Below the pieces are notes generated by a model. That model was given only the letters and a program-made list of their open reading frames with translations. It made no database searches and was not told the DNA's origin. Of a DNA stretch of 64,000 nt, positions 1 through 64,000 are shown one piece after another. Numbering within the stretch: the first letter of the stretch is position 1; each line of letters begins with the position of its first letter. The translations under genes and the position numbers were made by a program. Source of the stretch: Candidatus Obscuribacterales bacterium (lineage in GTDB: Bacteria; Cyanobacteriota; Vampirovibrionia; Obscuribacterales; Obscuribacteraceae); NCBI GenBank assembly GCA_019750335.1, contig JAIEOQ010000003.1, forward strand, positions 496,001-560,000, in the 5' to 3' direction.

Positions 1-12
1 GGAGTTGCATGA

Positions 13-741
13 ATGCCCGACAATCACTACGTCAATTCCAAACTTGCGGAAATCTATGATCTAGATAGCGGATGGTCTATTGATCGCGATTTTTATTTAT
101 CACTTGCTGGACCACAACTTCAATCAATTCTGGATCTTGGCTGTGGAACCGGACTCCTTTGCAACGCTTATGCGGCTAAGAATCATCTAGTTACCGGTGT
201 TGACCCATCGCCTGCCATGCTGGAAATTGGACGCCGAAAACCTCACGGGAATCAAATTGAGTGGGTTCAATCATCTGCGCAGACCTATCATTCAGATAAG
301 CTTTTCGACCTGATCATAATGACCGGACACGCATTTCAAGTGCTACTTGAAGATGTCGATGTTCTGAAAACCTTTTCAACAATGCAGAAGCATTTAAAAC
401 AAGGCGGCTTCGCCGCTTTTGAGTCCCGCAACCCATTAATTGATTGGGAAAGAGAATGGAACTACGATATGGTGCTTAAGCTACCGGCAAGCACTGTCCA
501 CGAATCAAGGCGGTTCCTGACCATGGAAGATGACCGGATGACCTTCGAACTTCGCTATCAGTTTCCCGACGAGACATTGGTTTCGACAAGCGAGCTTCGG
601 TTTTTGTCCCGAAAAGATATTGAAGAGCACTTAACTGCATCCGGCTTATGCATTGATAAAGTCCTGGGAGACTGGGATGGTACGCTGTTTGATGAAAGAT
701 CATCGCCAGAAATGATCTTCATTGTACGTGCTTCAAAGTAA
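13..741 (+). CDS. class I SAM-dependent methyltransferase
   Basis: This is a 242-residue soluble protein with a Rossmann-type methyltransferase core. The glycine-rich SAM-binding motif I (LDLGCGTG) is near residue 40, an acidic motif II follows (VTGVDPSPAMLE), and motif IV-like FDLIIMTGHAFQ is near residue 98. It should move a methyl group from S-adenosylmethionine to a small molecule, but the substrate cannot be read from the sequence. A GGAG ribosome site at bases 1-4 lies 8 nt before this ATG; a second, out-of-frame ATG at base 9 can be ignored. The gene converges on the Sel1 gene with only 12 bp between them. No signal peptide or membrane segment is visible. Confidence 0.9.
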   Translation: MPDNHYVNSKLAEIYDLDSGWSIDRDFYLSLAGPQLQSILDLGCGTGLLCNAYAAKNHLVTGVDPSPAMLEIGRRKPHGNQIEWVQSSAQTYHSDKLFDLIIMTGHAFQVLLEDVDVLKTFSTMQKHLKQGGFAAFESRNPLIDWEREWNYDMVLKLPASTVHESRRFLTMEDDRMTFELRYQFPDETLVSTSELRFLSRKDIEEHLTASGLCIDKVLGDWDGTLFDERSSPEMIFIVRASK

Positions 742-753
742 TGGACCGAACAC

Positions 754-1545
754 TTACATGCTCGGCATGACATTGGCCGGTCCTTGGGAGTCATGACGAT
801 CATCGGCAAACTTTTTTAGCAGTTTCAAATGATCTATAGCTATTTCGTTTCCTTGCTTTGCAGCTAATATCCACCAACGCTCCGCTTCTTTGTGATCAAG
901 GGACACGCCCTCGCCAGCGTAATACAACTCTCCCAAGCTGATTTGCGCATCAACATGACCTTGCTTAGCTGCTTTTTGCCACCATTGTGCAGCATTGCCA
1001 AAACTCTGCGGCACACCAATGCCGCTATAAAGCATCTGCCCAAGATGGAATTGAGCATCGACATCTCCGCTTTGGGCTGCAGTCTCAAGCCAATGCAAAG
1101 CTTGTTTTAAATCCTTTTGGACACCTTTACCTTCAGAATACAAAAGCCCTAATTTGGCTTGGGCGGGAGCATGGTCTTGCATGGCCGCCTTGTAGTACCA
1201 TTCTGCTGCCAATTTACAATCCTGTGGGATAGCCAGTCCTTCATAATGCATATCGGCAAGATTGTGCTGAGCCGGAGCATAGTTTTGCTTTGCTGCAGCT
1301 TCAAACCACTTGTACCCCAACTTATGATCGGTAAACATGCCGCTGCATTCGTTATAAATCTTTCCGAGAAGATTCTGCGAATGAGCGTCTCCTTGCTCAG
1401 CTTTTGGCAAGAGACAATTTACTGCACTTTCAAAATCCTCACATTCAAGTGATTCAGCACAGCTATCTAAATGGCTTTTATCATCCATATGCGCCGTATA
1501 AAAATCGTCAAATAGATGTTTTACCGACTCAAAAAACTTGTTCAC
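754..1545 (-). CDS. Sel1-like repeat (SLR/TPR) protein
   Basis: The protein carries about five tandem Sel1-like repeats of roughly 36 residues from residue 60 to the C terminus, each with the pattern A-x-x-x-LG-x-x-Y-x-x-G-x-G-V-x-x-D followed by W/Y-x-x-AA. Such solenoids are protein-interaction scaffolds. There is no signal peptide, so it is probably cytosolic. The frame is open to a GTG at 1584, but an AAAGG box lies 8 nt before the GTG at 1545, which I prefer; an ATG at 1488 is a third option without a ribosome site. It diverges from the TPR gene that follows. The partner is unknown. Confidence 0.85.
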   Translation of the reverse strand: MNKFFESVKHLFDDFYTAHMDDKSHLDSCAESLECEDFESAVNCLLPKAEQGDAHSQNLLGKIYNECSGMFTDHKLGYKWFEAAAKQNYAPAQHNLADMHYEGLAIPQDCKLAAEWYYKAAMQDHAPAQAKLGLLYSEGKGVQKDLKQALHWLETAAQSGDVDAQFHLGQMLYSGIGVPQSFGNAAQWWQKAAKQGHVDAQISLGELYYAGEGVSLDHKEAERWWILAAKQGNEIAIDHLKLLKKFADDRHDSQGPANVMPSM

Positions 1546-1675
1546 CAATACTACCTTTTGTTGACTTGACAAATCATACAACACCGAAGCGATCCGGGAG
1601 ATGATTAAAGACGTTGAACCTGATCAAGTATACTGTGCTTGGATTCGTTCTTTTTCAGGCTGGAGAGATTATTTG

Positions 1676-2842
1676 ATGTTGATCGCCCGAATAACAATGC
1701 TCGTTTCTTTAATCACAATGTTATCGACACCACAAGCAATCTCCACACCGCTGCAAGATGCGCATACTTATCTACTTTTTGGCGATGGTGCACTGAGAAA
1801 CGGACGCTTAAGTAAAGCCGTTGATAGTTACAGTAAAGCAATCAAACTTGATCCAAAAAATGCCAGCGCTTATTTAGGCCGCAGCGATGCTTATTACCGC
1901 CTTGGCGATAACAAAAAAACAGTAGCTGATTGCACTCAAGCAATTAAGTTTGATTCGAGCAATCCGGCAACATATAAAATTCGTGGATTTGCTTATTTGA
2001 AATTGGGGCAACTTGATAAAGCTCTGAGCGATTGCAATAAAGCTTTGGCTCTTGAATACGAATCGCCTTGGATGCTTTATTTATTGCGTGCCAATATTTA
2101 TTCTGAAAAACAGCAATATCAAAAAGCGCTTGAAGATTGCAATAAAGCTCTTGAGTTGCAACCGAAAAATCCGGGCGTATTTATTACCCGGGCAAATACA
2201 TACAATCGTTTGAAATTAGGCAAAAAAGCAATTGAAGATTGCAGCAAAGCGATAAAATTCGATCCGAAAAATGCCCAAGCTTATCGTATTCGCAGCTTCA
2301 CGTATCTCACGCTTCATGAGTATGACAAAGCTCTGCAGGACTGCAATAAAGCGCTCAGTTTAAGCACTGAGAATTCCTGGATTACTCTTCTTACGCGGGG
2401 CAATATTTATACTGCTCAAAAAGAGTATCAAAAGGCATTTGCGGATTTCAACAAAGTCGTTTCACTTAAACCGGCAATTGCTGATGTTTATCAAAAACGC
2501 GGCGAATCATTACTGGCGCTCGGACAAAAAGAAAAAGCCGTCGCTGATTTCACTAAAGCAATTAGTTTAGATTCTAAGGACTACAAAAATTACGAGTTAC
2601 GCGGCAATGCTTATCGCGAGCTTGAAGACAAAAACAAGGCGCTTGCCGACTACAGCACAATGATTAACCTCAATCCAAAATATGCCCTTGGCTTGTTGCT
2701 GCTGGGCGATACATATCATGATTTAGGCGATGATACAAAAGCGCTGGAAAGTTATGACAGAGTCAAAAGCTTAGGTCAAATCTCTTCAAGCACAGAAGAG
2801 TTTGCAAAAAAACGTTGGCAAAAGAGCAGTAAAGCCGAATGA
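1676..2842 (+). CDS. exported TPR-repeat protein
   Basis: A 388-residue protein with a hydrophobic N-terminal signal segment (MLIARITMLVSLITML) and about ten TPR units covering the rest, recognisable by repeated A-x-x-DC-x-KA-I/L-x-L/F. The frame is open to an ATG at 1601, but that codon directly abuts its GGGAG. The ATG at 1676 has GGAGAG with good spacing and places the signal peptide at the true N terminus, so I choose it. The stop codon overlaps the ATG of the following hydrolase (ATGA), so the two genes are translationally coupled. Likely a periplasmic or envelope scaffold; the partner is unknown. Confidence 0.88.
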   Translation: MLIARITMLVSLITMLSTPQAISTPLQDAHTYLLFGDGALRNGRLSKAVDSYSKAIKLDPKNASAYLGRSDAYYRLGDNKKTVADCTQAIKFDSSNPATYKIRGFAYLKLGQLDKALSDCNKALALEYESPWMLYLLRANIYSEKQQYQKALEDCNKALELQPKNPGVFITRANTYNRLKLGKKAIEDCSKAIKFDPKNAQAYRIRSFTYLTLHEYDKALQDCNKALSLSTENSWITLLTRGNIYTAQKEYQKAFADFNKVVSLKPAIADVYQKRGESLLALGQKEKAVADFTKAISLDSKDYKNYELRGNAYRELEDKNKALADYSTMINLNPKYALGLLLLGDTYHDLGDDTKALESYDRVKSLGQISSSTEEFAKKRWQKSSKAE

Positions 2843-4545
2843 TTACCATTATGAACCGACTAATCGCTTCTTTCCTTTGTCCACTTTTATTTGCCATCAG
2901 CCCACTCTACGCTGTTGCAGCTGAACAAAACGACTTCATCGCCGAAGCGGATAAAGCCTTCTGGAAAAAAGATTTTGTCAAAGCAAAAACTCAACTTTTA
3001 CAAGTTACGACTGCACCTAAAACAATCACCAAAGCTCGATTCCTGGTTAATTTAGCCATTTGCGACGCTGAACTTGATCGCTGGGAGAAAGCACGCAAAG
3101 AAGCAATTGAGGGAATTGCTTTAGCCGCTCCAAACAGTATGGATCAAGCCGACGGCTTGCTTGTACTTGCCCGCTGCATGATTGTAGACAAAGACATGAA
3201 AAAAGCTCATGAAACATACAAAAGAGCTTTAGCTATCGCTTTGAAAGACTTAGGCCCCTGGAACTCCGGACTGGCTGTATTTTATGAAGGCTTAGCTGCT
3301 AGCGAACTGTATAACAAAAATCTACCTGAAGCAGAAGCGTTATATAAAAAAGTAGCTCAGCTCGATTATTTGAAATACGGTGAAGAAGTGCCATATATGG
3401 CATGGAGCTTGCTTACTATAAGCGAACTGATGGACCGAACCGGCCGACCGGATCTTTCTGAAATACTTTTTTGTAAAGCCATATGGAATTTTCGCCGTCA
3501 AAACGAAGAACGAATCATGGCTGAAATCAAGCCGGAAGAGAGTAAGAAAGAAGCTGTATTGCAAGAGCTTAGACAGCAGCTTTACGGCAGTAAAGGCTAC
3601 GAAGATCGTTATTTAGGCATGGACTATATCAAAGAGGATATTCCACCGGCAGTTCTTGCCCATCCTATTTTGCGCAAACGTGACATTACTAGCTGGTTTA
3701 TGCAAAGAGTCGGCAGAGAAGTGGCCCCTGGTATGGCTTTCTTTGATCCAAATAAAAAATTGAAAGCACTGATTCTAACCATCCACGGTTTAGGCTTGCA
3801 TAACGGTGCTTATGAACCATTCGCTCGTCGTGTACAGAGTGAAGGGTTCGGCATAGTCTCTTTTGACGTGCGCGGATTTGGTTCTTACCGCAATGACGAA
3901 ATTTATCAAGAAGTGAATTTCAAAGCAATTATTTCTGACCTCAGAAAATTGTTGACGATGATTCGCCGCGATTATCCTGGTCTGCCGATTTATGTTCTTG
4001 GTGAATCAATGGGTGGCGCCATTGCCTTGCGTTTAGCCGCTCTTTATCCGCAATTGATGGATGGTGTAATCAGCTCCGTACCTTCCGGCACTCGCTTTCA
4101 AGCTAAATCAACAGCTGTAAGCGTCGCGCTCAAATACATCAAAAACAGTCATAAACAGTTTGATATCGGCGAACGTGTAGTTGGCCAAGCGACTAACAAT
4201 CCTACGCTGAAAATTGCTTGGGAAGAGGATCCAAAAGCACGAATGAAATTGTCGGCTGCTGAACTAATTGAGTTCCAGAAATTCATGAACGACAATTTGA
4301 AATATGCAGAGCGAATAAAACAAACACCGGTAATTATTTTTCAAGGCTTTAGTGATCAGTTAGTAAAACCGTTAGGTACTTTAGCTCTTTATCAAGCAAT
4401 ATCTGCTCGAGACAAAGATTTGATTTTTGTCGGACATGCCGAACATTTGATCTTTGAAGAAGGACAGTTTGATACTGACGTTGTAGACGGACTTGTCTCT
4501 TGGATTAACAAGCATATTTTGCAAACAACAAAAGCTGCTAAATAA
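2839..4545 (+). CDS. exported TPR / alpha-beta hydrolase (serine aminopeptidase S33, monoacylglycerol-lipase-like)
   Basis: The N terminus is a signal peptide ending near AVAAEQ. Residues about 30-250 are TPR-like helical repeats, and residues about 305-560 are an alpha/beta hydrolase. The oxyanion region reads HGLGLHNGAY, the nucleophile elbow is GESMGG (Ser near 389), and a candidate acid (Asp near 505, in GFSDQLV) and His (near 536, in GHAEHLIF) complete the triad. The family includes lysophospholipases, monoacylglycerol lipases and peptidases, so the substrate is open, though a lipid or peptidoglycan-linked target fits an exported enzyme. It is coupled by a 4-nt overlap to the TPR gene upstream and ends at a strong hairpin shared with the next, convergent gene. 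Confidence 0.88.
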   Translation: MITIMNRLIASFLCPLLFAISPLYAVAAEQNDFIAEADKAFWKKDFVKAKTQLLQVTTAPKTITKARFLVNLAICDAELDRWEKARKEAIEGIALAAPNSMDQADGLLVLARCMIVDKDMKKAHETYKRALAIALKDLGPWNSGLAVFYEGLAASELYNKNLPEAEALYKKVAQLDYLKYGEEVPYMAWSLLTISELMDRTGRPDLSEILFCKAIWNFRRQNEERIMAEIKPEESKKEAVLQELRQQLYGSKGYEDRYLGMDYIKEDIPPAVLAHPILRKRDITSWFMQRVGREVAPGMAFFDPNKKLKALILTIHGLGLHNGAYEPFARRVQSEGFGIVSFDVRGFGSYRNDEIYQEVNFKAIISDLRKLLTMIRRDYPGLPIYVLGESMGGAIALRLAALYPQLMDGVISSVPSGTRFQAKSTAVSVALKYIKNSHKQFDIGERVVGQATNNPTLKIAWEEDPKARMKLSAAELIEFQKFMNDNLKYAERIKQTPVIIFQGFSDQLVKPLGTLALYQAISARDKDLIFVGHAEHLIFEEGQFDTDVVDGLVSWINKHILQTTKAAK

Positions 4546-4560
4546 AATTTCGCTTATAAA

Positions 4561-4587
4561 AAGGGTCCCGGCAATGCCGAGACCCTT
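4561..4587. terminator. bidirectional intrinsic terminator
   Basis: A 7-bp stem AAGGGTC/GACCCTT continues past one mismatch into CGGC/GCCG with a 3-nt loop. It lies between two convergent genes (stops at 4545 and 4609) and has A-rich and T-rich flanks, so it could end transcription from both sides. Confidence 0.75.
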
Positions 4588-4608
4588 AACTACTGTTTCT
4601 TTGAAGGC

Positions 4609-5274
4609 TTATCTGCCGATTAAAGAACGAATTCCGTTAATGGCATTGGAACCGGTTGATCCCCAGCTGCTGTAACCGCCGCCGTAAGGGGTGCCATAGC
4701 TATAAGTTGTCGGACCGGAACTCCAGCTGTAGCTAGAACCACCAGGCATTACTACCGGTGTGGTTGAGCCGCCAGAACCCCAGCTGTAACCACCGCCGTA
4801 GTTACCACCATAATTGCCACCGTAACTCCCGCCTGGATTGTAATAAGGCGGATTAGGTGAAACAACGCCGTTCGGATTTACGTAAGGGGGGTTAGCAGAA
4901 ACGAATCCGCCATTACCTGTCGGACGCATATTCGGATTGTAATAAGGATTGTTGTTGTAGCCACCGTTACCGTAGCCATAACCATACTGATTGCCATAAC
5001 CACCGTTGCCGTAGCCTGGTGCGTAGCAATTACCACCAGTTCTCGGAACTGGGGTGCATGTGCCGGGTCCGCCGATGATTGGGGGAGTAACGGTACCAGG
5101 TCCACCGACATAGCAAGGACCGCCGGTCATTGGCGGAGCAATTGCAGTCGGTCCCGATCCGACAATACTAAGTCCACCACTGCTTGGTGTCGAGCCAGAA
5201 GAGTTCTGTGCCAACGCCGGTAGCTGACTGCTGATTAGCATCAACAAAGTAAATGCGGTTGTCGTTCTAACCAT
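4609..5274 (-). CDS. secreted Gly/Pro/Tyr/Asn-rich low-complexity protein
   Basis: A 221-residue protein with a clear signal peptide (TTAFTLLMLISSQLPALAQ). Nearly everything after it is low-complexity: GG-P/GT motifs with four cysteines at residues about 53-85, GYGNGGYGNQYG-type stretches at 90-105, repeated NPPY(Y/V)NP, then GGNYGG and SWGSG runs. No catalytic domain is visible. Proteins of this kind are often surface or matrix components, but that is only an analogy here. The start has AGGAGA about 7 nt upstream. It is monocistronic and ends at the 4561-4587 terminator. Two other exported Gly-rich proteins lie in this window. Confidence 0.8.
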   Translation of the reverse strand: MVRTTTAFTLLMLISSQLPALAQNSSGSTPSSGGLSIVGSGPTAIAPPMTGGPCYVGGPGTVTPPIIGGPGTCTPVPRTGGNCYAPGYGNGGYGNQYGYGYGNGGYNNNPYYNPNMRPTGNGGFVSANPPYVNPNGVVSPNPPYYNPGGSYGGNYGGNYGGGYSWGSGGSTTPVVMPGGSSYSWSSGPTTYSYGTPYGGGYSSWGSTGSNAINGIRSLIGR

Positions 5275-5493
5275 TTTATTTTCTCCTGGGCAAGACGTTG
5301 TCAGTGTATCCGATTTATGCGACTTTAGCCGTAGTATTCGTTCTAATGTTACGCATTTGTCGCCTGTCGCGACATATTCAAGACTGACATGGAGAAAAGA
5401 AATAGGAAGTTAAGGGGTAGATTGGAACAATTACGTCATTTCTCTGTCACTTAAATCGCGTGCGAAAACCCCAACATCAAGGACAGAGCAATC

Positions 5494-5760
5494 ATGGATA
5501 TTTTAAGTCTACTTCTCTTTTTACTCGTAGCCTCAGCTTGCGCCTACATTGGCGAGCGTTTGGTACCCGGCGTAGTGCCTGGCGGTTTCTTGACCCTAGC
5601 GATCGTCGGTGTTATTGGCGCCTGGATTGGCGGTAACCTCATGGGACACATTGGTCCGGATTTAGCCGGTATCTCTCTGGTTCCCTGTATTATCGGTTCT
5701 GCTTTGCTGGTATTTCTGATGTCACTTATATTTCGCGGCTTCAACAGTAGCAGGGCCTAA
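5494..5760 (+). CDS. GlsB/YeaQ/YmgE-family small membrane protein
   Basis: An 88-residue, almost wholly hydrophobic protein with three predicted membrane segments and Gly-rich motifs (PGVVPGG; GVIGAWIGG) typical of the transglycosylase-associated / GlsB stress-response family. Members are small inner-membrane proteins linked to general stress, with no proven enzyme activity. It is followed after 3 nt by a lipoprotein gene, so the two probably form an operon. The preceding 219-bp intergenic stretch (5275-5493) must hold the promoters of this gene and of the divergent Gly-rich gene. Confidence 0.88.
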   Translation: MDILSLLLFLLVASACAYIGERLVPGVVPGGFLTLAIVGVIGAWIGGNLMGHIGPDLAGISLVPCIIGSALLVFLMSLIFRGFNSSRA

Positions 5761-5763
5761 ATC

Positions 5764-6186
5764 ATGAAAAACGCCAGGAACAAAGGCTTACTTTTCATTG
5801 GCGCCTGCCTGCTGCTTTCAGCTTGCGGGCCCAATACAAATACATCATCAACGGACATTGAAGAACCGGATTTATACAGCAGCGAACTTAAAAGACCAGC
5901 CAAGATTTTTGAGTTCGAGGCACCGAAAGATAAAGTAAGCCTCGTCTATGACGAAGATAATGATAGTGCCGATTTAACCATAGTCGAAGGACGTCGTTAT
6001 GATCGCTTTCGCGAAGATAATTTGCCACGCAGGACTCATGTCCGTTTACCTGGCATTAGAGTTGATAGCGACGAAGCTGACGGTTCAGTGCATATCAAAG
6101 CTCCTTTCGTCCGCATAAACAAATATAGCGGCGAAGAAAGAACTAGAATCAAAGCACCGTTCGTCAATATAGACGCCGACGACTAA
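5764..6186 (+). CDS. lipoprotein with repeated IKAPFV motif
   Basis: A 140-residue protein with a type II (lipoprotein) signal: hydrophobic LLFIGACLL and lipobox LSAC with the acylated Cys at residue 21. The mature part is charged and acidic and ends with two copies of a short motif (IKAPFVRI and IKAPFVNI, about 18 residues apart), suggesting a small beta repeat. I do not recognise a named family. It lies 3 nt behind the GlsB-like gene, so it is probably co-expressed and placed on the envelope. Function is unknown. Confidence 0.8.
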   Translation: MKNARNKGLLFIGACLLLSACGPNTNTSSTDIEEPDLYSSELKRPAKIFEFEAPKDKVSLVYDEDNDSADLTIVEGRRYDRFREDNLPRRTHVRLPGIRVDSDEADGSVHIKAPFVRINKYSGEERTRIKAPFVNIDADD

Positions 6187-6207
6187 AGCAAAAACGAGCT
6201 CTAGCAA

Positions 6208-6239
6208 CGAACTTGGACTAATCTATTAGTTCAAGTTCG
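6208..6239. terminator. bidirectional terminator overlapping the trhO stop codon
   Basis: An 8-bp stem CGAACTTG/CAAGTTCG continues past a G/T mismatch into ACTAA/TTAGT with a 4-nt loop. The trhO stop codon (6218-6220) lies inside it, so the hairpin serves two convergent genes and includes the last codons of trhO. Confidence 0.6.
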
Positions 6240-7021
6240 CCGTTTAAAAGACGTTTGTAATTAGTGGTCGCTTTTAAGGACGGATCCAGCGCAACACGTT
6301 CATCAAACACGAAACATTCGCCATCCCAATGAGCGCCGCCGACTTCTTCAAAATAACGCAGGATGCCGCCCTCAAGTTGATAAACTCGCGGTAAATTCAA
6401 TTCTTGCATGTATAAAGCTGCCTTTTCGCAACGAATGCCACCGGTACAAAAAGAAACAATGGTTTTATCCTGTAACCCGTTTTTTTGGTCTGCCGCGGCA
6501 GCATTGATTGATTCGGGAAACTGGCTGAAGCGCTCTATTCCAAAGTCAACAGCGTTTTTAAAAGTACCGATTTTAACTTCAAAAGAATTACGTGTGTCGA
6601 GAAGAAGAATTTCTCGACCTTCATCATCATGCCCGCGATCAAGCCATTCTTTTAGCGTGTCAGCCTTAACCGACGGCGCTCGTCCGGACTCCGGCTGAAT
6701 GGTCGGATGTCGCATAGTAATAATCTCTTTGGCTTGGCGAACAATCATTCGTTTAAAAGGCTTATTCGTCGAAAAGCTTTCTTTTATTTCCATGTCGGCA
6801 AAACGCCCGCCAAACAGCTCGTCTTCACGCAAATAATTCAAGAAGGCATCAATTGCTTCCTGGCTTCCTGCCAAAAATAGGTTGATCCCTTCTTCAGCCA
6901 GAACAACGGTGCCTTTAAGCCCAAGGGCTAGGCAGCGCTCTTTTAAGGGTAACAGCCAAGCTTTCGGCTCGGGAATAGCAATGAATTTGTAAGCAGCGAT
7001 ATTTAGCGTTTGCATATCCAT
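6218..7021 (-). CDS. trhO: tRNA uridine(34) hydroxylase TrhO (rhodanese-related sulfurtransferase, YceA family)
   Basis: A 267-residue member of the YceA/TrhO family, which makes 5-hydroxyuridine at wobble position 34 of tRNA, the first step to cmo5U/mo5U. The N-terminal acylphosphatase-like domain (residues 5-95) has GTVVLAEEGIN. The rhodanese domain (about 115-230) has LLDTRNSFEV and the active-site loop FCTGGIRCEKA with catalytic Cys192. The C-terminal DGECFVFD region is also family-typical. It is cytosolic. The start is ATG at 7021 with no strong ribosome site; an in-frame ATG two codons later is possible. It is convergent with the lipoprotein gene. Confidence 0.92.
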   Translation of the reverse strand: MDMQTLNIAAYKFIAIPEPKAWLLPLKERCLALGLKGTVVLAEEGINLFLAGSQEAIDAFLNYLREDELFGGRFADMEIKESFSTNKPFKRMIVRQAKEIITMRHPTIQPESGRAPSVKADTLKEWLDRGHDDEGREILLLDTRNSFEVKIGTFKNAVDFGIERFSQFPESINAAAADQKNGLQDKTIVSFCTGGIRCEKAALYMQELNLPRVYQLEGGILRYFEEVGGAHWDGECFVFDERVALDPSLKATTNYKRLLNGELELID

Positions 7022-7026
7022 ATAAT

Positions 7027-7053
7027 ATCAACCCTGCCTGAGACAGGGTTGAT
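7027..7053 (-). terminator. terminator of the bicupin gene
   Basis: A perfect 10-bp stem ATCAACCCTG/CAGGGTTGAT with a 7-nt loop lies 20 bp downstream of the bicupin stop and just before trhO. On the minus strand it is followed by an A/T-rich tail. Confidence 0.65.
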
Positions 7054-7072
7054 TAGCATCTGCTAAGACAGA

Positions 7073-8212
7073 TTATTGATTCTTTTTGCCATCGGTTATA
7101 AGCGGATTATTCTGCGGAAAGCTTTCAAATATCTTCTTCGGCACTAAGAAGTTGGTACCAAGCATTTGGCTTGTATTTGAGGCCATCCATTGCGAAAGCG
7201 AGATCTCTTCATAGTTTCCGCTACCGAGCACAACCAACGTAACGCAATCTTCTTTATCCGAAGCATTCTCAATGTAATGCCCGTAACCTTGAGGCACATA
7301 ACCGACATCACCGGGTCCGAAATCTTCCATTTTTGCTCGTCCACCCGAACCAAATACGGTCATATGAGCATGTCCGGAAATATAATATTGCCACTCATCG
7401 GCGTTAGGGTGCCAATGCATTTCACGTAAACCGCCTGGCTTCAGCGTTTGAATTGCACCGGTCATTGTCGTTGAAATTGGAAACTGTTTTTGTGATGCAA
7501 CTTGGAATCGTCCACCGTTGAAGATTTCACCTCTTTGTGCGCCAAGGCTGTATTTATGAGTCAAAGGCGGAGAGATTTCGGTGAAAGGCAAGGCATCAGT
7601 AGGCAAAGGCGCCGGTACCGGTCCTTGAGCTATGTATACTTCTTTGCTTGGAAAGTCTTTGAAAACATTGGCTGATGTTTGAAAGTTTTTCGCTAAAACT
7701 TCTTTCGGTGTATGAGCAAGCCAATCGCTAATACTGAATGTAGCAAAATCAGAGAAGCTACCGTTATCAAACACAAGGATGAAATGGCATTCTTCGTCGC
7801 CCAGTCCTTGGATTGAATGTCCGTGACCGCGCGGGAAATACCAAATATCACCGGGTCCGAAATCTTTTACTTCAACACGCTTTTCCGGATCGATGACCGT
7901 TATCCGGCATTTGCCTTTAATTACATAAGCCCATTCGGCAGCATTAGCGTGCCAGTGTAATTCGCGCAAAGCTCCTGGTTTGAGCCGCATTGAAACACCG
8001 GCAATGTTTTGTGATACCGGAAAGTTTTTTACTGTTGCTTCCTGAGCACTGCCACCATCGAAAAGACGTGGTGTTTGTTCTTCAAGGGGAAAACGAAAAG
8101 AAGGCAGAACAGCAGCATTAAGCGGATTGGCATCACCAGCTGCTAAAGCGTAACTGCAATTAGTCGCCGCAAAAATACCTAAAACAGCTAAGATCGAAAT
8201 TACAAGTTTCAT
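7073..8212 (-). CDS. oxdC: exported bicupin, oxalate decarboxylase family
   Basis: A 379-residue protein with a signal peptide and two cupin domains (about residues 55-165 and 240-350). Both metal sites look intact: H86, H88, E93, H132 in the first and the equivalent HWHPNADEW / GYGHYI set in the second. The family turns oxalate into formate and CO2 using manganese. The first-domain lid that carries the proton-donor Glu in Bacillus OxdC (SENST) reads SDFAT here (residues 154-158), so Asp155 replaces that Glu. The activity could therefore be slower, shifted towards oxidation, or act on another acid. An AAGGAAAG box precedes the ATG. It is monocistronic with a terminator behind it. Confidence 0.87.
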   Translation of the reverse strand: MKLVISILAVLGIFAATNCSYALAAGDANPLNAAVLPSFRFPLEEQTPRLFDGGSAQEATVKNFPVSQNIAGVSMRLKPGALRELHWHANAAEWAYVIKGKCRITVIDPEKRVEVKDFGPGDIWYFPRGHGHSIQGLGDEECHFILVFDNGSFSDFATFSISDWLAHTPKEVLAKNFQTSANVFKDFPSKEVYIAQGPVPAPLPTDALPFTEISPPLTHKYSLGAQRGEIFNGGRFQVASQKQFPISTTMTGAIQTLKPGGLREMHWHPNADEWQYYISGHAHMTVFGSGGRAKMEDFGPGDVGYVPQGYGHYIENASDKEDCVTLVVLGSGNYEEISLSQWMASNTSQMLGTNFLVPKKIFESFPQNNPLITDGKKNQ

Positions 8213-8353
8213 TCTTACTTTCCTTAGTCACAAACAGCCAAAAGAGTATGCGCTTGAGAAAGTATCTGCAAGTGCAAAACACTCATGTCAAGCTCTTTTC
8301 GGCAAAACCTGATATTCTTCTGAAGCCAAACAGCGTTGCAAAGAGAGCTTACG

Positions 8354-9562
8354 ATGATTGAACAAATACAAACTCAATGTTGCATAGTCGGCGGCGGTCC
8401 GGCCGGAATGATGCTCGGATTGCTTTTAGCTCGTCATGGTAACAATGTTGTCGTTTTAGAAAAACATGCCGATTTTTTACGCGATTTTCGCGGCGATACC
8501 GTTCATCCATCAACCCTGGAAATAATGCATGAACTGGGCATTCTAGATCAATTTTTGCAACGACCGCACCAAGCAGTCCAGCACCTGGGTGGTCAAATTG
8601 GCGACGAATTTGTGCCCTTAGCTGATTTTAGCCATGTATCAACACACTGCAAATTTATAGCGCTAATGCCGCAATGGCATTTTTTGAATTTTTTAGTTGA
8701 ACAAGCAAACAAATATCCCGGCTTCCGCTTGATTATGGAAGCGGAAGCAACAGATCTAATTCAAAAGCAAGGCAAAATTTCAGGAGTCCTGGCCAATACG
8801 CCTCACGGACAGATTGAAATTCAAGCAGATCTCACAGTCGGTGCCGACGGGCGTAAATCAATAATACGTGAACGTGCCGGCTTGCAAGTCGTTGATCTTG
8901 GCGCTCCAATGGATGTACTTTGGCTACGTTTATCAAAAAAAGATTCGGACCCAGGGCAAACTTTAGGACGAATTGGCGCCGGTCGCATATTTATCATGAT
9001 TAACCGCGACGAATATTGGCAGTGTGCTTTTGTAATTCCAAAAGGCGCTTATGCGGATTTAAAAGAAAACGGATTGCCGTCATTCCAACGCAATATTCTT
9101 GAGATTGCTCCATTTTTAGAGGATCGAGTCAATGAGCTTAAAGATTGGAACGACATCAGTTTGTTGACAGTAAAAGTTGATCATTTGCGCCGCTGGTATT
9201 GTCCTGGTCTTATATGTATTGGCGACGCAGCTCATGCCATGTCTCCAATCGGTGGTGTCGGTATTAATTTAGCGATTCAAGATGCTGTTGCAGCAGCCAA
9301 TATTCTGGCCGAACCGCTTACTACCGGGAACTGTTCGGTTTTTGATTTGGATAAAATCCAACACCGCCGAGAGTTTCCTACTCAAGCAACACAAAAAATT
9401 CAAGTGACCATCCAAAACCACATAATCAGTCGTGTTCTTTCCAGCAATCAAAAGCCGACTTTGGCTTGGCCCTTAAAATTATTCTGTCGCTTCCCCTTAT
9501 TGCGCCGCATTCCGGCTCAATTAATTGGGGTTGGCCTACGTCCGGAACATGTTAAGATCTAA
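8354..9562 (+). CDS. FAD-dependent monooxygenase (PHBH/UbiH-like)
   Basis: A 402-residue flavoprotein of the aromatic-hydroxylase group. It has the FAD-binding GGGPAG near residue 15 and the ELEKHADFLRDFRG-type end of the first beta-alpha-beta unit. It also has the conserved DG motif in GADGRKS and the second FAD motif GDAAHAMSPIGGVGIN near residue 295. It probably hydroxylates an aromatic or polyketide-like substrate using NAD(P)H and O2; the substrate is unknown. The frame extends to a TTG at 8336, but the ATG at 8354 has AGAGAG six bases before it. The next small membrane-protein gene starts 22 nt after its stop and may be co-transcribed. Confidence 0.88.
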   Translation: MIEQIQTQCCIVGGGPAGMMLGLLLARHGNNVVVLEKHADFLRDFRGDTVHPSTLEIMHELGILDQFLQRPHQAVQHLGGQIGDEFVPLADFSHVSTHCKFIALMPQWHFLNFLVEQANKYPGFRLIMEAEATDLIQKQGKISGVLANTPHGQIEIQADLTVGADGRKSIIRERAGLQVVDLGAPMDVLWLRLSKKDSDPGQTLGRIGAGRIFIMINRDEYWQCAFVIPKGAYADLKENGLPSFQRNILEIAPFLEDRVNELKDWNDISLLTVKVDHLRRWYCPGLICIGDAAHAMSPIGGVGINLAIQDAVAAANILAEPLTTGNCSVFDLDKIQHRREFPTQATQKIQVTIQNHIISRVLSSNQKPTLAWPLKLFCRFPLLRRIPAQLIGVGLRPEHVKI

Positions 9563-9584
9563 AGATACTCCGAAAAGGTGCTCC

Positions 9585-9737
9585 ATGAAACTCAAATTGC
9601 CCGCTGGCAACCTCGGTTTATTGTCCATCATCGTCGCCGTAATTGTCATTCTTTATCTGGCGGTTAATTGGGCAATTCTCTCTTCCAAGCACTTTAGTGA
9701 TAATTCTCCGACTTTGATCGAGCAGACTACTAAATAA
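9585..9737 (+). CDS. small single-pass membrane protein (50 aa)
   Basis: A 50-residue protein with a short basic N terminus (MKLKLPAG), one long hydrophobic segment at about 11-32, and a polar C-terminal tail. The frame is open upstream into the monooxygenase gene, but AAAAGGTG just before the ATG at 9585 marks the real start. It follows the monooxygenase by 22 nt. No family is recognised. Confidence 0.6.
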   Translation: MKLKLPAGNLGLLSIIVAVIVILYLAVNWAILSSKHFSDNSPTLIEQTTK

Positions 9738-9746
9738 GAGTCGTGG

Positions 9747-10658
9747 CTACGGTCCGTAACGACTGCGGCTAAGCCGGCGTTGTTCACCACCATCCGCTAT
9801 GCCGAATCCAGTTGCATTTCGATGGTAGTGATACCAACCGTTCATTTTTAACTCATGACCGAAAGCACATTCCTGGCAGCTTCCTTTCAGCCTGCCTACT
9901 GTTGCCTGAGCATACCTAAAGCCTCGATCATAAGGACTATAACGTAAGGCTCTTTTATAATATTTAGCTGCTTGCCGCAGCTCTTTGCGATCTTCAAAAA
10001 CCACACCGAGATCGTAATAAGCATCTGGATTATTCGGTTGCAGTTCAGCTGCAGCTTTAAATAGACGTTCAGCATTACGCCTATCGCCAACAGCATACAA
10101 ACGAACACCTTGGCTAAGCAAAAAATTGTTCTTATACGGACCGACCGGATAATATGCAGCTAAATGACCTAAGCCGCGCCGTTCTTCTATACGTTTCATT
10201 ATCTTTTCTTGAGCGACTTTGTCCCCTGAAGGCTGGGAGCTTTTAGCATATTGCCCAAGCCAAAAATCGGTCAATTCATCATATACGGCATCATCAACCG
10301 GCATGATTTTTTTATCGTTCTCTTGGCTTGTTTTTGGCGTTGCCTCAGGATCCGTATATATTCTAGTGGCGAATTTTTGTCCTTTTCTTTCAATAATTAC
10401 GGTTATCCGCCCTTCTTTGACTTCAGCCGATATCAGCTTATCTTCCGCCGCTAAATTGGCTTTTGCTGCCGGTGAGTCGACGCCAACTTTAGTAATTAAA
10501 GAAGGTAGATTTTCCGAAGAAAGAGTGATGCCGGCCTCAGCACAAGAAGCTGCCACCATGTCAACCCGTCCCTCAAGTTTCAAAGGCGCCGGTTCGGCAA
10601 GTACTGCAAGAGGTCCCGAAAAAAAAGCCACAAATAAAGCCAGAAACAGACGAATCAT
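9747..10658 (-). CDS. exported PDZ-like / TPR protein
   Basis: A 303-residue protein with a signal peptide (MIRLFLALFVAFFSGPLAVLAEP). Residues about 25-95 look like a PDZ-type module (GITLSSENLPSLITKVGVDSPAAKANLAAEDKLI, cut by me into the typical SPA-x-x-A-x-L-x-x-D-x-L pattern). Two or three TPRs follow at about 190-265 (NPDAYYDLGVVFEDRKELRQAAKYYKRAL), then a tail with a CQEC pair. The ATG overlaps the stop of the upstream gene (ATGA), which fixes the start at 10658 and implies coupled translation. Last gene of the exported-protein run from 14268 to 9747. Role unknown; probably an envelope scaffold. Confidence 0.82.
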   Translation of the reverse strand: MIRLFLALFVAFFSGPLAVLAEPAPLKLEGRVDMVAASCAEAGITLSSENLPSLITKVGVDSPAAKANLAAEDKLISAEVKEGRITVIIERKGQKFATRIYTDPEATPKTSQENDKKIMPVDDAVYDELTDFWLGQYAKSSQPSGDKVAQEKIMKRIEERRGLGHLAAYYPVGPYKNNFLLSQGVRLYAVGDRRNAERLFKAAAELQPNNPDAYYDLGVVFEDRKELRQAAKYYKRALRYSPYDRGFRYAQATVGRLKGSCQECAFGHELKMNGWYHYHRNATGFGIADGGEQRRLSRSRYGP

Positions 10659-11764
10659 GAAGAAGCGGTCTGCCCTTTGTTGCTTGAATCTTGTAGGCGA
10701 ACCAACATCCATTGCTGTGTATTGTCTTTAGTGTAATGAACAAGAATCGGGCTTTGCGGTTTCAATAGATTGCTTATGCCGGTATCGTAAACAACTGTTT
10801 TATTATTGCCAACAATCCAGCTTACTCGCTGAGCTTTTTTATCTACAGCACCGCGAATAGGCAAAGTTTCATTAGTCAAACTATTGAAATAATTGCCCCG
10901 AATAATACCTTGCTTATTTGTACAAAGCTGCATAATCTGAGACGAATCACTTTGATTGTTTTGCACAAGAGCATAAACACCAAGCGGCTTCCATTCTTTA
11001 GCATATTTGCTTTGTGCCGCCGCCGTTGTCGGCTGCGTATTTTCAGGCGGAGCTGATACAGCTAAATTTTGTGCTTGTTCGTAATATTGGTCGTCGGTAT
11101 ATGTAGGCGTACTGCCGTAATAAACTTGGCCATCATCGCCATAGCTGATGTTGTCACCATAATCATAATCAACTAGGTCGCCATAACCGCCACCCCACCA
11201 ACCGGCTAGATCGTCCCAACGAGCTTCATTCCAAGCCCAACGATCACCCCAATAACGATTGTTCCAACTGTTTGGATGATTTTGCCACCAGCCATGATTG
11301 AAAGCATTGTAATTATTGAAACCGCTACGTACCTGGCTACCTCTTGCGGCTAAATCAGCCGAGCTTACACGTTGAGTACCGGCGTCACGCGCCGTAGGAC
11401 TATTGCTTATTCGACCGAAACCGCCATCAGTAGCAAAGCTGTTTGCATGATTGACGGCACCATAATTGCTGACACCGTCATCGCCCGGACGGCCGAAATC
11501 TGCCGGCAGATCATGGCTGAAAGCAGAGTCACGACTAGCCGGAAGACCATCGCCATAACCGCGTCCATAATCACCGCGTCCACCACCGTATCCACGTCCG
11601 TAATCGTCACGCCCGTAGCCGCGACCATAATCACCATGATAGCCACCGCCACCGCCGAAATGACCGCCGCCGCCACCACCGCCTCTGGCCCAGGTCAAAT
11701 TATTTGCCGGCAGTAGCAGAGACACGAATAAAATTGAAAACAATATGCCGCTGTTTTTATTCAT
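10655..11764 (-). CDS. secreted Gly/Tyr/Asp-rich protein with conserved C-terminal domain
   Basis: A 369-residue protein with a signal peptide ending near NLTWA. It then has a glycine run and about six RGYG/DYGR repeats (residues 28-75), an Asn/Trp/Tyr-rich middle (NHGWWQNHPNSWNNRYWG near 155), and a compact C-terminal domain of about 115 residues. That domain (WKPLGVYALVQ … QWMLVRLQD) looks like a small beta-barrel. An AGGAG box lies 8 nt before the ATG. It starts 11 nt after the NTF2-like gene stops and overlaps the next gene by ATGA, so it is the middle of an operon. Probably a surface or matrix protein, by composition only. Confidence 0.8.
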   Translation of the reverse strand: MNKNSGILFSILFVSLLLPANNLTWARGGGGGGGHFGGGGGYHGDYGRGYGRDDYGRGYGGGRGDYGRGYGDGLPASRDSAFSHDLPADFGRPGDDGVSNYGAVNHANSFATDGGFGRISNSPTARDAGTQRVSSADLAARGSQVRSGFNNYNAFNHGWWQNHPNSWNNRYWGDRWAWNEARWDDLAGWWGGGYGDLVDYDYGDNISYGDDGQVYYGSTPTYTDDQYYEQAQNLAVSAPPENTQPTTAAAQSKYAKEWKPLGVYALVQNNQSDSSQIMQLCTNKQGIIRGNYFNSLTNETLPIRGAVDKKAQRVSWIVGNNKTVVYDTGISNLLKPQSPILVHYTKDNTQQWMLVRLQDSSNKGQTASS

Positions 11765-11775
11765 TGTTTCTTCTC

Positions 11776-12702
11776 CTAGCCTTGATCACGGCTTACTTTA
11801 ATAACGCCAGTATCAGGAAATTGTTTGTCCAAGGGAGAGCCAAGAAGGTGTCGCCCGGTCGATTGCCAGGTAAACGTATCTTTATTTTCCGGCTTGATGA
11901 TATAGTCAGCCCAAGCTATGCAACCGTCTGTTTCTGTTGAACGAGCGTGAGCAACAAAAGATTTATTTGTTTTTTCCCACCAAGCTTCACCATAGCCACC
12001 ATTACTTCCGCATTGCCAGGAACAGATTTGGCGGCGTAACGGATTCCAATAAATAATTTGTACATCGGTCGATTTGGACCCGTCGGCAGCTTCGCAGATT
12101 GATTCACTACGAATCATTTTTTTATCGCCAATCCAATCAAACTTTAAGCGCAACGTACCTTGAGGACTTTTAGCCGTCCAGGAACCAACGAGCCAGCCTA
12201 AATCATCAACCAGACTTTCAGGTTTTGGCATTGATTGCGGAAGAAACGATTCAGATACATTGAGCATCTGCCATTTACCATCGCGCTTTATATGAAAGGT
12301 CGTGTATCTTGCCGAAGATTGCGGAGCCGCAGATTGAATAAGCTTAGTTGTGCCTTGCTCAATTGCCGTATTTTCTGAAGGAAATTCAAGTGATTCGATA
12401 GTAACGTTAAAACGTTGTTTGCCAAACTGTTTGAAGAACCCGGACATTTGCTCTTTAATTGCCTCGCGACCGCGATAAACATTACCCAATGCATCCGTAT
12501 ACACTGCGTCTGCTGCCCACATATCGGCTAAGGTAGCGATATCGGCTGCAGCAAAAGCTTTTACATAGTCATCTGCTTGTGCTCGAATCGCCGCTTCATC
12601 ATTTTTATGATCGACATTAACCGAATCATGAGCTAACGCCGATGAAAATATTTGCCCGGCAACAAGCATCAACGTCAGATAAAAACTCTTCGCTGTTCTC
12701 AT
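11776..12702 (-). CDS. exported SnoaL/NTF2-like (SgcJ/DUF4440-type) protein
   Basis: A 308-residue protein with a signal peptide (SFYLTLMLVAGQIFSSALA). Residues about 33-155 form an NTF2-like cone domain: the IRAQADDYVKAFAAADIATLADMWAADAVY start and the YRGREAIKEQ helix are typical of SgcJ/EcaC and ketosteroid-isomerase-like proteins. The C-terminal half (about 165-305) looks like a lipocalin- or heme-binding-like beta domain (WLVGSWTAKSPQGTL … WQSTGRHL). Many such proteins bind small ligands rather than catalyse. A GGAGAG box precedes the ATG. First gene of the tightly packed trio 12702-9747, and only 46 bp behind the FG-GAP-like gene. Confidence 0.82.
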   Translation of the reverse strand: MRTAKSFYLTLMLVAGQIFSSALAHDSVNVDHKNDEAAIRAQADDYVKAFAAADIATLADMWAADAVYTDALGNVYRGREAIKEQMSGFFKQFGKQRFNVTIESLEFPSENTAIEQGTTKLIQSAAPQSSARYTTFHIKRDGKWQMLNVSESFLPQSMPKPESLVDDLGWLVGSWTAKSPQGTLRLKFDWIGDKKMIRSESICEAADGSKSTDVQIIYWNPLRRQICSWQCGSNGGYGEAWWEKTNKSFVAHARSTETDGCIAWADYIIKPENKDTFTWQSTGRHLLGSPLDKQFPDTGVIKVSRDQG

Positions 12703-12748
12703 TTATATCTCTCCAGGATCTAGTCCTAGTATTCCCAAAATAAAGGGT

Positions 12749-13684
12749 TTATAGCCTCTTCAATTCAGGATTGATTCTGCGCAAAAATGACCAATAAATA
12801 CTCTCTTCGCTAATTTTGCTTGTGAAATCATTCCACAGTTGATCCTTGCTGTATTTTTGTATTTTTGAATTTTTCAGGTTGGCGTCATAAATCATTATTG
12901 GTTTGTTGCCCGGATAAAGACAGTTAAGCAATTCACGAGCTTGCTTTGCATTACCTGAATAAATCAAATCCAGCATAGCCGACCAAACCGCCTGAAACTC
13001 TTCGGCACTTTCAGTACCAGGAGGCTTCATTTTGACTTTTTTACTGGCTGCTTCTTTTTTCAAACGTACAGCCGAAACAATCTTATCCAAATCAACATTC
13101 TTTTTTACATTTAAAGGCGATGGAGCATAAGCTTGACCGTTCCATTGCAACACTAACATCGGCGAAGCGTTGGCACCTAAATAAGATAAAGGTTGTGCTG
13201 AAAGTAGCTCCGGTTTTCGATCATGATTAAGATCGGCAAATTCCACATAGCCACTGTTAAATATCATGCTCGGCTTTACTTCGTACAAACTCATAATCAT
13301 GGTGTTATGGCTTTTACCGGTGTGATAATCAAAAACCAACTCCGGGATGCCATCGCCATTCATATCTTTAGCTACAGGTTTCATATCTATATCAAGCACG
13401 GATGAGCTGGCAGTTTCAGCAAAGGGATCGATAAAACGATAACCGTCTCCGGATAATATCGCTTCTTGATTTTTAAATCGCGCACAATTAAATAGTACGT
13501 CCTTATTTTTGATCATCTTAAAAGTGAGAACAGTATTTCCAGCAATCTCTTGCTCGATTGTATAGCGCCCAAGCTTGAACGACCGCTTAGTCGTTTGCAC
13601 CGTCGTATCCGGCTTTGGCACCGCTAAGGTTTGAGGACAGAGAGTAAACAGTACAAGACCGGTAATAACAAATTGCCGCTTCAC
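12749..13684 (-). CDS. exported FG-GAP/VCBS-like protein
   Basis: The protein is 311 residues from the GTG at 13684. That codon overlaps the upstream stop (GTGA) and begins directly with a signal peptide (KRQFVITGLVLFTLCPQTLA); a longer reading to 13723 would place extra residues before it. The middle has calcium-binding-like loops (MNGDGIPELVFDY and DLNHDRKPELLSA) as in FG-GAP/integrin-type repeats, and the last 90 residues are helical and basic. No catalytic motif is seen. It is translationally coupled to the SAF lipoprotein, so the two probably work together at the envelope. Confidence 0.78.
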   Translation of the reverse strand: MKRQFVITGLVLFTLCPQTLAVPKPDTTVQTTKRSFKLGRYTIEQEIAGNTVLTFKMIKNKDVLFNCARFKNQEAILSGDGYRFIDPFAETASSSVLDIDMKPVAKDMNGDGIPELVFDYHTGKSHNTMIMSLYEVKPSMIFNSGYVEFADLNHDRKPELLSAQPLSYLGANASPMLVLQWNGQAYAPSPLNVKKNVDLDKIVSAVRLKKEAASKKVKMKPPGTESAEEFQAVWSAMLDLIYSGNAKQARELLNCLYPGNKPIMIYDANLKNSKIQKYSKDQLWNDFTSKISEESIYWSFLRRINPELKRL

Positions 13685-14268
13685 TGTTTTTTCTTCGCCT
13701 CCGGTATTTGAATGTCTTGCCAACAGACAAGCCGTCCAGCCGGAATTCCCACAGAAGTCAAACCGACAATTTCGTCACGGGAATGAACCATATCAAGCGG
13801 CGCTTCATTTTCAGGCACAATTACATCGGACAACTGATCGACATCAATAATTTCATCCTTGCGCAGCTCTCGATTGCTTACTAAAAGTCGCACACCTTCT
13901 CTTGAGTTAATATAAACATGAGCTGAAGGGCGATCCCGTCCGTCTTCAACTTGCTTAAACTTCGCATCTTGAAGGTTGTGAAAATAAAGTGGTTGTCCAG
14001 CTTTAAGATTGTGTCTAGACGTAGCACCGATTGCCTCTTCGGCAAAACAAAGCTGATCGACGCCTGCTACCGCGGCAGCGACAGGTCGCTCTTGAACATC
14101 GGCAGCGCTAATTTTGATTCCTTTTGCCACATCTTTAGTTAAGAATAAACCTTTCTCCGGCCAAGTGGTGTGATAGCCGGCAATATCGGCAGTTGCCCCG
14201 GTGAAAACCGGCGCGCAGGCTGAAAACACTAAAGAAAGGATCAGGCTACAGTAAATATAGCGAGGCAA
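13681..14268 (-). CDS. lipoprotein with two SAF-like domains
   Basis: The frame is open to 14430, but the best start is TTG at 14268, with GGAG 8 nt upstream. From there a lipoprotein signal follows at once (hydrophobic core, lipobox VFSAC, Cys18); this gives 195 residues. Residues about 45-105 look like a SAF domain (LTKDVAKGIKISAADVQ … AGQPLYFHNL), and a second copy covers about 125-190 (SNRELRKDEIIDVDQLSD … AGRLVCWQDI). SAF domains occur in CpaB/FlgA pilus and flagellar assembly proteins and in some enzymes. No pilus genes are nearby. It diverges from the DUF3142 gene, with 70 bp between the starts. Confidence 0.75.
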   Translation of the reverse strand: MPRYIYCSLILSLVFSACAPVFTGATADIAGYHTTWPEKGLFLTKDVAKGIKISAADVQERPVAAAVAGVDQLCFAEEAIGATSRHNLKAGQPLYFHNLQDAKFKQVEDGRDRPSAHVYINSREGVRLLVSNRELRKDEIIDVDQLSDVIVPENEAPLDMVHSRDEIVGLTSVGIPAGRLVCWQDIQIPEAKKKQ

Positions 14269-14338
14269 ATTAAACGCTCCATTGCCAATCTGACAACCAT
14301 GATATCTTAATTCAGGAAGAAGCGCGAAGGACTTTCTT

Positions 14339-15121
14339 TTGCCTGGAATCAAATATTTCTGCTTGCTGCTTGGACTGTCCGTTCTTTTCAAGGTGACAAC
14401 CGGGTCATGCTCGGCCAGTGAAATTCCCAATACTGTTCTCTGGGCCTGGCAACGCTCTGAAGATTTATCAACACTGGCAAGCGAGCGTTTCGCCGTTGCT
14501 TATTTCGCTTGTCACGTAGTCCTCTCCGGTGAGGAAACCAAAGAATTTTGGCGCAACCAACCTCTGAAAGTAAAAGCAAATACAAAGTTGATACCAGTCA
14601 TGCGTTTGGATTGCGATCGCAAAAATCCACCAGCATTAACTGCACAGCAATTGGAACGAACGGCGGCAATCATGCGTAAGCTGTCCGCACTACCGCAAAC
14701 AGCCGCCGTACAAATTGATTTTGACGCTCTTCAATCCCAAAGAGATTTTTATAAAAATCTGCTTGAGCTGGTCAAAGCCAAATTACCGCCAAAAATACCT
14801 TTATCAATTACAGCTCTTGCCTCCTGGTGTCTTTATGACAACTGGATCAAAGATTTACCCGTCGATGAAACCGTACCGATGATGTTCAGCCTCGGTGACG
14901 AACGACAAAAAATTCTCCTTTACTTCCGCTCCGGCCATGGATTCTTGCAAAAGAGTTGTTGCCAAACACTAGGTTTATCTCTTGAAGATATGGAGATGAA
15001 TCAACTCATGATTCCACTTGCAAGAAATCGTAAAATACCGGTGCGCGTCTATCTATTCACTCGCAATGCTTGGACGGCAAAAAAAATCAGTGCAGCTCAA
15101 ACCATGCTGGGTCAACCATGA
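14339..15121 (+). CDS. exported DUF3142-family protein
   Basis: A 260-residue protein starting at TTG with GAAGGA 7 nt upstream and a signal peptide ending near GSCSA. It fits the DUF3142 pattern: VLWAWQRSEDLSTL near the mature N terminus, QIDFDALQSQRDFY in the middle, and the family signature LSITALASWCLYDNWI, then VPMMFSLG. The family resembles a TIM-barrel glycosidase-like fold, but its activity is not known. The stop overlaps the start of the next gene by ATGA, so the two are made together. The SAF lipoprotein gene is divergent. Confidence 0.83.
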   Translation: MPGIKYFCLLLGLSVLFKVTTGSCSASEIPNTVLWAWQRSEDLSTLASERFAVAYFACHVVLSGEETKEFWRNQPLKVKANTKLIPVMRLDCDRKNPPALTAQQLERTAAIMRKLSALPQTAAVQIDFDALQSQRDFYKNLLELVKAKLPPKIPLSITALASWCLYDNWIKDLPVDETVPMMFSLGDERQKILLYFRSGHGFLQKSCCQTLGLSLEDMEMNQLMIPLARNRKIPVRVYLFTRNAWTAKKISAAQTMLGQP

Positions 15122-17364
15122 AAAAGCAAACAATCAGTTTATTACTTGCCACTGTTCTTTCAAGTACAAGCGCATTAACGCCGGCATTTAGCTGCGCCTT
15201 TTCGATCGATCCTTACTATACATATAGTGTCCATCCGGATTTTCCTCTAAAAAAATATGCCGCAGGAGAGCTTGGTATTCTGCAGCCAACTTATGCCCGT
15301 TCATATCTTCTAACCGCTTACCGCTATCTGTCCGGCAATCCGCTTAGCGACAATGAACAAGCAAGCATGGTCCAGCTTTGGGACAATCGTTTAACAAATA
15401 GCGATGACTGGTGCCAGAGCGATACTTCCGCCTGGTTAAAAGAACGCGCTCAAATTCCCGGGGCAACAAAAATCGACAGTATCGACACCGAACATTCAGT
15501 CGATAAAGAAAATCCCTGGCAATCCTATTGTAATTGTCAAACCAGTGCTTTTGAAACAGCCGCCGCTAAGCTTAAAGAGCTTGTCACTAAATACGGTGCC
15601 AGCTCCGATCAGGTAAAGCAATGGCTTAAAGCCCAAGATGACGTTTTTTCCAACTGCGGAACCGCAGGCTACATGGAAAAACCGAAACCGATATTAATCC
15701 CCGAACCTCTACCGGCAACAGCCGATCCTGCTTTACAACAAGATCGTAACTATCAAATTGCAGCAGCAAATTTTTATTCGCAAAACTTTGCCACAGCTCG
15801 CAAAGAATTCGATGCCATTGCCGCCGACAAGAATTCTCCTTGGAGCAAGCTTGCCCCTTATTTGGCGGCAAGAGCACTGGTTCGCCAAGCTACTTTAAGT
15901 AAAACTCTCGACAGCAAGCTATTGGCTGAAGCTCAACAAATAATCAAAACGTTGCTTGCCGATCCGGCTTATGCTGATATGACCGACAATCTATCCAAGC
16001 TTGAAAGCTTTATCGCCGTCCGTTTATCTCCGGCTGAACATCTACAAGAGCTTAGCCAGCAAAAGTTGACTTTGCCGATAGCCGGTGAAGTAACTAAAAC
16101 GATTGATATTCTTTCCGGACAGCAAGACGATGACGACAGCAAAGAGATTGAATATGCAAAATTGTCTAATTCACTAAAAGCTCCTGATTCGGTTGACTGG
16201 ATTATGACTTTTCAATCCACGGATGAAGCAGGCAAAAAGCACGCTCTTGAACAATGGCGCAAAACAGCATCTTTGCCCTGGTTGGTAGCTGCCGTCGCTA
16301 CAATCGATGGTGATGACAGCGAGACTGCCGAGATTATCAATGCCGCTGAAAAACAGAATTCGAGCGCTGCTAAATGGACTCTCTTTTATCATGTCAATCG
16401 TCTTGATCTTGAGAAAGACAAAATCGATTTAGTACGCACACGCCTGGATAAAGTACTCTCCGCACCGCCGGCCGATCTTTCTATTTCATCTCTCAATCAA
16501 CTCAAATTGCAACGTTTGGCTCTAGCTAAAAATTTGCAAGAGTTGATTCGTTTCGGCATTCAGAACCCAGCAGGTATCTGCACTTCAGGCGGTATTGCCG
16601 GAGTACCGGACAATGTAAGTGACATAGAGAAGAGTGGCAAAGCCGAAGTTACACCGCCCTTGCTTACTCCCGAGCTTGCCGATGTAATGGATAACAAGCT
16701 TCCTTTACAGTCGCTTATACAAATTGCCAGCAATCAAACGATACCAGCAAATTTGCGCAGCCACCTAGCTTGGACCGCATGGGTGCGCGCTGTACTAATC
16801 GGCGACGAAGCCGCAGCTAAAAGTTTGGCACAAATAAACTTGCCTTTGAACAAAGCAAAACAAAAACTCTTTCAAGCATATCTTTCAGCTTCTAATGCTG
16901 AATCACGTAAATTCGCCGCTGTCTTTTTGATGTTGCAATTTTCATCGGCACAACCTAATGCTGGCTACGGACCTTTATTACAAGATAGTTATGGTGACGA
17001 CAGCGGCTGGTGGTGGGCAGCAAAACCAATTGCTAAGTATGACAACGACGGGATGTGTCCTGCTGTTGAAACTTTCGAACCATTGTTTCTTACTGCTGCT
17101 CAAAAAGCACAAACAGCTAAAGAATTGGCTAAATTAGGTACAACGTCCGGAGCGCCAAATTATTTCTGCAAAACAGTTCTCGCCTTCGCTAAAACCAAGC
17201 CAAACGACGAACGCTTGCCTCAAGCTTTACATTTCGCCGTAAAGTCAACTCGTTACGGAATGACCGATGAAGGCACAAATACTCTTTCTAAACAATGTTT
17301 CCAACTTCTTCATTCGCGCTTTAAAACAAGCCCATGGGCCAAGAAAACACCTTACTGGTATTGA
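15118..17364 (+). CDS. large exported helical-repeat protein paired with DUF3142
   Basis: A 748-residue protein; I start it at the ATG at 15118, which overlaps the DUF3142 stop and opens with a signal peptide (TISLLLATVLSSTSALTPAFS). The mature protein is largely helical with TPR-like pieces (QIAAANFYSQNFATARKEFDAIA; SKLAPYLAARALVRQA near residue 235). It has conserved-looking Cys and Trp clusters near residues 100-170 and a C-terminal GYGPLLQDSYGDDSGWWW segment. It resembles the uncharacterised proteins encoded beside DUF3142 genes in other Gram-negative bacteria, though I could not confirm this by search. The tight coupling suggests a secreted two-part system. Confidence 0.8.
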   Translation: MKKQTISLLLATVLSSTSALTPAFSCAFSIDPYYTYSVHPDFPLKKYAAGELGILQPTYARSYLLTAYRYLSGNPLSDNEQASMVQLWDNRLTNSDDWCQSDTSAWLKERAQIPGATKIDSIDTEHSVDKENPWQSYCNCQTSAFETAAAKLKELVTKYGASSDQVKQWLKAQDDVFSNCGTAGYMEKPKPILIPEPLPATADPALQQDRNYQIAAANFYSQNFATARKEFDAIAADKNSPWSKLAPYLAARALVRQATLSKTLDSKLLAEAQQIIKTLLADPAYADMTDNLSKLESFIAVRLSPAEHLQELSQQKLTLPIAGEVTKTIDILSGQQDDDDSKEIEYAKLSNSLKAPDSVDWIMTFQSTDEAGKKHALEQWRKTASLPWLVAAVATIDGDDSETAEIINAAEKQNSSAAKWTLFYHVNRLDLEKDKIDLVRTRLDKVLSAPPADLSISSLNQLKLQRLALAKNLQELIRFGIQNPAGICTSGGIAGVPDNVSDIEKSGKAEVTPPLLTPELADVMDNKLPLQSLIQIASNQTIPANLRSHLAWTAWVRAVLIGDEAAAKSLAQINLPLNKAKQKLFQAYLSASNAESRKFAAVFLMLQFSSAQPNAGYGPLLQDSYGDDSGWWWAAKPIAKYDNDGMCPAVETFEPLFLTAAQKAQTAKELAKLGTTSGAPNYFCKTVLAFAKTKPNDERLPQALHFAVKSTRYGMTDEGTNTLSKQCFQLLHSRFKTSPWAKKTPYWY

Positions 17365-17404
17365 CATGCTAAACTAAGCCATCAACATTAAAGGTAACTA
17401 GGCA

Positions 17405-18250
17405 ATGAAACCAGGAAACAGGGGCGGCAACGCAGGCAAAAAAAGTTATTCGGGCAAGGCGGCCTCCTCCCGCAAACCGGCCTCTGGCGGTGGCTATGCT
17501 GGTAAAAGCAGAAGCGGAGCAAAACCGGCTTTTGGGAAAAGAACCGCCAGCTCTGGTGACAAACCTGCTTACGGCAGCAAACCGCGTTCCGGCGGTTATG
17601 CCAGAAAACCGGCTTACGGCGACAAGCCAGCTTATGCTAGTAAACCGCGCACCGGTGGTTATGGCAGAAGCAGAAGCGAAGAAGATTCAGAACAAAAACC
17701 AGCTTATGGACGCAAACCGGCAGGCGCTGGCGGTTATGCCAGAAAACCGGCTTACGGCGACAAGCCAGCTTATGCTAGTAAACCACGTACCGGTGGCTAT
17801 GGTAGAAGCGAAGATTCAGAACAAAAACCAGCTTATGGGCGCAAACCGGCAGGCGCAGGCGGCTACGCCAGAAAACCGGCTTACGGCAGATCGCGCAATG
17901 AAGATCGCCAGGATTTTAACGCCGAGGATTCAGAGAATAATGAAAGAGAAAGTCGCGCACCGCGCCGTTATGAACGTAGTAGTGAGCGCCCAGAAAGAGC
18001 GCCAGAAGGCGGGCGTCCGCAACGCCGTCCGGCAAATGTTCATTTAAGTATCAGTCCCCGTTGGGTTGAAGTAGCTGAAGCAATTGCCGAAAACGAAAAA
18101 ATGAGTTTGCGCGAATATCTGGAATCAGCTTTGACTCTGGTTCTTAAAACTCATGCTGAAAAATTAGGCATGGACAAAAAGAAATATGTATCTGAGTTCA
18201 CTAACGACAGCACACGTCCGCCAGTCCGAGTTTATCGCAGCAAAACTTAA
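17405..18250 (+). CDS. basic KPAYG-repeat protein with C-terminal helical domain
   Basis: A 281-residue, very basic protein. Residues 1-195 are low-complexity and built from KPAYG, GGYARKPAYG, KPRTGGYGR and EDSEQKPAYGRKPAG units, reinforced by DNA-level tandem repeats (17591-17890). The last 75 residues, from about 208, form a compact helical domain (HLSISPRWVEVAEAIAENE … YLESALTLVLKTHAEKLG) with a charged end. Such Arg/Gly/Tyr-rich tails often bind RNA or drive condensation, but that is only analogy. AAAGG lies upstream of the ATG. The membrane hydrolase gene starts 3 nt later. Confidence 0.75.
   Translation: MKPGNRGGNAGKKSYSGKAASSRKPASGGGYAGKSRSGAKPAFGKRTASSGDKPAYGSKPRSGGYARKPAYGDKPAYASKPRTGGYGRSRSEEDSEQKPAYGRKPAGAGGYARKPAYGDKPAYASKPRTGGYGRSEDSEQKPAYGRKPAGAGGYARKPAYGRSRNEDRQDFNAEDSENNERESRAPRRYERSSERPERAPEGGRPQRRPANVHLSISPRWVEVAEAIAENEKMSLREYLESALTLVLKTHAEKLGMDKKKYVSEFTNDSTRPPVRVYRSKT
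17591..17890 (+). repeat. in-frame tandem repeat (138 and 129 bp units)
   Basis: One unit starts at 17591 (138 bp), a second at 17729 (129 bp, shorter by 9 bp) and a partial third at 17858. Each begins GGCGGYTAYGCCAGAAAACC and encodes GGYARKPAYGDKPAYASKP-type peptide plus an EDSEQ segment. The copies are nearly identical, so the array is young and may vary in copy number. All lengths are multiples of three and the frame is kept. Confidence 0.85.
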
Positions 18251-18253
18251 TCG

Positions 18254-19313
18254 ATGTCCTACAATCCACCCGCATCAAGTGTAACGCTTCAAAGATCGCA
18301 AGCTTATTTTGCTGTCACTAAAGCGCTCAACACGATCAGTTATTTGTGGATAGTGCATCTTAGCTGGCGCTTCATTACTCATCGACTGGATTGGCAATTA
18401 GCTACCGGTTGCGTGGTGATCAGTGCCGCCTGGCTCATAATCACTAGAATAAAAACCGAACATCTTTTACGTACTTATTTCGATATTCTTTCGCGAATCG
18501 AAATTCATTTACCGATGATCTTCGGCATTCTGCTCAGCACTGTGGCTTTATTTACTAAAGCACACACCTTCTATCATTTAGTCGCCATAGTTGAAATTAT
18601 CATTTGGCTTTATATCTACGGGCTCTACAAAAAAAATCAATCAAGTTTTGAGAAACAAGGTTACGGACCGGTTCCCTTACACACCTGGATTAATCCCCCA
18701 GCCTCAGAGCTTCGCTCAGGAGATCTAATTCTTACTAGCGGGCGTATCGCACATGCACTGCATGAGAGTGTCGGTCATGCCGAAACCGTTTTGAGAATGC
18801 CTGACGGACAATGGATGCTTTTCAGCTCATATATGGATAAGGGTACAAGCCTGCATCCTTTATCCGAGCTAACCAGCGCTAATGAAGGACATTATATTGC
18901 GTTGCATTTAAAAGAGCCTTGGAACCAAGAACAAGAGCTTGAGGCAGCCACTATTGCCAAAGCCATGGTCGAGACAGATCATTTATGGGCTGCCCAAGAG
19001 AATGCTCGCTCAGAAGCTATTATTGAAGCTTTGCCTTTACCGTCTAAATTTAAATCGGCACTGAAACGTTTTTTTTTATGCCACCGGTTACGACTGGTTC
19101 GGTACTTTTATGGGACGTATGGCCAGCGACCACTGGACTTGTATTGGTGCCTGCCTGGAGCTTTATAAAAGAATGGGCGTCAAGACTAACTCTTACGGAA
19201 CCGGTCTTTTAGGCTTCGGCACAACTTTATTCGACCCAATCATGCCGGTTCGTTTTTTGTCGGATCCGGCCTTCCAATTGCTTCTTAAAAGAAGCGAAAC
19301 TACGGAACCATAG
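18254..19313 (+). CDS. membrane-anchored permuted papain-like (NlpC/P60 / YiiX-type) hydrolase, split by a frameshift
   Basis: Two open frames make one protein. Frame 1 (18254-19168) encodes four to five membrane segments (residues 20-125), then a GDLILTSG motif and a GHAETVL histidine near residue 177. Frame 2 (to 19313) supplies the continuation YATGYDWFGTFMGRMASDHWTCIG, the cysteine motif and the C terminus. The frames meet at a run of nine Ts (19069-19077). Removing one T restores a protein of about 352 residues. The order His then Cys, in GDL … GHAE … HWTCIGA, is that of circularly permuted papain-like amidases. This is either a disrupted gene, a homopolymer sequencing error, or a slippage-dependent gene. 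Confidence 0.75.
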
Positions 19314-19323
19314 TTATAAAGCC

Positions 19324-19356
19324 TCGTCTCCCCAAAATCACTTGGAGAGGAGACGA
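19324..19356 (+). promoter_or_regulatory. hairpin that pairs with the ribosome-binding site of the following gene
   Basis: TCGTCTCC (19324-19331) can pair with GGAGACGA (19349-19356), with an extra 4-bp inner stem CCAA/TTGG. The right arm holds the GGAG ribosome site 8 nt before the ATG at 19361. Folding would hide it, as in an RNA thermometer or protein-controlled leader. It could also simply help end the frame upstream. Confidence 0.4.
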
Positions 19357-19360
19357 TATT

Positions 19361-19852
19361 ATGAATAAAGGACTGCCTAAAGTCCTGGTTGGCGCTTTTA
19401 TGCTCTGCGGTTGTGTTAATGCCGCTAATGCCGAAACCGTTATTATCAGGCAGGCTCCGGCTGTTGTACCGGAATACACAACAACTGTAACCAGACAAAC
19501 AACAGTAGTGCCGACCGTAAATGAAGTAATAGTACCAAGCAGAGTTTCAAGAACGATTGAATCTTCGACCATTACTGCCGAAAATCGTTTACCTGATTAT
19601 CTGCGTCGTATTACTTTAATGAAAGAACAAGTCGATTTAGGTATTGCGAAAGGTTGGCTTAGCGCCGGTCAAGCTGATCTGTACAAAAGTCGTTTGGTAA
19701 CTCTTTCTAGCATGCAAGACGATCTCAGTGCCCATGCATTCAATCAAGTTTTAGCCAATGAACTTGAGCGACAACTTACGGCTCTCAATATCGATATTAC
19801 CGATAGCATGAAAGCCTATTCGATTGGCGGTGTTCAGGAAGTATTTCACTAA
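19361..19852 (+). CDS. small exported protein with helical C-terminal domain
   Basis: A 163-residue protein with a signal peptide (KVLVGAFMLCGCVNAANAETV), a Thr/Val-rich stretch (residues 30-70: VPEYTTTVTRQTTVVPT), and a helical C-terminal 90 residues starting at LPDYLRRITLMKEQVDLGIAKGWL. The signal contains a Cys (CGCVNAANAE), but the spacing does not make a convincing lipobox, so I call it signal peptidase I type. No family is recognised. A hairpin at 19324-19356 could hide its ribosome site, and a strong inverted repeat follows the stop. Confidence 0.72.
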   Translation: MNKGLPKVLVGAFMLCGCVNAANAETVIIRQAPAVVPEYTTTVTRQTTVVPTVNEVIVPSRVSRTIESSTITAENRLPDYLRRITLMKEQVDLGIAKGWLSAGQADLYKSRLVTLSSMQDDLSAHAFNQVLANELERQLTALNIDITDSMKAYSIGGVQEVFH

Positions 19853-19859
19853 GAACTCT

Positions 19860-19897
19860 AAATCAAAGCCCGGAGCATCTGCTCTGGGCTTTGATTT
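19860..19897. terminator. bidirectional terminator
   Basis: A long inverted repeat: AAATCAAAGCCC on the left with GGGCTTTGATTT on the right, and GAGC/GCTC inside, with a short loop. It lies between two convergent genes (stops at 19852 and 19929). Confidence 0.7.
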
Positions 19898-19928
19898 GAT
19901 CATAAGATATCGCATTCGGTGCCTTTAT

Positions 19929-20102
19929 TTAACGACTAGGTGTTGCTGATTGCGGTGGTGCATTCACCGGTTCACTGCTAGATGGTGCTTGTGGTTGACC
20001 GGACAGATAAATCATGGCGAAAATCATTACCGCAATTACTGTGCCTAATACCATTAAGCCTGTTTTTGCATCTTTGTCGTCTGAAAGCCTTGCTGTAGTC
20101 AT
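19929..20102 (-). CDS. small single-pass membrane protein (57 aa)
   Basis: A 57-residue protein starting at the ATG at 20102, which has AAGGAGATC in the right place; the longer frame to 20144 has no such site. A polar N terminus (TTARLSDDKDAKTG) precedes one membrane segment (LMVLGTVIAVMIFAMIYL) and a Pro/Ser-rich, likely extracytoplasmic tail (SGQPQAPSSSEPVNAPPQ). No family recognised. It diverges from the copper-storage-like gene. Confidence 0.65.
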   Translation of the reverse strand: MTTARLSDDKDAKTGLMVLGTVIAVMIFAMIYLSGQPQAPSSSEPVNAPPQSATPSR

Positions 20103-20149
20103 AAAAGATCTCCTTTTATTTTTGCTGGCTGACGCAAAGAACAAAAAGT

Positions 20150-20171
20150 AGTTCCTCTGAGCTTAGGAACT
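20150..20171. promoter_or_regulatory. operator-like palindrome upstream of the Csp-like gene
   Basis: AGTTCCT (20150-20156) and AGGAACT (20165-20171) form perfect 7-bp arms around an 8-nt spacer, 61 bp before the ATG of the copper-storage-like gene and inside the divergent promoter region. The layout suits a dimeric regulator. It does not match a metal-sensor consensus that I can name. Confidence 0.35.
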
Positions 20172-20232
20172 TAGTGACAGAACTTTCGTCATGGCAAAAG
20201 ATTTGGGAAGAGATAACTAAGGAGATGCTCCA

Positions 20233-20646
20233 ATGAAGGGAATTTTTGCCACAATACTTTCAATAATGTGTAGCTTGTTTATTGGACTTGGAGCATTTGC
20301 ACAAACCACAGAGCAAATCACCAAGGGAAACTGTTCAGCTTGTGCTGATATGTGTCAAAAGACACTTAACTATTGCGTTCAGAAAAAGGGACGTCATGGT
20401 GAACAAACAGTGACCAATGCTTTAAAAGATTGTATTACCGCTTGTAAAACAGCCGGTGAATTCTTGTCGCGCGGTTCACGCTTTGAAGCAAAAGCCAGCG
20501 CCATGTGTATTGAAGCTTGCACACTTTGCGTTCAATCGTGTCAAGCTTTCAGCGACGATAATAATATGAAAGCCTGCGCTGAAGAGTGTCGTAAATGTGC
20601 TGCCAATTGTCAAAAAATAGTTGCTCAAAATGGCAAGAGTATTTAG
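20233..20646 (+). CDS. exported four-helix-bundle copper-storage-like (Csp/DUF326) protein
   Basis: A 137-residue protein with a signal peptide (FATILSIMCSLFIGLGAFAQ) and 14 cysteines in the mature part, arranged in C-x2-C, C-x3-C and C-x3-C-type patterns along four helices (e.g. NCSACADMC; AMCIEACTLCVQSCQ; ACAEECRKCAANC). This is the layout of Csp copper-storage proteins, which hold many Cu(I) ions in a helical bundle. Csp1 is exported, usually through Tat; here the signal looks Sec-type. AAGGAG precedes the ATG. It has its own terminator (20765-20794) and a possible operator (20150-20171). Confidence 0.87.
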   Translation: MKGIFATILSIMCSLFIGLGAFAQTTEQITKGNCSACADMCQKTLNYCVQKKGRHGEQTVTNALKDCITACKTAGEFLSRGSRFEAKASAMCIEACTLCVQSCQAFSDDNNMKACAEECRKCAANCQKIVAQNGKSI

Positions 20647-20764
20647 GGAACTTTTCAATTCATTATGTGTCTAGAAAAACGAATGAGCGAATGAATAACT
20701 TAAAGGTTCGTCCACAATAGCAGAAGCAAGTTGTGGAAACAAAAGAACAAATAAAAACTGTTCT

Positions 20765-20794
20765 CCCCTGCAAAAGCAAAAGCTAATGCAGGGG
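20765..20794. terminator. intrinsic terminator
   Basis: A perfect 8-bp GC-rich stem CCCCTGCA/TGCAGGGG with a 14-nt loop is followed by TTCTTTTTTG. It would end the Csp-like transcript (118 nt after its stop) and, on the other side, that of the aldo/keto reductase. Confidence 0.85.
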
Positions 20795-20805
20795 TTCTTT
20801 TTTGT

Positions 20806-21879
20806 CTAACTTTCAGCTCCGCTATTTAAGAGTTCACGTTTATACGGAACCGGTGTTTCACCCGGTATCGGCATGCGTTCAGCATTAAATTGCTTATGGT
20901 GCCAATATGGATAAGGCAGTGTTGTTTGGCTTACTTTATCCAGGCGCTTCAACTCTTCATCGCTTAACTGCCATTGCACAGCTTGAAGATTATCTTTTAA
21001 CTGTTCTATCTTACGCGCACCAATAATTAAAGAGGTGATTCCTGGTTTTTTCAGCAAATAATTCAGAGCTACTTGTGAAATTGAAACATGACGTTCTTTA
21101 GCTATTTGATCAAGAACATCGACAATTTGAAAACCTAACTCTTGATCGAAAGTACCATAGTCGCCCCACTGAGCACGACGGGAGTTAGGATCACTTGTTT
21201 GTCCACGCCTGTATTTGCCAGAAAGAAAACCACCGGAAAGCGGTCCCCAAACCAAAATACCTAATCCTTCATTTTTGCACAGCGGTACGAATTCACATTC
21301 CAAATCGCGGGCAACCAAGCTGTAATAAGCTTGCAAGGAAACAAACTTTTCTAAATTACGCTTATCCGAAACTGCCAGAGATTTCATTATCGCCCAGGCC
21401 GGCAAATTGGAGCAGCCAATATAACGTACTTTACCGTCACGTACTAAGTCATCCAGCGCGCGCATCGTATGCTCTAGGGCAGTCAAAGAGTCAAAAGTAT
21501 GTACTTGATACAGATCAATATAATCGGTACCTAAACGTTTTAAGCTTGCTTCACAAGCTCTGATGATGTGGTGGCGTGATTGACCTAAATCATTGACACC
21601 TTCACCCATACGAAAATGACATTTGCTGGCGATTAAGACTTGATCTCGTTTTTTGCCTATTGCTTTACCTAATATCTCTTCGGCTTTACCTGCCGAATAA
21701 GCGTCCGCCGTATCAAATAAGTTGACACCGGCATCTATACAAGTATCAACAAATATTTTTGCTTCATCAAGCTGGGTTGAGCCGGCGCCTTTGAAAAAAC
21801 TTTCTCCACCAAAAGTCATATTGCCGAAAGATAAAGTTGAAACCTTAAGACCAGAATCTCCGAGCAGCCGATATTCCAT
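20806..21879 (-). CDS. aldo/keto reductase
   Basis: A 357-residue AKR. The N-terminal YRLLGDSGLKVSTLSFGNMT is typical, and the catalytic tetrad is visible: Asp and Tyr in NLFDTADAYSAG, Lys in VLIASKCHF, His in LYQVHTFD. NADPH-binding residues sit in IIGARKIEQL near the C terminus. Substrate unknown; relatives reduce sugars and toxic aldehydes. The frame extends to 21942, but the ATG at 21879 has GGAGGTG. It is divergent from the DUF1800 gene. Confidence 0.92.
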   Translation of the reverse strand: MEYRLLGDSGLKVSTLSFGNMTFGGESFFKGAGSTQLDEAKIFVDTCIDAGVNLFDTADAYSAGKAEEILGKAIGKKRDQVLIASKCHFRMGEGVNDLGQSRHHIIRACEASLKRLGTDYIDLYQVHTFDSLTALEHTMRALDDLVRDGKVRYIGCSNLPAWAIMKSLAVSDKRNLEKFVSLQAYYSLVARDLECEFVPLCKNEGLGILVWGPLSGGFLSGKYRRGQTSDPNSRRAQWGDYGTFDQELGFQIVDVLDQIAKERHVSISQVALNYLLKKPGITSLIIGARKIEQLKDNLQAVQWQLSDEELKRLDKVSQTTLPYPYWHHKQFNAERMPIPGETPVPYKRELLNSGAES

Positions 21880-21989
21880 GGCGCACCTCCAAATTTCTGC
21901 AATTCTATAATATGATGGCTTTGAACTTTTTATTCTTGACAACGTATTAGATTATGTCGGGACTGAAATCGCCAAGGTGGGGAGCGAAA

Positions 21990-23516
21990 ATGAAGACCGC
22001 AGCAAGTATTTTGGTTCTAGTTAGTGTTTTATCCGCTTTTCCGCAAGCGGACGCCGGTAATATTGCCGCAAATACAGTCCAAACTGATACCGATGCTCGA
22101 ATCACCCATGTGCTAAATCGGTTAACTTTCGGTCCTAAATCAGGTGATTTTGAAGCAATTAAAAAACAAGGAATCGGCAATTTCATCAATAGCCAGCTTA
22201 ATCCTTCAAGTTATCAGCAAGCAACACAAGTAAGCAGTTTTATCGCTGCTCATCCAAGCTTAAATATGGATCCAAATGAGTTGTTCGTTAATTACGAGCT
22301 GCCATTGATTCAAGCTAAGAAAGAAAGCAAAGATAAAAACGATCCCGATATGCGCAAACTGGCAAGAGAAACCGTAATTAAAGTGATTAATGAAGCTAGC
22401 GAAGCTAATATACGTCGTGCTTTATTTTCACCACGTCAGCTTGAAGAGCTACTAACCGATTTTTGGTTCAATCATTTCAATATCAGCAAAGATAAAGCGA
22501 TGGATCGTGTTCTTGTCGGTCATTTTGAGAACAACGCAATTCGTCCTTATGCTCTTGGGCGCTTTCGCGATCTTTTAGGAGCCACGTGCCACCACCCAGC
22601 TATGCTCGTTTATTTGGACAACTGGCAAAATAGTATGCCTGTGGAAAACGAGCGCCAAACTGGTAAAAAGGGACCTAAGCTCGGCATCAACGAAAATTAT
22701 GCTCGTGAGTTGATGGAGCTGCATACACTGGGTGTAGACGGGGGCTACACACAACAAGACGTAATTACTCTGGCTCATATACTCACCGGTTTAAGTATTC
22801 CCCTCCGGCGTGAACGTTTGAATAACTTTGAGCCAAGTCGACAGTATTATCGCTTTTATCCAAGGCGCCACGATTCAAGCAATAAAATATTTCTCGGCAA
22901 AAGAATCGATGGCGGCGGTGAGCAGGAGATTGAAAAAGCACTGGATATACTTGTCGCCTCTCCGGCAACCGCTCGTCATATCAGTTATCAACTTGCCCAA
23001 TATTTTTTGGCTGACACGCCGCCAAAATCAATAGTGGATACTTGTGCTCAAGCTTTCCAGAACTCCGGCGGCAATATAAAAGTCGTATTACAAACCTTAT
23101 TTGCCAGTCCTGAATTTTGGCAACCACAATATGCGCAAAACAAATTTAAGAGTCCCAAACGTTATCTCATTTCAGTTTTAAGAGCGGCTGATATTCAGCC
23201 AACTAATTACGAACCGATTTTCAATTATTTAAAACAAGCCGGACAACCGCTTTATGGCTGTCTAACACCGGATGGCTATAAAAACACTAAAGAAGCCTGG
23301 TTAAATCCCGACGGCTTAGTCAAAAGGATCAGTATGGCTACTTCTATCGGTAGCGGTCGTTTGAAAGGTGCTGCCGGACAAACGCCGAATCCGGTACGTA
23401 TTAAATATGCTCTTAATCATCAACTAAAAACTAATACTCTTGCTTTGTTCAACAAAACACCACCAGGCATGCAAGCTGGATTATTGCTGGGTAGCCCCGA
23501 ATTTATGAAATATTGA
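21990..23516 (+). CDS. exported DUF1800-family protein
   Basis: A 508-residue protein starting at ATG 21990 (GGGGAG upstream) with a signal peptide (TAASILVLVSVLSAFPQADA). It has the DUF1800 signatures VLNRLTFGPKSGDFEAI, LLTDFWFNHFNI and INENYARELMELHTLGVDGGYTQQDV. The function of the family is unknown; it nearly always sits beside a DUF1501 gene, as here (12 nt gap). The pair is widespread in Gram-negative bacteria and presumed to act outside the cytoplasm. Confidence 0.92.
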   Translation: MKTAASILVLVSVLSAFPQADAGNIAANTVQTDTDARITHVLNRLTFGPKSGDFEAIKKQGIGNFINSQLNPSSYQQATQVSSFIAAHPSLNMDPNELFVNYELPLIQAKKESKDKNDPDMRKLARETVIKVINEASEANIRRALFSPRQLEELLTDFWFNHFNISKDKAMDRVLVGHFENNAIRPYALGRFRDLLGATCHHPAMLVYLDNWQNSMPVENERQTGKKGPKLGINENYARELMELHTLGVDGGYTQQDVITLAHILTGLSIPLRRERLNNFEPSRQYYRFYPRRHDSSNKIFLGKRIDGGGEQEIEKALDILVASPATARHISYQLAQYFLADTPPKSIVDTCAQAFQNSGGNIKVVLQTLFASPEFWQPQYAQNKFKSPKRYLISVLRAADIQPTNYEPIFNYLKQAGQPLYGCLTPDGYKNTKEAWLNPDGLVKRISMATSIGSGRLKGAAGQTPNPVRIKYALNHQLKTNTLALFNKTPPGMQAGLLLGSPEFMKY

Positions 23517-23528
23517 AGCAGGTGAATC

Positions 23529-24767
23529 ATGGATCGACGAGACTTTCTTAAAGCAGCTATGTCCGCCTCTTTTTTGAATACACTCCCGCTAAATGGCTGG
23601 ACTGCTGAAACTACAGCTACTGCCGCCAACAAAAAACTAGTAATTGTCTTTTTGCGTGGTGCCGTTGACGGCTTGAATGTGGTAATTCCGGCAGGCGATC
23701 CTCGCTATTATGAAATGCGTCCGAATATAGCAGTGGCAAAACCACGAGAAGCTAACGGTGCTCTGGACTTGGACGGTTATTTTGCTTTGCATCCGTCTTT
23801 AGAGCCGCTTCTAAATTTATGGGGCAAGAAAAAACTTGCTTTTATACACTCATGCGGTTCTCCCGATCCGACCCGTTCTCATTTTGACGCTCAAGATTAT
23901 ATGGAGAGCGGCAATCCTGGAGTTAAATCAGGGACAACCGGCTGGTTAAATCGTCTATTGACCAACCTGCCTGATAATCGTTCACCGGTTCGCGCCCTAA
24001 ATATCGGACCGACCATACCGCGCATTCTTGCCGGGCCACAATCTGTAGCCAATGTCGAACTGAATAAAAATCGAGCTTTATCCATTGATCGCCCGGAAAT
24101 AGCCGAACTTTTCTGGCGGCTTTATGACGATGACCCGATGTTACGAACAGCGTTTTATGAAGGCATTTCCGCTCGCGGCACGATCAATCGCAGCATGAGA
24201 GCAACGGATCAGGCTGAAAGCAAAGAGATGCTTGCTGCCAATCGTGGAGCGTTGCCACCGCAGTCGGCATTCGGCAGACAACTAGCTAACTTGATTCTTA
24301 AAGAACCTAAAACACAAATAGCCTTTCTGGCCTTTGGCGGCTGGGATACACATGTAAATCAAGGCGCCGGACAAGGACAGTTGGCAAATAAACTTTCCAA
24401 TCTAGCCCTTGGCCTTGCAGATTTTTATCAATCAATCAGTGCTATCGAAAACAATGTAACTACAATTGTGATGTCTGAATTCGGACGGACAGTACATGAA
24501 AACGGCAATCGTGGCACGGATCATGGGCATGGAAATGTAATGTGGGTCCTGGGCGGTAATGTAGCCGGCGGTAAAGTGTATGGACGCTGGAACGGCTTAG
24601 CTAACTCAGCCCTATATGAAGACCGTGATTTACCGGTAACCAGCGATTTTCGCTCAGTAATTAGCGCTGTACTTCAGGGTCATCTCAAATTGAACGACAA
24701 TATGCTTAAAAGCGTATTTCCGAATTTTGCTGCCGACAAACAGTTGGAAAATCTATTAAAAGCCTAG
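23529..24767 (+). CDS. DUF1501-family protein with Tat-type signal
   Basis: A 412-residue protein with a Tat-like start (MDRRDFLKAAMSASFL; RRDFLK matches the twin-arginine motif). The DUF1501 features are FLRGAVDGLNVVIPAGD, GGWDTHVNQGAGQG and VVMSEFGRTVHENGNRGTDHGHGN, the last rich in potential metal ligands. DUF1501 resembles the alkaline-phosphatase/sulfatase superfamily, and its activity is not established. It follows the DUF1800 gene by 12 nt with AGGTG before the ATG, so the two form an operon. Confidence 0.92.
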   Translation: MDRRDFLKAAMSASFLNTLPLNGWTAETTATAANKKLVIVFLRGAVDGLNVVIPAGDPRYYEMRPNIAVAKPREANGALDLDGYFALHPSLEPLLNLWGKKKLAFIHSCGSPDPTRSHFDAQDYMESGNPGVKSGTTGWLNRLLTNLPDNRSPVRALNIGPTIPRILAGPQSVANVELNKNRALSIDRPEIAELFWRLYDDDPMLRTAFYEGISARGTINRSMRATDQAESKEMLAANRGALPPQSAFGRQLANLILKEPKTQIAFLAFGGWDTHVNQGAGQGQLANKLSNLALGLADFYQSISAIENNVTTIVMSEFGRTVHENGNRGTDHGHGNVMWVLGGNVAGGKVYGRWNGLANSALYEDRDLPVTSDFRSVISAVLQGHLKLNDNMLKSVFPNFAADKQLENLLKA

Positions 24768-24812
24768 CTCCTGATTAAAGGAACTTGAAGCTTTGATTGG
24801 CGTCTAGCAAGC

Positions 24813-25253
24813 ATGCTTAAATATCGCCTTTTATTATGCTTTTTTTTAATTGCAGCGCTCTTTCCCATAAATACATCTGCGCAAAGAATTGCCGTGCTGG
24901 CTCCGCCGCGACCAACAAAAAAATCAATAAAACAATTCAAGACTATTGAAATCGATACTTATAAAAATGGGCAAGCTCTATTTGCCGATGTCGGCAGTCA
25001 TATCAAATTTACATTCAAAAATGCTGTACCACCGCCAACTGCCGTCCAGCTAACTTCATACACCGAAGGTATGTTTGCAGTCATTGCAGACGGCAGTCGC
25101 GGAGAGCCTATTGAACTAAAAATACTTTCGGGCAGCGAAGGAACAAAAGGACGCATTGATATTCGTTGCGAAAATGAGTTAGGAACAATCCATAGTTGGA
25201 GTCAAATATTTCCTAATCACTATAGAACCAATCGTTCCTTCTTCCAATTTTAG
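24813..25253 (+). CDS. exported hypothetical protein
   Basis: A 146-residue protein with a signal peptide (YRLLLCFFLIAALFPINTSAQ) and a mature region that looks like a small beta domain with no known motif. It starts 45 nt after the DUF1501 stop with a weak ribosome site and may be the third gene of that operon. The stop overlaps the stop of the convergent Gly-rich gene by 4 nt. No family recognised. Confidence 0.65.
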   Translation: MLKYRLLLCFFLIAALFPINTSAQRIAVLAPPRPTKKSIKQFKTIEIDTYKNGQALFADVGSHIKFTFKNAVPPPTAVQLTSYTEGMFAVIADGSRGEPIELKILSGSEGTKGRIDIRCENELGTIHSWSQIFPNHYRTNRSFFQF

Positions 25254-25795
25254 TTAGCTGCGGGATAAACAGTTTGAGTTACTGAAGGTTTTTGTCCTTT
25301 TTGCCAGTCGACAGTATAATCTCCTTTATTTTCGGTTTGAATCGTTGTTTGACCGCCTTGCCCTTTGACAAACTGAGTGCTTTGGTCATAACCGTATTGC
25401 TGGCCGGTTTGCGCATGGGTATAACTTTTACCGCCGTTGTACAAGCCTTGCCCGCTTTGAGCGTTATAAGCTCCGCCACCGTATCCGGCATAATGATTGC
25501 CGCTTGCCGACGTACCGCTTACGGCGCGTCCGCCGACAGCACCAACACCAGGAATTGCCATTCCGGCTCGACCGCCTTTATAAACGCCGCCGTTGGGCCC
25601 ATAGCCTCTAAAACCGGCAGCTCCGGCAGCTCCGCCTCCGTACATCTGCCCGCCGATTGCTGCCGCTTGACCATACTGTCCTTGATGGGTAAATCCGGCA
25701 GCCCGACCTCTATACCCGTAAGTTTTAAAGCTTTTTGCTTCTGCTGCTGAAATATTGAATAAAGCCAAAGCCACAAATAAATGGGTTATTTTCAT
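25250..25795 (-). CDS. secreted Gly/Ala/Tyr-rich protein
   Basis: A 181-residue protein with a signal peptide (THLFVALALFNISAAEA) and a Gly-rich body: GGGAAGAAGFRGYGPNGGVYKGG, then GNHYAGYGGGAYNAQSG, and a short polar C terminus (NKGDYTVDWQKGQKPSVTQ). GGAG lies 7 nt before the ATG. It diverges from clpS. No catalytic motif; probably structural or surface-exposed, by composition. Confidence 0.75.
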   Translation of the reverse strand: MKITHLFVALALFNISAAEAKSFKTYGYRGRAAGFTHQGQYGQAAAIGGQMYGGGAAGAAGFRGYGPNGGVYKGGRAGMAIPGVGAVGGRAVSGTSASGNHYAGYGGGAYNAQSGQGLYNGGKSYTHAQTGQQYGYDQSTQFVKGQGGQTTIQTENKGDYTVDWQKGQKPSVTQTVYPAAN

Positions 25796-25869
25796 CCCAG
25801 TTCTCCATTAACTCTCAACAACCAATACCTTTCTCAAAAGAAGAAAGTTTCGGTCAAAAAAATTAATCA

Positions 25870-25899
25870 TTGATACTGACCAAAGTGAACAGTTAAAAT
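25870..25899 (+). promoter_or_regulatory. candidate sigma70-type promoter for clpS-clpA
   Basis: TTGATA (25870-25875), an 18-nt spacer, then TAAAAT (25894-25899), 27 nt before the clpS ATG. The hexamers are close to the consensus -35 and -10. Not verified. Confidence 0.4.
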
Positions 25900-25926
25900 C
25901 AAGAACAGAGTGACAGGGGTAGCCTC

Positions 25927-26253
25927 ATGCCAGATTGGGCACAAGACCAGAACGCTGATTTTGACGAAGATGTACTAACCGAACGCAAACAAAAGCTCAA
26001 AAAACCGCCCCTTTATAAAGTACTGCTACATAATGACGACTATACGAGCATGGAGTTCGTTGTTTTCATACTGCAAAACATTTTTCACAAATCCGAAGCC
26101 GACGCAGTAAAAATAATGATGGCAGTGCATTTACAAGGCATAGGCATTGCCGGAGTCTTTACCTATGAAATTGCTGAAGCTAAAATCAACAAAGTGACAA
26201 AAATGGCGCAAGAACAAGAATTTCCTTTATTGTGCACAATGGAAGAAGAGTAA
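25927..26253 (+). CDS. clpS: ATP-dependent Clp protease adaptor ClpS
   Basis: A 108-residue ClpS, which binds N-degron substrates with N-terminal bulky residues and hands them to ClpAP. The LHNDDYTSMEFVVFIL motif holds the N-degron pocket residues Asn-Asp-Asp and Met, and VHLQGIGIAGVFTYEIAEAK is the conserved second half. The usual N-terminal extension is present. AGGGG precedes the ATG. The gene ends 2 nt before the clpA start, as in many bacteria. Confidence 0.95.
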   Translation: MPDWAQDQNADFDEDVLTERKQKLKKPPLYKVLLHNDDYTSMEFVVFILQNIFHKSEADAVKIMMAVHLQGIGIAGVFTYEIAEAKINKVTKMAQEQEFPLLCTMEEE

Positions 26254-26255
26254 AA

Positions 26256-28544
26256 ATGATTAGCCAAGATCTGCAAGTGACTCTTAATCTCGCCTTAAAC
26301 GAAGCGGTAACGCGCCGACATGAATTTTTGACGCTTGAGCATTTGCTTTTAGCCTTACTACAAGACAAGATTGCCATTGACGTAATTAAAAATTGCGGCG
26401 GCAGCACCAAAGATCTAAAAGCTGAGCTGGAGCTGTTCATGAGCCAAAGCATGGAGCAGCTGCCCGCAGGATATAACGACATTCCCGGTCAAACAGCGGC
26501 TTTTGAAAGAGCTCTTGTCCGGGCCATGGTTCAAGCTGAATCATCGGGACAAAGTACGGTCGACGCCGGTAATGTACTAGCGGCAATGTTTCAAGAGAAG
26601 CGCTCTCATGCTGTTTTTCTTCTAGAAAAGCAAGGTCTTTCACGCCTAGATATACTGAACTATATTTCTCATGGCATAGCAAAAAATGAAGTTGATCCGG
26701 AAAACGATAACAAAGAGTTTGCTCATGACGAAGAAGGCTCAGGTAAAAGTGCTCGCAATCCGCTTGCCGCTTACACTGTCAACCTTTTAGAACGCGCCAA
26801 AGAGAATAAAATCGATCCTCTGATTGGACGAGAACAAGAAGTAAAACGCACTATTCAGGTTCTTTGTCGACGGCGTAAAAATAATCCGATTTATGTCGGC
26901 GATCCGGGAGTCGGCAAAACAGCCATCGCTGAAGGTTTAGCCTTAAAAATTCAAAGAGGCGAAGTCCCCGCTGCCCTAAAAGCTTCCGAAGTTTATATGC
27001 TAGACATGGGCGCTTTAATAGCCGGAACGAAATATCGCGGTGAATTCGAACAAAGGTTGAAATCGGTAATTAAAGCTTTGCAAGAGAAACCCGGTGTCAT
27101 TCTTTTTATCGACGAGATTCATATTATTGTCGGCGCCGGCGCAGTAAGCGGCGGTCTAATGGATGCCTCCAATATTCTTAAACCGGCTCTTGCCAGTGGT
27201 GAACTTCGTTGTATCGGTTCAACTACATACCCGGAATATAAAGCGGCTTTCGAGCGTGACAAAGCATTGGCACGCCGTTTTCAAAAAATAGAGATTAACG
27301 AACCGAGTATTGAAGACACGATCAAAATACTTGAAGGACTAAAAACACATTACGAAAAACATCATTCGGTAACCTACAGCGCTGAAGCGATTGCAACAGC
27401 AGCTGAGCTTGCAGCCAAATATATAAACGATCGTTTTTTACCGGACAAAGCTATTGATGTTATCGACGAAGTTGGTGCTCTAGTCAAACTTGAAGAGCGC
27501 CTGGATCCGACAGTCTCAGCTAAAGATATTGAACTGGTTGTTGCCGGCATGGCTAAAATTCCGCCTAAGTCCATATCCGGCTCGGACAAAGAGCGCTTGC
27601 AAAACTTGGAAGCCGAACTTCAATCAGTTATTTACGGGCAAAATCATGCCGTTAAACAGTTAGTTCAAGCGATTAAATTATCGCGTTCCGGTCTTGGTCA
27701 TCCTTCAAAACCGGTAGGTTCTTTTCTTTTTTCCGGTCCGACCGGTGTCGGCAAAACTGAACTGGCAAAACAGTTGGCAAAAATACTCGGTGTCAATTTT
27801 TTACGTTTTGACATGAGTGAATACATGGAAAAACATACTGTTTCACGCTTAATCGGCGCACCACCAGGCTATGTCGGCTTCGATCAGGGCGGCTTGCTCA
27901 CCGATGCTGTAAATAAAACACCACATTCGGTGCTAGTTCTGGACGAAATTGAAAAAGCACATCCGGACTTATTCAATATTCTTTTGCAAGTCATGGATCA
28001 CGCGACTCTCACGGACAATAACGGCAAAAAAGCTGATTTTCGCAATGTCATTTTAATTATGACGACTAATGCCGGCGCTAGAGAGATGACAGCCGAAGAT
28101 ATCGGCTTCCGCGGCAAAACCACAGCACAAGCTTCTGCCAGTAAGCTAGTCGAAGATAAAGGACCCAGTCTCGGTCTAAGCAAAGGCAAAGATGCCATTG
28201 AAAGAACTTTCTCTCCAGAGTTTCGCAATCGTTTGGATGCCTGGATTGTTTTCAATTCATTGACTTACGATGACATAGTGCGCGTAGTCGATAAATTTGT
28301 CAAAGAAGTACAAGACTTGCTGATCGAGAAGAAAGTCCAGCTGGAACTAACGGCAAAAGCTAAAAAATGGTTTGCCGATAAAGGTTTCGACAAGCTTTAC
28401 GGTGCGCGTCCAATGTCTCGTTTAGTTCAACAAAAAATCAAAGAGCCGCTCTCAGAAGAGATTTTATTCGGCAAATTAGAACATGGCGGCAAAGCTAAAG
28501 TCGACGAAAAAGACGGCGAAATTTTTGTCGAATCGCATTCTTAA
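26256..28544 (+). CDS. clpA: ATP-dependent Clp protease ATP-binding subunit ClpA
   Basis: A 762-residue ClpA-length AAA+ unfoldase (E. coli 758). The N domain (residues 1-150) is the ClpS-binding part. AAA-1 has Walker A GDPGVGKTAI and Walker B VILFIDEIH. AAA-2 has Walker A GPTGVGKTEL and VLVLDEIEKAHPD. IGF in AEDIGFRG matches the IGL/F loop that docks on ClpP, so it should work with ClpP (not in this window). A longer reading from 26232 would overlap clpS; I prefer the ATG at 26256. The stop overlaps the histidine-phosphatase gene by 4 nt. Confidence 0.95.
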   Translation: MISQDLQVTLNLALNEAVTRRHEFLTLEHLLLALLQDKIAIDVIKNCGGSTKDLKAELELFMSQSMEQLPAGYNDIPGQTAAFERALVRAMVQAESSGQSTVDAGNVLAAMFQEKRSHAVFLLEKQGLSRLDILNYISHGIAKNEVDPENDNKEFAHDEEGSGKSARNPLAAYTVNLLERAKENKIDPLIGREQEVKRTIQVLCRRRKNNPIYVGDPGVGKTAIAEGLALKIQRGEVPAALKASEVYMLDMGALIAGTKYRGEFEQRLKSVIKALQEKPGVILFIDEIHIIVGAGAVSGGLMDASNILKPALASGELRCIGSTTYPEYKAAFERDKALARRFQKIEINEPSIEDTIKILEGLKTHYEKHHSVTYSAEAIATAAELAAKYINDRFLPDKAIDVIDEVGALVKLEERLDPTVSAKDIELVVAGMAKIPPKSISGSDKERLQNLEAELQSVIYGQNHAVKQLVQAIKLSRSGLGHPSKPVGSFLFSGPTGVGKTELAKQLAKILGVNFLRFDMSEYMEKHTVSRLIGAPPGYVGFDQGGLLTDAVNKTPHSVLVLDEIEKAHPDLFNILLQVMDHATLTDNNGKKADFRNVILIMTTNAGAREMTAEDIGFRGKTTAQASASKLVEDKGPSLGLSKGKDAIERTFSPEFRNRLDAWIVFNSLTYDDIVRVVDKFVKEVQDLLIEKKVQLELTAKAKKWFADKGFDKLYGARPMSRLVQQKIKEPLSEEILFGKLEHGGKAKVDEKDGEIFVESHS

Positions 28545-29179
28545 GTGCCGGGACGATCTCTCAGAGCCGGGCTTAGATGCGAACGACAAGCTAGAGTTTG
28601 CAACATCGGTCCATGTTCACTAAATTTCAACAAGCTTAATGAGGCAGCTGGAATATCGATACGATCACGATAGCGACCAAGCTCGATGCCTAAAAGATTG
28701 CAAATAATAATCCTGATTGTTGCTTTGTGAGAAACCACGAGCACATTACCTTTCTTATGGGTTTCAATCACTTCACTAATTACACGCATTGCTCGCGAGG
28801 CAATTTCGTAAGCAGTTTCGCCTCCGGGTGGCGAATTCCACCCCGGCTCGGACTCCCATTTGGCATACTCCGCACCTTGATGCTCAAGAACGTACTCCAG
28901 AGTTAAGCCTTCCCACTCCCCATAATCTATCTCTTTAAGCCCATCCCGTTTTTTCAGCTCCAAGCCTAATCTAGTTGCTAACGGTAGAGCTGTATCAACA
29001 GCTCGTTTGGAAGGGCTGCAATAAATATCCTGCCAGGGAAATTTATCATAAGCGTCAGCAAACTGCTCGGCCATTTGCTTGCCCGATTCAGTAAGGGCGA
29101 TATCGGTGTTACCGCAAAAGCCGCCACCTTTGCTGAACTCAGTTTCGCCATGGCGTAAAAGATAGAGATTGATTGTCAT
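28541..29179 (-). CDS. histidine phosphatase family protein (phosphoglycerate-mutase-like)
   Basis: A 212-residue branch-1 histidine phosphatase with the catalytic RHGETEFSK near residue 9, the proton-donor region DYGEWEGLTLE near 85, and the second histidine in VVSHKATIRI near 150. The family covers phosphoglycerate mutases, CobC, SixA and broad phosphatases, so the substrate is not determined. It starts 3 nt after the stop of the large TPR gene, with no ribosome site, so it relies on coupled translation. Confidence 0.9.
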   Translation of the reverse strand: MTINLYLLRHGETEFSKGGGFCGNTDIALTESGKQMAEQFADAYDKFPWQDIYCSPSKRAVDTALPLATRLGLELKKRDGLKEIDYGEWEGLTLEYVLEHQGAEYAKWESEPGWNSPPGGETAYEIASRAMRVISEVIETHKKGNVLVVSHKATIRIIICNLLGIELGRYRDRIDIPAASLSLLKFSEHGPMLQTLACRSHLSPALRDRPGT

Positions 29180-29182
29180 GTT

Positions 29183-31081
29183 CTAGCGCTTGTTTTTGTC
29201 TTCTTTTTGTTTCAGCTTACTAGCTTTGTCCGCTAGTTTTTCTATTTGTCCGGCCATTTTTTCTCTGTCCTTTTGAGTTAGGTCCGTCTGCATGGCCATA
29301 TAATATTGATAATGCTGCACTGCTTCTTTAAGCATTGAAGAATTAGCTTTCTGGCTCTTTTCCAAAGCTTGAGCCAAACCATAATGAGCTAAAGGCAAGC
29401 GCGGATTTTGCCCGAGCGCTTGACGATAGCGATCGACTGCACCATCCCATTGATTTTTCTTAGCCAGTTCACTAGCTACTTTGGCGTTATCGTTAGCTGA
29501 TTTGCGCAATTGAGTGATTTGATCTATCCCTCTTTGCCCACGCTCCGGCGATCCGGCCAGCATCATTCCTTTGCGGTAAGCAAATTCAGCATCATCCAAA
29601 TCTTTAATCATCGTGCCGATATCAGCTACGGCATAAGCTTGTTTCGGGTCGGTCAGATCGTTGACTACAGCTTGGAATAGAGTCGAAGCTTTTTGATAAT
29701 CACCGGTTGCCATCAACGCTTGCGCATAAGCAATACGCTCACCGTCATTGGCCGGCTGAGCCATTTTGGAAAGATCCGCTTTGGTGCCGGAAAGAGACAT
29801 CAGTTTTGCTTTGGAAAGCTGCAACTCCATATCATTTGGATTAAGCTTGATTGCTTCATCAAGAGTGGAGATAGCCGTTTCATAATCGTTAGAAGCAAGC
29901 AAGGCGCCGACAGCTGCTTTTTGTGCCTTCAAATAAAGCGCTTGGCTAAGACCTTTAATTGCTTGGGGATTATTCGGACTCATTTGCAATATGGTCCGGT
30001 AAGCTTTGATTGCATCATCTGGTTTTTCAAGACGCAGAGTAATGTCCGCTATTCTTTGACGCAAAGCAAGATCATAAGGCGATTGAGTTAAACCGGAGCG
30101 CAAGTCAGCAAGCCCCATCTCCAGATCGCCGCGGTCTTCACGAATATCAGCCATGCGCAAATAAGGTTCGGTATTTTCCGGCTTAATCAAAGTCGAGAGT
30201 TGATACTCTTTAATTGCAGCTACACTATTACCTTGCTGCTGATAAGCTTGTCCTAAAGCCATTCTTACAGGCCAGCTATTAGGAAATTGATAAAGAGATA
30301 TGTTCAACTCTTGAATTGCGTTATCCACTTGTCCTAGCTTAAGCAAAGTAGCGCCAAGCCCATAATGAGCTGTCGAATTGCCCGAATTCAAGGCAATAGC
30401 TTGCTTAAAGCAATCGGCAGCTTCAGCCAAACTGTTTTGATCAAGCTTGATACTGCCCAAAGCAGAGTAAGCATATGAATGCTGCGGATCTAAACTGACC
30501 GCCGTACCCAATTCGCTGGAAGCTTCCGGAATACGTCCTTGTTCTTTATAAACTTGACCCAAGGCATAGTGCGCCTCAGCCTGAGCCGGGGCTAAACGAC
30601 AAGCTCTGTTTGCATACTCTTCTGCTTGTTTGAGATAAGAATCACGATTGTCTCTTATGCTTCCGGAAGAGGACTGCAAACGATTCAAAATCACAGTTGC
30701 TTTACCGGCATAAGCAACACCGTTATTTGGATCACTCATCAAAACACGGTCGAAAAGATCGTCGGCACCATCCAGCTTGAACTGCTTGGCAAGAGCAGTT
30801 GCTAAACCAAGTGTAGCTTGAACATCTTGCGGACTATTGACAAGGATGTCACGAAACAAACCTTCAGCGTCCGAATATTTGCCTTGAGAAAGCAACTTTT
30901 CAGCTGGAATAATATCCGTTTTGATCTGTCCGCTTAAAACTGTTTTGTTTACATTGGGGCTGTTTGCGCTGCCAGGAGCCGGCGCTGTTTGTATACCTGG
31001 AATTTGAGCCATTGTTGGCAACATGGTACTAATAGCCATCAGCTGCGAAAGCAATATTGACGTTCTTGTGCGTGATTTCAT
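29183..31081 (-). CDS. large exported TPR-repeat protein
   Basis: A 632-residue protein starting at ATG 31081 (GGAG 7 nt upstream) with a signal peptide ending near MLPTMAQ; the longer frame to 31153 has no such site. It holds about 14 TPR units, e.g. VQATLGLATALAKQF, AEAHYALGQVYKEQG, SYAYSALGSIKLDQN and TAHYGLGATLLKLG. The last 40 residues are Lys-rich. It is cotranscribed with the histidine phosphatase (3-nt gap). Probably a scaffold at the periplasmic side of an envelope complex. Confidence 0.87.
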   Translation of the reverse strand: MKSRTRTSILLSQLMAISTMLPTMAQIPGIQTAPAPGSANSPNVNKTVLSGQIKTDIIPAEKLLSQGKYSDAEGLFRDILVNSPQDVQATLGLATALAKQFKLDGADDLFDRVLMSDPNNGVAYAGKATVILNRLQSSSGSIRDNRDSYLKQAEEYANRACRLAPAQAEAHYALGQVYKEQGRIPEASSELGTAVSLDPQHSYAYSALGSIKLDQNSLAEAADCFKQAIALNSGNSTAHYGLGATLLKLGQVDNAIQELNISLYQFPNSWPVRMALGQAYQQQGNSVAAIKEYQLSTLIKPENTEPYLRMADIREDRGDLEMGLADLRSGLTQSPYDLALRQRIADITLRLEKPDDAIKAYRTILQMSPNNPQAIKGLSQALYLKAQKAAVGALLASNDYETAISTLDEAIKLNPNDMELQLSKAKLMSLSGTKADLSKMAQPANDGERIAYAQALMATGDYQKASTLFQAVVNDLTDPKQAYAVADIGTMIKDLDDAEFAYRKGMMLAGSPERGQRGIDQITQLRKSANDNAKVASELAKKNQWDGAVDRYRQALGQNPRLPLAHYGLAQALEKSQKANSSMLKEAVQHYQYYMAMQTDLTQKDREKMAGQIEKLADKASKLKQKEDKNKR

Positions 31082-31166
31082 GTTTATCTCCAGGGATAAC
31101 AAATTGCCAGTGCCAGAATACAACGACAAGCAGCATCCTGATCGTAGTTGCAAGTTTCGTAAATGG

Positions 31167-33227
31167 CTACTTCTTGACCAGTTGAGCTTTAATCATCTGC
31201 TCAAGCACGCTGGCGATAATACGGTCCATACGAATGACGCCGGTCAATTTTTTAGATTGCCGATCGGCAATCACCGGAATTCTCTTAAACCCATGCTCAC
31301 GCATAGTCATAAGAGTGGATAAAGACGTTTCATTAACTGTGGCAGAAATGGGAGAAGGAACCATAAACGTGCTCACCGGTATCGGCTGTCGATCCGGTGA
31401 AGGTAAAGCGGCTTGCGATTCCGCAACCCTCATTAGGTCAGTGAGTGTGACAAGACCAAGAAGGCGATCCTCATCATCGACAACAAAAAGCAGATCTAAT
31501 TTTTCGCGGCTCATCTTAAGGGCTGCCGTATGCAAATTATCTCCGGAACGCACCAATGCCGATGCCGATACTTGCTCAATCAAAGCCGTCAAGGGAAAAG
31601 AATCAAGAATCGCCTTCAACTCAGGATTATCCAGTCCGGTTCGTTGCCGGCGTTTGATCGCATCAACCAGGGCGTTCCTGAAAGGCGACAATGTGGCTGA
31701 AATTTGCCCGAACACATGTTTACCCAAAACCAGTATTTCGCTATTGGTTTTTGCCCGGCAAGACCGACGTCGCGCCGTTTTATCCATTAAGGCGCCTTCC
31801 CCGAAGAAATCACCTTTTCCAAGCACGGCAAGCACCGATTCAGAACCATCGATTCGCGAGATTACTTCCACCTCGCCGTTTTCAATCATATAAAAGTCAT
31901 TGGCCGGATCTCCCTCTTGGAAGATCCAGTCACCGGCACGATAATGAGCTTTACCAATTTTGCGGCTGCTGTCAGTACGCAAAGCCGTCAAAGAAGGCGG
32001 AAACCATAAATTGAAACCCCAGCTGATGCCCACGGCTACTTTCTGAATTAAAGAAGGCAACTTGAACAAATAAGTGCCACGCCAAGCTACCCAAGCTAAA
32101 AAACCGGATATCTTCAGCCCCATTGATTCAGCGACGGCATCTTTGCCACCGATGGAACACATGACACCCATAGATCGATAACGAAAAGGTTTTGTCGGGC
32201 GGTTCTCCAGCCGGGCAATAATATTCATTGCCACCTGAGTTCCTTGTCTTTCAGCGAACTGTCCGGTCGTTGGTGAGAAAGCGCCGTCGTCGGCGTTAAG
32301 CACAGCAGCACAGTCACCGATTGACCAGGCATTGCCAAAGCCCGGTATGCTCATGTCCGGTTTCACAAGAATGCGCCCACGATCTTTATCGACCGCAAGC
32401 TTTTCGATGAGCGGCAACGGACGGGCACCGATGGTGCAAATTACAGTAGACGCTCTTAAAAACTGTCCGTCCTTGAGCCCCACTCCTTCTGCTGTGCAGA
32501 AAGCAGCGCCTGTATTCAACAAAAACTTGATGCCGTTTTTTTCCATTTTCTGTTGAGCGAATTGGCGCAAGGAAAGCGAGACTTCCGGCAAAATGTGCTC
32601 GCGTGAATGGACAAGGGTAACATTAACGTCGTGGCGATTGAAGTTGGAATAATAGCGCGCGCTCCTGCTAACCAGATCGTGTATTTCACCGGCTATTTCC
32701 ACCCCACTGAAACCGCCGCCGACCACGACAAAAGTTAGAAAACGTTTCTTCAGCTCTTGATCCTGACAAATTTCAGCCCGTTCCATCTGGTTGATGATAT
32801 GGAGCTGCAAAGCCAATGCATCACCGATTGTTTTCATCGGAAAAGCATGATCCGCCATACCCGAAATAATGGCCAAATTAGAAGTGTTGCCGCTGGCAAT
32901 GACCAGCTGGTCATACCTCATTTGTTGAATGCCTTCATCCACCGACTCGAAGCTGATCTGGTTGTTGGCGAGATCAATCTCAACAACATCTTCCATACGT
33001 ATATAAACGTCTTTCAGCAGCTGCCTCAAGGAAGCGGCCATGTCTTTTGGATTGATGGACGCCGAAGCCACTTCAGCTAAAAGCGGATGAAACACCATGT
33101 GATTTTCACTGGCAAAAACAATAAGCTCGTGCTTGGTCAAATCCAAATTTTTGCGCAGGGTTTTAGCACATTTAACGCCGGCAAAACCGCCGCCGATTAT
33201 TATTGTTCTTTGCCTTATTCCGCTCAT
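31167..33227 (-). CDS. ndh: type II NADH dehydrogenase fused to a cyclic-nucleotide-binding domain and two CBS domains
   Basis: A 686-residue fusion. Residues 1-about 425 are NDH-2, with FAD motif IIIGGGFAGVKCAK, NADH motif FVVVGGGFSGVEIAGE and the SIGDCAAV end motif, plus an amphipathic membrane-binding stretch near 390-415. It should pass electrons from NADH to quinone at the inner face of the inner membrane without pumping protons. Residues about 425-535 look like a cNMP-binding (CRP-type) domain (AGDWIFQEGDPANDFYMIENGEVEV). Residues about 545-680 hold two CBS motifs. The two C-terminal modules could switch respiration in response to nucleotides. The ATG overlaps the upstream stop (ATGA). 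Confidence 0.88.
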   Translation of the reverse strand: MSGIRQRTIIIGGGFAGVKCAKTLRKNLDLTKHELIVFASENHMVFHPLLAEVASASINPKDMAASLRQLLKDVYIRMEDVVEIDLANNQISFESVDEGIQQMRYDQLVIASGNTSNLAIISGMADHAFPMKTIGDALALQLHIINQMERAEICQDQELKKRFLTFVVVGGGFSGVEIAGEIHDLVSRSARYYSNFNRHDVNVTLVHSREHILPEVSLSLRQFAQQKMEKNGIKFLLNTGAAFCTAEGVGLKDGQFLRASTVICTIGARPLPLIEKLAVDKDRGRILVKPDMSIPGFGNAWSIGDCAAVLNADDGAFSPTTGQFAERQGTQVAMNIIARLENRPTKPFRYRSMGVMCSIGGKDAVAESMGLKISGFLAWVAWRGTYLFKLPSLIQKVAVGISWGFNLWFPPSLTALRTDSSRKIGKAHYRAGDWIFQEGDPANDFYMIENGEVEVISRIDGSESVLAVLGKGDFFGEGALMDKTARRRSCRAKTNSEILVLGKHVFGQISATLSPFRNALVDAIKRRQRTGLDNPELKAILDSFPLTALIEQVSASALVRSGDNLHTAALKMSREKLDLLFVVDDEDRLLGLVTLTDLMRVAESQAALPSPDRQPIPVSTFMVPSPISATVNETSLSTLMTMREHGFKRIPVIADRQSKKLTGVIRMDRIIASVLEQMIKAQLVKK

Positions 33228-34486
33228 TCTTTTTTCAAGTCGGTAACTGGTATCACTCGCTTGCAGTACCCCGGTGTTTCTTCAGTTACCGGCCCAAGCT
33301 TGTTTTTCCAACGGCCATAACGAGCAAATTTATTACCGTCACCTTCAATGCCCGGAACAAAAACCAAGCCTTCTCCTGGTTTGTTGAAACGACTCATATT
33401 GGCCACTAATTCAAAAGGTAACTGGTGACCGATAATACCGGTATCAATCCTTGTAAAATCAATTTTCTCAAGACGTACCGGCGGAAAAGCTGCTGCTAGA
33501 ACCGGTTTATCTGGGTCAGCAGAGGAAACGTTATTCTTTTGTGGTGCCACCATGGACAATACCGCGCCCACGCCTTCACCTAAGCGGTAATAACCGCCGT
33601 AAAGCATCTGAGTAAAGGGCAATACTTTGTCTTTGTTCGAGACATAAAGACGCACTTTAGCCCCGCGATTGTGATAGCCCATAATATAATGCTCGAAAGT
33701 TTCAGCATCGATATCAGGCGAGACTAAAGCCACATCATGGACAATGCCCGGTCCACGCAACAAACTTGCCGCTCGAGCTAACAAACGATTACCCATACTA
33801 TGGGCAACCATAGTCAACTGGCAGGGATGCTCTTGCACAAAAGCAGCCAGCTCAAACAAAAAAGTGTTGAAATGTTCTTGAGTCCATTCAACATTGCCTT
33901 CATCCACACGATAACGATTAAGCTTGCCTACCGAAGGCCAAGCATAAATCACTGCCGGACAATCCAGATAATAAGCCATTAAAGCTGCATCAAGAGTGGA
34001 ATCTTCAAAAGGATCGGCTCCGCCATGCAAGAAGATACAAAGACGTTTATCACCTGACTGTTCTAAAGCTTCAGCTAAACGAGCAAAAAATTGTTTTTTT
34101 TCTGCCTCGGGTAAATCAGCTTTGATCTCTTGTTTTTTATAGATTTTGCCTGGCGGAACATTGGTCCATTCCCAACCAAGCTTTTTGCCTATGGCATCAG
34201 GTTCTCTGAATTTTTCGTTGGGTACAGCAACATAACTGACACCGTAATACATGTCATGTTTGCAATTGGTCGTATATTTGCGTTGCGGTCCGAAAGTCTC
34301 GCCGACTTTATTGCGATCGGTCAAATAACAAACCGGTACAACAACAAATTTGGCTGCTGTGCTTGCTTGCTTTTGGACCGTCTTGGCTAATACTGTTTCC
34401 GGACAGATTGTGCACAACGCAAAAAGCGCTGCATAAATCAAGATTACAAACAGTCTGGAAGTTGCCGCTGCCACCACGTTTACCAA
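33224..34486 (-). CDS. exported alpha/beta hydrolase (DUF900-like)
   Basis: A 420-residue protein with a signal peptide (RLFVILIYAALFALC) and an alpha/beta-hydrolase domain at about 145-400. CIFLHGGAD is the oxyanion region, and VAHSMGNRLL holds the nucleophile Ser near residue 232, as in the DUF900 group (HSMGN). Candidate acid: SPDIDAE near 260. The start is uncertain: TTG at 34486, with in-frame GTGs nearer the signal. It is the middle gene of a minus-strand operon between a TPR membrane protein (7-nt overlap) and the NDH-2 fusion (ATGA overlap). Substrate unknown. Confidence 0.8.
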   Translation of the reverse strand: MVNVVAAATSRLFVILIYAALFALCTICPETVLAKTVQKQASTAAKFVVVPVCYLTDRNKVGETFGPQRKYTTNCKHDMYYGVSYVAVPNEKFREPDAIGKKLGWEWTNVPPGKIYKKQEIKADLPEAEKKQFFARLAEALEQSGDKRLCIFLHGGADPFEDSTLDAALMAYYLDCPAVIYAWPSVGKLNRYRVDEGNVEWTQEHFNTFLFELAAFVQEHPCQLTMVAHSMGNRLLARAASLLRGPGIVHDVALVSPDIDAETFEHYIMGYHNRGAKVRLYVSNKDKVLPFTQMLYGGYYRLGEGVGAVLSMVAPQKNNVSSADPDKPVLAAAFPPVRLEKIDFTRIDTGIIGHQLPFELVANMSRFNKPGEGLVFVPGIEGDGNKFARYGRWKNKLGPVTEETPGYCKRVIPVTDLKKE

Positions 34487-35361
34487 TGTTTTAAGCGACC
34501 CATGTGCTCTTTGATCGCGCGCACTATATTCTGCTTTTCAGCGCTGTCCGGTAGCTTATTTGCTTCTTCAATCGCTTGGGAAAAGTTCTTTTTAGCTTTG
34601 CCATAATTGCCGACGTTAAAATAACCGGCGCCTAAGTTTGCATAAGCACCGACATATTGCATTAACACGCCATCAAGCATTGTTTTATCAGCAAATTTTT
34701 TCATCGGTCCTGATTTGTTTACCGATTCAATTACTTTGGCAAATAACTCCACAGCTCTTTCATTCCAAAGAATAGCGCCATGAATATCGCCCTGAACTTG
34801 ATAAGCTAAACCGACACAAGCACAAAGTGAAGCCAAGCTTTGGTCTTTAGGATTCTTTGCTGCTGTACGATCGTACTCTTGCCCGCCAAAAGCCATCGCT
34901 TCCTTATATTGACCGCGATTGAGCATTTGCTGCAAAAGAGCTTGCACAGCCCAAGATGCTCCGCCAGGCAATACAGTGCGATAAGACATCGCCCAACGAC
35001 AGATTTTTTCCTGAGCTTGCCATGACTGAGTACGAGCAGCAAACATGGCACTGGCAAAAAAGGCAGCCCAAACCAAAAAACGAAGAATCAGCAAAGAGAT
35101 GACGGTCATTATGGACATACCGACTACACCAACCCAGTTAATCGGTGGGTGACTAACAAGTTGAACTATGGTGTTAACTGTATAAAAGAGTCCGGTGGTG
35201 GTAATAAGTACACCACCGCCTAAAATTCCGCCAAAAATTGCATAGCTGAGCTTGTCTTTACCCGGTCCGGTTTGTTCAACTACCGGCAGCTTTTGCTGCA
35301 TCATCATCCGGGGTTTTTGTCCCCCAGCCTGCATTTTTTGTTTTACCGAAGGTTTTGCCAT
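34480..35361 (-). CDS. membrane protein with C-terminal TPRs
   Basis: A 293-residue protein with no signal peptide. A Met/Gln/Lys-rich N terminus of about 35 residues precedes two membrane segments (residues about 40-65 and 80-110). The C-terminal part is TPR-like (TPRs near QYKEAMAFGGQEYD, ASLCACVGLAYQVQGD, GAYANLGAGYFNVGNYGKAKKNF). It starts the operon with the DUF900-like hydrolase and NDH-2 fusion, so it may assemble or localise them. Divergent from the gene at 35546. Confidence 0.8.
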   Translation of the reverse strand: MAKPSVKQKMQAGGQKPRMMMQQKLPVVEQTGPGKDKLSYAIFGGILGGGVLITTTGLFYTVNTIVQLVSHPPINWVGVVGMSIMTVISLLILRFLVWAAFFASAMFAARTQSWQAQEKICRWAMSYRTVLPGGASWAVQALLQQMLNRGQYKEAMAFGGQEYDRTAAKNPKDQSLASLCACVGLAYQVQGDIHGAILWNERAVELFAKVIESVNKSGPMKKFADKTMLDGVLMQYVGAYANLGAGYFNVGNYGKAKKNFSQAIEEANKLPDSAEKQNIVRAIKEHMGRLKHW

Positions 35362-35545
35362 AAAAAGCTCGTATCCGCGCTGCTATCCATAATCATCCTA
35401 GCTTTTCTGAGCAGCTTTATCCTTAGCCAACCTACAGAAATGCCCAAAATGTCACAAATTTGCCCGATTCATTAATTAAAATACAGCCAATTGATCCCGC
35501 AGCTCAGTCAGTTAAGTCTGGTCGAGCATTACTAGGAGAGATAGG

Positions 35546-36217
35546 ATGGGGCTTGAATCAACAGCTCGCACGGCTGAACAGCCAGAACAACAGCCTGATA
35601 CCGGGAAATTCTTAACAGATATAAAAAATGCCGAAGCTACTCCAAAAAAACTAAGCTTTAATCAAAGCGATTCATTAGCTTTAGCCCAGACAGAACAGCC
35701 GCAATCGACAACAATCTCAGATAAAGATTTTGCGACACGCTTACCTGAAATTGCCGAACGCTTAAACAAGTATAGCGTCAAAGATATTTCATTGGTTCCG
35801 AACAATGGTGGTTATAAATTAGAAGCCAATTTAGCCAAAGAAGCAACTATCCTGCCTGAAGCAGGAGATGAATTCAATCACTTAAAAGTCGGGACGAATT
35901 TTAAAGCTGATGTTAAACAAGTAAATGGAGTTGTTGTAATTGAGAATGTTCAAGGTTTCTCAGCCAATGTGACAAGGCTTTTCAGCACATTCGACATACC
36001 GATAACAAAAATTGAGATGAAAGCACATCCAAACGGAACCGAAATAAAAACGTTTCTCGATGGTCCCCTTGGTGTAGTAGAAAGAGTCAAAATTCATCCG
36101 GACAAGCTTTATGAAAAAGCCGGTAATTTTTTGAACGATGCAAACAAAAAACCGGACCAGCAGCCAACACAACAAAGAACAATGATTGGCTATAAATTAC
36201 CCGAAATATATTTCTAA
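35546..36217 (+). CDS. hypothetical protein
   Basis: A 223-residue protein with no signal peptide. The first 65 residues are Gln/Thr-rich and probably disordered; from about 65 a beta-rich domain follows (ISDKDFATRLPEIAERLNKYS; LKVGTNFKADVKQVNGVVVIENV), then a Gln/Pro-rich tail. I do not recognise a family. GGAGAG lies before the ATG. The TPR gene begins 1 nt after its stop, so the two are an operon. Confidence 0.7.
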   Translation: MGLESTARTAEQPEQQPDTGKFLTDIKNAEATPKKLSFNQSDSLALAQTEQPQSTTISDKDFATRLPEIAERLNKYSVKDISLVPNNGGYKLEANLAKEATILPEAGDEFNHLKVGTNFKADVKQVNGVVVIENVQGFSANVTRLFSTFDIPITKIEMKAHPNGTEIKTFLDGPLGVVERVKIHPDKLYEKAGNFLNDANKKPDQQPTQQRTMIGYKLPEIYF

Positions 36218-36218
36218 A

Positions 36219-36839
36219 ATGAAACTGTTTTTGTTCTTTCTAGCTGCAATCTTTTTTTTCAGTCCCACGGCTCAAGCCGAAGGATTCCCCGGACAGGGCG
36301 ACGCTGCCGACTGGAGCGATGCTCTGCCGCACTACAATTTAGGCAATCGTTATCTGGAACATGGTCGTTATGACGACGCTGCTCGTAAGTATGGCGAAGC
36401 AATCGATATTTATGCTTACGATCCGGATTTTTATTCCAATTTAGGCATGGCATACTGCAAATTAAATGACGGAGCCAAAGCTGAATCAGCCTTCAAAAAA
36501 GCTCTACAGCTGAACAATAAAGATTGGATGCTTTGGAATAATCTTGGCGCTGCTTATCTCAAACAAAATAAGTTGAAAGATACGCTTTTGTCTTTCGAGC
36601 AAGCTTTGAAATTAAAACCGCCGGCGGCCGATCAAACAAAGATACGCAAAGATATAGCCGATCTCAAAAAAATATTGACGGCTCAGGGATTAATTGAGAC
36701 ACCAGCTAAGGCCAAGGTTCAAACTAAAAAAGTAGCAACAGCCACCGCTGCAAAAAAGGTCACCCTAGCAAAACCTGCGTTGCCTAACTTAAATAAACAA
36801 GTCGATTTAAAAGATTCGGGCTGGGATTATGTGAAATGA
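36219..36839 (+). CDS. exported small TPR protein
   Basis: A 206-residue protein with a signal peptide (LFLFFLAAIFFFSPTAQAEGF) and about three TPRs (residues 40-140: PHYNLGNRYLEHGRYDDAARKYGEAI; FYSNLGMAYCKLNDGAKAESAFKKAL; LWNNLGAAYLKQNKLKDTLLSFEQAL), then an Ala/Lys-rich tail. The frame opens at 36186 inside the previous gene, but the ATG at 36219 places the signal correctly. No ribosome site is seen, so translation is probably coupled to the gene upstream. Confidence 0.82.
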   Translation: MKLFLFFLAAIFFFSPTAQAEGFPGQGDAADWSDALPHYNLGNRYLEHGRYDDAARKYGEAIDIYAYDPDFYSNLGMAYCKLNDGAKAESAFKKALQLNNKDWMLWNNLGAAYLKQNKLKDTLLSFEQALKLKPPAADQTKIRKDIADLKKILTAQGLIETPAKAKVQTKKVATATAAKKVTLAKPALPNLNKQVDLKDSGWDYVK

Positions 36840-36890
36840 AAAGTTCCATTAAAATCCAGCTCCCAAGCAAAATATACGCGATTTTTAGCA

Positions 36891-36919
36891 TTGATCTTGC
36901 TAATTTCTTAGGGTACTCT
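36891..36919 (+). promoter_or_regulatory. candidate promoter for the membrane protein at 37027
   Basis: TTGATC (36891-36896), a 17-nt spacer, then TACTCT (36914-36919), about 110 nt before the ATG at 37027. The -35 is good and the -10 is weak. Tentative. Confidence 0.22.
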
Positions 36920-37026
36920 TTTGTCATTGAATTTTATAACCAGGTTGCATCTTACCGCTTGCCTGCCGGCTCTCAGCAACTTTGGTCAACTTACTACCCG
37001 CCGGCATAATTGGAAAGGTCAAAGCC

Positions 37027-37680
37027 ATGGAACACATTCTTCCATTATTATTCTTTGCTTTTACTATTCTTTTTGTCTTCGCTATTTGCGGCGCACTGAT
37101 TTATTTTTCGGTCAAAGCTGTCAAAGACTCAAACAAAAAAGTTGAGTTCGTCTATCAAGAAGAAGCGGAAGAAAATGAGGAAGATCGATACTATGCTTCA
37201 ACAAGCATTGCACTCGATGACCCTTTCTTAAAACCAGCCGCTATTGAAACAGTTAAGCCTTTATTTGTTAAAGAACCGGAAATGGAGATTAGCGGCTTCT
37301 TTCCTAAAGTGGAGATTGAAGAAATCGAGGAAGATCTCAGTCAGGTCGACGAATTTATTAAAGCGATCTCCGCTCAATCTTATGCTGCTGAAAAACCATA
37401 TTTTGAGTCAGTTGTGACTACTTTAGAGAGCGAAGAAGAGCCAGAAGAGTTTCTGCCTGAGCCCTCAATTAAAGCCGTCATGCAAATGACAGTTTCAGCT
37501 CCTGCGGCGGCTCATCAACCTGAGTTTCAACCGCTTCACAAACGCATTCCGCTTGCTGGCGTAGCCGCTCAGGCAAGAAAAGAAGATCAAGATTCTAAGC
37601 GCATACCGGTCGGTCATTTATCACACAAGCCGGTTTCAGCTGACATTCAAGCCACACTTAGAGGCATCTTCTCTAACTAA
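37027..37680 (+). CDS. single-pass membrane protein with acidic cytoplasmic tail
   Basis: A 217-residue protein starting at ATG 37027 (GGAAAGG upstream), with one membrane segment at about 5-28 (LPLLFFAFTILFVFAICGALIYFSV). A Glu/Asp-rich, probably disordered region follows (EEAEENEEDRYY; EEIEEDLSQVDEF; ESEEEPEEF), ending in a short basic segment. No known domain. It stands alone after 187 bp of non-coding DNA and is convergent with the START-like gene. Confidence 0.7.
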   Translation: MEHILPLLFFAFTILFVFAICGALIYFSVKAVKDSNKKVEFVYQEEAEENEEDRYYASTSIALDDPFLKPAAIETVKPLFVKEPEMEISGFFPKVEIEEIEEDLSQVDEFIKAISAQSYAAEKPYFESVVTTLESEEEPEEFLPEPSIKAVMQMTVSAPAAAHQPEFQPLHKRIPLAGVAAQARKEDQDSKRIPVGHLSHKPVSADIQATLRGIFSN

Positions 37681-37699
37681 ACTGACTATAAATTAGCGG

Positions 37700-38308
37700 C
37701 TAACTCGGGTTAGCTGCTATATGCAGTTGGGCCGCTTCAGCTTGGCGCTTCACAAATTCAGCTCTGGTTTTAAGTTTTTTGCTGGCAAATATATCGACTA
37801 TTTTTTGCGGCAAAGGAAACTTAAGTCGAATATGATTTGAAATTTCAAGAACAGTGGCTCTTTGTTCTTGAATCGGCGTCAACACCCAACTACCGTCAAA
37901 TTCGGCTAAACGATCCGACTGCATCAACTTGTAATCAACACGCCTACCCGATGATTCTTCCACTTTAATTACACAAGTTGTAGAACCAACAACAGGCAGA
38001 GCTACATATTTCTGCTCAAGAATTCTTTGGGTTTCACTGATTTGAGTAATCTTGCTGTATTGAACATCTGGGTCGTCTTCGCGCGCTTCGCGAATAGCTT
38101 GCCACACGACTTGCGGGCTGGCATTAATCACGATTTTAATCGTCAACATTTTATGACCTTGACGGTCGCTGACTTCACGAACCAGATAGTTACAGTCACT
38201 ATCTGAAACTTCATTAGTAGCAAGAGCCGGCAAAATCGAAGACGACAAGCTAAGGGCAACGCTAAGAGCAATCCCAGAAAAGGCTAAGCTATTGAGCTTA
38301 TTCGGCAT
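37700..38308 (-). CDS. exported SRPBCC/START-like protein
   Basis: A 202-residue protein with a signal peptide (ALSVALSLSSSILPALA) and a START/SRPBCC-like fold (residues about 45-190: IKIVINASPQVVWQAIREAREDDPD, then YVALPVVGSTTCVIKVEESSGRRVDYKLM). Such domains bind hydrophobic ligands in a cavity. AAAGGAG precedes the ATG. Ligand unknown; a lipid would fit an exported protein. Convergent with the preceding gene. Confidence 0.85.
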   Translation of the reverse strand: MPNKLNSLAFSGIALSVALSLSSSILPALATNEVSDSDCNYLVREVSDRQGHKMLTIKIVINASPQVVWQAIREAREDDPDVQYSKITQISETQRILEQKYVALPVVGSTTCVIKVEESSGRRVDYKLMQSDRLAEFDGSWVLTPIQEQRATVLEISNHIRLKFPLPQKIVDIFASKKLKTRAEFVKRQAEAAQLHIAANPS

Positions 38309-38449
38309 CGGACTCCTTTAGCATAAAGCCAACAGGATATAATCCTGCCGAAAGATCACACGGGAAATCTGCCTTAAGATATTAGGCAAAAAACGTGGAA
38401 TTCCTGTGGATCACAAGATTAAGCACAAAACAATAAGCCTAATCGACTA

Positions 38450-39898
38450 TTACGGCGATGACGGCGCTAATGGAGCAACCGATGGCGCCGAAGGAGCGAA
38501 AGCTATAGTCGGCTGGTAGAAGCTGAATAGAGAAGGCCCCATTGCGCTTGCTACTCCGGCATAAGCATTCATGTCTTGAGCTGTCGGTACACTACCGATA
38601 TGCTGAGCTACGGCCAATTGACCGGCCTCGCTAGGAGTCATGCTACTCATGTTGATGTTCATCTGGCTTGACAGTTCAGCCAAGCGAGCAGTCGTCATGG
38701 CATTTTGCAGCTCTTTATTGCCGAATTCAGCCATCTGTTCCTTAGTTGGCTCATATTGTTTCAGCTGTTCAGGAGTGGCGCTTGGGTTATTCTTCTGGAA
38801 CTCTTGGAACTCTTTTTGTTTCTGCAAGAATTCACAATATCTTTGGGCTGCAGCCGGATCGTTTTCTAGCTTGGTATGCAACTCTTCAAGTTTTCGCGCA
38901 TGGTCAGCTTGACCTTGCTTTCTCATCTGCTCCATCTGAGCTTTGAGGTTTTGATTGAGTTTGGATTGCTTATTTCTCAGTGCTTCTTGCAACTGTCTAG
39001 CATTAGGCGAATGGCCGATTTCATCTCCATACATCCAGCCCATATCAGCATTGTTGCTGATATTAGAAATGCCGCCGTCTGAAGGTACATCGCTAAATTC
39101 AGGTGAAACTGGTGCGTCGTTGCTCGGAGAAGTATCGTCCTCTTCGTCACTGTAATCATCGTCGCTAGGTGAGCAATCCGGGCAATCCGAAGGACTATCC
39201 GAAGGACTTCCTGGAGATGACGGACAATCACCACCACCATCATCATCGGCACCGCCGTCATCCGGGGTATCGCTTGGCGCATTAGGATCTTCAGGGTTCA
39301 AAGGATCTTGTGGGCGTGCCTGCGGATTTAAAAGATTTTGCAATTCTGGCGTAATGCTGCCTTGATCTGCGTTGAGCATCACGTTTCCGTTGCTACGTGC
39401 AGCTACATATTTGACTACATTATCAACAAAAGCAGGGTTAGTACCGGCGTCGACACGTATATTTAGAGCGTTGACACCAACATCAGGATTACCGTTAACT
39501 GTGACGCTACCGTCAGCATGAACAACAAAGTCAGCTGGCTGAACTGCGCCACCGACATTAACCAAAGTCTTTTCGCCAGGCATCAGGCTGTATTTTTCAG
39601 AAGTATTTTCAGCACCTTGCTTTAAGATACCGGCTCTAACCATATCAGCCGGGCTTTGAGCAGCGTTAAGTACTGCCGGTCCTTCCATTTTTCTTTCAGT
39701 AGCAGCTGCCGGAGCTTGTGCTGGAGTTTGGACTACATCCATAACAGGCAAAGTACATTCGCCGGTTCTCGGATCACAAACTGCAGGTGCTCCAAAATCA
39801 GTCTTATTCCAAGTGACAAAGTTACTGCCGTTACCAAAAGCAGCTTTATCGCCAACACTAGGCATGTCTATTGGCATTCCGCCTTGTGTTTCGTCCAT
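38450..39898 (-). CDS. hypothetical protein with acidic disordered linker and coiled coil
   Basis: A 482-residue protein without a signal peptide. Residues about 1-195 form an ordered part (CDPRTGECTLPV; GSVTVNGNPDVGVNALNIRVDAG looks like a beta domain). A disordered Asp/Pro/Ser-rich linker follows at about 200-275 (PNAPSDTPDDGGADDDGGGD; CPDCSPSDDDYSDEEDD). Residues about 290-395 are helical and coiled-coil-like (LQEALRNKQSKLNQNLKAQMEQMRKQGQ), and the C terminus is Ala/Pro/Ser-rich. No family recognised. AAGGAG lies 10 nt before the ATG. Confidence 0.7.
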   Translation of the reverse strand: MDETQGGMPIDMPSVGDKAAFGNGSNFVTWNKTDFGAPAVCDPRTGECTLPVMDVVQTPAQAPAAATERKMEGPAVLNAAQSPADMVRAGILKQGAENTSEKYSLMPGEKTLVNVGGAVQPADFVVHADGSVTVNGNPDVGVNALNIRVDAGTNPAFVDNVVKYVAARSNGNVMLNADQGSITPELQNLLNPQARPQDPLNPEDPNAPSDTPDDGGADDDGGGDCPSSPGSPSDSPSDCPDCSPSDDDYSDEEDDTSPSNDAPVSPEFSDVPSDGGISNISNNADMGWMYGDEIGHSPNARQLQEALRNKQSKLNQNLKAQMEQMRKQGQADHARKLEELHTKLENDPAAAQRYCEFLQKQKEFQEFQKNNPSATPEQLKQYEPTKEQMAEFGNKELQNAMTTARLAELSSQMNINMSSMTPSEAGQLAVAQHIGSVPTAQDMNAYAGVASAMGPSLFSFYQPTIAFAPSAPSVAPLAPSSP

Positions 39899-40101
39899 AA
39901 CTTCTGCGCTCCTTAACTACTTTTTCCTGACGCTTTCATCGCGTTGGCAAATAATCGCTGAAAATGAGCTCAGATGGAATGCGGAATCTACGTATTAGGA
40001 CTTTGATCTGCCGTATTTTCCGCATGTAGAAGGCGCAAAAAAATCATGACATCCCGAAAAGTATGCCGGCAGAGGTTTTCCAGTTTAATTGTTGAACCAG
40101 G

Positions 40102-41103
40102 CTAGATGCCCCAGCGCATCAGTGCCGCACCGGCGCTATAACCGGCGCCCATGGCTCCCAACAGCACTAGATCACCCTTTTTGATTCTTTTAGTCTGCAC
40201 GGCTGTTTCTAAAGCTAAAGGCAAAGTCCCAGCAGTTGTATTTCCATATTCATCAATATTAATGACGACTTTATCCATTGAAACTTGCAAACGCTCCACC
40301 ACCGACTTAATGATCCGCAGGTTAGCTTGATGAGGAATGAACACATCCACATCGTCGCCTGTAAGCCCGTTTCTTTCTAATAAACGTAAACAAACTTCAG
40401 CCATTTTACGGGTTGCAAACTTAAATACAGCTTGTCCATCTTGATAAACATAATGCATACGTTTATCCACTGTTTCATGGCTGGTCGGATTTTTGCTGCC
40501 CCCGCCCGGCAAACACAAGAATTCACCACCGGAGCCATCCACTTCATGCAAAAAGTCGATGAAACAACCTTCGCTTTCGTTAGCTGTAGGTTGGATGAGA
40601 GCAGCACCGCCGCCATCACCAAAAATAATGCAAGTTTGTCTGTCGGTGTAATCAATGATTGATGACATAACATCAATCCCAATTACAAGCACATTTTTAT
40701 GGGCACCTGAAATGACAAATTGCACGGCTACTTGTAAGCCATAAAGAAAACCGCAACAAGCCGCTGAAAGATCAAAACCCCAAGCTTTAGTTGCACCAAT
40801 ACGATCTTGTACCAAACAAGCCGTAGAGGGTAATTGCATATCAGGCGTTATAGTTGCCACGATGATCATATCTATGTCTTTGGCATCAACACCACTACGT
40901 TCCAAAACTTGCTTAGCTGCCATAGTAGCCAAATCGGCAGTAGTTTCACCTTGCCGAGCCATATGACGCTGGCGAATGCCAGTGCGCTCCAGAATCCATT
41001 GATCCGAAGTTTCAACCAACTTTTCAAGATCTTGGTTGGTGAGCAGACCAGCCGGAACACCGCTGCCAATTGCTGATATTTTTGCCAGAGCTACTTTATT
41101 CAG
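40102..41103 (-). CDS. fabH: 3-oxoacyl-ACP synthase III (FabH), predicted CTG start
   Basis: FabH condenses an acyl-CoA with malonyl-ACP to begin fatty-acid synthesis. The Cys-His-Asn triad is visible: Cys in SAACCGF (Cys115 with my start), His in IPHQANLRI, Asn in YGNTTAG. No ATG, GTG or TTG allows a full-length N terminus; the nearest TTG (41019) would remove 28 residues, including KISAIGSGVPAGLLTNQDLEK, which is FabH-like. In that frame a CTG at 41101-41103 has GAGG 8 nt upstream and gives MNKVALAKISAIG, a 333-residue protein. I therefore take CTG as the start. It is divergent from glgX. Confidence 0.9.
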   Translation of the reverse strand: MNKVALAKISAIGSGVPAGLLTNQDLEKLVETSDQWILERTGIRQRHMARQGETTADLATMAAKQVLERSGVDAKDIDMIIVATITPDMQLPSTACLVQDRIGATKAWGFDLSAACCGFLYGLQVAVQFVISGAHKNVLVIGIDVMSSIIDYTDRQTCIIFGDGGGAALIQPTANESEGCFIDFLHEVDGSGGEFLCLPGGGSKNPTSHETVDKRMHYVYQDGQAVFKFATRKMAEVCLRLLERNGLTGDDVDVFIPHQANLRIIKSVVERLQVSMDKVVINIDEYGNTTAGTLPLALETAVQTKRIKKGDLVLLGAMGAGYSAGAALMRWGI

Positions 41104-41251
41104 GGTCAGGTCCTCTTTGTAGTGGCGGATTACAAGATATGGATTTAACCAAAGCCAATGCTACATCATTCTCGATTAAGGCTCGACTAAATATACATCT
41201 GTATTTGGCATTGTTAAGCTAGACTAGAATTATTATTCAGCAGGGGGTCAC

Positions 41252-43321
41252 GTGGCAGTCAAATTATCCCCAGGGAAAAGTTACCCGGTCGGTGCTACGG
41301 TCTATCCCGACGGCGTAAATTTTTCTATTTTTTCTAAGTACGCCACAGCTATCGATCTTTTATTGTTTGATGATCCTCACGCGCCGTCGCCGTCAGAAGT
41401 AATCCAACTAGACCCGTTCGCTAACCGTACTTTTTATTACTGGCACATTTTTATTCCCGGGTTGCGTTCCGGTCAGGTTTACGCCTACAGAGCTTATGGT
41501 CCTTATGCGCCCGAGCAAGGACAACGTTTCGATCCAAGCAAAGTTTTACTCGATCCTTACGCTAAAGCTGTAGTCGGCTGGGATACGTATGACCGCGAAG
41601 CAGCTCGCCAACCTTGCGATAATTGCGCTCAAGCCTTGCGGGCCGTAATCGTCGATCCAAAGCTTTATGATTGGGAAGGCGATGCTCCTTTACGCCGTTC
41701 ATACGCTGAGACAGTCATTTATGAAATGCACATCGGTGGCTTTACCAAACATCCAAACTCCGGAGTAGATTCGGAAAAGCGCGGCACTTATGCCGGTTTG
41801 ATTGAAAAAATACCTTATCTCAAAAGTTTAGGTGTAACAGCTGTCGAGCTAATGCCAATCCATCAATTCGACGAACAAGACGCACCGCCGGGATTGAAAA
41901 ACTATTGGGGCTATAGCACCATGACTTTTTTCGCTCCACATAGACCCTATAGCTTTCGCAAAGATCCGCTTGGTCCGGTAGATGAATTCCGCGATCTGGT
42001 TAAAGCACTGCACAAAGCCGGCATTGAAGTAATTCTTGATGTAGTTTTCAATCACACAGCCGAAGGCAACGACGAAGGTCCGACTTTCTCTTTCCGCGGT
42101 TTAGACAATAAGACTTATTATCTGCTTGAACGCAACCAAGCTTTATACAGCAACTATACCGGCTGCGGTAATGCTCTGCGCGCCAATCATCCGATTGTCG
42201 GGCGGATGATTCTCGACAGCTTGCGTTATTGGGTGCAGGAAATGCATGTGGACGGCTTTCGTTTCGACCTGGCCTCAGTACTGTCACGTAGTATTTACGG
42301 AAATCCACTGGATCAACCGGGCATACTCTGGGCAATCGAATCGGACCCGTTGCTTGCCGGAACCAAACTTATTGCTGAAGCTTGGGATCCAGGCGGTCTT
42401 TATCAGGTTGGCTCATTCATTAATCACGGTGATTGGTTTGCCGAATGGAACGGACCTTTCCGGGACGATGTTCGTCGCTTTGTCAAAGGCGAACAAGGGA
42501 CGATTCAGGCAGTAGCCAATCGCATTCTCGGCAGCTCGGATATTTATCTAAAAGCCGATCGCGAACCCAGCCGCAGCATTCAATTTGTTACTTGTCACGA
42601 CGGTTTTACCCTAAACGATCTGGTCTCTTACAACAGTAAACATAATCTAGCTAACGGCGAGAATAATCGTGACGGCTCTGACGCAAATTTCAGCTGGAAT
42701 TGCGGTGTAGAAGGAACAAGTAACGATGATTCCATTCAAAGTCTGCGCCGTCAGCAAATCAAAAACATGCTCACCATTTTGTTTATATCCCAGGGTGCAC
42801 CGATGCTTTTAATGGGCGATGAAATCCGTCGCACTCAGAAAGGCAACAACAACGCTTATTGTCAGGATAACGACATAAGCTGGTTTGACTGGGACCAGGT
42901 TGAAAAAAACAAAGAGATTTTGCAATTTACGCAAGAGCTGATTCGTTTTACCAAAGCTCTACAAATTTTCAGCGAACATAAACTGCTAGTCGAATATTAC
43001 GACAAACAAAACCCACACATTATTTGGCATGGAGTTAAAGTAGGTAAACCTGATTGGAACGATAACTCTCACAGCTTAGCTTTTTCATTGTGTCATCCGG
43101 ATCATGGTGAACATTTATACGTAATTTTGAACGCTTTTTGGGAAGCTTTGAAATTCGAGCTGCCGGTGCCGGAGCCAAAAACAAGCTGGCATCGCATTAT
43201 CGATACGTCACTTGGCGCACAAAGCATTATCCCCGTTGAACAGTCTTCCGCAGTGAACGGCAATTTTTATACGGCAGCTGGCCGTTCGGCAATTATTCTG
43301 ATTACTCGTCCACAGATTTAA
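41252..43321 (+). CDS. glgX: glycogen debranching enzyme GlgX (isoamylase-type, GH13)
   Basis: A 689-residue GH13 enzyme starting at GTG with AGGGGG just before. It hydrolyses alpha-1,6 branch points of glycogen or limit dextrin. The N-terminal CBM48-like region (VGATVYPDGVNFSIFSKYA) precedes the catalytic barrel, with DVVFNHTAEGND, the nucleophile DGFRFDLASVL, the acid LIAEAWDPGGLYQVG and the transition-state Asp in TCHDGFTLNDLVSY. This implies glycogen or starch-like storage; no other glg gene is in the window. Monocistronic. Confidence 0.93.
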   Translation: MAVKLSPGKSYPVGATVYPDGVNFSIFSKYATAIDLLLFDDPHAPSPSEVIQLDPFANRTFYYWHIFIPGLRSGQVYAYRAYGPYAPEQGQRFDPSKVLLDPYAKAVVGWDTYDREAARQPCDNCAQALRAVIVDPKLYDWEGDAPLRRSYAETVIYEMHIGGFTKHPNSGVDSEKRGTYAGLIEKIPYLKSLGVTAVELMPIHQFDEQDAPPGLKNYWGYSTMTFFAPHRPYSFRKDPLGPVDEFRDLVKALHKAGIEVILDVVFNHTAEGNDEGPTFSFRGLDNKTYYLLERNQALYSNYTGCGNALRANHPIVGRMILDSLRYWVQEMHVDGFRFDLASVLSRSIYGNPLDQPGILWAIESDPLLAGTKLIAEAWDPGGLYQVGSFINHGDWFAEWNGPFRDDVRRFVKGEQGTIQAVANRILGSSDIYLKADREPSRSIQFVTCHDGFTLNDLVSYNSKHNLANGENNRDGSDANFSWNCGVEGTSNDDSIQSLRRQQIKNMLTILFISQGAPMLLMGDEIRRTQKGNNNAYCQDNDISWFDWDQVEKNKEILQFTQELIRFTKALQIFSEHKLLVEYYDKQNPHIIWHGVKVGKPDWNDNSHSLAFSLCHPDHGEHLYVILNAFWEALKFELPVPEPKTSWHRIIDTSLGAQSIIPVEQSSAVNGNFYTAAGRSAIILITRPQI

Positions 43322-43413
43322 GAATAGACTTAATTTCGTATAACCTCCCGCTTGCAAAGCAGGATATTCTCTCTAAACTAGAACATAGGACCGCAGGCAC
43401 GAAGGAGTAGACA

Positions 43414-44061
43414 ATGAAATTTCATACCAATATGTTCGGCTGGGAATACGTTTGGCGAGATTTTGCTGACTCCTGCGGCGGCGAAATTGTCACCGAAACC
43501 AAAGACAAAGATTCAGCCATAGTCTCTTTAAGTGTGCCCGCCCTAGATAAAGCCAGCACAATAACCATTACGCCAACGGCAGCTGGCACATCGGCAGTTA
43601 TTCATTACCAACCAACAAGTGAATTTGCTTTTTCACTACAAATCGAAAAGCTTATTCATCAATTCGGCAAGGCTTTAGGTCTACAAGATCTACAGGTGGG
43701 CGACAAAGAGTTCGATCACAAGTTTTTGATCCAGGCAAACAACGAAGCGATGCTCAAGTTCATCCTCGATGATGCTAAATTGCGTGAGCTATTACTCCTT
43801 GAAGAGACCACCGAATTCCGCATGGTTACCGAGCCCAGCACTTTCGACCAACGTTGGCTTGTTCCAGCCAATCAACATGTGCTTCTTTATTCAAGAGCTG
43901 TTTTAATCGACAAATTCGAGCATTTGGAATCAGTATGTAAACTGCTCTATCGTGCAGTAGAAAGATTGGCCGAAGCCCACGCCGTAATTACAGGCGTTAG
44001 CGAAGAGAAAGAAGAAAACCGCAGCGGACGCTTGAACAGCCCCTTGCTAAAACGCTCCTAG
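43414..44061 (+). CDS. hypothetical protein
   Basis: A 215-residue soluble protein (WEYVWRDFADSCGGEIV near the N terminus; FDHKFLIQANNEAMLKFILDDAKL in the middle). There is a mixed alpha/beta pattern, no signal peptide, and no motif I recognise; the middle segment faintly recalls DUF3137-type proteins. AAGGAG precedes the ATG. The sce7726 gene starts 12 nt later, so the two may be cotranscribed. Confidence 0.65.
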   Translation: MKFHTNMFGWEYVWRDFADSCGGEIVTETKDKDSAIVSLSVPALDKASTITITPTAAGTSAVIHYQPTSEFAFSLQIEKLIHQFGKALGLQDLQVGDKEFDHKFLIQANNEAMLKFILDDAKLRELLLLEETTEFRMVTEPSTFDQRWLVPANQHVLLYSRAVLIDKFEHLESVCKLLYRAVERLAEAHAVITGVSEEKEENRSGRLNSPLLKRS

Positions 44062-44073
44062 GTTCAAGTGTAA

Positions 44074-44664
44074 ATGCCACCATCGGCAATATCGACTATT
44101 CTGAAAGATTCGGATTTGAGGCGAGCACTTCATGCCGGCGAAATTCGTCGTCACTGTCTTCGCGAAGCTGACAGCAGAGTGATTGATGAGCTAGGTATTT
44201 TTGAAGGCAAATATCGCATGGATGTAGCTGTAGTAAATTCGAGCCTGCACGGTTACGAAATTAAAAGCGCTGCCGATAACTTGGAACGGTTACCATCACA
44301 ACAAGAAAGCTACAATAAAATATTTGACCGCATTGTACTGGTTGCCGACGAAAAACATGTGGAAGAAGCTTTCAAACTATTGCCTCAACATTGGGGTTTG
44401 ATCGCCGCTTCTTGTGTCAGCGGCAAAGTTTTACTAAAAGAGATTTGGCCGGCAAGACAAAATCCTCATGTTGATGCTTACGCTCTATGCCAACTGCTTT
44501 GGCGCGACGAAGCTTTGTCTATTTTGCGCTCACAAAAATTGTCTTTTGGCTTGTGGTCGCAACCGCGCAAACGTCTTTGGCGTACCCTTGCTGAAAGCAT
44601 GGAACTATCAGAGCTTAAAACGATTGTACGCCAGACTTTGAAAAACCGGCAGAACTGGCGTTAG
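44074..44664 (+). CDS. sce7726-family protein (PD-(D/E)XK-like)
   Basis: A 196-residue protein with the sce7726 signature: R-x-D-V-A-V-V-N-x-x-L-H-G-Y-E-I-K-S near residues 48-70 (MDVAVVNSSLHGYEIKSAAD), then LERLPSQQESYNKIFDRIVLVAD. The D … EIK pattern is that of a PD-(D/E)XK nuclease core, which would make it a putative DNase or nucleic-acid-acting protein. Function is not established. Its last 50 bp overlap the end of the IS1595-derived gene on the other strand. Confidence 0.82.
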   Translation: MPPSAISTILKDSDLRRALHAGEIRRHCLREADSRVIDELGIFEGKYRMDVAVVNSSLHGYEIKSAADNLERLPSQQESYNKIFDRIVLVADEKHVEEAFKLLPQHWGLIAASCVSGKVLLKEIWPARQNPHVDAYALCQLLWRDEALSILRSQKLSFGLWSQPRKRLWRTLAESMELSELKTIVRQTLKNRQNWR

Positions 44665-45778
44665 GCGGCAACTTAACTTCTACTGGCGATACATAAGCAA
44701 GAATTTGTTTATAGCAAATCGGTTCAAAATGCCAACACCACTTTAACAATAGATTGCGTTTCCATTTGGGTTTGGCAAGTTCTAACCAATATGCCGCCAA
44801 ATAATTCTGTAAATACTTTCTGCTTACACCGTGAAATTTATTACGAATAAAAGAAATAGCTGCATCAACCAGCTCTTTTATCCCTGCCGAGGCAGCAAAA
44901 GAAGGCTGAGAGAATAGCTTGAGCTTTATTTTAGAAGTCTCTAGCTCAGAGCCCTTTAGCTCAGTGCTCACAGTGTAACGTGTATATCGATCACCAGCCA
45001 AACGCACAGCCACTCCTCTTAATTCCAGCATAGTCAGGGCTGCCGATATTTTATTCACTGGCAGTTTCGCTTTCTGGCAAAGGGTATCTATGTGAATCGG
45101 GTCAGCTGACAGTATGTCATACACCTCTTTTTCACACCGATCAAACTCTATGCCTAGGGACTCTTTTTCTTTGGCTTCAAGAGAGTTGTAGATGTCTTTT
45201 TCGCAATTAGCATCACCCGAAACAGCTGGCACAGCTAACTGTTTCTCCATTTCTTCTTGCTCAGAAAGCGGATGCTCTCTAGCTTTAGTTTCTCGACTAC
45301 GCTTAAAAAATACAAGCTCAAAAAATGACGAAGGCAATGTTTCTCCGACTTCTTGCATATGATTCTGAACAACCATCATAATCTTCTTAAAAATATTGAG
45401 TGCTGAAGATTGAGCAATACCAGCAAATTTATGAAATCTGGACGAGCTGATCACTACCCCGCGTTCCATCAGCCAAATCGCTAATAACCAGGGTCTAGCA
45501 GTTCTAATACGGTTAAAAAATGTACCTCCGGTAAACCACGTTCTTTGATAACATCGTGGACATTTACCTACTCGATCACCATATTTCTTTTCTATCTTCT
45601 TATTCTTACAATAGCGACAACAAAAAACGTTCTCTACTTTAGCTCTTCTGTACAATTCCTCCAAACAATCTTTTTCCGTCGGAAATTTGGCGTTAAACTG
45701 CCTCAAGAGAACATTGAGTATCTCATCGGTAACAACAAGCCCCGAAAACAAATTAAAGTTCAGAGAATTGTCTGACAT
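44615..45778 (-). CDS. IS1595-transposase-derived protein with DprA-like winged helix
   Basis: A 387-residue chimera. Residues about 30-135 match the IS1595 N-terminal region: a zinc ribbon (C54-x2-C57 and C73-x2-C76) and the TGGTFFNRIRTARPWLLAIWLM helix pair. In place of the usual DDE catalytic domain, residues about 211-268 resemble the DprA winged helix (CEKEVYDILSADPIHIDTL … LELRGVAVRLAGDRYTRY). Residues about 308-330 resemble the C-terminal end of ISXO2-like transposases (FHGVSRKYLQNYLA). It is probably a DNA-binding protein rather than an active transposase. GAGGATA lies before the ATG. A 56-bp palindrome sits 64 bp upstream. Confidence 0.72.
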   Translation of the reverse strand: MSDNSLNFNLFSGLVVTDEILNVLLRQFNAKFPTEKDCLEELYRRAKVENVFCCRYCKNKKIEKKYGDRVGKCPRCYQRTWFTGGTFFNRIRTARPWLLAIWLMERGVVISSSRFHKFAGIAQSSALNIFKKIMMVVQNHMQEVGETLPSSFFELVFFKRSRETKAREHPLSEQEEMEKQLAVPAVSGDANCEKDIYNSLEAKEKESLGIEFDRCEKEVYDILSADPIHIDTLCQKAKLPVNKISAALTMLELRGVAVRLAGDRYTRYTVSTELKGSELETSKIKLKLFSQPSFAASAGIKELVDAAISFIRNKFHGVSRKYLQNYLAAYWLELAKPKWKRNLLLKWCWHFEPICYKQILAYVSPVEVKLPPNASSAGFSKSGVQSF

Positions 45779-45842
45779 CAGTTATCCTCAGCTACATACT
45801 ATTTGTACGAGCCAAGAACACAAAAAGTTCAAATAACCACTC

Positions 45843-45898
45843 CACCAAGTGTGTAAAAAGCTAAACCGATATCGGTTTAGCTTTTTACACACTTGGTG
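45843..45898. repeat. perfect 56-bp palindrome, probable bidirectional terminator
   Basis: The two 28-bp halves (45843-45870 and 45871-45898) are exact reverse complements, with no loop. The centre is AGCTAAACCGATATCGGTTTAGCT flanked by A5 and T5, the layout of an intrinsic terminator in both directions. It starts one base past the stop of the AlkD-like gene and ends 64 bp before the IS1595-derived gene. The extra CACCAAGTGTGT arms make it longer than most terminators. Confidence 0.75.
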
Positions 45899-45899
45899 C

Positions 45900-46607
45900 T
45901 TAGAGAAGCAACTGTCCGCTGCGAATCAGCTGTTTTGCCCCTTCGCGAAAACTTAAGCCGGACAAACGCTTGCGATTGGATATAAGAAATCTGCTTACTG
46001 CTTTCGGGTCAGTATAACTATATTCCCGCAAAGCCCAGCCAATTGCTTTGCGAATAAAAAACTCTTCTTCATCGGCACGCAATAAACAATGAGCGAAAAG
46101 CTGCTTACTGTCAGTTTCTTTTTTATGATGATTATGGGCGAGTATCGCTGTGCGTCGAATCCACATATCATCGTCATTGACCCATTTTTCAATAATCGGC
46201 TTCATCGTTTTCCGTTCAGCACGATAAATACAACTAACTATTTGAATTGCCAAATCATCAACCAAGTCCCACCACGCACCGTCGCGAATCATCTGTTCGT
46301 ACAAAGCTAAAGAATCAACAGTAACGAATTGGTTATGCATTTTGGCAAATTCAATCGCCGTATACCTTTCTTCACGCATCGAAAGCTTCCACAAGGCTTT
46401 AATCGCTGCTTCATATTCTTTGCGATCCGCCGGCACAAAATGTTTTTTCAAATGCTTATAAATAGCCATGCGCTCTGGTTTTTGCACACCATAAAAAGGC
46501 ATGCGATTTTTCATATAAGCAGCCATCGCCGGAGCCTTTTCCGCACATGCACGCTCTTTAAGTCCGGCTTGAACAAACGAAACAATTTCTTTAGCAAAGG
46601 AAGACAT
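45900..46607 (-). CDS. DNA alkylation repair protein (AlkD-like)
   Basis: A 235-residue HEAT-repeat-type protein of the AlkD/AlkC group, which removes alkylated bases without flipping them. Family features are MPFYGVQKPER near residue 35, DLVDDLAIQIV near 118, WIRRTAILAHNHHKK near 150, and FFIRKAIGWALREYS near 190. I choose the ATG at 46607 (AGGAA upstream) over the longer frame to 46676. It ends at the 56-bp palindrome. Confidence 0.88.
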   Translation of the reverse strand: MSSFAKEIVSFVQAGLKERACAEKAPAMAAYMKNRMPFYGVQKPERMAIYKHLKKHFVPADRKEYEAAIKALWKLSMREERYTAIEFAKMHNQFVTVDSLALYEQMIRDGAWWDLVDDLAIQIVSCIYRAERKTMKPIIEKWVNDDDMWIRRTAILAHNHHKKETDSKQLFAHCLLRADEEEFFIRKAIGWALREYSYTDPKAVSRFLISNRKRLSGLSFREGAKQLIRSGQLLL

Positions 46608-46748
46608 GATGTTCCTGTAATTTGTAGCAAGAACGGGGCAGCATAACATGTCCGGAGGTTTAGGTCCTGTCGACAACTGGGCCGGCCCCTATGCTTTAAT
46701 GTTTAAGCCGGATATATAGCCCTGGCTTCCGTTTCAAGGAATTAACTG

Positions 46749-48461
46749 ATGCTCAGATTGGAGCACGTAAGCAAAATTTATCCAATCGGAGAAGCTCTCC
46801 GTGATGTCAGCTGGGAAGTAAAATCTGGCGAACGCATCGGTCTTGTCGGTGCCAACGGTTCGGGTAAAACAACTCAATTCCGGATTATCATGGGTGAGAC
46901 CGAGCCAAGCTCCGGCGAAGTGATTAAGAACGCCGGTATCAAAATTGCTTTGCTCAGCCAAGAATTTGACGTCATTCCAACCAATACTGTTCATGAAGAG
47001 CTTTTGCGCGCCTTCAAAGAAGTGCACGAAATAAAGCAAGAGCTACATGATGTACAACATAAGCTGGAAACAGCCACTGCCGAAGAATGCACTAAGCTTT
47101 TAATTAAACTTGATCGTCTACAAAGAGCATTTGAAGCCAAAGATGGCTATGGTCTTGAGCTTAAAGTAGATAAGATTCTTCCGGAGATTGGCTTCTCATT
47201 GCAAGATGCCGATCGAATCGTCAGCACTTACAGCGGCGGCTGGCAAATGCGCCTCGGTCTTGGCAAAGTAATGCTGCAAGAGCCGCATGTTCTTTTGCTT
47301 GACGAACCAACTAACCACATTGATCTAGAAACCATTGAATGGCTTGAGGGCTATCTGCGCAGCTTGAGCACACCAATGGTCATTGTTTCGCACGATCGCC
47401 ATTTTCTCGATCGTCTTTGCACAAGTATCGTCGAAGTTGAACGCGGTGTTTCAACTACTTATTTAGGCAACTATACAACTTACATCACAACAAAAGAAGA
47501 ACAAAAAGCGGCTCAATTAGCCACTTACGAACGTCAACAAAAAGAGCTTGAACGCCAACAAGCCTTTGTCGATCGTTTTAGAGCAAGTGCGGCCCGCAGC
47601 ACACAAGCAAAAAGTCGTGAAAAACAATTGGATAAGATTGAGCTTGTCGAAGCACCGGAAGACGGCGAACGTACTTTGCGTTTTCGCTTTCCCACCCATG
47701 CCCGTAGCGGCCGTGAAGTCGCCGTTATCGAGAATCTAACTCATATCTATGATGACAAAGTTATTTTCCTCGGTGCCAATCTTTTAATTGAAAGAGGCGA
47801 CCGCATCGCCCTTTTAGGACCGAATGGATCCGGCAAATCAACTCTTTTACGATTACTGATGGGCAAAGAAGAGCCTCATGAAGGATCTGTGAAATTAGGC
47901 GAACACAATATTGTGCCTGCTTATTTTGAACAAAATCAAGCCGAAGCTCTCGATTTGGAAAAAACACTGATCAATACTATTGCCGACGAAGTTGCTAACT
48001 GGAAAGATGCAGAAATTCGCGGGTTGCTCGGACGTTTTCTTTTCAGCGACGAAACTGTGTTCAAACAAGTAAAAGCTCTTTCCGGCGGTGAAAAAGCAAG
48101 ATTAGCGTTGGCCAAAATGCTTCTTCGCTCAGCCAATCTGCTTGTTCTTGATGAACCAACAAACCATTTGGACATTCCAGCCAAAGAAATGATTGAAGAA
48201 GCCATTTTGCAATACGACGGCACCGTAGTTGTTATATCCCACGATCGTTATTTCATCTCCAAAATTGCCAACCGCATAATTGCAATTGAAGACGGACAGT
48301 TGGTTAACTATCCTGGAAACTATGAATATTATTTGGAATGCAAAGAAAAAGCTCGACAAAAAGAGCTGACAACCAAGCTTGAAGCTGAAGAACAAGCACG
48401 GCTTGCCGAGAAAAGAGCCAAGCAAAAGGCTAAAGAACTAGCCAAGAAGTCCAATAAATAA
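46749..48461 (+). CDS. ABC-F family ATPase
   Basis: A 570-residue soluble protein with two ABC domains and no membrane part. Walker A sites GANGSGKTTQ and GPNGSGKST, signature motifs YSGGWQMRL and LSGGEKARL, and LLDEPTNHID / VLDEPTNHLD are all present. Between the domains lies the charged linker typical of ABC-F (YERQQKELERQQAFVDRFRASA), and the C terminus is a basic coiled-coil-like tail (EAEEQARLAEKRAKQ). ABC-F proteins act on ribosomes, regulating translation or protecting it; the subfamily is not clear. AAGGAA precedes the ATG. Divergent from the AlkD-like gene. Confidence 0.93.
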   Translation: MLRLEHVSKIYPIGEALRDVSWEVKSGERIGLVGANGSGKTTQFRIIMGETEPSSGEVIKNAGIKIALLSQEFDVIPTNTVHEELLRAFKEVHEIKQELHDVQHKLETATAEECTKLLIKLDRLQRAFEAKDGYGLELKVDKILPEIGFSLQDADRIVSTYSGGWQMRLGLGKVMLQEPHVLLLDEPTNHIDLETIEWLEGYLRSLSTPMVIVSHDRHFLDRLCTSIVEVERGVSTTYLGNYTTYITTKEEQKAAQLATYERQQKELERQQAFVDRFRASAARSTQAKSREKQLDKIELVEAPEDGERTLRFRFPTHARSGREVAVIENLTHIYDDKVIFLGANLLIERGDRIALLGPNGSGKSTLLRLLMGKEEPHEGSVKLGEHNIVPAYFEQNQAEALDLEKTLINTIADEVANWKDAEIRGLLGRFLFSDETVFKQVKALSGGEKARLALAKMLLRSANLLVLDEPTNHLDIPAKEMIEEAILQYDGTVVVISHDRYFISKIANRIIAIEDGQLVNYPGNYEYYLECKEKARQKELTTKLEAEEQARLAEKRAKQKAKELAKKSNK

Positions 48462-48554
48462 GCGATCCCTTTACGACCGATCTAATGCAGACATGATCCA
48501 ACTGAAGTAGGATCGGCATATAGATTTATACTGATCAATATATAAGGAGGTATC

Positions 48555-49061
48555 ATGAGCCACCTAGTTGTCATAGGCTACGATGACATGCATAAAGCTT
48601 CCGAGGTTAAACTCGAGCTTTTGAAACTGCAGCAAGATTATTTGATTGACTTGGAAGATGCTGTCGTTGCCGTCAAAAAACCGGACGGCAAAATACAACT
48701 GAATCAAGCTATAAATTTAACCGCTTACGGAGCGGCTCAAGGTAGCTTTTTAGGACTTTTGATTGGCGCTCTTTTTCTTAGCCCATTTTTTGGCGCCGTA
48801 CTTGGAGCCGCTTCCGGTGCCATTGCCGGCGGACTTTCCGATGTCGGCATCAATGACGCTTTTATGAAAGAGCTAGCTTCAACATTGAAGCCAGGCAGCT
48901 CAGCACTTTTTGTGCTGGTGAAAAGCGCCACGCCGGATAAAGTTGCAGAAAAACTGCAAGGAACAGGCGGCAAACTGCTCAAAACTTCTTTGAGCCATGA
49001 AGACGAAACAAAACTGCAAACAGTTTTGGATGAAGCAAAAAAAGTCACGCAAACAGCCTAA
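48555..49061 (+). CDS. DUF1269-family membrane protein
   Basis: A 168-residue protein with the DUF1269 layout: a cytosolic first part (VVIGYDDMHKASEVKLELLKL … LEDAVVAVKKPDGKIQL), a Gly-rich hydrophobic hairpin (residues about 60-100: FLGLLIGALFLSPFFGAVLGAASGAIAGG), and a helical C-terminal part (TPDKVAEKLQGTGGKLLKTSL). AAGGAGG precedes the ATG. Function unknown; members are small inner-membrane-associated proteins. Confidence 0.9.
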   Translation: MSHLVVIGYDDMHKASEVKLELLKLQQDYLIDLEDAVVAVKKPDGKIQLNQAINLTAYGAAQGSFLGLLIGALFLSPFFGAVLGAASGAIAGGLSDVGINDAFMKELASTLKPGSSALFVLVKSATPDKVAEKLQGTGGKLLKTSLSHEDETKLQTVLDEAKKVTQTA

Positions 49062-49126
49062 TATAGGCAGCCGCGTTAGCTTATTTGTGAATTTTTCACT
49101 GAGAAGTAGCGTCAAACATCATCAAC

Positions 49127-49157
49127 AAAAGGGAGGTCGTTAAACGGTCTCCCTTTT
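49127..49157. terminator. bidirectional terminator overlapping the SDR stop codon
   Basis: AAAAGGGAG (49127-49135) pairs with CTCCCTTTT (49149-49157), a perfect 9-bp stem with A- and T-runs at the outside. The stop codon of the SDR gene (49140-49142) is in the loop. It ends both convergent genes. Confidence 0.75.
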
Positions 49158-49982
49158 ACTTAGCCAAGCATCCAAAAAGAAATCAAGTAAAAGCGCCTCG
49201 CCTGGCTCAACAGCGTAACTAGAAAAGTCCTTCACACCGGCAGCCTGCAAAACTTCAACATCAATAAAAAAATTACCGCTGCATTCTTTAGCTGGTTGAT
49301 TGATTATTTGAAAAGCAGCATCAGCCATAATTGAGGGTTTGCGACAACCTTTAATTGCTTGCTCACCACCAAGCAAATTTTTTACTGCAGCAGTAGCAAT
49401 CGCTGTTTCTGGCCACAATGAATTAACAGCGATACCATAATCACTGAATTCACGAGCCATGCCTAAAGTGCACATACTCATGCCGTATTTGGCAGTGGTA
49501 TAAGCTACCGATGGTTGAAACCAGCGCGAATTTAAATTAAGCGGCGGCGAAATATTGAGAATATGTGGATTCTCCGCTTGGCGCAAATAAGGCAAAGCAT
49601 ATTTCGAACATAAAAAAGTACCGCGCGCATTCACCTGATGCATCAAATCCCAACGTTTCATTTCAGTATCAGCAGTGTTGCGCAAATTTATCGCACTAGC
49701 ATTATTAATACAAACATCAATCGAGCCAAAACGAGCAAAAGCAGCCTCAAAAGCCGCTTTAACTTGCTCCTCAAAACGGATGTCACAAGCTACGGCAAGC
49801 GCTTTGCCTCCGGCATTTTCCATGTCGGCAGCAGCACTGTATATAGTGCCTGGCAATTTATCGTTCTCGATCTCACTTTTTGCTGCAATTACTATGTTTG
49901 CCCCGGCTTGGGCCGCACGTAAAGCAATAGCATGCCCGATACCGCGAGAAGCACCGGTAATAAAAAGCGTTTTTCCTTTCAA
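49140..49982 (-). CDS. SDR-family oxidoreductase (HSDL2-like)
   Basis: A 280-residue short-chain dehydrogenase with the NAD(P)-binding TGASRGIG, NNASAI, and the catalytic Ser-Tyr-Lys with Tyr and Lys in VAYTTAKYGMS. Beyond the core it has the HSDL2-type features AKSEIENDKLPGTIYSAAADMENAGGKA (in pieces), LGMAREFSDYGIAVNSLWPETAIATAAVKNLLGG and a short C-terminal extension. HSDL2 relatives act on acyl- or sterol-type substrates, but none is known here. I choose TTG at 49982 (AGGAG 7 nt upstream) over 50036. It starts 10 nt after the DUF3592 gene. Confidence 0.88.
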   Translation of the reverse strand: MKGKTLFITGASRGIGHAIALRAAQAGANIVIAAKSEIENDKLPGTIYSAAADMENAGGKALAVACDIRFEEQVKAAFEAAFARFGSIDVCINNASAINLRNTADTEMKRWDLMHQVNARGTFLCSKYALPYLRQAENPHILNISPPLNLNSRWFQPSVAYTTAKYGMSMCTLGMAREFSDYGIAVNSLWPETAIATAAVKNLLGGEQAIKGCRKPSIMADAAFQIINQPAKECSGNFFIDVEVLQAAGVKDFSSYAVEPGEALLLDFFLDAWLSKRETV

Positions 49983-49992
49983 AAGAGTACTC

Positions 49993-50442
49993 CTAAGCCT
50001 TTTCCATTTGTGCAGCTTCGTTCTTTTGTTTTGCAAAAACCAATTCTTTTAACATCAAACTGGACAAAGCAAGAACAAAAAGACCAAAAGCACCTTTGAC
50101 AATTATGCTGTCATAATCAATCTCCCGACTCAAAGTTGAATCGGAAGGAAAATCGCTGTCATAAAAAACATCCACTTTTTCGCCTGGTCTTAAAATCAGC
50201 CCGGCAGCTAGATCTTGCTTTTGTTTGTAGCTTTTATCTTTGACCGTATAACCTAAAACTGCTGTACGACTGACACCGAAAGGATTATACTTTTCTTCAA
50301 CAGAATCGACAGTAGCAATGACGCTTTGATAATCCTGAGCCTCTAAACCTGACAAATAAGTATCCCCAGCTTCATAAAGCCAGACAAGGGAACCCAACCC
50401 AAAAATAACCGCCACAGTAATAAAGAGTATTTTTTTTGTCAT
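49993..50442 (-). CDS. DUF3592-family membrane protein
   Basis: A 149-residue protein with two membrane segments (residues about 5-25 and 112-132) enclosing an exported beta-type domain (VIATVDSVEEKYNPFGVSRTAVLGYTV, then LRPGEKVDVFYDSDFPSDSTLSR). That is the DUF3592 pattern. Function unknown. GGAG lies 6 nt before the ATG. It forms an operon with the SDR gene (10-nt gap). Confidence 0.85.
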   Translation of the reverse strand: MTKKILFITVAVIFGLGSLVWLYEAGDTYLSGLEAQDYQSVIATVDSVEEKYNPFGVSRTAVLGYTVKDKSYKQKQDLAAGLILRPGEKVDVFYDSDFPSDSTLSREIDYDSIIVKGAFGLFVLALSSLMLKELVFAKQKNEAAQMEKA

Positions 50443-50550
50443 CCCAGACTCCGAATTGCCAACCTATGGGATTGAGGCGGGTTGTCAGGAATTAGGCTCA
50501 TTGATACAGCGAAAACGACAGCGGGAATAACAGATTAAAGAGCAAAATAT

Positions 50551-52764
50551 ATGTCGAATCCCAGACGCCCAAGAACAAGAATAAAACATCGTGCTAAAGC
50601 TAATATAGCCGATATTTCTTCTGCAAGTAATCCTGCGGTATTTCCGGCTGAACTTGACGATCCTTCGCTTTATGTTAATCGCGAGCTTAGTCTTTTAGCT
50701 TTTCAACGCCGAGTGCTGGAAGAAGCTCAAGATGAAAGCAATCCTTTGCTTGAGCGCTTCAAATTTCTTTCCATCCTTGGCTCTAATCTTGACGAATTTT
50801 TCATGGTTCGCGTCGCTGGCTTGAAGCGACAAGTCGAATCCGGAGTTACTAATCTTGAACCGGATCAAATGTCTCCGGTGCATCAACTTGAAGCAATTCG
50901 CACCGAAGTAATGAATCTTCTTGTACGAGCGCATAGCTGTTTGCAACAACAATTAATGCCCGCCTTAGTCAATGAGGGCATTCGCATCCTTGATTATTCC
51001 GAACTCAACCCCCAACAAAAATCTCGAGCTCAAGACTATTTCCAGCACACCGTTTTTCCGGTCTTAACACCGCTAGCATTTGATATTGGCCGTCCTTTTC
51101 CCCATATTTCAAACCTTAGCCTTAATCTAGCCGTACTGATCCGTGACGAAGCCGGCAATGAACGTTTTGCTCGTATTAAAGTGCCGGATACCCTGCCCCA
51201 GCTTATAGCTCTGGACAGAACCACTCAATCATTAAGTCGAAAAGCGCACATCACTAAGCAACAATCTTTTGTCATGCTTGAAGATTTAATCAGCGCCAAT
51301 CTCGAATCATTATTTCCTGGCATGCAAGTTGTAGACGTACACCCTTTCCACGTCACCAGAAACGCCGAAATGGCCATTCAGGAACTGGAAGCAGCAGATC
51401 TGCTTGAAACAACCGAAGAAGGTTTGCGCCAAAGAAAATTCGGCGACGTTGTTCGTTTAAAAGTCAATTATCGAATGCCCGTGAGCATCCTCAATATTCT
51501 TAAGAGCAATCTTGAAATTGAAGCTGACGATGTTTATCACGTTCAAGGCAAACTTGGATTGAGTCGTTTACGTCATATCGCTCAACTCGATCGCCCTGAT
51601 TTAAAAAATCAGCCTTATGTACCTGTAGTTCCGGAAGTTTTTCACCCTGAAACCAAAGACGAAGACCTTTTTGCCTCAATTCGCCAACGCGATATCATGT
51701 TGCATCATCCTTATGATTCATTCCAGCCAATCATTGATTTTTTACGTGCTGCCGCCCGTGATCCAAATGTGCTGGCAATTAAAATGACCCTTTATCGCGT
51801 CGGGCGCAATTCACCTGTAGTTGAAGCCTTGCTCGATGCCATGGCTAACGACAAACAAGTAGCAGTACTTGTGGAATTAAAAGCACGCTTCGATGAAGAG
51901 AGTAACATTGAATGGGCAAGGGCTCTTGAAAGCGAAGGCGTCCATGTGGTCTACGGATTACTCGGACTGAAAGTGCATTCAAAAGTGGCTTTAGTCGTGC
52001 GTCGCGAAGGTGACACGATCAAACGTTATGTCCATCTCGGTACGGGCAACTACAACCCGCTGACAGCTCACATGTACACCGATTTAGGCTTGTTCACCTG
52101 CGACGACGAAATCGGTGCCGACGTATCCGATCTTTTCAATTATCTGACCGGCTACTCGGCAAAAACCGATTATCACAAGCTCTTAGTCGCACCGATTAAC
52201 TTGCGCGATAAGATTCAATCTTTAATTAGGCGCGAAATCGAACATCAAAAACGCGGTGAACGCGGACATTTGATTTTTAAAATGAATGCTCTGGTTGATC
52301 AATCCATGATCAAACTGCTTTATGAAGCCTCACGTGCCGGTGTCAAAGTCGATCTCTTAATCCGCGGTATCTGTTGTTTGCGCCCAGGCATCCAGGGTGT
52401 CAGCGACAATATTCGTGTAGTTAGCTTAGTCGGACGCTTTCTTGAACACAGCCGTATCTTTTATTTCCGCAACGGCGGCGAAGAAGAGATTTTCATGGGC
52501 AGCGCCGACCTGATGCCACGTAACTTAAATCGTCGGGTCGAAGTGCTTTATCCAGTAGAAGATCCAAGATTGATTCGCTGGCTCCATGACGATCTTTTGC
52601 AATATCAATTGGCCGATACGGTAAAAGCACGCTTAATGCAACCGGATGGCAGCTACATACGAGTAAGCCCCAAACCTGGCGAAAAACCGCTTAACGCTCA
52701 AGCTGAATTCATGGGACGCAGAATCGCGCAAACAGACAGCGTCCCCGAGCAGAGCGATCAATAA
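50551..52764 (+). CDS. ppk1: polyphosphate kinase 1
   Basis: A 737-residue PPK1, which builds and reverses polyphosphate from ATP. The N-terminal region YVNRELSLLAFQRRVLEEAQ, LKFLSILGSNLDEFFMVRVAG (given in pieces), KMTLYRVGRNSPVVEAL, and the autophosphorylated His near 475 in LKVHSKVALV are family hallmarks. The second His near 632 is in FLEHSRIFYF. AAAGAG precedes the ATG. Together with glgX it points to energy- and phosphate-storage capacity. It converges on the 52758 gene with a 7-nt overlap. Confidence 0.95.
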   Translation: MSNPRRPRTRIKHRAKANIADISSASNPAVFPAELDDPSLYVNRELSLLAFQRRVLEEAQDESNPLLERFKFLSILGSNLDEFFMVRVAGLKRQVESGVTNLEPDQMSPVHQLEAIRTEVMNLLVRAHSCLQQQLMPALVNEGIRILDYSELNPQQKSRAQDYFQHTVFPVLTPLAFDIGRPFPHISNLSLNLAVLIRDEAGNERFARIKVPDTLPQLIALDRTTQSLSRKAHITKQQSFVMLEDLISANLESLFPGMQVVDVHPFHVTRNAEMAIQELEAADLLETTEEGLRQRKFGDVVRLKVNYRMPVSILNILKSNLEIEADDVYHVQGKLGLSRLRHIAQLDRPDLKNQPYVPVVPEVFHPETKDEDLFASIRQRDIMLHHPYDSFQPIIDFLRAAARDPNVLAIKMTLYRVGRNSPVVEALLDAMANDKQVAVLVELKARFDEESNIEWARALESEGVHVVYGLLGLKVHSKVALVVRREGDTIKRYVHLGTGNYNPLTAHMYTDLGLFTCDDEIGADVSDLFNYLTGYSAKTDYHKLLVAPINLRDKIQSLIRREIEHQKRGERGHLIFKMNALVDQSMIKLLYEASRAGVKVDLLIRGICCLRPGIQGVSDNIRVVSLVGRFLEHSRIFYFRNGGEEEIFMGSADLMPRNLNRRVEVLYPVEDPRLIRWLHDDLLQYQLADTVKARLMQPDGSYIRVSPKPGEKPLNAQAEFMGRRIAQTDSVPEQSDQ

Positions 52765-53186
52765 GCAAGAACCAATAATTGCTTTAAATCGGCAAAAGAG
52801 TTGATCGGAGCCGACAAAAGTTGCTCCTTGCCGGGCAGCGCGGCAACCATCTGTCCTTCTTTAAGCACGAAAAGACAGCTCTGACCATTAAGACAAGGAA
52901 CTGTTTTCTCAGGCCAACAAAAAGCCGATAAGTGTGAAAAATGGAAAGCTTGACCCTGACGCAAATCATTACCCCAAAGAATACGCTTAACTTTAATGTC
53001 AAAGTCAGCATGATTGATTTCATCCAGAACTGGCGCCGGATGACTGACATTTTCAATGACAGCAAAAGCAATGGAAGCCGAAGGCACAAGAGCTTGGTCC
53101 AAAGGTTGATTTTCAAAATAGCGCCGAGCAAAAACTGCCGGCAGGCAAACAAATAAACTGACTAAAACTAAGAGCAATATTTTCAT
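52758..53186 (-). CDS. exported hypothetical protein
   Basis: A 142-residue protein with a signal peptide (ILLLVLVSLFVCLPAVFA) and a mature part with two or three Cys (SAFCWPEKTVPCLNGQSCLFVL). Compact alpha/beta character, no known domain. The frame begins at 53201, but the ATG at 53186 places the signal best; no ribosome site decides between them. It overlaps the ppk end by 7 nt tail-to-tail and follows the TolC-like gene on the same strand (42 bp), so it may be in that operon. Confidence 0.65.
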   Translation of the reverse strand: MKILLLVLVSLFVCLPAVFARRYFENQPLDQALVPSASIAFAVIENVSHPAPVLDEINHADFDIKVKRILWGNDLRQGQAFHFSHLSAFCWPEKTVPCLNGQSCLFVLKEGQMVAALPGKEQLLSAPINSFADLKQLLVLAY

Positions 53187-53243
53187 GGTTGTCATTGTCA
53201 CAAACCACGGTCTTTAATGCACTAGTAAAATTACTGAATCTGC

Positions 53244-54983
53244 TCAGTCTTTAATCGGCACTCTGGTTGTAGCGTTATCCAAAGAAAGCCTGCCCATGGC
53301 ATAAAGCAACTTTAGCTGTGACAGATTGAAATCAATAATCGCATTGGCTTTGCTGGTCAATGCCGCTGTGTAATTGCGCTGAGCAATAACTAAATCAAGT
53401 GTAGTGCCTACACCTTCTTGAACACGCACCTGGCAAACACGCAAACCTTCACGGGCATAAATTACCGCATCGGTTGTTTCTTCAATCAATTTTTCAGCAC
53501 TCATGCTAGACAAAAGAGCGTCACGCACCTGTTGATAAACTTTGTTCAACTCTCGATTGAACTCAAGCTTTACGCGGCGAGCATTGGCCCGCGCCGTCTC
53601 AACTTGGGCTACTTCTGTTAGGGCCATACCGCCGATGTTCCATTGCAAATCCAGTCCGACAGTAAACAAAGATTTGGTAGTGAAATGTTTAGGCGCATTT
53701 GGATTGGATGGTGCACCAAGCGGCAACGCCGACGCCGTCGAGACCGAACCGGCGCTCATACCGGAAGAACTTAAAGAAGTTTGTTGTGACGAGCTGCTAC
53801 TGCTGTTATTTATGCTTGTGGCATTGGAACCGCTGCCGATTACCGCACCGGTTGCAGCCAGTGTCGGCAACAAACTTGCTTTAGCTACTTTAATCGACTC
53901 CAATGCCGCTAAACGCAAATATTCATAGCGCTTCAACTCAGGACGATTGGAAACAGCAACGCGTAAAAGATCCGCCGGCAATAAAGATTTATCCACAAGC
54001 CTCACTTTAGTGATCCGCCTGTCTTTGAGAGTCAAATCAACTCCGGAATCCACATTCAATGAACGTGCCAAGTTAACTGCAGCTTCGCGACGCTTTACCT
54101 GTTCTGCAATCAGATCTTGTCTGTCTTTTGAAAGTTCGTATTTGGATTGCAAAACATCAAGCTGTGTGACCACACCGTTGTCGAATTGATCTTGATTGAC
54201 GACAACTGAAGCTTTAGCGACATCTACTGTTTTCATTTTGATTTGAAGCAATGCGTCTCGCAGTACAAGTTCGTAATACTGTTTGCCGACTTCCATTAGA
54301 GTATCGTTAGTTGTTGCTTTAGATAAAGACTGCGCAGCCTTGTAATTATCCTTGTTCAAAAGGGCTGTATGCAGAATACTGCCACCCTTATACAGATACC
54401 ACTGATAGCCGCTGTTCATCGTTATATATGAATTGGAGATTGGAATCACCAATCCGGCCGGGCTGACATAATTACCTTTCAAGCCTTGGTAAGTAAGACT
54501 GTTGACGATATTCGGCAAGAAGCCACCAAGCGCTCCATAATATTGCCAACGCTGAGCATCGACATTAGTATTGGCAATCTTGATGTCTAAATTGTTGGCA
54601 AGAGCAATTTTAAAAGCATCAGCAAGCCCGATTCTACTTTCGCCGGCAGCATCAAGCCCGTAAGGCGAATAACGTTGATCGATAGTAATCAAAGCCGTAA
54701 GCAAAGGTGGCTTGACAAAAATTTGTTCGGGATCGACAAACATACTGCCGGTGCTGTCGATAGTTTCACGAGCAATCTCTTGCAGAGTCCGTTGCGCTTC
54801 TTTATCCGCTTCGGTCATCTTAGCCGGCAAAGCACCATCAGGTAATTTGTTGGCGGCTTGGGGTTGAGATCTGGCGCCACCAATGGTGAATGCCTGAAGG
54901 CACAAACAAAGCAAGCAGGCGAGCTTTCGATTAGGCAAATTCAGGTCCGAAGATTTCAAGAGATTCCCGCTAAAAGCCACCAC
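53244..54983 (-). CDS. TolC-family outer-membrane efflux protein
   Basis: A 579-residue protein with an N-terminal signal (KLACLLCLCLQAFTIGGARS) and the double outer-membrane efflux domain layout: long amphipathic helices separated by beta pieces, RIGLADAFKIALANNLDIKIANTNVDAQR near the start of the first repeat and GVGTTLDLVIAQRNYTAALTSKANAIIDFNLSQLKLLYAMG (in pieces) near the end. It is divergent from the RND genes, so it should supply the outer-membrane duct of that tripartite pump. Start at GTG 54983; two TTG alternatives lie within 16 codons. Confidence 0.88.
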   Translation of the reverse strand: MVAFSGNLLKSSDLNLPNRKLACLLCLCLQAFTIGGARSQPQAANKLPDGALPAKMTEADKEAQRTLQEIARETIDSTGSMFVDPEQIFVKPPLLTALITIDQRYSPYGLDAAGESRIGLADAFKIALANNLDIKIANTNVDAQRWQYYGALGGFLPNIVNSLTYQGLKGNYVSPAGLVIPISNSYITMNSGYQWYLYKGGSILHTALLNKDNYKAAQSLSKATTNDTLMEVGKQYYELVLRDALLQIKMKTVDVAKASVVVNQDQFDNGVVTQLDVLQSKYELSKDRQDLIAEQVKRREAAVNLARSLNVDSGVDLTLKDRRITKVRLVDKSLLPADLLRVAVSNRPELKRYEYLRLAALESIKVAKASLLPTLAATGAVIGSGSNATSINNSSSSSSQQTSLSSSGMSAGSVSTASALPLGAPSNPNAPKHFTTKSLFTVGLDLQWNIGGMALTEVAQVETARANARRVKLEFNRELNKVYQQVRDALLSSMSAEKLIEETTDAVIYAREGLRVCQVRVQEGVGTTLDLVIAQRNYTAALTSKANAIIDFNLSQLKLLYAMGRLSLDNATTRVPIKD

Positions 54984-55061
54984 AGACAGTTCACTATAGA
55001 TTAGCAGAGCCTAACTGAAAAATTCAAAAAAGCTTGGGATTTTTCTGGGACAATCCTCTAA

Positions 55062-58000
55062 ATGTGGATTGTCGAGCTAGCTCTTAAACGACCTCATACG
55101 TTTTTAGTGATGGCGATCACTATTCTGCTTTTCGGCGTGCTCTCCATTTTGCGCATGCCAGTGGATATCTTTCCCAATATCGATATCCCCATTGTCAGCT
55201 GTGCCTGGACTTACACCGGTATGTCTCCGTATTACATGGAGAATTTGGTAACCACGGTCACCGAACGTGCGCTGACTTCGACAGTGAACGGTATCCAGCG
55301 CATGGAATCCATTTCACTTTCCAGCATGAGCATCGTCAAAGTCTATTTGAATAAGGGTACCGACATGGGGCAATCGGTAGCCATGGTTGAGTCGGTCTGT
55401 AGCGCCATTTTAAGACAGTTACCCCGCGGTATCAGCCCACCCTTTGTCACCGCATCCAGTGCTACTGACGTTCCGGTTTTGCAACTGATCATTGCCAGTG
55501 ACACACTTTCCGAAGCAGAACTCTTTGATATTGCCAATAATCTGATTCGCAGCCAATTGGCAACCATTCAAGGCGCTACCATACCTTTTCCTTACGGCGG
55601 CAAGTACCGCCAAGTAATGATTGATCTAGACCCGAAAGCTCTTTATGCCGTTGGCTTATCAGCAGACGACATAGTTACGTCTATCAATGATCAAAGTCCA
55701 ATTGATCCTTGCGGAACAGCCAAAATGGGTACTTATGAATACGTAATCGTACTCAATAACACACCTAACACTATCGAAAAGCTTAATGCTCTGCCTGTAA
55801 AATCGGCCAACGGCGCAGTCGTATTTTTGAAAGATGTAGCTCATGTTCATGACGGCTATCAGCCCCAAACCAACATCGTTAACTTAAACGGTAAGCGAGC
55901 CGTACTTTTCAACGTACTAAAGAACGGCGACGCTTCAACTCTCGACGTAGTCAGTCGCATTAAAGCGGCTTTGCCTCGTATTCGCACCATCGTACCTCCG
56001 GCTTGCAAAATAGATGTGCTTACGGATCAATCCATTTTTGTTCGTGAATGTGTCGACGAAGTAATCCGTGAAACAATCACTGCCGCTCTTTTAACGGCTC
56101 TATTAATGCTGGCGCTGTTAGGCAGCTGGCGAAGCACACTCATTGTCGCTACTTCAATTCCGCTGGCTATTCTCTCTTCCTTAATCTGTCTTTGCATAAC
56201 CGGACAAAGTATAAATTCCATGACTCTGGGTGGTCTGGCATTAGCAGTCGGTATGCTTGTCGACGATGCCACCGTAGCTATTGAGAATTTGCACAGTAAC
56301 TTAGCTCAAGGAAAAGAGATTACTCAAGCCATTTTGGACGGCGCTCAACAAGTTGCTTTGCCGGCGCTTGTTTCCACCCTATCTATTTGTATCGTATTTG
56401 TTCCGGTCATATTTCTTACTGAACCGTCACGTTCTTTATTCGTACCGATGGGTATGGCTGTTGTTTTTGCCATGTTAGCCTCTTACGGACTGTCGCGTAC
56501 TCTGGTACCACTCATGTCTAAAGCGCTGCTTTCAGGCGAGCATCACCAGCCGGGACAAGAGAATAAACCTCCGCAAAATTTTTTACTGCTCTTTTTTCAC
56601 AAAATATATCTAGCAATCGAAAAGGCTTTCGAAGCCGCTCGCAATACTTATCGCCACACTCTTGAGTCGGCGCTGAACAACGCTAAAGTCACTCTTTCCT
56701 TATTCTTCGCTTTTATCGTTCTTTCGCTCCTATTGCTGCCGCAAATTGGTCAGGATTTCTTTCCAACTATCGATGGTGGACAATTAAGATTGCATGTTTG
56801 CGTTCCAGCCGGCACACGCATTGAAAATACAGAACGCATTTTCCACAAAATTGAAAGCTCGATCAAAAAACTTTTTCCAAAAGACGAAATCGAAATGATT
56901 GCCGACAATATCGGCTTACCTGTAAGCGCAATCAATTATTCGCTCTCTGACAGTCAAACCGTCAGTGTAGCGGACGGCGAAATACTGGCTCATTTGTCCG
57001 AGAAACGCCAACACGATACAGCTTACTACCAACAAAAAATAAGACGCATGCTCAAAGCCGAATACCCGAGCTATCGTTTTTATTTCCAACCGGCAGATAT
57101 CGTCACTCAAATTCTCAACGCCGGCTTACCGGCACCGATTGACATACGCATAATCGGCTTCAACAAAGAGAATAACTACAAAATACTCAAAGATATCAAA
57201 CAGAAAGTAGCTCTTATTCCCGGTGCCACTGACGTATGTATCCACCAAGTAATCGACGCTCCCCATTTCGGTTGGTACGTAGACCGCACCCGAGCCGAAC
57301 AAATCGGCTTGACGCAAAAGGACATATCCAACTCTTTCTTGATTAATTTGAGCTCGAGCTTTCAAACTCAACCTAATTTTTGGTTGAACGCTAAAAATCG
57401 GATTAATTACAATATGGCAGCGCAAACACCGCAAAACAAGCTGACATCTCTTGACGATTTGCGCTTCATGTCTTTAACTCCAACCAATTCACAAACGACA
57501 CGAATAGAGCCGCCGGTATTAACCAATGTGGCAACTTTCAAACGTTCGCCTACACCCTCTGTAGTAAACCATTTGAATGTAGCTCCGGTTTTCGATATTT
57601 ATGCAGCCTGCCAGGGAGCAGACTTAGGTTCAGTCTCGACTCAGATCAAAAGCATATTGGATAAAATTCGCCCCGGACTGCCTCGCGGTACTTTTCTTTT
57701 TATGGGCGGACAAGTCATGAGTATGAATCTGGCTTTTATCGCCTTACTCTCCGGTCTGGCTTTTGCCATCGTTCTGGTTTATTTTCTCTTGGTCGTAAAC
57801 TTTCAATCTTGGACCGATCCATTCATTATATTAATGGCTATTCCCGGAGCACTTTCCGGAATTATTTGGAGCTTGTTCGTCACCCAAACCACTTTCAGCA
57901 TTCCGGCTCTGATGGGCACAATCATGACTATTGGCGTCGCTTCGGCCAATAGCATATTGATGGTTACTTTTGCCAATGAAGAGCTGAAAAAGAATGGCGA

Positions 58001-58238
58001 CTCATTTAAAGCAGCTCTGGAAGCTGGATATCAACGTTTTCGTCCGGTAATCATGACCGCAACAGCGATGATCATCGGCATGATCCCAATGGCTATCGGC
58101 GGCGGGCAAGGCGGTTCGCAGAACGCGCCGATAGGACGCGCCGTAATCGGCGGTTTAACCGTTGCCACTTTCTCCACTTTGTTTTTGGTTCCCTTGATAT
58201 TTTCAATTTCGCGCAAGAAGAAGGACCAGAAGCATTGA
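55062..58238 (+). CDS. efflux RND transporter permease (first of tandem pair)
   Basis: A 1058-residue inner-membrane RND (HAE/AcrB-like) protein with 12 predicted membrane segments and two large periplasmic loops. Both proton-relay Asp residues (401-402, in GMLVDDATVAIEN) are present. The Lys of TM10 (K940 of AcrB) is replaced: the motif reads GVASANSIL, as in a known subgroup of RND permeases. The Arg in FRPVIMT is kept. It should export drugs, lipids or metals with the next two products. It shares most of its motifs with the second permease. Confidence 0.93.
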   Translation: MWIVELALKRPHTFLVMAITILLFGVLSILRMPVDIFPNIDIPIVSCAWTYTGMSPYYMENLVTTVTERALTSTVNGIQRMESISLSSMSIVKVYLNKGTDMGQSVAMVESVCSAILRQLPRGISPPFVTASSATDVPVLQLIIASDTLSEAELFDIANNLIRSQLATIQGATIPFPYGGKYRQVMIDLDPKALYAVGLSADDIVTSINDQSPIDPCGTAKMGTYEYVIVLNNTPNTIEKLNALPVKSANGAVVFLKDVAHVHDGYQPQTNIVNLNGKRAVLFNVLKNGDASTLDVVSRIKAALPRIRTIVPPACKIDVLTDQSIFVRECVDEVIRETITAALLTALLMLALLGSWRSTLIVATSIPLAILSSLICLCITGQSINSMTLGGLALAVGMLVDDATVAIENLHSNLAQGKEITQAILDGAQQVALPALVSTLSICIVFVPVIFLTEPSRSLFVPMGMAVVFAMLASYGLSRTLVPLMSKALLSGEHHQPGQENKPPQNFLLLFFHKIYLAIEKAFEAARNTYRHTLESALNNAKVTLSLFFAFIVLSLLLLPQIGQDFFPTIDGGQLRLHVCVPAGTRIENTERIFHKIESSIKKLFPKDEIEMIADNIGLPVSAINYSLSDSQTVSVADGEILAHLSEKRQHDTAYYQQKIRRMLKAEYPSYRFYFQPADIVTQILNAGLPAPIDIRIIGFNKENNYKILKDIKQKVALIPGATDVCIHQVIDAPHFGWYVDRTRAEQIGLTQKDISNSFLINLSSSFQTQPNFWLNAKNRINYNMAAQTPQNKLTSLDDLRFMSLTPTNSQTTRIEPPVLTNVATFKRSPTPSVVNHLNVAPVFDIYAACQGADLGSVSTQIKSILDKIRPGLPRGTFLFMGGQVMSMNLAFIALLSGLAFAIVLVYFLLVVNFQSWTDPFIILMAIPGALSGIIWSLFVTQTTFSIPALMGTIMTIGVASANSILMVTFANEELKKNGDSFKAALEAGYQRFRPVIMTATAMIIGMIPMAIGGGQGGSQNAPIGRAVIGGLTVATFSTLFLVPLIFSISRKKKDQKH

Positions 58239-58261
58239 GGTTGTATTATATTCACCACGCG

Positions 58262-58289
58262 GCAAGATTTCGGCTCTCAGCCGGCTTGC
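58262..58289 (+). other. intercistronic stem-loop between the two RND genes
   Basis: GCAAG (58262-58266) pairs with CTTGC (58285-58289), and GGCT (58272-58275) with AGCC (58279-58282), in the 74-bp gap between the pump genes. There is no T-run, so it is a better candidate for mRNA processing or stability than for termination. Confidence 0.3.
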
Positions 58290-58312
58290 AAAGAGATTGA
58301 TGGTAGCTAAAA

Positions 58313-61300
58313 ATGTGGATTGTTGAATTAGCGCTGCACAAACCGCATACATTCATAGTTATGGCTTTATCCATTGCTTTGTTCGGCGTGCTTTCAATCA
58401 TGCAAATGGCTGTCGACATCTTTCCGGGAATTGACGTTCCGATTGTAAGTTGCGTCTGGACTTATACCGGCATGTCGCCTTACAACGTTGAGAATTTGAT
58501 TACTACGGTGACCGAAACTTGGTTGACCTCAACGGTTAACGGTATCGATCATATGGAATCGACTTCGCTTTCCGGTATGAGCGTAATTAAAGTCTATTTG
58601 CATAAAGGAACTAGCATCGGTGAAGCCGTAGCCATGGTGGCATCCGTCGGCAACGCCTGCTTGGAATATCTGCCGCCGAATATAACACCGCCTTTTGTTA
58701 CTGTCACAAGCGCCACCGATGTGCCGGTTATCCAGCTGCAAATAGGCAGTAAAACTTTATCCGAAGCGCAACTTTTTGATATCGCCAATAATTTTGTGCG
58801 CAATCAGTTAGCCACGATTCAAGGCGCCACTATCCCTTTTCCTTACGGCGGTAAATATCGTCAAGTCATGGTCGACTTGGACCCGGCAGCGATTATTGCC
58901 ACCGGTCTTTCAGCCAATGATGTAGTCACAGCCATCAATAATCAGAACATCATTGCCCCTTCCGGCACAGCCAAGATGGGTACGTACGAATACATAATGA
59001 CTCTGAACAATATTCCGAGCATTATCGACAAACTCAATGCCGTACCGATTAAGTCGCAAAAAGGCGCAGTCGTTTATGTGCGCGATGTGGCTCATGTTCA
59101 TGACGGTTATCAACCGCAATTGAACATAGTCAATCAAGACGGCAAAAGATCTGTTTTATTCAATATATTGAAAAACGGCGACGCTTCTACCCTTGCTGTC
59201 GTCAACCGGATCAAAGAAGCATTACCGCGCATTCAAGCGATCGTGCCTCCGGCGTGCAAAATAAGCTTACTCACGGATCAATCAATTTTCGTCAAAGAAT
59301 GTGTCGCCGACGTTATTCAAGAAGCACTTACAGCTGCCGGACTAACAGCGATTATGATGTTAGCTTTGTTAGGCAGTTGGCGCAGCACTCTTATTGTCGC
59401 TACTTCAATTCCCTTGGCCATGCTTTGTTCAATTATCGGTTTGCATATTTGCGGACAAACAATCAATTCAATGACTCTTGGCGGATTAGCTCTGGCTGTC
59501 GGTATGCTCGTCGATGACGCCACTGTCGAAATTGAAAACGTTCATCGTAATATGGACATGGGTAAAGACATAGTCAAAGCCATTCTTGATGGCGCTCAAC
59601 AAGTTGCTTTGCCGGCTTTCGTTTCTACTCTTTCCATATGCGTCGTTTTTGTGCCTGTACTTTTTCTGACCGAGCCCAGCCGTTCTTTGTTTATGCCTTT
59701 AGGCATGGCTGTAGTGTTTGCCATGATGGCTTCCTATGGCTTATCACGCACGATCGTACCTTTGATGTCCAAGGCTTTGCTTGGTGTTGAAGGACATCAT
59801 TCCGACTCCGAAAAACCGAAGAAAGTCTCAATCTTTACTCAAATCTATAAAATAATCGACACAGCTTTTGAATCAGCTCGCGAGAAGTATAGAGCAACTT
59901 TGCATTGGGCTTTACTTAATCCAAAAATCACTCTTTCCTTATTTCTCGGTTTTTATGCTCTTTCTTTTTGTCTCTTGCCACAAATCGGCGAGGATTATTT
60001 TCCGACTATCGACGCCGGACAACTACGTTTGCATATTAACGCGCGTCCAGGAACCAGAGTGGAAGAGACTGAACGCCTGTTCAAAAGAATTGAGCGTTCA
60101 ATCAAAGCGTTGATCCCACCTGGCGAAATAGAGGTTATTACCGACAATATCGGCATGCCGGTTAGCGGTGTTAATTACGCATTTTCAGACAGCCAGACCA
60201 TAAGCGAAGCTGATGGCGAGATCCTGATATCACTTGAAGAGAACAGAACTCAAAGCACCGCTTATTATCAAAAGCAGGTGCGCAAAATGCTCACTGAAAA
60301 ATATCCAGAGTGCAGTTATTACTTCCAACCGGCCGACATAGTCACACAAATACTTAATGCCGGATTACCAGCCCCAATTGATATTCGTATCACCGGCAAT
60401 GAAAAAGAAAAAAATTACGCCATTGCTCAAAAAATAAAGCGTGAAATACAAAAAGTGCCTGGCGCTGTAGATGTATGTTTGCACCAAGTAGTTAACGCGC
60501 CACAATTTGTTTTTGAAGTTGATCGAACCAGAGCCAATCAACTTGGTTTAACCCAAAAAGATGTATCCAACTCAGTGCTTGTTTCTTTAAGCTCAAGCTT
60601 CCAAACAGCGCCGAATTTTTGGCTCAATACAGGTAACGGAGTCAACTATAATTTAGCGGCGCAAACGCCTCAATACAAAATAAACTCCCTGGATAGCTTG
60701 TTTATTACCGCTCTGACTGGCAAACAAAAAGATCCACAAAATGTAGTTAAGCAAGATGGGCAACCACCGGTTCCGCCGCAACCACAAATGTTGGCTAACG
60801 TAGCTAAACCTTATCGCACAGCAACACCGGCCGTCGTCAATCATTTGAACGCCCAACCAGTGTTCGATATTTATGCTGCCTGCCAAGGTCGCGATCTCGG
60901 CGGCGTAGCCACAGACATCAAACAAATTCTCAATCGTTATCAAAGCCAACTGCCACGCGGCAGCTTTCTCTTTATGGGCGGTCAAGTAAGAAGCATGGTC
61001 ACTGCTTTTGCTGCACTTTTAGGCGGGCTTGTTTTTGCTCTCGTGCTTGTTTATTTGCTTCTAGTCGTAAACTTCCAGTCCTGGACCGATCCAATCATTA
61101 TCTTGATGGCCATTCCTGGCGCTTTCTCTGGCATTCTTTGGAGTTTGTTCATTACTCAAACGACTTTCAGCATTCCGGCACTGATGGGCACAATTATGAC
61201 TATCGGTGTTGCTTCAGCTAACAGTATTTTGATGATTACTTTTGCCAACGAACAAAAAGCAGAAGGTTTCGACTCTTTCCAATCATCACTAAACGCTGGC

Positions 61301-61525
61301 TATCAGCGCTTTCGCCCGGTAATCATGACAGCGACAGCAATGATCATCGGTATGATTCCTATGGCAATCGGTAGCGGGCAAGGCGGCTCACAAAACGCTC
61401 CGATTGGACGCGCAGTAATCGGCGGTTTAACTGTCGCTACTTTCTCCACTTTGTTTTTCGTCCCTTTAATTTTCAGCTTATTCCGCAAAGAACACAATAA
61501 ACAAGAAGAGTCTAAACAAGCTTGA
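58313..61525 (+). CDS. efflux RND transporter permease (second of tandem pair)
   Basis: A 1070-residue paralogue of the preceding permease: same start (MWIVELAL), Asp401-402 in GMLVDDATVEIEN, and the same GVASANSIL motif in TM10 without Lys. The two are similar along their length but have diverged, including at silent sites, so this is not a recent duplication. Two different permeases with one adaptor is the MdtABC/MuxABC layout, where the pumps form a mixed trimer. Confidence 0.92.
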   Translation: MWIVELALHKPHTFIVMALSIALFGVLSIMQMAVDIFPGIDVPIVSCVWTYTGMSPYNVENLITTVTETWLTSTVNGIDHMESTSLSGMSVIKVYLHKGTSIGEAVAMVASVGNACLEYLPPNITPPFVTVTSATDVPVIQLQIGSKTLSEAQLFDIANNFVRNQLATIQGATIPFPYGGKYRQVMVDLDPAAIIATGLSANDVVTAINNQNIIAPSGTAKMGTYEYIMTLNNIPSIIDKLNAVPIKSQKGAVVYVRDVAHVHDGYQPQLNIVNQDGKRSVLFNILKNGDASTLAVVNRIKEALPRIQAIVPPACKISLLTDQSIFVKECVADVIQEALTAAGLTAIMMLALLGSWRSTLIVATSIPLAMLCSIIGLHICGQTINSMTLGGLALAVGMLVDDATVEIENVHRNMDMGKDIVKAILDGAQQVALPAFVSTLSICVVFVPVLFLTEPSRSLFMPLGMAVVFAMMASYGLSRTIVPLMSKALLGVEGHHSDSEKPKKVSIFTQIYKIIDTAFESAREKYRATLHWALLNPKITLSLFLGFYALSFCLLPQIGEDYFPTIDAGQLRLHINARPGTRVEETERLFKRIERSIKALIPPGEIEVITDNIGMPVSGVNYAFSDSQTISEADGEILISLEENRTQSTAYYQKQVRKMLTEKYPECSYYFQPADIVTQILNAGLPAPIDIRITGNEKEKNYAIAQKIKREIQKVPGAVDVCLHQVVNAPQFVFEVDRTRANQLGLTQKDVSNSVLVSLSSSFQTAPNFWLNTGNGVNYNLAAQTPQYKINSLDSLFITALTGKQKDPQNVVKQDGQPPVPPQPQMLANVAKPYRTATPAVVNHLNAQPVFDIYAACQGRDLGGVATDIKQILNRYQSQLPRGSFLFMGGQVRSMVTAFAALLGGLVFALVLVYLLLVVNFQSWTDPIIILMAIPGAFSGILWSLFITQTTFSIPALMGTIMTIGVASANSILMITFANEQKAEGFDSFQSSLNAGYQRFRPVIMTATAMIIGMIPMAIGSGQGGSQNAPIGRAVIGGLTVATFSTLFFVPLIFSLFRKEHNKQEESKQA

Positions 61526-61535
61526 GGCAACCAAA

Positions 61536-62882
61536 ATGAACTCGTCCGATGAACACGAACACAAACCGGCTCCGCTTCATGGCATAAAACTGTTTCTTTC
61601 CGTGCTAGGCGGGATCATTCTTTTATTGTTCATTGTTGGCTTACTTCCGCGCATAATGCAAAAACAAGAGCTAAAAAAAGTACATGAAGAAACAACCGGA
61701 GCGATACCGGTCGTTCATACAATTATCTCCAAACCATCGGCAAATACCGAATCAATCACCTTGCCCGGTAATATCGGCGCCATTCAATATACGACTATTT
61801 ATGCTCGGATAGACGGCTATCTGAAAGACCGGATGGTGGACATCGGCGACACAGTAAAAACCGGACAATTACTTGCCACAATTGATACACCAACAGTGGA
61901 TCAAGAGCTTTTGCAAGCTCGTGCTGATTTGCTTAAAGCAAAAGCTGAGCTTGAAACATCCAAATCCAATCTTAAAGAAGCAATCGCCAAAGACAAACAA
62001 GCTTTAGCAGATATTGAAAGAGCAAAAGCCAATGTCGCTTATGCCACAGTTACAGCCAAACGCTGGCAGGATATGTGTGTACGCGGTGCCGTCAGCGAAC
62101 AAAGTCGCGACGAAAAAGTACGTTCACTAGAATCGACCTCAGCCGATCTGCAAGCCAATATCGCCAACGAACAAGCAGCTAAAGCCCAGATTGAAAGCTC
62201 GCGCTCCGAAATCAATCAAGCCGCAGCTAATGTAAAAGCCAAACAAGCTGACGTGGCTAAATATGTTGCCGAACAATCTTTCCAAAAGGTGTTGGCTCCT
62301 TTTGACGGAGTAATTACTTATCGTAAAGTCGATCCAGGCGCTTTGATTACTCAAGGCAGCCAATCAAGCAATTTAGAACTTTTCCAATTAGCTAAAATTG
62401 ATTCGTTACGTATTTATGTCAGCGTGCCGCAAAGAATCGCTCGTTATTTGCGCGATGGCATGACAGCCGATGTGCTAGTACCTGAATATCCCGAACGCAA
62501 GTTTGTCGGCATAGTGACAAATGTCAGCGGCGCTCTCGATCCGAACACACGTACTCGTCAAACCGAAATCAAAATCAAAAATCAGGACCATGCCTTGCTG
62601 CCCGGCATGTATGCTGAAATAAAATTGACGACATTACGCGAGCAGCCGTGGATTCGTGTACCGGGAACAACCCTTGTTACACGTGCCGACGGACAATTTG
62701 TCGTCGTCATTAAAGATTCAAAAGCTCATTACCAGCCAATTACCATCGGTCGTGATTTCGGCAATGAAGTTGAAATACAAACCGGTTTGCAGGGCAACGA
62801 ATTAATAGTAGTCAGCCCCTCTGACGATCTCCAGGAGGGCGAGCAAGTGAAAAGCGAGCCGTTACCCAATGAATCCACTTAA
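61536..62882 (+). CDS. efflux RND transporter periplasmic adaptor subunit (HlyD/MFP)
   Basis: A 448-residue membrane-fusion protein. A membrane anchor (residues about 17-40) has no lipobox; then barrel-sandwich (lipoyl-like), a long helical hairpin (about 125-235: LLQARADLLKAKAELETSKSNL; AKANVAYATVTAKRWQDM), and beta-barrel parts (DPGALITQGSQSSNLELFQLAKID; LPGMYAEIKLTTL). GAGG lies 8 nt before the ATG and 10 nt separate it from the pump gene. It joins the RND permeases to the TolC-like channel. Confidence 0.93.
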   Translation: MNSSDEHEHKPAPLHGIKLFLSVLGGIILLLFIVGLLPRIMQKQELKKVHEETTGAIPVVHTIISKPSANTESITLPGNIGAIQYTTIYARIDGYLKDRMVDIGDTVKTGQLLATIDTPTVDQELLQARADLLKAKAELETSKSNLKEAIAKDKQALADIERAKANVAYATVTAKRWQDMCVRGAVSEQSRDEKVRSLESTSADLQANIANEQAAKAQIESSRSEINQAAANVKAKQADVAKYVAEQSFQKVLAPFDGVITYRKVDPGALITQGSQSSNLELFQLAKIDSLRIYVSVPQRIARYLRDGMTADVLVPEYPERKFVGIVTNVSGALDPNTRTRQTEIKIKNQDHALLPGMYAEIKLTTLREQPWIRVPGTTLVTRADGQFVVVIKDSKAHYQPITIGRDFGNEVEIQTGLQGNELIVVSPSDDLQEGEQVKSEPLPNEST

Positions 62883-62962
62883 CGTGACTCGCTGACAAAT
62901 TGCTGAACTATGATTGTTGTTGCGGTAGTTGCCGCCAACGCTACAAAAGATATTAGTATCAT
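62879..62962 (-). CDS. hydrophobic 27-residue microprotein (candidate)
   Basis: ATG at 62962, with a perfect GGAGGA (62971-62976) 8 nt upstream, opens a frame of 27 codons to a TAA at 62879-62881. The peptide begins MILISFVALAATTATTIIVQQ and could form one short membrane segment. Its stop overlaps the stop of the RND adaptor gene by 4 nt. Too short for ordinary gene finders. The strong ribosome site is the main support; no family known. Confidence 0.4.
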   Translation of the reverse strand: MILISFVALAATTATTIIVQQFVSESR

Positions 62963-63063
62963 GATTTATTTCCTCCAAAGTTTGTGACTGAACTCGTATC
63001 TGATTTGTTTCCCAATAACTAAAAAACGTTCAAGGGAACAATCTTAGGATGTTAAGAGGTAAA

Positions 63064-63662
63064 ATGATCCACACTTCATCTTTCAAGCAAAAACTCCAGA
63101 ATGCGCTGCACTAGTGCGCATCCCCGCCAACGATGAAACTTGGATTAAACGTGTTCTTGACTTGGGAGCCGACGGCATTATCGTTCCGCAAGTAAAAACA
63201 GCCAAAGAAGCCGCTTTTGCAATAAGTGCAGCTAAATACCCGCCCTTGGGCACACGTAGCGTTGGTATCGCCAGGGCTCATGGCTACGGTGCCGATTTCA
63301 CTACTTATATAAATGAAGCAAATGACCGCCTAACAACAATCATTCAAATTGAACATATTGAAGCTGTACATAATATAGATGCGATTTTAAAAGTAGCCGG
63401 TATAGACGCTGTAATCATCGGTCCATACGATTTATCAGGCAGTATGGGTAAGCTCGGACAAGTGCAGGACGCCGAAGTACAAAAAGCAATCCAAACAGTA
63501 CATAACGCCTGCAAAAAACATAAAATCCCAGTTGGCATATTTGCTTTGCAAGCGGAACAAGGAAAATCCTATCTTGCTCAAGGTTATGAACTCTTGGCTT
63601 TAGGCATTGACAGCCATTTGCTCATGTCCGCAGCTAAGAATTCACTGTCAGCAAGCAAATAG
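63064..63662 (+). pseudogene. HpcH/HpaI aldolase family remnant with internal deletion
   Basis: An ATG at 63064 with AGAGGT before it opens MIHTSSFKQKLQNALH, like the start of HpaI/RhmA-type aldolases (FKxxL), and then stops at TAG 63112. In a different frame from 63105 the sequence continues CAALVRIPANDETWIKRVL and reads through to 63662 with the later family motifs: GTRSVGIARAHGYG, IIQIEHIEAVHNIDAI (metal-ligand Glu) and AVIIGPYDLSGSMG (metal-ligand Asp). The approximately 60 residues that normally lie between, including the DxEH active-site segment, are missing. A TGCGC repeat flanks the junction. Almost certainly inactive. Confidence 0.75.
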
Positions 63663-63677
63663 AAATGATTACCAAAA

Positions 63678-63714
63678 TTCCTTAAATCATAGCTTTCAGC
63701 TGCGATTTAAGGAA
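63678..63714 (+). terminator. terminator behind the aldolase remnant
   Basis: An 11-bp stem TTCCTTAAATC/GATTTAAGGAA with an inner AGCT/AGCT and a short loop lies 15 bp after the stop. The downstream tail is only moderately T-rich. Confidence 0.6.
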
Positions 63715-64000
63715 AGAATGCTTTTGCAGTCTTTTATTGTCTACTTCAAATGCAGCAATGGATGAGGCTTTAATAATCTGATATATAGGCAAGCTATAAG
63801 ATCTCTATAGATCAGCCTATCTTGCTAATTGTCTTAAACCCGGCTTATCATAGCCTCAATAGAAATCAACAAAGTCACTTAAGCCCTTGCACCATCAGGT
63901 TTGCTTGTCATTTGCACGACAACAAAATTGATCAAGGCAATGACAGACCTAAGCAAGTATCAGCACTGATACGAGCCGGCTGTTGGTCTCTTAACGCAAA
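63715..64000. other. non-coding end of the window
   Basis: No open frame of useful length on either strand and no tRNA. It contains an imperfect stem: ATAGGC (63785-63790) with GCCTAT (63815-63820), enclosing GATCT/AGATC (63800-63813). It may be a small RNA or the leader of a gene beyond the window; nothing decides. Confidence 0.3.

Follow-up and report, generated by a model that had tools for sequence, protein, structure and literature searches.

A conserved two-gene unit for predicted exported proteins within a five-gene run of an Obscuribacterales bacterium

Five consecutive minus-strand genes between positions 9747 and 14268 of the DNA analysed here (64,000 nucleotides from a cyanobacterial relative that is probably uncultured and non-photosynthetic; hereafter the window) raise the question of whether they form one cell-surface system of unknown function, as the initial annotation had proposed, or whether only part of the run belongs together. 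All five reading frames were found to be open at the positions assigned to them (Table 1), and both shared stop/start pairs were borne out. These are overlaps of 4 nt each, GTGA at 13681-13684 between the SAF and FG-GAP-like genes and ATGA at 10655-10658 between the genes of the Gly/Tyr/Trp-rich and PDZ/TPR proteins. In the following, the NTF2-like protein is called N and the Gly/Tyr/Trp-rich protein is called Y.

Table 1. Genes and intergenic gaps of the five-gene run (positions in the window)
Feature	Position	Strand	Details
SAF protein, two-SAF putative lipoprotein	13681-14268	-	TTG start after GGAG; 195 aa; Cys after LVFSA
FG-GAP-like exported protein	12749-13684	-	GTG start inside GTGA; 311 aa
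Gap, FG-GAP-like to N	12703-12748	-	46 nt; no terminator-like site (sequence, scan)
N, NTF2-like + β-barrel	11776-12702	-	ATG start; 308 aa; first gene of the pair
Gap, N stop to Y start	11765-11775	-	11 nt; GGAG overlaps the N stop codon
Y, Gly/Tyr/Trp-rich	10655-11764	-	ATG start; 369 aa; second gene of the pair
PDZ/TPR exported protein	9747-10658	-	ATG start inside ATGA; 303 aa

A crude rule recovered export-like N-termini in all five proteins, in agreement with the export signal previously assigned to each of them, with N passing only barely (1.97 against a threshold of 1.9). Applied to the 54 genes roughly called in the window, the same rule flags 32, some of them membrane proteins, and 4-nt overlaps occur at 5 of its 31 same-strand junctions. 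With exported genes and overlaps this frequent in the window, the five-gene run stands little above its base rate. Scanning both gaps yielded no terminator-like site, and in the region such sites occur at chance level (6 found, 5.7 expected). A single transcript for the five genes is possible; plausibly, the run is a directon of which only N and Y have been maintained by evolution.

In a set of 79 genomes that includes the one studied here, 73 Y loci were counted, and 62 of them have N just upstream in the same orientation. These 62 loci come from 39 genomes, and 23 of these genomes hold two pairs. For this count, the two matches had to lie on one strand with a gap below 2 kb (largest gap 1214), a limit chosen because Y matches often start inside the frame; the 73 loci derive from 78 rows, five of which were dropped as second pieces of Y frames already counted. 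In ten loci retrieved for inspection, the two frames are contiguous or almost so. Named records searched with two Y peptide patterns gave 66 loci, partly overlapping with the 73, and N is situated just upstream of Y at 57 of them (including L122, where the stop-to-stop frame of Y extends over N). In eight of the nine misses, no more than 125 bases separate Y from an end of its contig.

The same arrangement is present in Planctomycetota, where a set of 199 genomes yielded 22 Y loci, 20 of them with N just upstream. Y occurs in at least 12 of these genomes, N (E < 1e-20) in at least 13 and both in at least 12, with at most the best 14 and best 11 candidates per genome scored in the searches. Carriers of the pair include Adhaeretor mobilis HG15A2 (L113) and Rhodopirellula solitaria CA85 (L123). 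In a tree of N built with a quick method, the Planctomycetota fall on one side of a branch with a support of 98. Furthermore, the genome studied here possesses a second N-Y pair on contig C10, which is not accompanied by the other three genes of the run.

Combined, these results show that N and Y are a lasting, apparently ancient unit in Obscuribacterales and Planctomycetota, and that Y rarely stands alone. It has no nearby N at 11 of the 73 loci (four of these loci begin no more than 173 bases into their contig), at 2 of the 22 Planctomycetota loci and at L096. N without Y is more frequent, with 23 of 85 rows in the 79-genome set and 14 of 35 Planctomycetota rows, suggesting that N has other roles or that some neighbourhoods are broken. 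Sampling is biased towards near relatives, because pairs identified in this work served to construct the alignments used for searching. A third conserved gene did not emerge, as no other ORF cluster occurred in more than 12 of the 66 named-record loci. Two candidates were rejected: a cluster that is protein-kinase-like by sequence (8 of 66 loci, in both phyla) varies in distance and strand and adjoins Y only in L070, and a helicase-like cluster (7 of 66) adjoins Y in six near-relative loci, the seventh member being a distant 137-aa piece in L121. The pair is apparently undescribed, since the titles and abstract openings returned by a literature search on the pair or its parts contained no description of N-Y.

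N comprises an NTF2-like domain of the DUF4440/TIGR02246 type (residues ~28-156) and a C-terminal β-barrel (residues ~155-306). The Pfam match to DUF4440 (PF14534, 9e-14) passes the curated cut-off, and N also passes the whole-protein cut-off of the SgcJ/EcaC family (TIGR02246; 52.0 against 33.95 bits); the oxidoreductase activity suggested by the family name is an annotation. In contrast to this family, N has an export-like N-terminus, a second barrel domain fused to the first and a linkage to Y; to our knowledge, there is no known activity for its branch. AlphaFold2 modelled N with a pLDDT of 90, while the pTM of 0.64 makes the arrangement of the two domains unsure. In the predicted model, residues 23-157 match the SgcE6/SgcJ fold (Z 18.7), and residues 155-306 match OssO (7sfp; Z 18.1, 142 aligned residues, 3.1 Å, 11% identity), with a further match of the barrel to 7sfn (Z 16.5 over 137 residues). 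At 10-11% identity, this likeness to the OssO/OlmO spirocyclases is a fold-level comparison only; these are polyketide tailoring enzymes, whereas N is a predicted exported two-domain protein. Several polar residues of the NTF2-like domain are kept in both phyla, namely E115 (49 of 55 N rows), Y133 (47 of 55), H137 (45 of 55) and K139 (46 of 55). Operonic linkage of an NTF2-like protein with another protein also occurs in the DUF3828 and NlpC/P60 operons (available text of PMC3924330), but N belongs to another NTF2-like family and its partner Y differs.

Y had no match in Pfam or NCBIfam. It comprises a Gly-rich N-terminal part, a middle part rich in Trp, Tyr and Asn, and a C-terminal β-barrel (residues ~248-356) that is conserved in two alignments, and AlphaFold2 predicted residues 130-369 with a pLDDT of 91. 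The closest folds to this barrel are avidin/streptavidin-like, with weak matches (best Z 6.3 for 6uc3_A; best Foldseek E 0.017). A Z of about 6 is too weak, and therefore no ligand is implied for Y. Comparison of the Y sequence with solved structures gave one match (E 0.46). A possible annotation of the Planctomycetota Y proteins as 'mu-protocadherin' gained no support from a literature search.

Our preferred reading, to which we give an even chance, is that N and Y are the only maintained unit of the run, as an exported carrier or processing partner and its surface protein, with the outer genes as lineage-specific neighbours. The two proteins most likely represent a co-exported ligand-binding protein and a surface partner, where we infer both the function and the contact. 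Both N and Y would leave the cytoplasm, and Y would be positioned at or near the cell surface via its flexible Gly-rich part. N may bind a small ligand of polar or aromatic character and could serve Y as a ligand carrier or processing partner. The cell-surface system of the initial annotation may fit the N-Y pair, but not all five genes. In a more specific and quite tentative form of the two-protein system, the NTF2-like and OssO-like pockets of N would load or modify the ligand, and the barrel of Y would expose it on the cell surface, carried by the Gly-rich stalk.

Alternatively, though we consider this unlikely, N may be a secreted SgcJ/EcaC-type or carbonic-anhydrase-type enzyme for which Y provides a surface scaffold. 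The TIGR02246 score and the conserved polar residues are consistent with an enzyme, and the best sequence match of N among solved structures is 3h51, termed an iota-carbonic anhydrase in the available text of PMC8425729. Iota-carbonic anhydrases have the NTF2-like fold in common with N, and according to the same text many bacterial members are annotated as SgcJ/EcaC and possess an N-terminal pre-sequence. However, the (H)HHSS motif given there for these enzymes is present in 0 of the 55 aligned N sequences, and on this basis N was rejected as an iota-carbonic anhydrase. Moreover, non-catalytic ligand binding has been proposed for some NTF2-like families (PMC3924330, available text), which further argues against the enzyme.

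It also seems improbable that N and Y are neighbours without physical contact that are kept side by side by a common promoter and a common demand, e.g., envelope stress or starvation. The distance matrices of N and Y agree well (r 0.87 for the 40 pairs represented in both the N and the Y alignment), but linkage alone would produce this value, so the agreement is explicable without contact and was not counted as evidence. Maintenance of the linkage in two phyla and in paralogous copies, together with the rarity of Y alone, argues against mere neighbourhood.

Returning to N and Y as the maintained unit, the three outer genes look like lineage-specific neighbours with separate roles, for which co-transcription is possible. 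The SAF protein matches Pfam SAF in two stretches (3e-12), the FG-GAP-like protein matches FG-GAP_3 under the curated cut-off (E 2e-4), and the PDZ/TPR protein matches TPR_2 (3e-9) and, under the curated cut-off, PDZ_2 (E 0.07). In the related genomes searched, relatives of the SAF and FG-GAP-like proteins were few and weak, and those of the FG-GAP-like protein sit on contigs other than those with a listed Y. We inspected 77 N-Y neighbourhoods, taken from relatives and from genomes further away (L069-L135 and L145-L154; duplicates are included and some end at contig edges), and none contained a SAF, FG-GAP-like or whole PDZ/TPR orthologue beside the pair. For the PDZ/TPR protein, only single-domain matches were observed near N-Y, and no full-length match was among the matches listed in relatives (best 29 candidates per genome). 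The genome searches and these neighbourhoods reject a conservation of all five genes together: the proposed unit persists as the strongly linked N-Y pair, and its other members are scattered in relatives. Given the 4-nt overlap with Y, the PDZ/TPR protein could take part in this one genome.

SAF domains had been regarded as odd without a pilus locus. There is indeed none in the run, but the genome has a Tad/Flp-type locus elsewhere, on contig C14; it comprises two T2SSF proteins, a TadA/CpaF-like ATPase (339.9 bits, below the TIGR03819 cut-off of 373.15), a CpaE-like protein that is also below cut-offs, and CpaB (134.6 bits, above cut-off). SAF domains are therefore no surprise in this genome, and the idea that the SAF protein points to an absent pilus was rejected. 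SAF domains were found in 19 of the 21 genomes searched. The SAF protein shares them with the P-ring chaperone FlgA and with CpaB/RcpC of Tad/Flp pili, and scores below both cut-offs (44.6 against 54.65 bits for TIGR03170; 25.0 against 71 bits for TIGR03177).

That the five genes are one surface system recently assembled in this lineage, in which the SAF, FG-GAP-like and PDZ/TPR proteins are later recruits of N and Y, is highly improbable: the common strand, the short terminator-free gaps, the two overlaps and the export-like N-termini speak for it, but 3 same-genus and 75 other genomes hold neither a SAF orthologue nor an FG-GAP-like gene near a listed Y, the second N-Y pair of the genome is accompanied by neither gene, and the window is rich in exported genes and overlaps anyway. 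A run of exported genes without synteny should thus not be taken for a system.

The Y family, which has no counterpart in Pfam or NCBIfam, is thereby given a probable partner of its own and a distribution over two phyla. Two proteins that would otherwise be labelled 'hypothetical protein' and, loosely, 'oxidoreductase' become a testable N-Y pair. Obscuribacterales have hardly been cultured; named Planctomycetota strains carry the pair, and it may therefore be testable there.

The start codons, gaps and overlaps of the five minus-strand ORFs (SAF lipoprotein, FG-GAP-like protein, N, Y and PDZ/TPR protein) were re-read in the sequence and agree with the initial annotation, which had interpreted the run as a cell-surface system. 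According to a crude rule, all five proteins carry export-like N-termini. Among the window's 54 crude gene calls, the same rule was positive for 32, some of them membrane proteins, and 4-nt overlaps occur at 5 of its 31 same-strand junctions. Since both features are common here, the run alone is weak evidence for a system. The window corresponds to G000:C12:496001-560000 in a genome (G000) of 4.22 Mb and 14 contigs.

Each run protein was searched against one set of 79 genomes, including the window's own. N and Y gave matches in 47 and 45 genomes, respectively, all within family f1, which contributed 48 of the searched genomes. By a loose adjacency criterion, 62 of 73 Y loci have N upstream on the same strand; these are spread over 39 genomes, and 23 of the genomes contain two such pairs. 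Among the 11 Y loci lacking N, four begin no more than 173 bases from the start of their contig. As only some of these misses can be explained and the criterion is loose, our confidence in the best explanation is evenly balanced. The second pair of the own genome adjoins genes on the other strand labelled by eye as CorA-type transporter-like and acetyltransferase-type; no SAF or FG-GAP-like neighbour was found in 19 kb of sequence, and a TPR protein and a PDZ-like/VWA protein are situated about 6-9 kb off.

The SAF protein matched in seven of the 79 genomes, the other six by stretches of 62-77 residues with E-values no better than 4e-5, and no match at the threshold used was present in three same-genus genomes. 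The FG-GAP-like protein matched in ten genomes (best outside its own: 31% identity, E 1.6e-21); none of the matches in the nine others is on a contig bearing a listed Y, including those in two of the three same-genus genomes. Neither gene was found near a listed Y in the same-genus genomes or in the rest of the set outside the own genome. The system reading should best be reduced from all five genes to the N-Y pair, with its strong linkage, paralogous copies and presence in two phyla.

The PDZ/TPR protein matched in 78 of the 79 genomes; no full-length coverage was found among the matches listed, and the best of these in another genome shows 44% over residues 21-108. Many listed matches in relatives target the PDZ-like part alone, a divergent N-terminal module that recurs with other C-terminal domains and may be lineage-specific.

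Features of the run, the own genome and compared loci
Feature	Location	Strand	Contents
Five-ORF run	window 9747-14268	minus	
N	window 11776-12702	minus	NTF2-like domain, C-terminal beta-barrel
Y	window 10655-11764	minus	Gly/Tyr/Trp-rich, C-terminal barrel
PDZ/TPR protein	window 9747-10658	minus	PDZ-like module at residues ~22-108
Second own-genome N-Y pair	contig C10, L135: Y' 6951-8138, N' 8168-9145	minus	
Same PDZ-like module joined to VWA	L135:16652-17698		
Tad/Flp-type locus	L167 (G000:C14:238000-252000)		two T2SSF proteins, TadA/CpaF-like ATPase, CpaE-like protein, CpaB
Local expansion of N, Planctomycetota contig	L112:4137-10335		one Y amid three N genes
Two further Gly/Tyr-rich proteins	window 4609-5274, 25250-25795		export-like N-termini
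Two adjacent, similar genes, presumably RND-type transporter	window 53244-62882		

Two peptide patterns, derived from the Y alignment, were used to scan 84,980 species genomes. This yielded 66 loci, from Obscuribacterales/Melainabacteria/Cyanobacteria, Planctomycetota (Pirellulaceae, Gemmataceae, Planctomycetaceae and Lacipirellulaceae) or vaguely labelled records; near relatives of the window Y in named records are mostly Candidatus Obscuribacterales/Melainabacteria, so the window probably comes from a member of this group. N is adjacent to Y at 57 of the 66 loci. Eight of the nine misses have Y starting no more than 125 bases from a contig end; L096, where an unrelated frame takes the place of N, is a genuine exception. 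Among 199 Planctomycetota genomes, 12 contain Y, with between one and five copies each, 13 contain N at E <1e-20, and 12 contain both. Of the 22 Y loci, 20 have N upstream; of the 35 N rows, 14 are without Y. A draw of 292 genomes from the window's own phylum, 271 of them unlisted, gave the own genome as its sole match. No other ORF cluster occurs in more than 12 of the 66 loci. The largest, ABC-ATPase-like by sequence, is in none labelled Planctomycetota, and a protein-kinase-like cluster is found at eight, in both phyla, with changing distance and strand. The N-Y pair is strongly linked, in paralogous copies and common to two phyla; no description of it was found in the literature searched on the pair or its parts.

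Several individual loci were also noted. A protein-kinase-like gene directly follows Y in L070, from the window's own genus, and two Planctomycetaceae records (L131 and L132) contain two N-Y pairs in tandem. Two labels look doubtful: in the N tree, L106 (Kuenenia) is very near L121 (Planctomycetaceae), and L083 (Actinobacteria) groups with Obscuribacterales.

The SAF lipoprotein had been considered odd without a pilus locus. This is untrue of the genome, because SAF domains are widespread (19 of 21 genomes searched, up to 23 matches in one) and contig C14 carries a Tad/Flp-type locus with CpaB. The window protein itself scored under the cut-offs of both the FlgA and CpaB models. Elsewhere in the window, the RND-type genes are preceded, on the other strand, by what we take to be an outer-membrane-factor-like gene and followed by a presumed adaptor-like gene; the protein at 4609-5274 has no Pfam match.

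No Pfam match was obtained for Y (window protein and three Planctomycetota proteins), nor an NCBIfam match (window protein and two Planctomycetota proteins). In the predicted model of residues 130-369 (pLDDT 91, pTM 0.89), a barrel spans about 248-356, accompanied by helices and a Tyr-rich stretch (window YDYGDNISYGDDGQVYY); the barrel matches known folds weakly. Gly makes up 33% of the N-terminal part of the window protein. In four of the five Planctomycetota proteins compared, its share is 33-36%; the frame of the fifth, L119 (20%), takes in sequence upstream of the likely start.

N scores above the curated thresholds for both DUF4440 and TIGR02246. In its model (55-sequence alignment, pLDDT 90), the NTF2-like domain matches SgcE6/SgcJ (Z 18.7) and the C-terminal barrel matches OssO (Z 18.1 over 142 residues), while the pTM of 0.64 leaves it uncertain how the domains are placed relative to each other. 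PMC8425729 reports that a bacterial SgcJ/EcaC-annotated protein carrying an (H)HHSS motif has been demonstrated to be an iota-carbonic anhydrase. Since the motif as given there occurs in none of the 55 N rows, N was not placed among these enzymes. Past a likely co-export of N and Y, any mechanism is one that we infer. Both phyla retain other polar positions in the NTF2 domain (E115 in 49, Y133 in 47, H137 in 45 and K139 in 46 of 55 rows), which leaves room for N to bind a ligand or possibly to carry out some reaction.

Follow-up and report, generated by a model that had tools for sequence, protein, structure and literature searches.

An open reading frame on the minus strand of the 64-kb stretch of DNA analysed here (the window) runs from an ATG at 45778 to 44615, encodes 387 amino acids with no internal stop, and combines parts of an IS1595 transposase with a DprA-type winged helix, next to a 56-bp perfect palindrome. 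The question raised by this locus is whether such a gene is a plain insertion-sequence copy or a member of a distinct family and, in the latter case, what its product and the palindrome may do together.

Descent of the protein

The earlier note had read the protein as an IS1595-type zinc ribbon with helices, a DprA-like winged helix and an ISXO2-like C-terminal tail, with the DDE catalytic domain missing between the segments, and this anatomy was recovered throughout. The zinc ribbon and following helices span residues of about 24–140 (45359–45709, minus strand), with the invariant cysteines of the CxxC...CxxC pattern at 54, 57, 73 and 76, and the tail spans residues of about 308–334 (44777–44857, minus strand). 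Both segments are matched when the family profile is compared with true IS1595 (ISXO2-like) transposases of the same taxon (L066, E = 1.2e-17), whereas the IS1595 model of NCBIfam, NF033547, matches the protein below its cut-off in two stretches, the better of which is residues 310–330, and the zinc-ribbon model PF12760 gave a weak match to one family member only. In place of the DDE domain, the family carries the winged helix and, at residues of about 150–175 (45254–45331, minus strand), a motif of invariant columns, F-x-x-x-x-CKRSRETxARxHPxxE, which occupies the expected start of the DDE domain and lacks the catalytic Asp pattern. A search of the whole genome with PF12762 (DDE) gave no match over the cut-off, the two sub-threshold matches being tail fragments. 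An AlphaFold model is ordered at about 18–140, 214–267 and 298–334 and contains no RNase H-like sheet; its mean pLDDT of 64 makes it supportive, and not more, on the absence of the domain. A fold search with the whole model against the PDB returned no match at E ≤ 0.001, the weak ones being mostly winged helices, one of them a DprA, and a sequence search of the PDB gave no convincing match.

The sole Pfam match of the protein is PF17782 (DprA_WH; E = 6.1e-14, residues 213–262), within a winged helix of residues 211–268 (44975–45148, minus strand) that is present in all ten paralogues. It is 55% identical to the winged helix of the genome's own DprA. The Rossmann-fold DNA-processing domain of DprA is absent and a zinc ribbon is present, so that the family differs from DprA/Smf in architecture as well as in its many copies. 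In a winged-helix tree built on a small number of columns (59), the family falls on one side of a branch with a support of 95 from 29 DprA proteins of the same taxon which, with the similarity to the host's own DprA, suggests that the winged helix was acquired once, from the DprA type of its own lineage.

That the homologues might be plain IS copies, an outcome against which the earlier note had staked its reading, was rejected: DDE was found in none of them, all copies are intact, they share 40–58% identity with the window's copy, and dN/dS, measured on recent duplicates in one relative (G035), is 0.15–0.23, indicating purifying selection. When flank hairpins and homology ends were examined, the homology of recent copies was seen to stop at about the stop codon and the palindrome had no 3' counterpart; the true IS1595 copies of related genomes showed no upstream palindrome of the family's kind. 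The view that the protein is a domesticated, DDE-less transposase derivative is thus supported.

Paralogues and their palindromes

The ten intact paralogues are dispersed at unrelated places in this Obscuribacterales (Melainabacteria) genome. The family gene was detected in a single taxonomic family, among whose genomes, most of the sampled ones being MAGs, its copy number ranges from 0 to about 20; of the 36 genomes, the host included, roughly two thirds have copies beyond DprA and several hold at least ten. Among 292 genomes drawn from the phylum, the matches listed outside the host genome belong to other taxonomic families and cover the winged-helix part only, and the named records with the gene are Candidatus Melainabacteria/Obscuribacterales. 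Although some regions are shared between genomes, positional orthology of the copies is not claimed, as they group mostly by genome in the tree, which implies that the family amplifies within lineages. No described family with the same organisation was found, and in the literature that was searched no paper brought IS1595 and DprA together in this way; these palindrome-paired genes apparently constitute an undescribed, multiplying family.

The neighbouring sce7726 gene (NCBIfam, 1e-46), which overlaps the family gene tail to tail by 50 bp (44615–44664), had been proposed as a partner. It is present once in the genome, at this locus only, against ten family genes, and does not travel with the family, so that the partnership is not supported.

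The palindrome, in contrast, had rightly been counted as part of the system. The gene's own site lies at 45843–45898, has the core AACCGATATCGGTT and, as single-stranded DNA, folds with −30.6 kcal/mol (z = −14); no other perfect hairpin in the window reaches an arm length of 12. An upstream palindrome was found at all ten paralogues, centred about 45–100 bp before the start codon, with arms of 15–32 bp that are mostly perfect (the copy at L041 is imperfect), a core of AACCGATATCGGTT or AACCGTTAACGGTT and arms that differ from locus to locus. Among the 87 family genes with upstream sequence, taken over all genera, 53 have a palindrome score of at least 10, against a background in which the best score per 400 bp has a median of 6, a 95% level of 9 and a maximum of 14; a detectable palindrome is missing at about a third. 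Nearly all of the 53 are centred on CGATATCG, CGTTAACG or CGAATTCG, and the half-site consensus is AAANNTNAACCGAT. Downstream flanks score near background, except for two looped hairpins in G029.

The arms themselves vary while remaining paired. In 51 palindromes, all four letters occur in near-uniform proportions at distances of 8, 10 and 11 from the centre, and yet these positions are 90–98% paired, compared with 26–27% after shuffling; choosing palindromes by their score guarantees a degree of central pairing, but what is observed reaches well beyond the required part. Recent duplicates in G035 likewise carry symmetric double changes, paired across both arms. The mismatches comprise 11 G.T and 13 A.C, and this lack of strand bias argues for DNA as the paired molecule and against an RNA hairpin. 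Freely varying paired arms suggest either a dimer on a symmetric duplex with drifting specificity or recognition of an extruded hairpin.

An ECF-type promoter and its regulon

Between the palindrome and the gene, the family shares the pattern TGAACTTTTT-N11/12-CGT, represented in the window by TGAACTTTTT-N12-CGT at 45807–45831 (minus strand). In 51 of 64 cases TGAACTTT follows the palindrome and precedes the start codon, nearly always as TTGAACTTTTT-N11/12-CGT, a layout of the ECF-sigma type.

The regulon was delineated by a promoter-pattern search, with a pattern slightly looser in the host genome than the family promoter; comM, yraN, dnaB and xseA were named by eye from the protein sequences, while Vsr, DUF6088, LTXXQ, the sigma factor and comF (as a phosphoribosyltransferase) have Pfam support. 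The host genome gave 34 matches against 5 for the control, and these precede the ten family genes, an ECF sigma gene, comF, yraN, vsr, five DUF6088 genes, an LTXXQ protein and the window's DUF1800/DUF1501 operon. In G008, matches precede comM, yraN, DUF1800, LTXXQ genes and two family genes; with 14 matches against 4 for the control, the promoter evidence is weaker there. Genomes without the family carry the promoter at comM, yraN, the ECF sigma gene (52% identical), dnaB, xseA and DUF1800, from which the family seems to have joined a pre-existing DNA-uptake and DNA-processing regulon. In a few relatives the promoter also precedes dprA, which lacks it in the host genome. The competence label derives from the company kept in this pattern-defined set, where the family shares its promoter with comF, comM, yraN and some dprA genes, and which also contains periplasmic stress-type genes and DUF1800/DUF1501. 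On these grounds, the proposal that the protein is a regulator or linked to DNA uptake is plausible.

The promoter also precedes the ECF sigma gene itself, in the host genome (L259, C13:633843) and in G024 (L302), so that this gene is probably autoregulated; it is the likely regulator of the whole promoter set. Several further members were noted. The DUF1800/DUF1501 operon at 21922–24767 of the window carries the promoter as TGAACTTTTTATTCTTGACAACGT, and the DUF1800 gene carries it likewise in G008 and G001. Two of the five DUF6088 genes (L233, L240, L247, L252 and L261) are nearly identical. In G010 and G024, which lack the family, the promoter is found before genes for small toxin-like proteins and for coiled-coil repeat proteins, and its spacers are often alike (L282, L288, L294, L299, L303 and L305).

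Cognate sites and the role of the family

The pattern AACCGNTANCGGTT has 21 matches in the host genome (reversed control, 1), of which ten lie at family genes, six are solo and intergenic and five, chance-like, lie in or near coding sequence. Carrier genomes hold up to 108 matches and DprA-only genomes 0–1 (reversed control, 0–5). In two relatives, G008 and G029, extra copies of a gene's own palindrome occur within about 20–25 kb of it. In G008, the sites surrounding the four family genes fall in coding as well as intergenic DNA and bear the flanking letters of the respective palindrome, for example CCATATCCGTTAACGGATATGG at one gene and CGTAATCCGATATCGGATTACG at another, and among the 24 ways of assigning sites to genes, the one that gives each gene its own sites scores best; the same test for own-gene specificity on the twelve genes of G029 gave p = 0.0002. 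Local clusters were found neither in the host genome, with one site per gene, nor in G035, and are therefore not universal. An apparent local enrichment of half-sites in the window (8 weak matches, 3.6 expected) was rejected, two of the matches being the palindrome itself.

Taking these observations together, we lean, with somewhat better than even confidence, towards a family of catalytically dead, locus-specific, predicted palindrome-binding proteins of a DNA-uptake regulon. An IS1595 transposase would have kept its DNA-recognition parts (zinc ribbon, helices and tail), lost its DDE nuclease and gained, apparently once, a DprA-type winged helix of its own bacterial lineage. Produced from the ECF-sigma-type promoter common to DNA-uptake and DNA-processing genes, the protein most likely binds the palindrome beside its own gene, as a dimer or via an extruded hairpin, each paralogue having its own cognate sequence, which in G008 and G029 is repeated over the surrounding 20–25 kb. 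The resulting locus-specific nucleoprotein complex may control its own gene, and the winged helix, which together with the promoter points to transformation, may let the complex touch the transformation or recombination machinery at the locus. If this reading holds, what began as a transposase has become a locus-specific DNA-binding family that co-evolves with private palindromes and gathers point-mutated copies of its site around the gene, within a DNA-uptake regulon; protein–site co-evolution and intragenomic amplification would then proceed without a nuclease, a combination that no described system matched.

Simple autoregulation and local chromosome organising would each fit much of the data. 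In the former, which we consider unlikely but worth serious weight, the proteins would do no more than regulate their own genes, with the palindrome as an operator before the ECF-type promoter and the nearby sites as decoys or as a small local regulon, and there would be no link to transformation. The palindrome does lie 5–130 bp upstream of the promoter block, and the paralogue-specific letters at fixed positions resemble specificity positions. However, an operator needs no perfect arms of 20–32 bp of freely varying sequence, 24 of the 42 sites in G008 lie inside coding sequence and not at promoters, and the winged helix in the fusion belongs to the DprA type.

In ParB–parS and related systems, palindromic sites likewise cluster close to the gene, within coding as well as intergenic DNA, and the clusters in G008 and G029 invite comparison with the way in which these work. 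Each paralogue would load at its clustered sites and organise or segregate about 50 kb, which would suit the 6–20 cognate sites, made by substitution, that lie up to about 25 kb from each G008 gene. In G029, four core sites form an array with a 40-bp spacing (L187:9255–9375, on C3), which would also suit such loading; a family gene is about 8.6 kb away, and the sites of the array differ in type from that gene's palindrome. On the other hand, no ParB domain is among the Pfam matches, many paralogues each have their own site sequence, the host genome and G035 lack clusters, and the copy number varies between 0 and about 20 inside one taxonomic family, so that this role is rather improbable.

A selfish element spreading by natural transformation without a transposase is doubtful to a slightly greater degree. 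Here, proteins induced in competence would each recognise their own palindrome, as a hairpin formed on the incoming single strand, together with the cognate sites around it, and the captured winged helix would favour recombination of the gene-bearing DNA.

RAYTs (TnpA-REP) belong to the HUH (Y1) enzymes, and their REPs are dispersed (PMC8266576, PMC6006769); the family resembles them in that a transposase has been domesticated and is linked genetically to palindromic DNA. A REP/RAYT-like element, in which the protein moves palindromes and leaves dispersed copies, would agree with the transposase origin and with palindromes outnumbering family genes in several genomes, a few being solo and intergenic in the host genome. 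Such an element is nevertheless very unlikely: the DDE domain is lost and no HUH domain is among the Pfam matches, there is one 5'-side palindrome with locus-specific arms, and the sites resemble those of the nearest gene and not genome-wide copies. Moreover, the residues at the G008 sites in a photolyase, a HemW-like protein and a formate–THF ligase align without gaps to PDB homologues, so that these three sites arose in place by substitution and REP-like insertion is ruled out for them; a fourth, in MoeA, has a length difference of three amino acids nearby and is ambiguous on this point.

That the palindrome is a bidirectional terminator insulating the gene and nothing more is scarcely credible, even though the window's copy folds strongly directly after the stop of an AlkD-like gene, since its 8–14-bp core is conserved across genera, locus-specific cognate copies lie inside coding genes and the genes upstream of the palindromes have either orientation.

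Two of the solo intergenic palindromes of the host genome (L147:2956 and L151:2970, corresponding to C4:23355 and C11:376469) have arms of 19–21 and neither a family gene nor an ECF-type promoter match. At another locus, in G008 (L158, C5:29000–48900), seven core sites occur where no family gene was detected nearby, and these are possibly the remnants of a family gene that has been lost.
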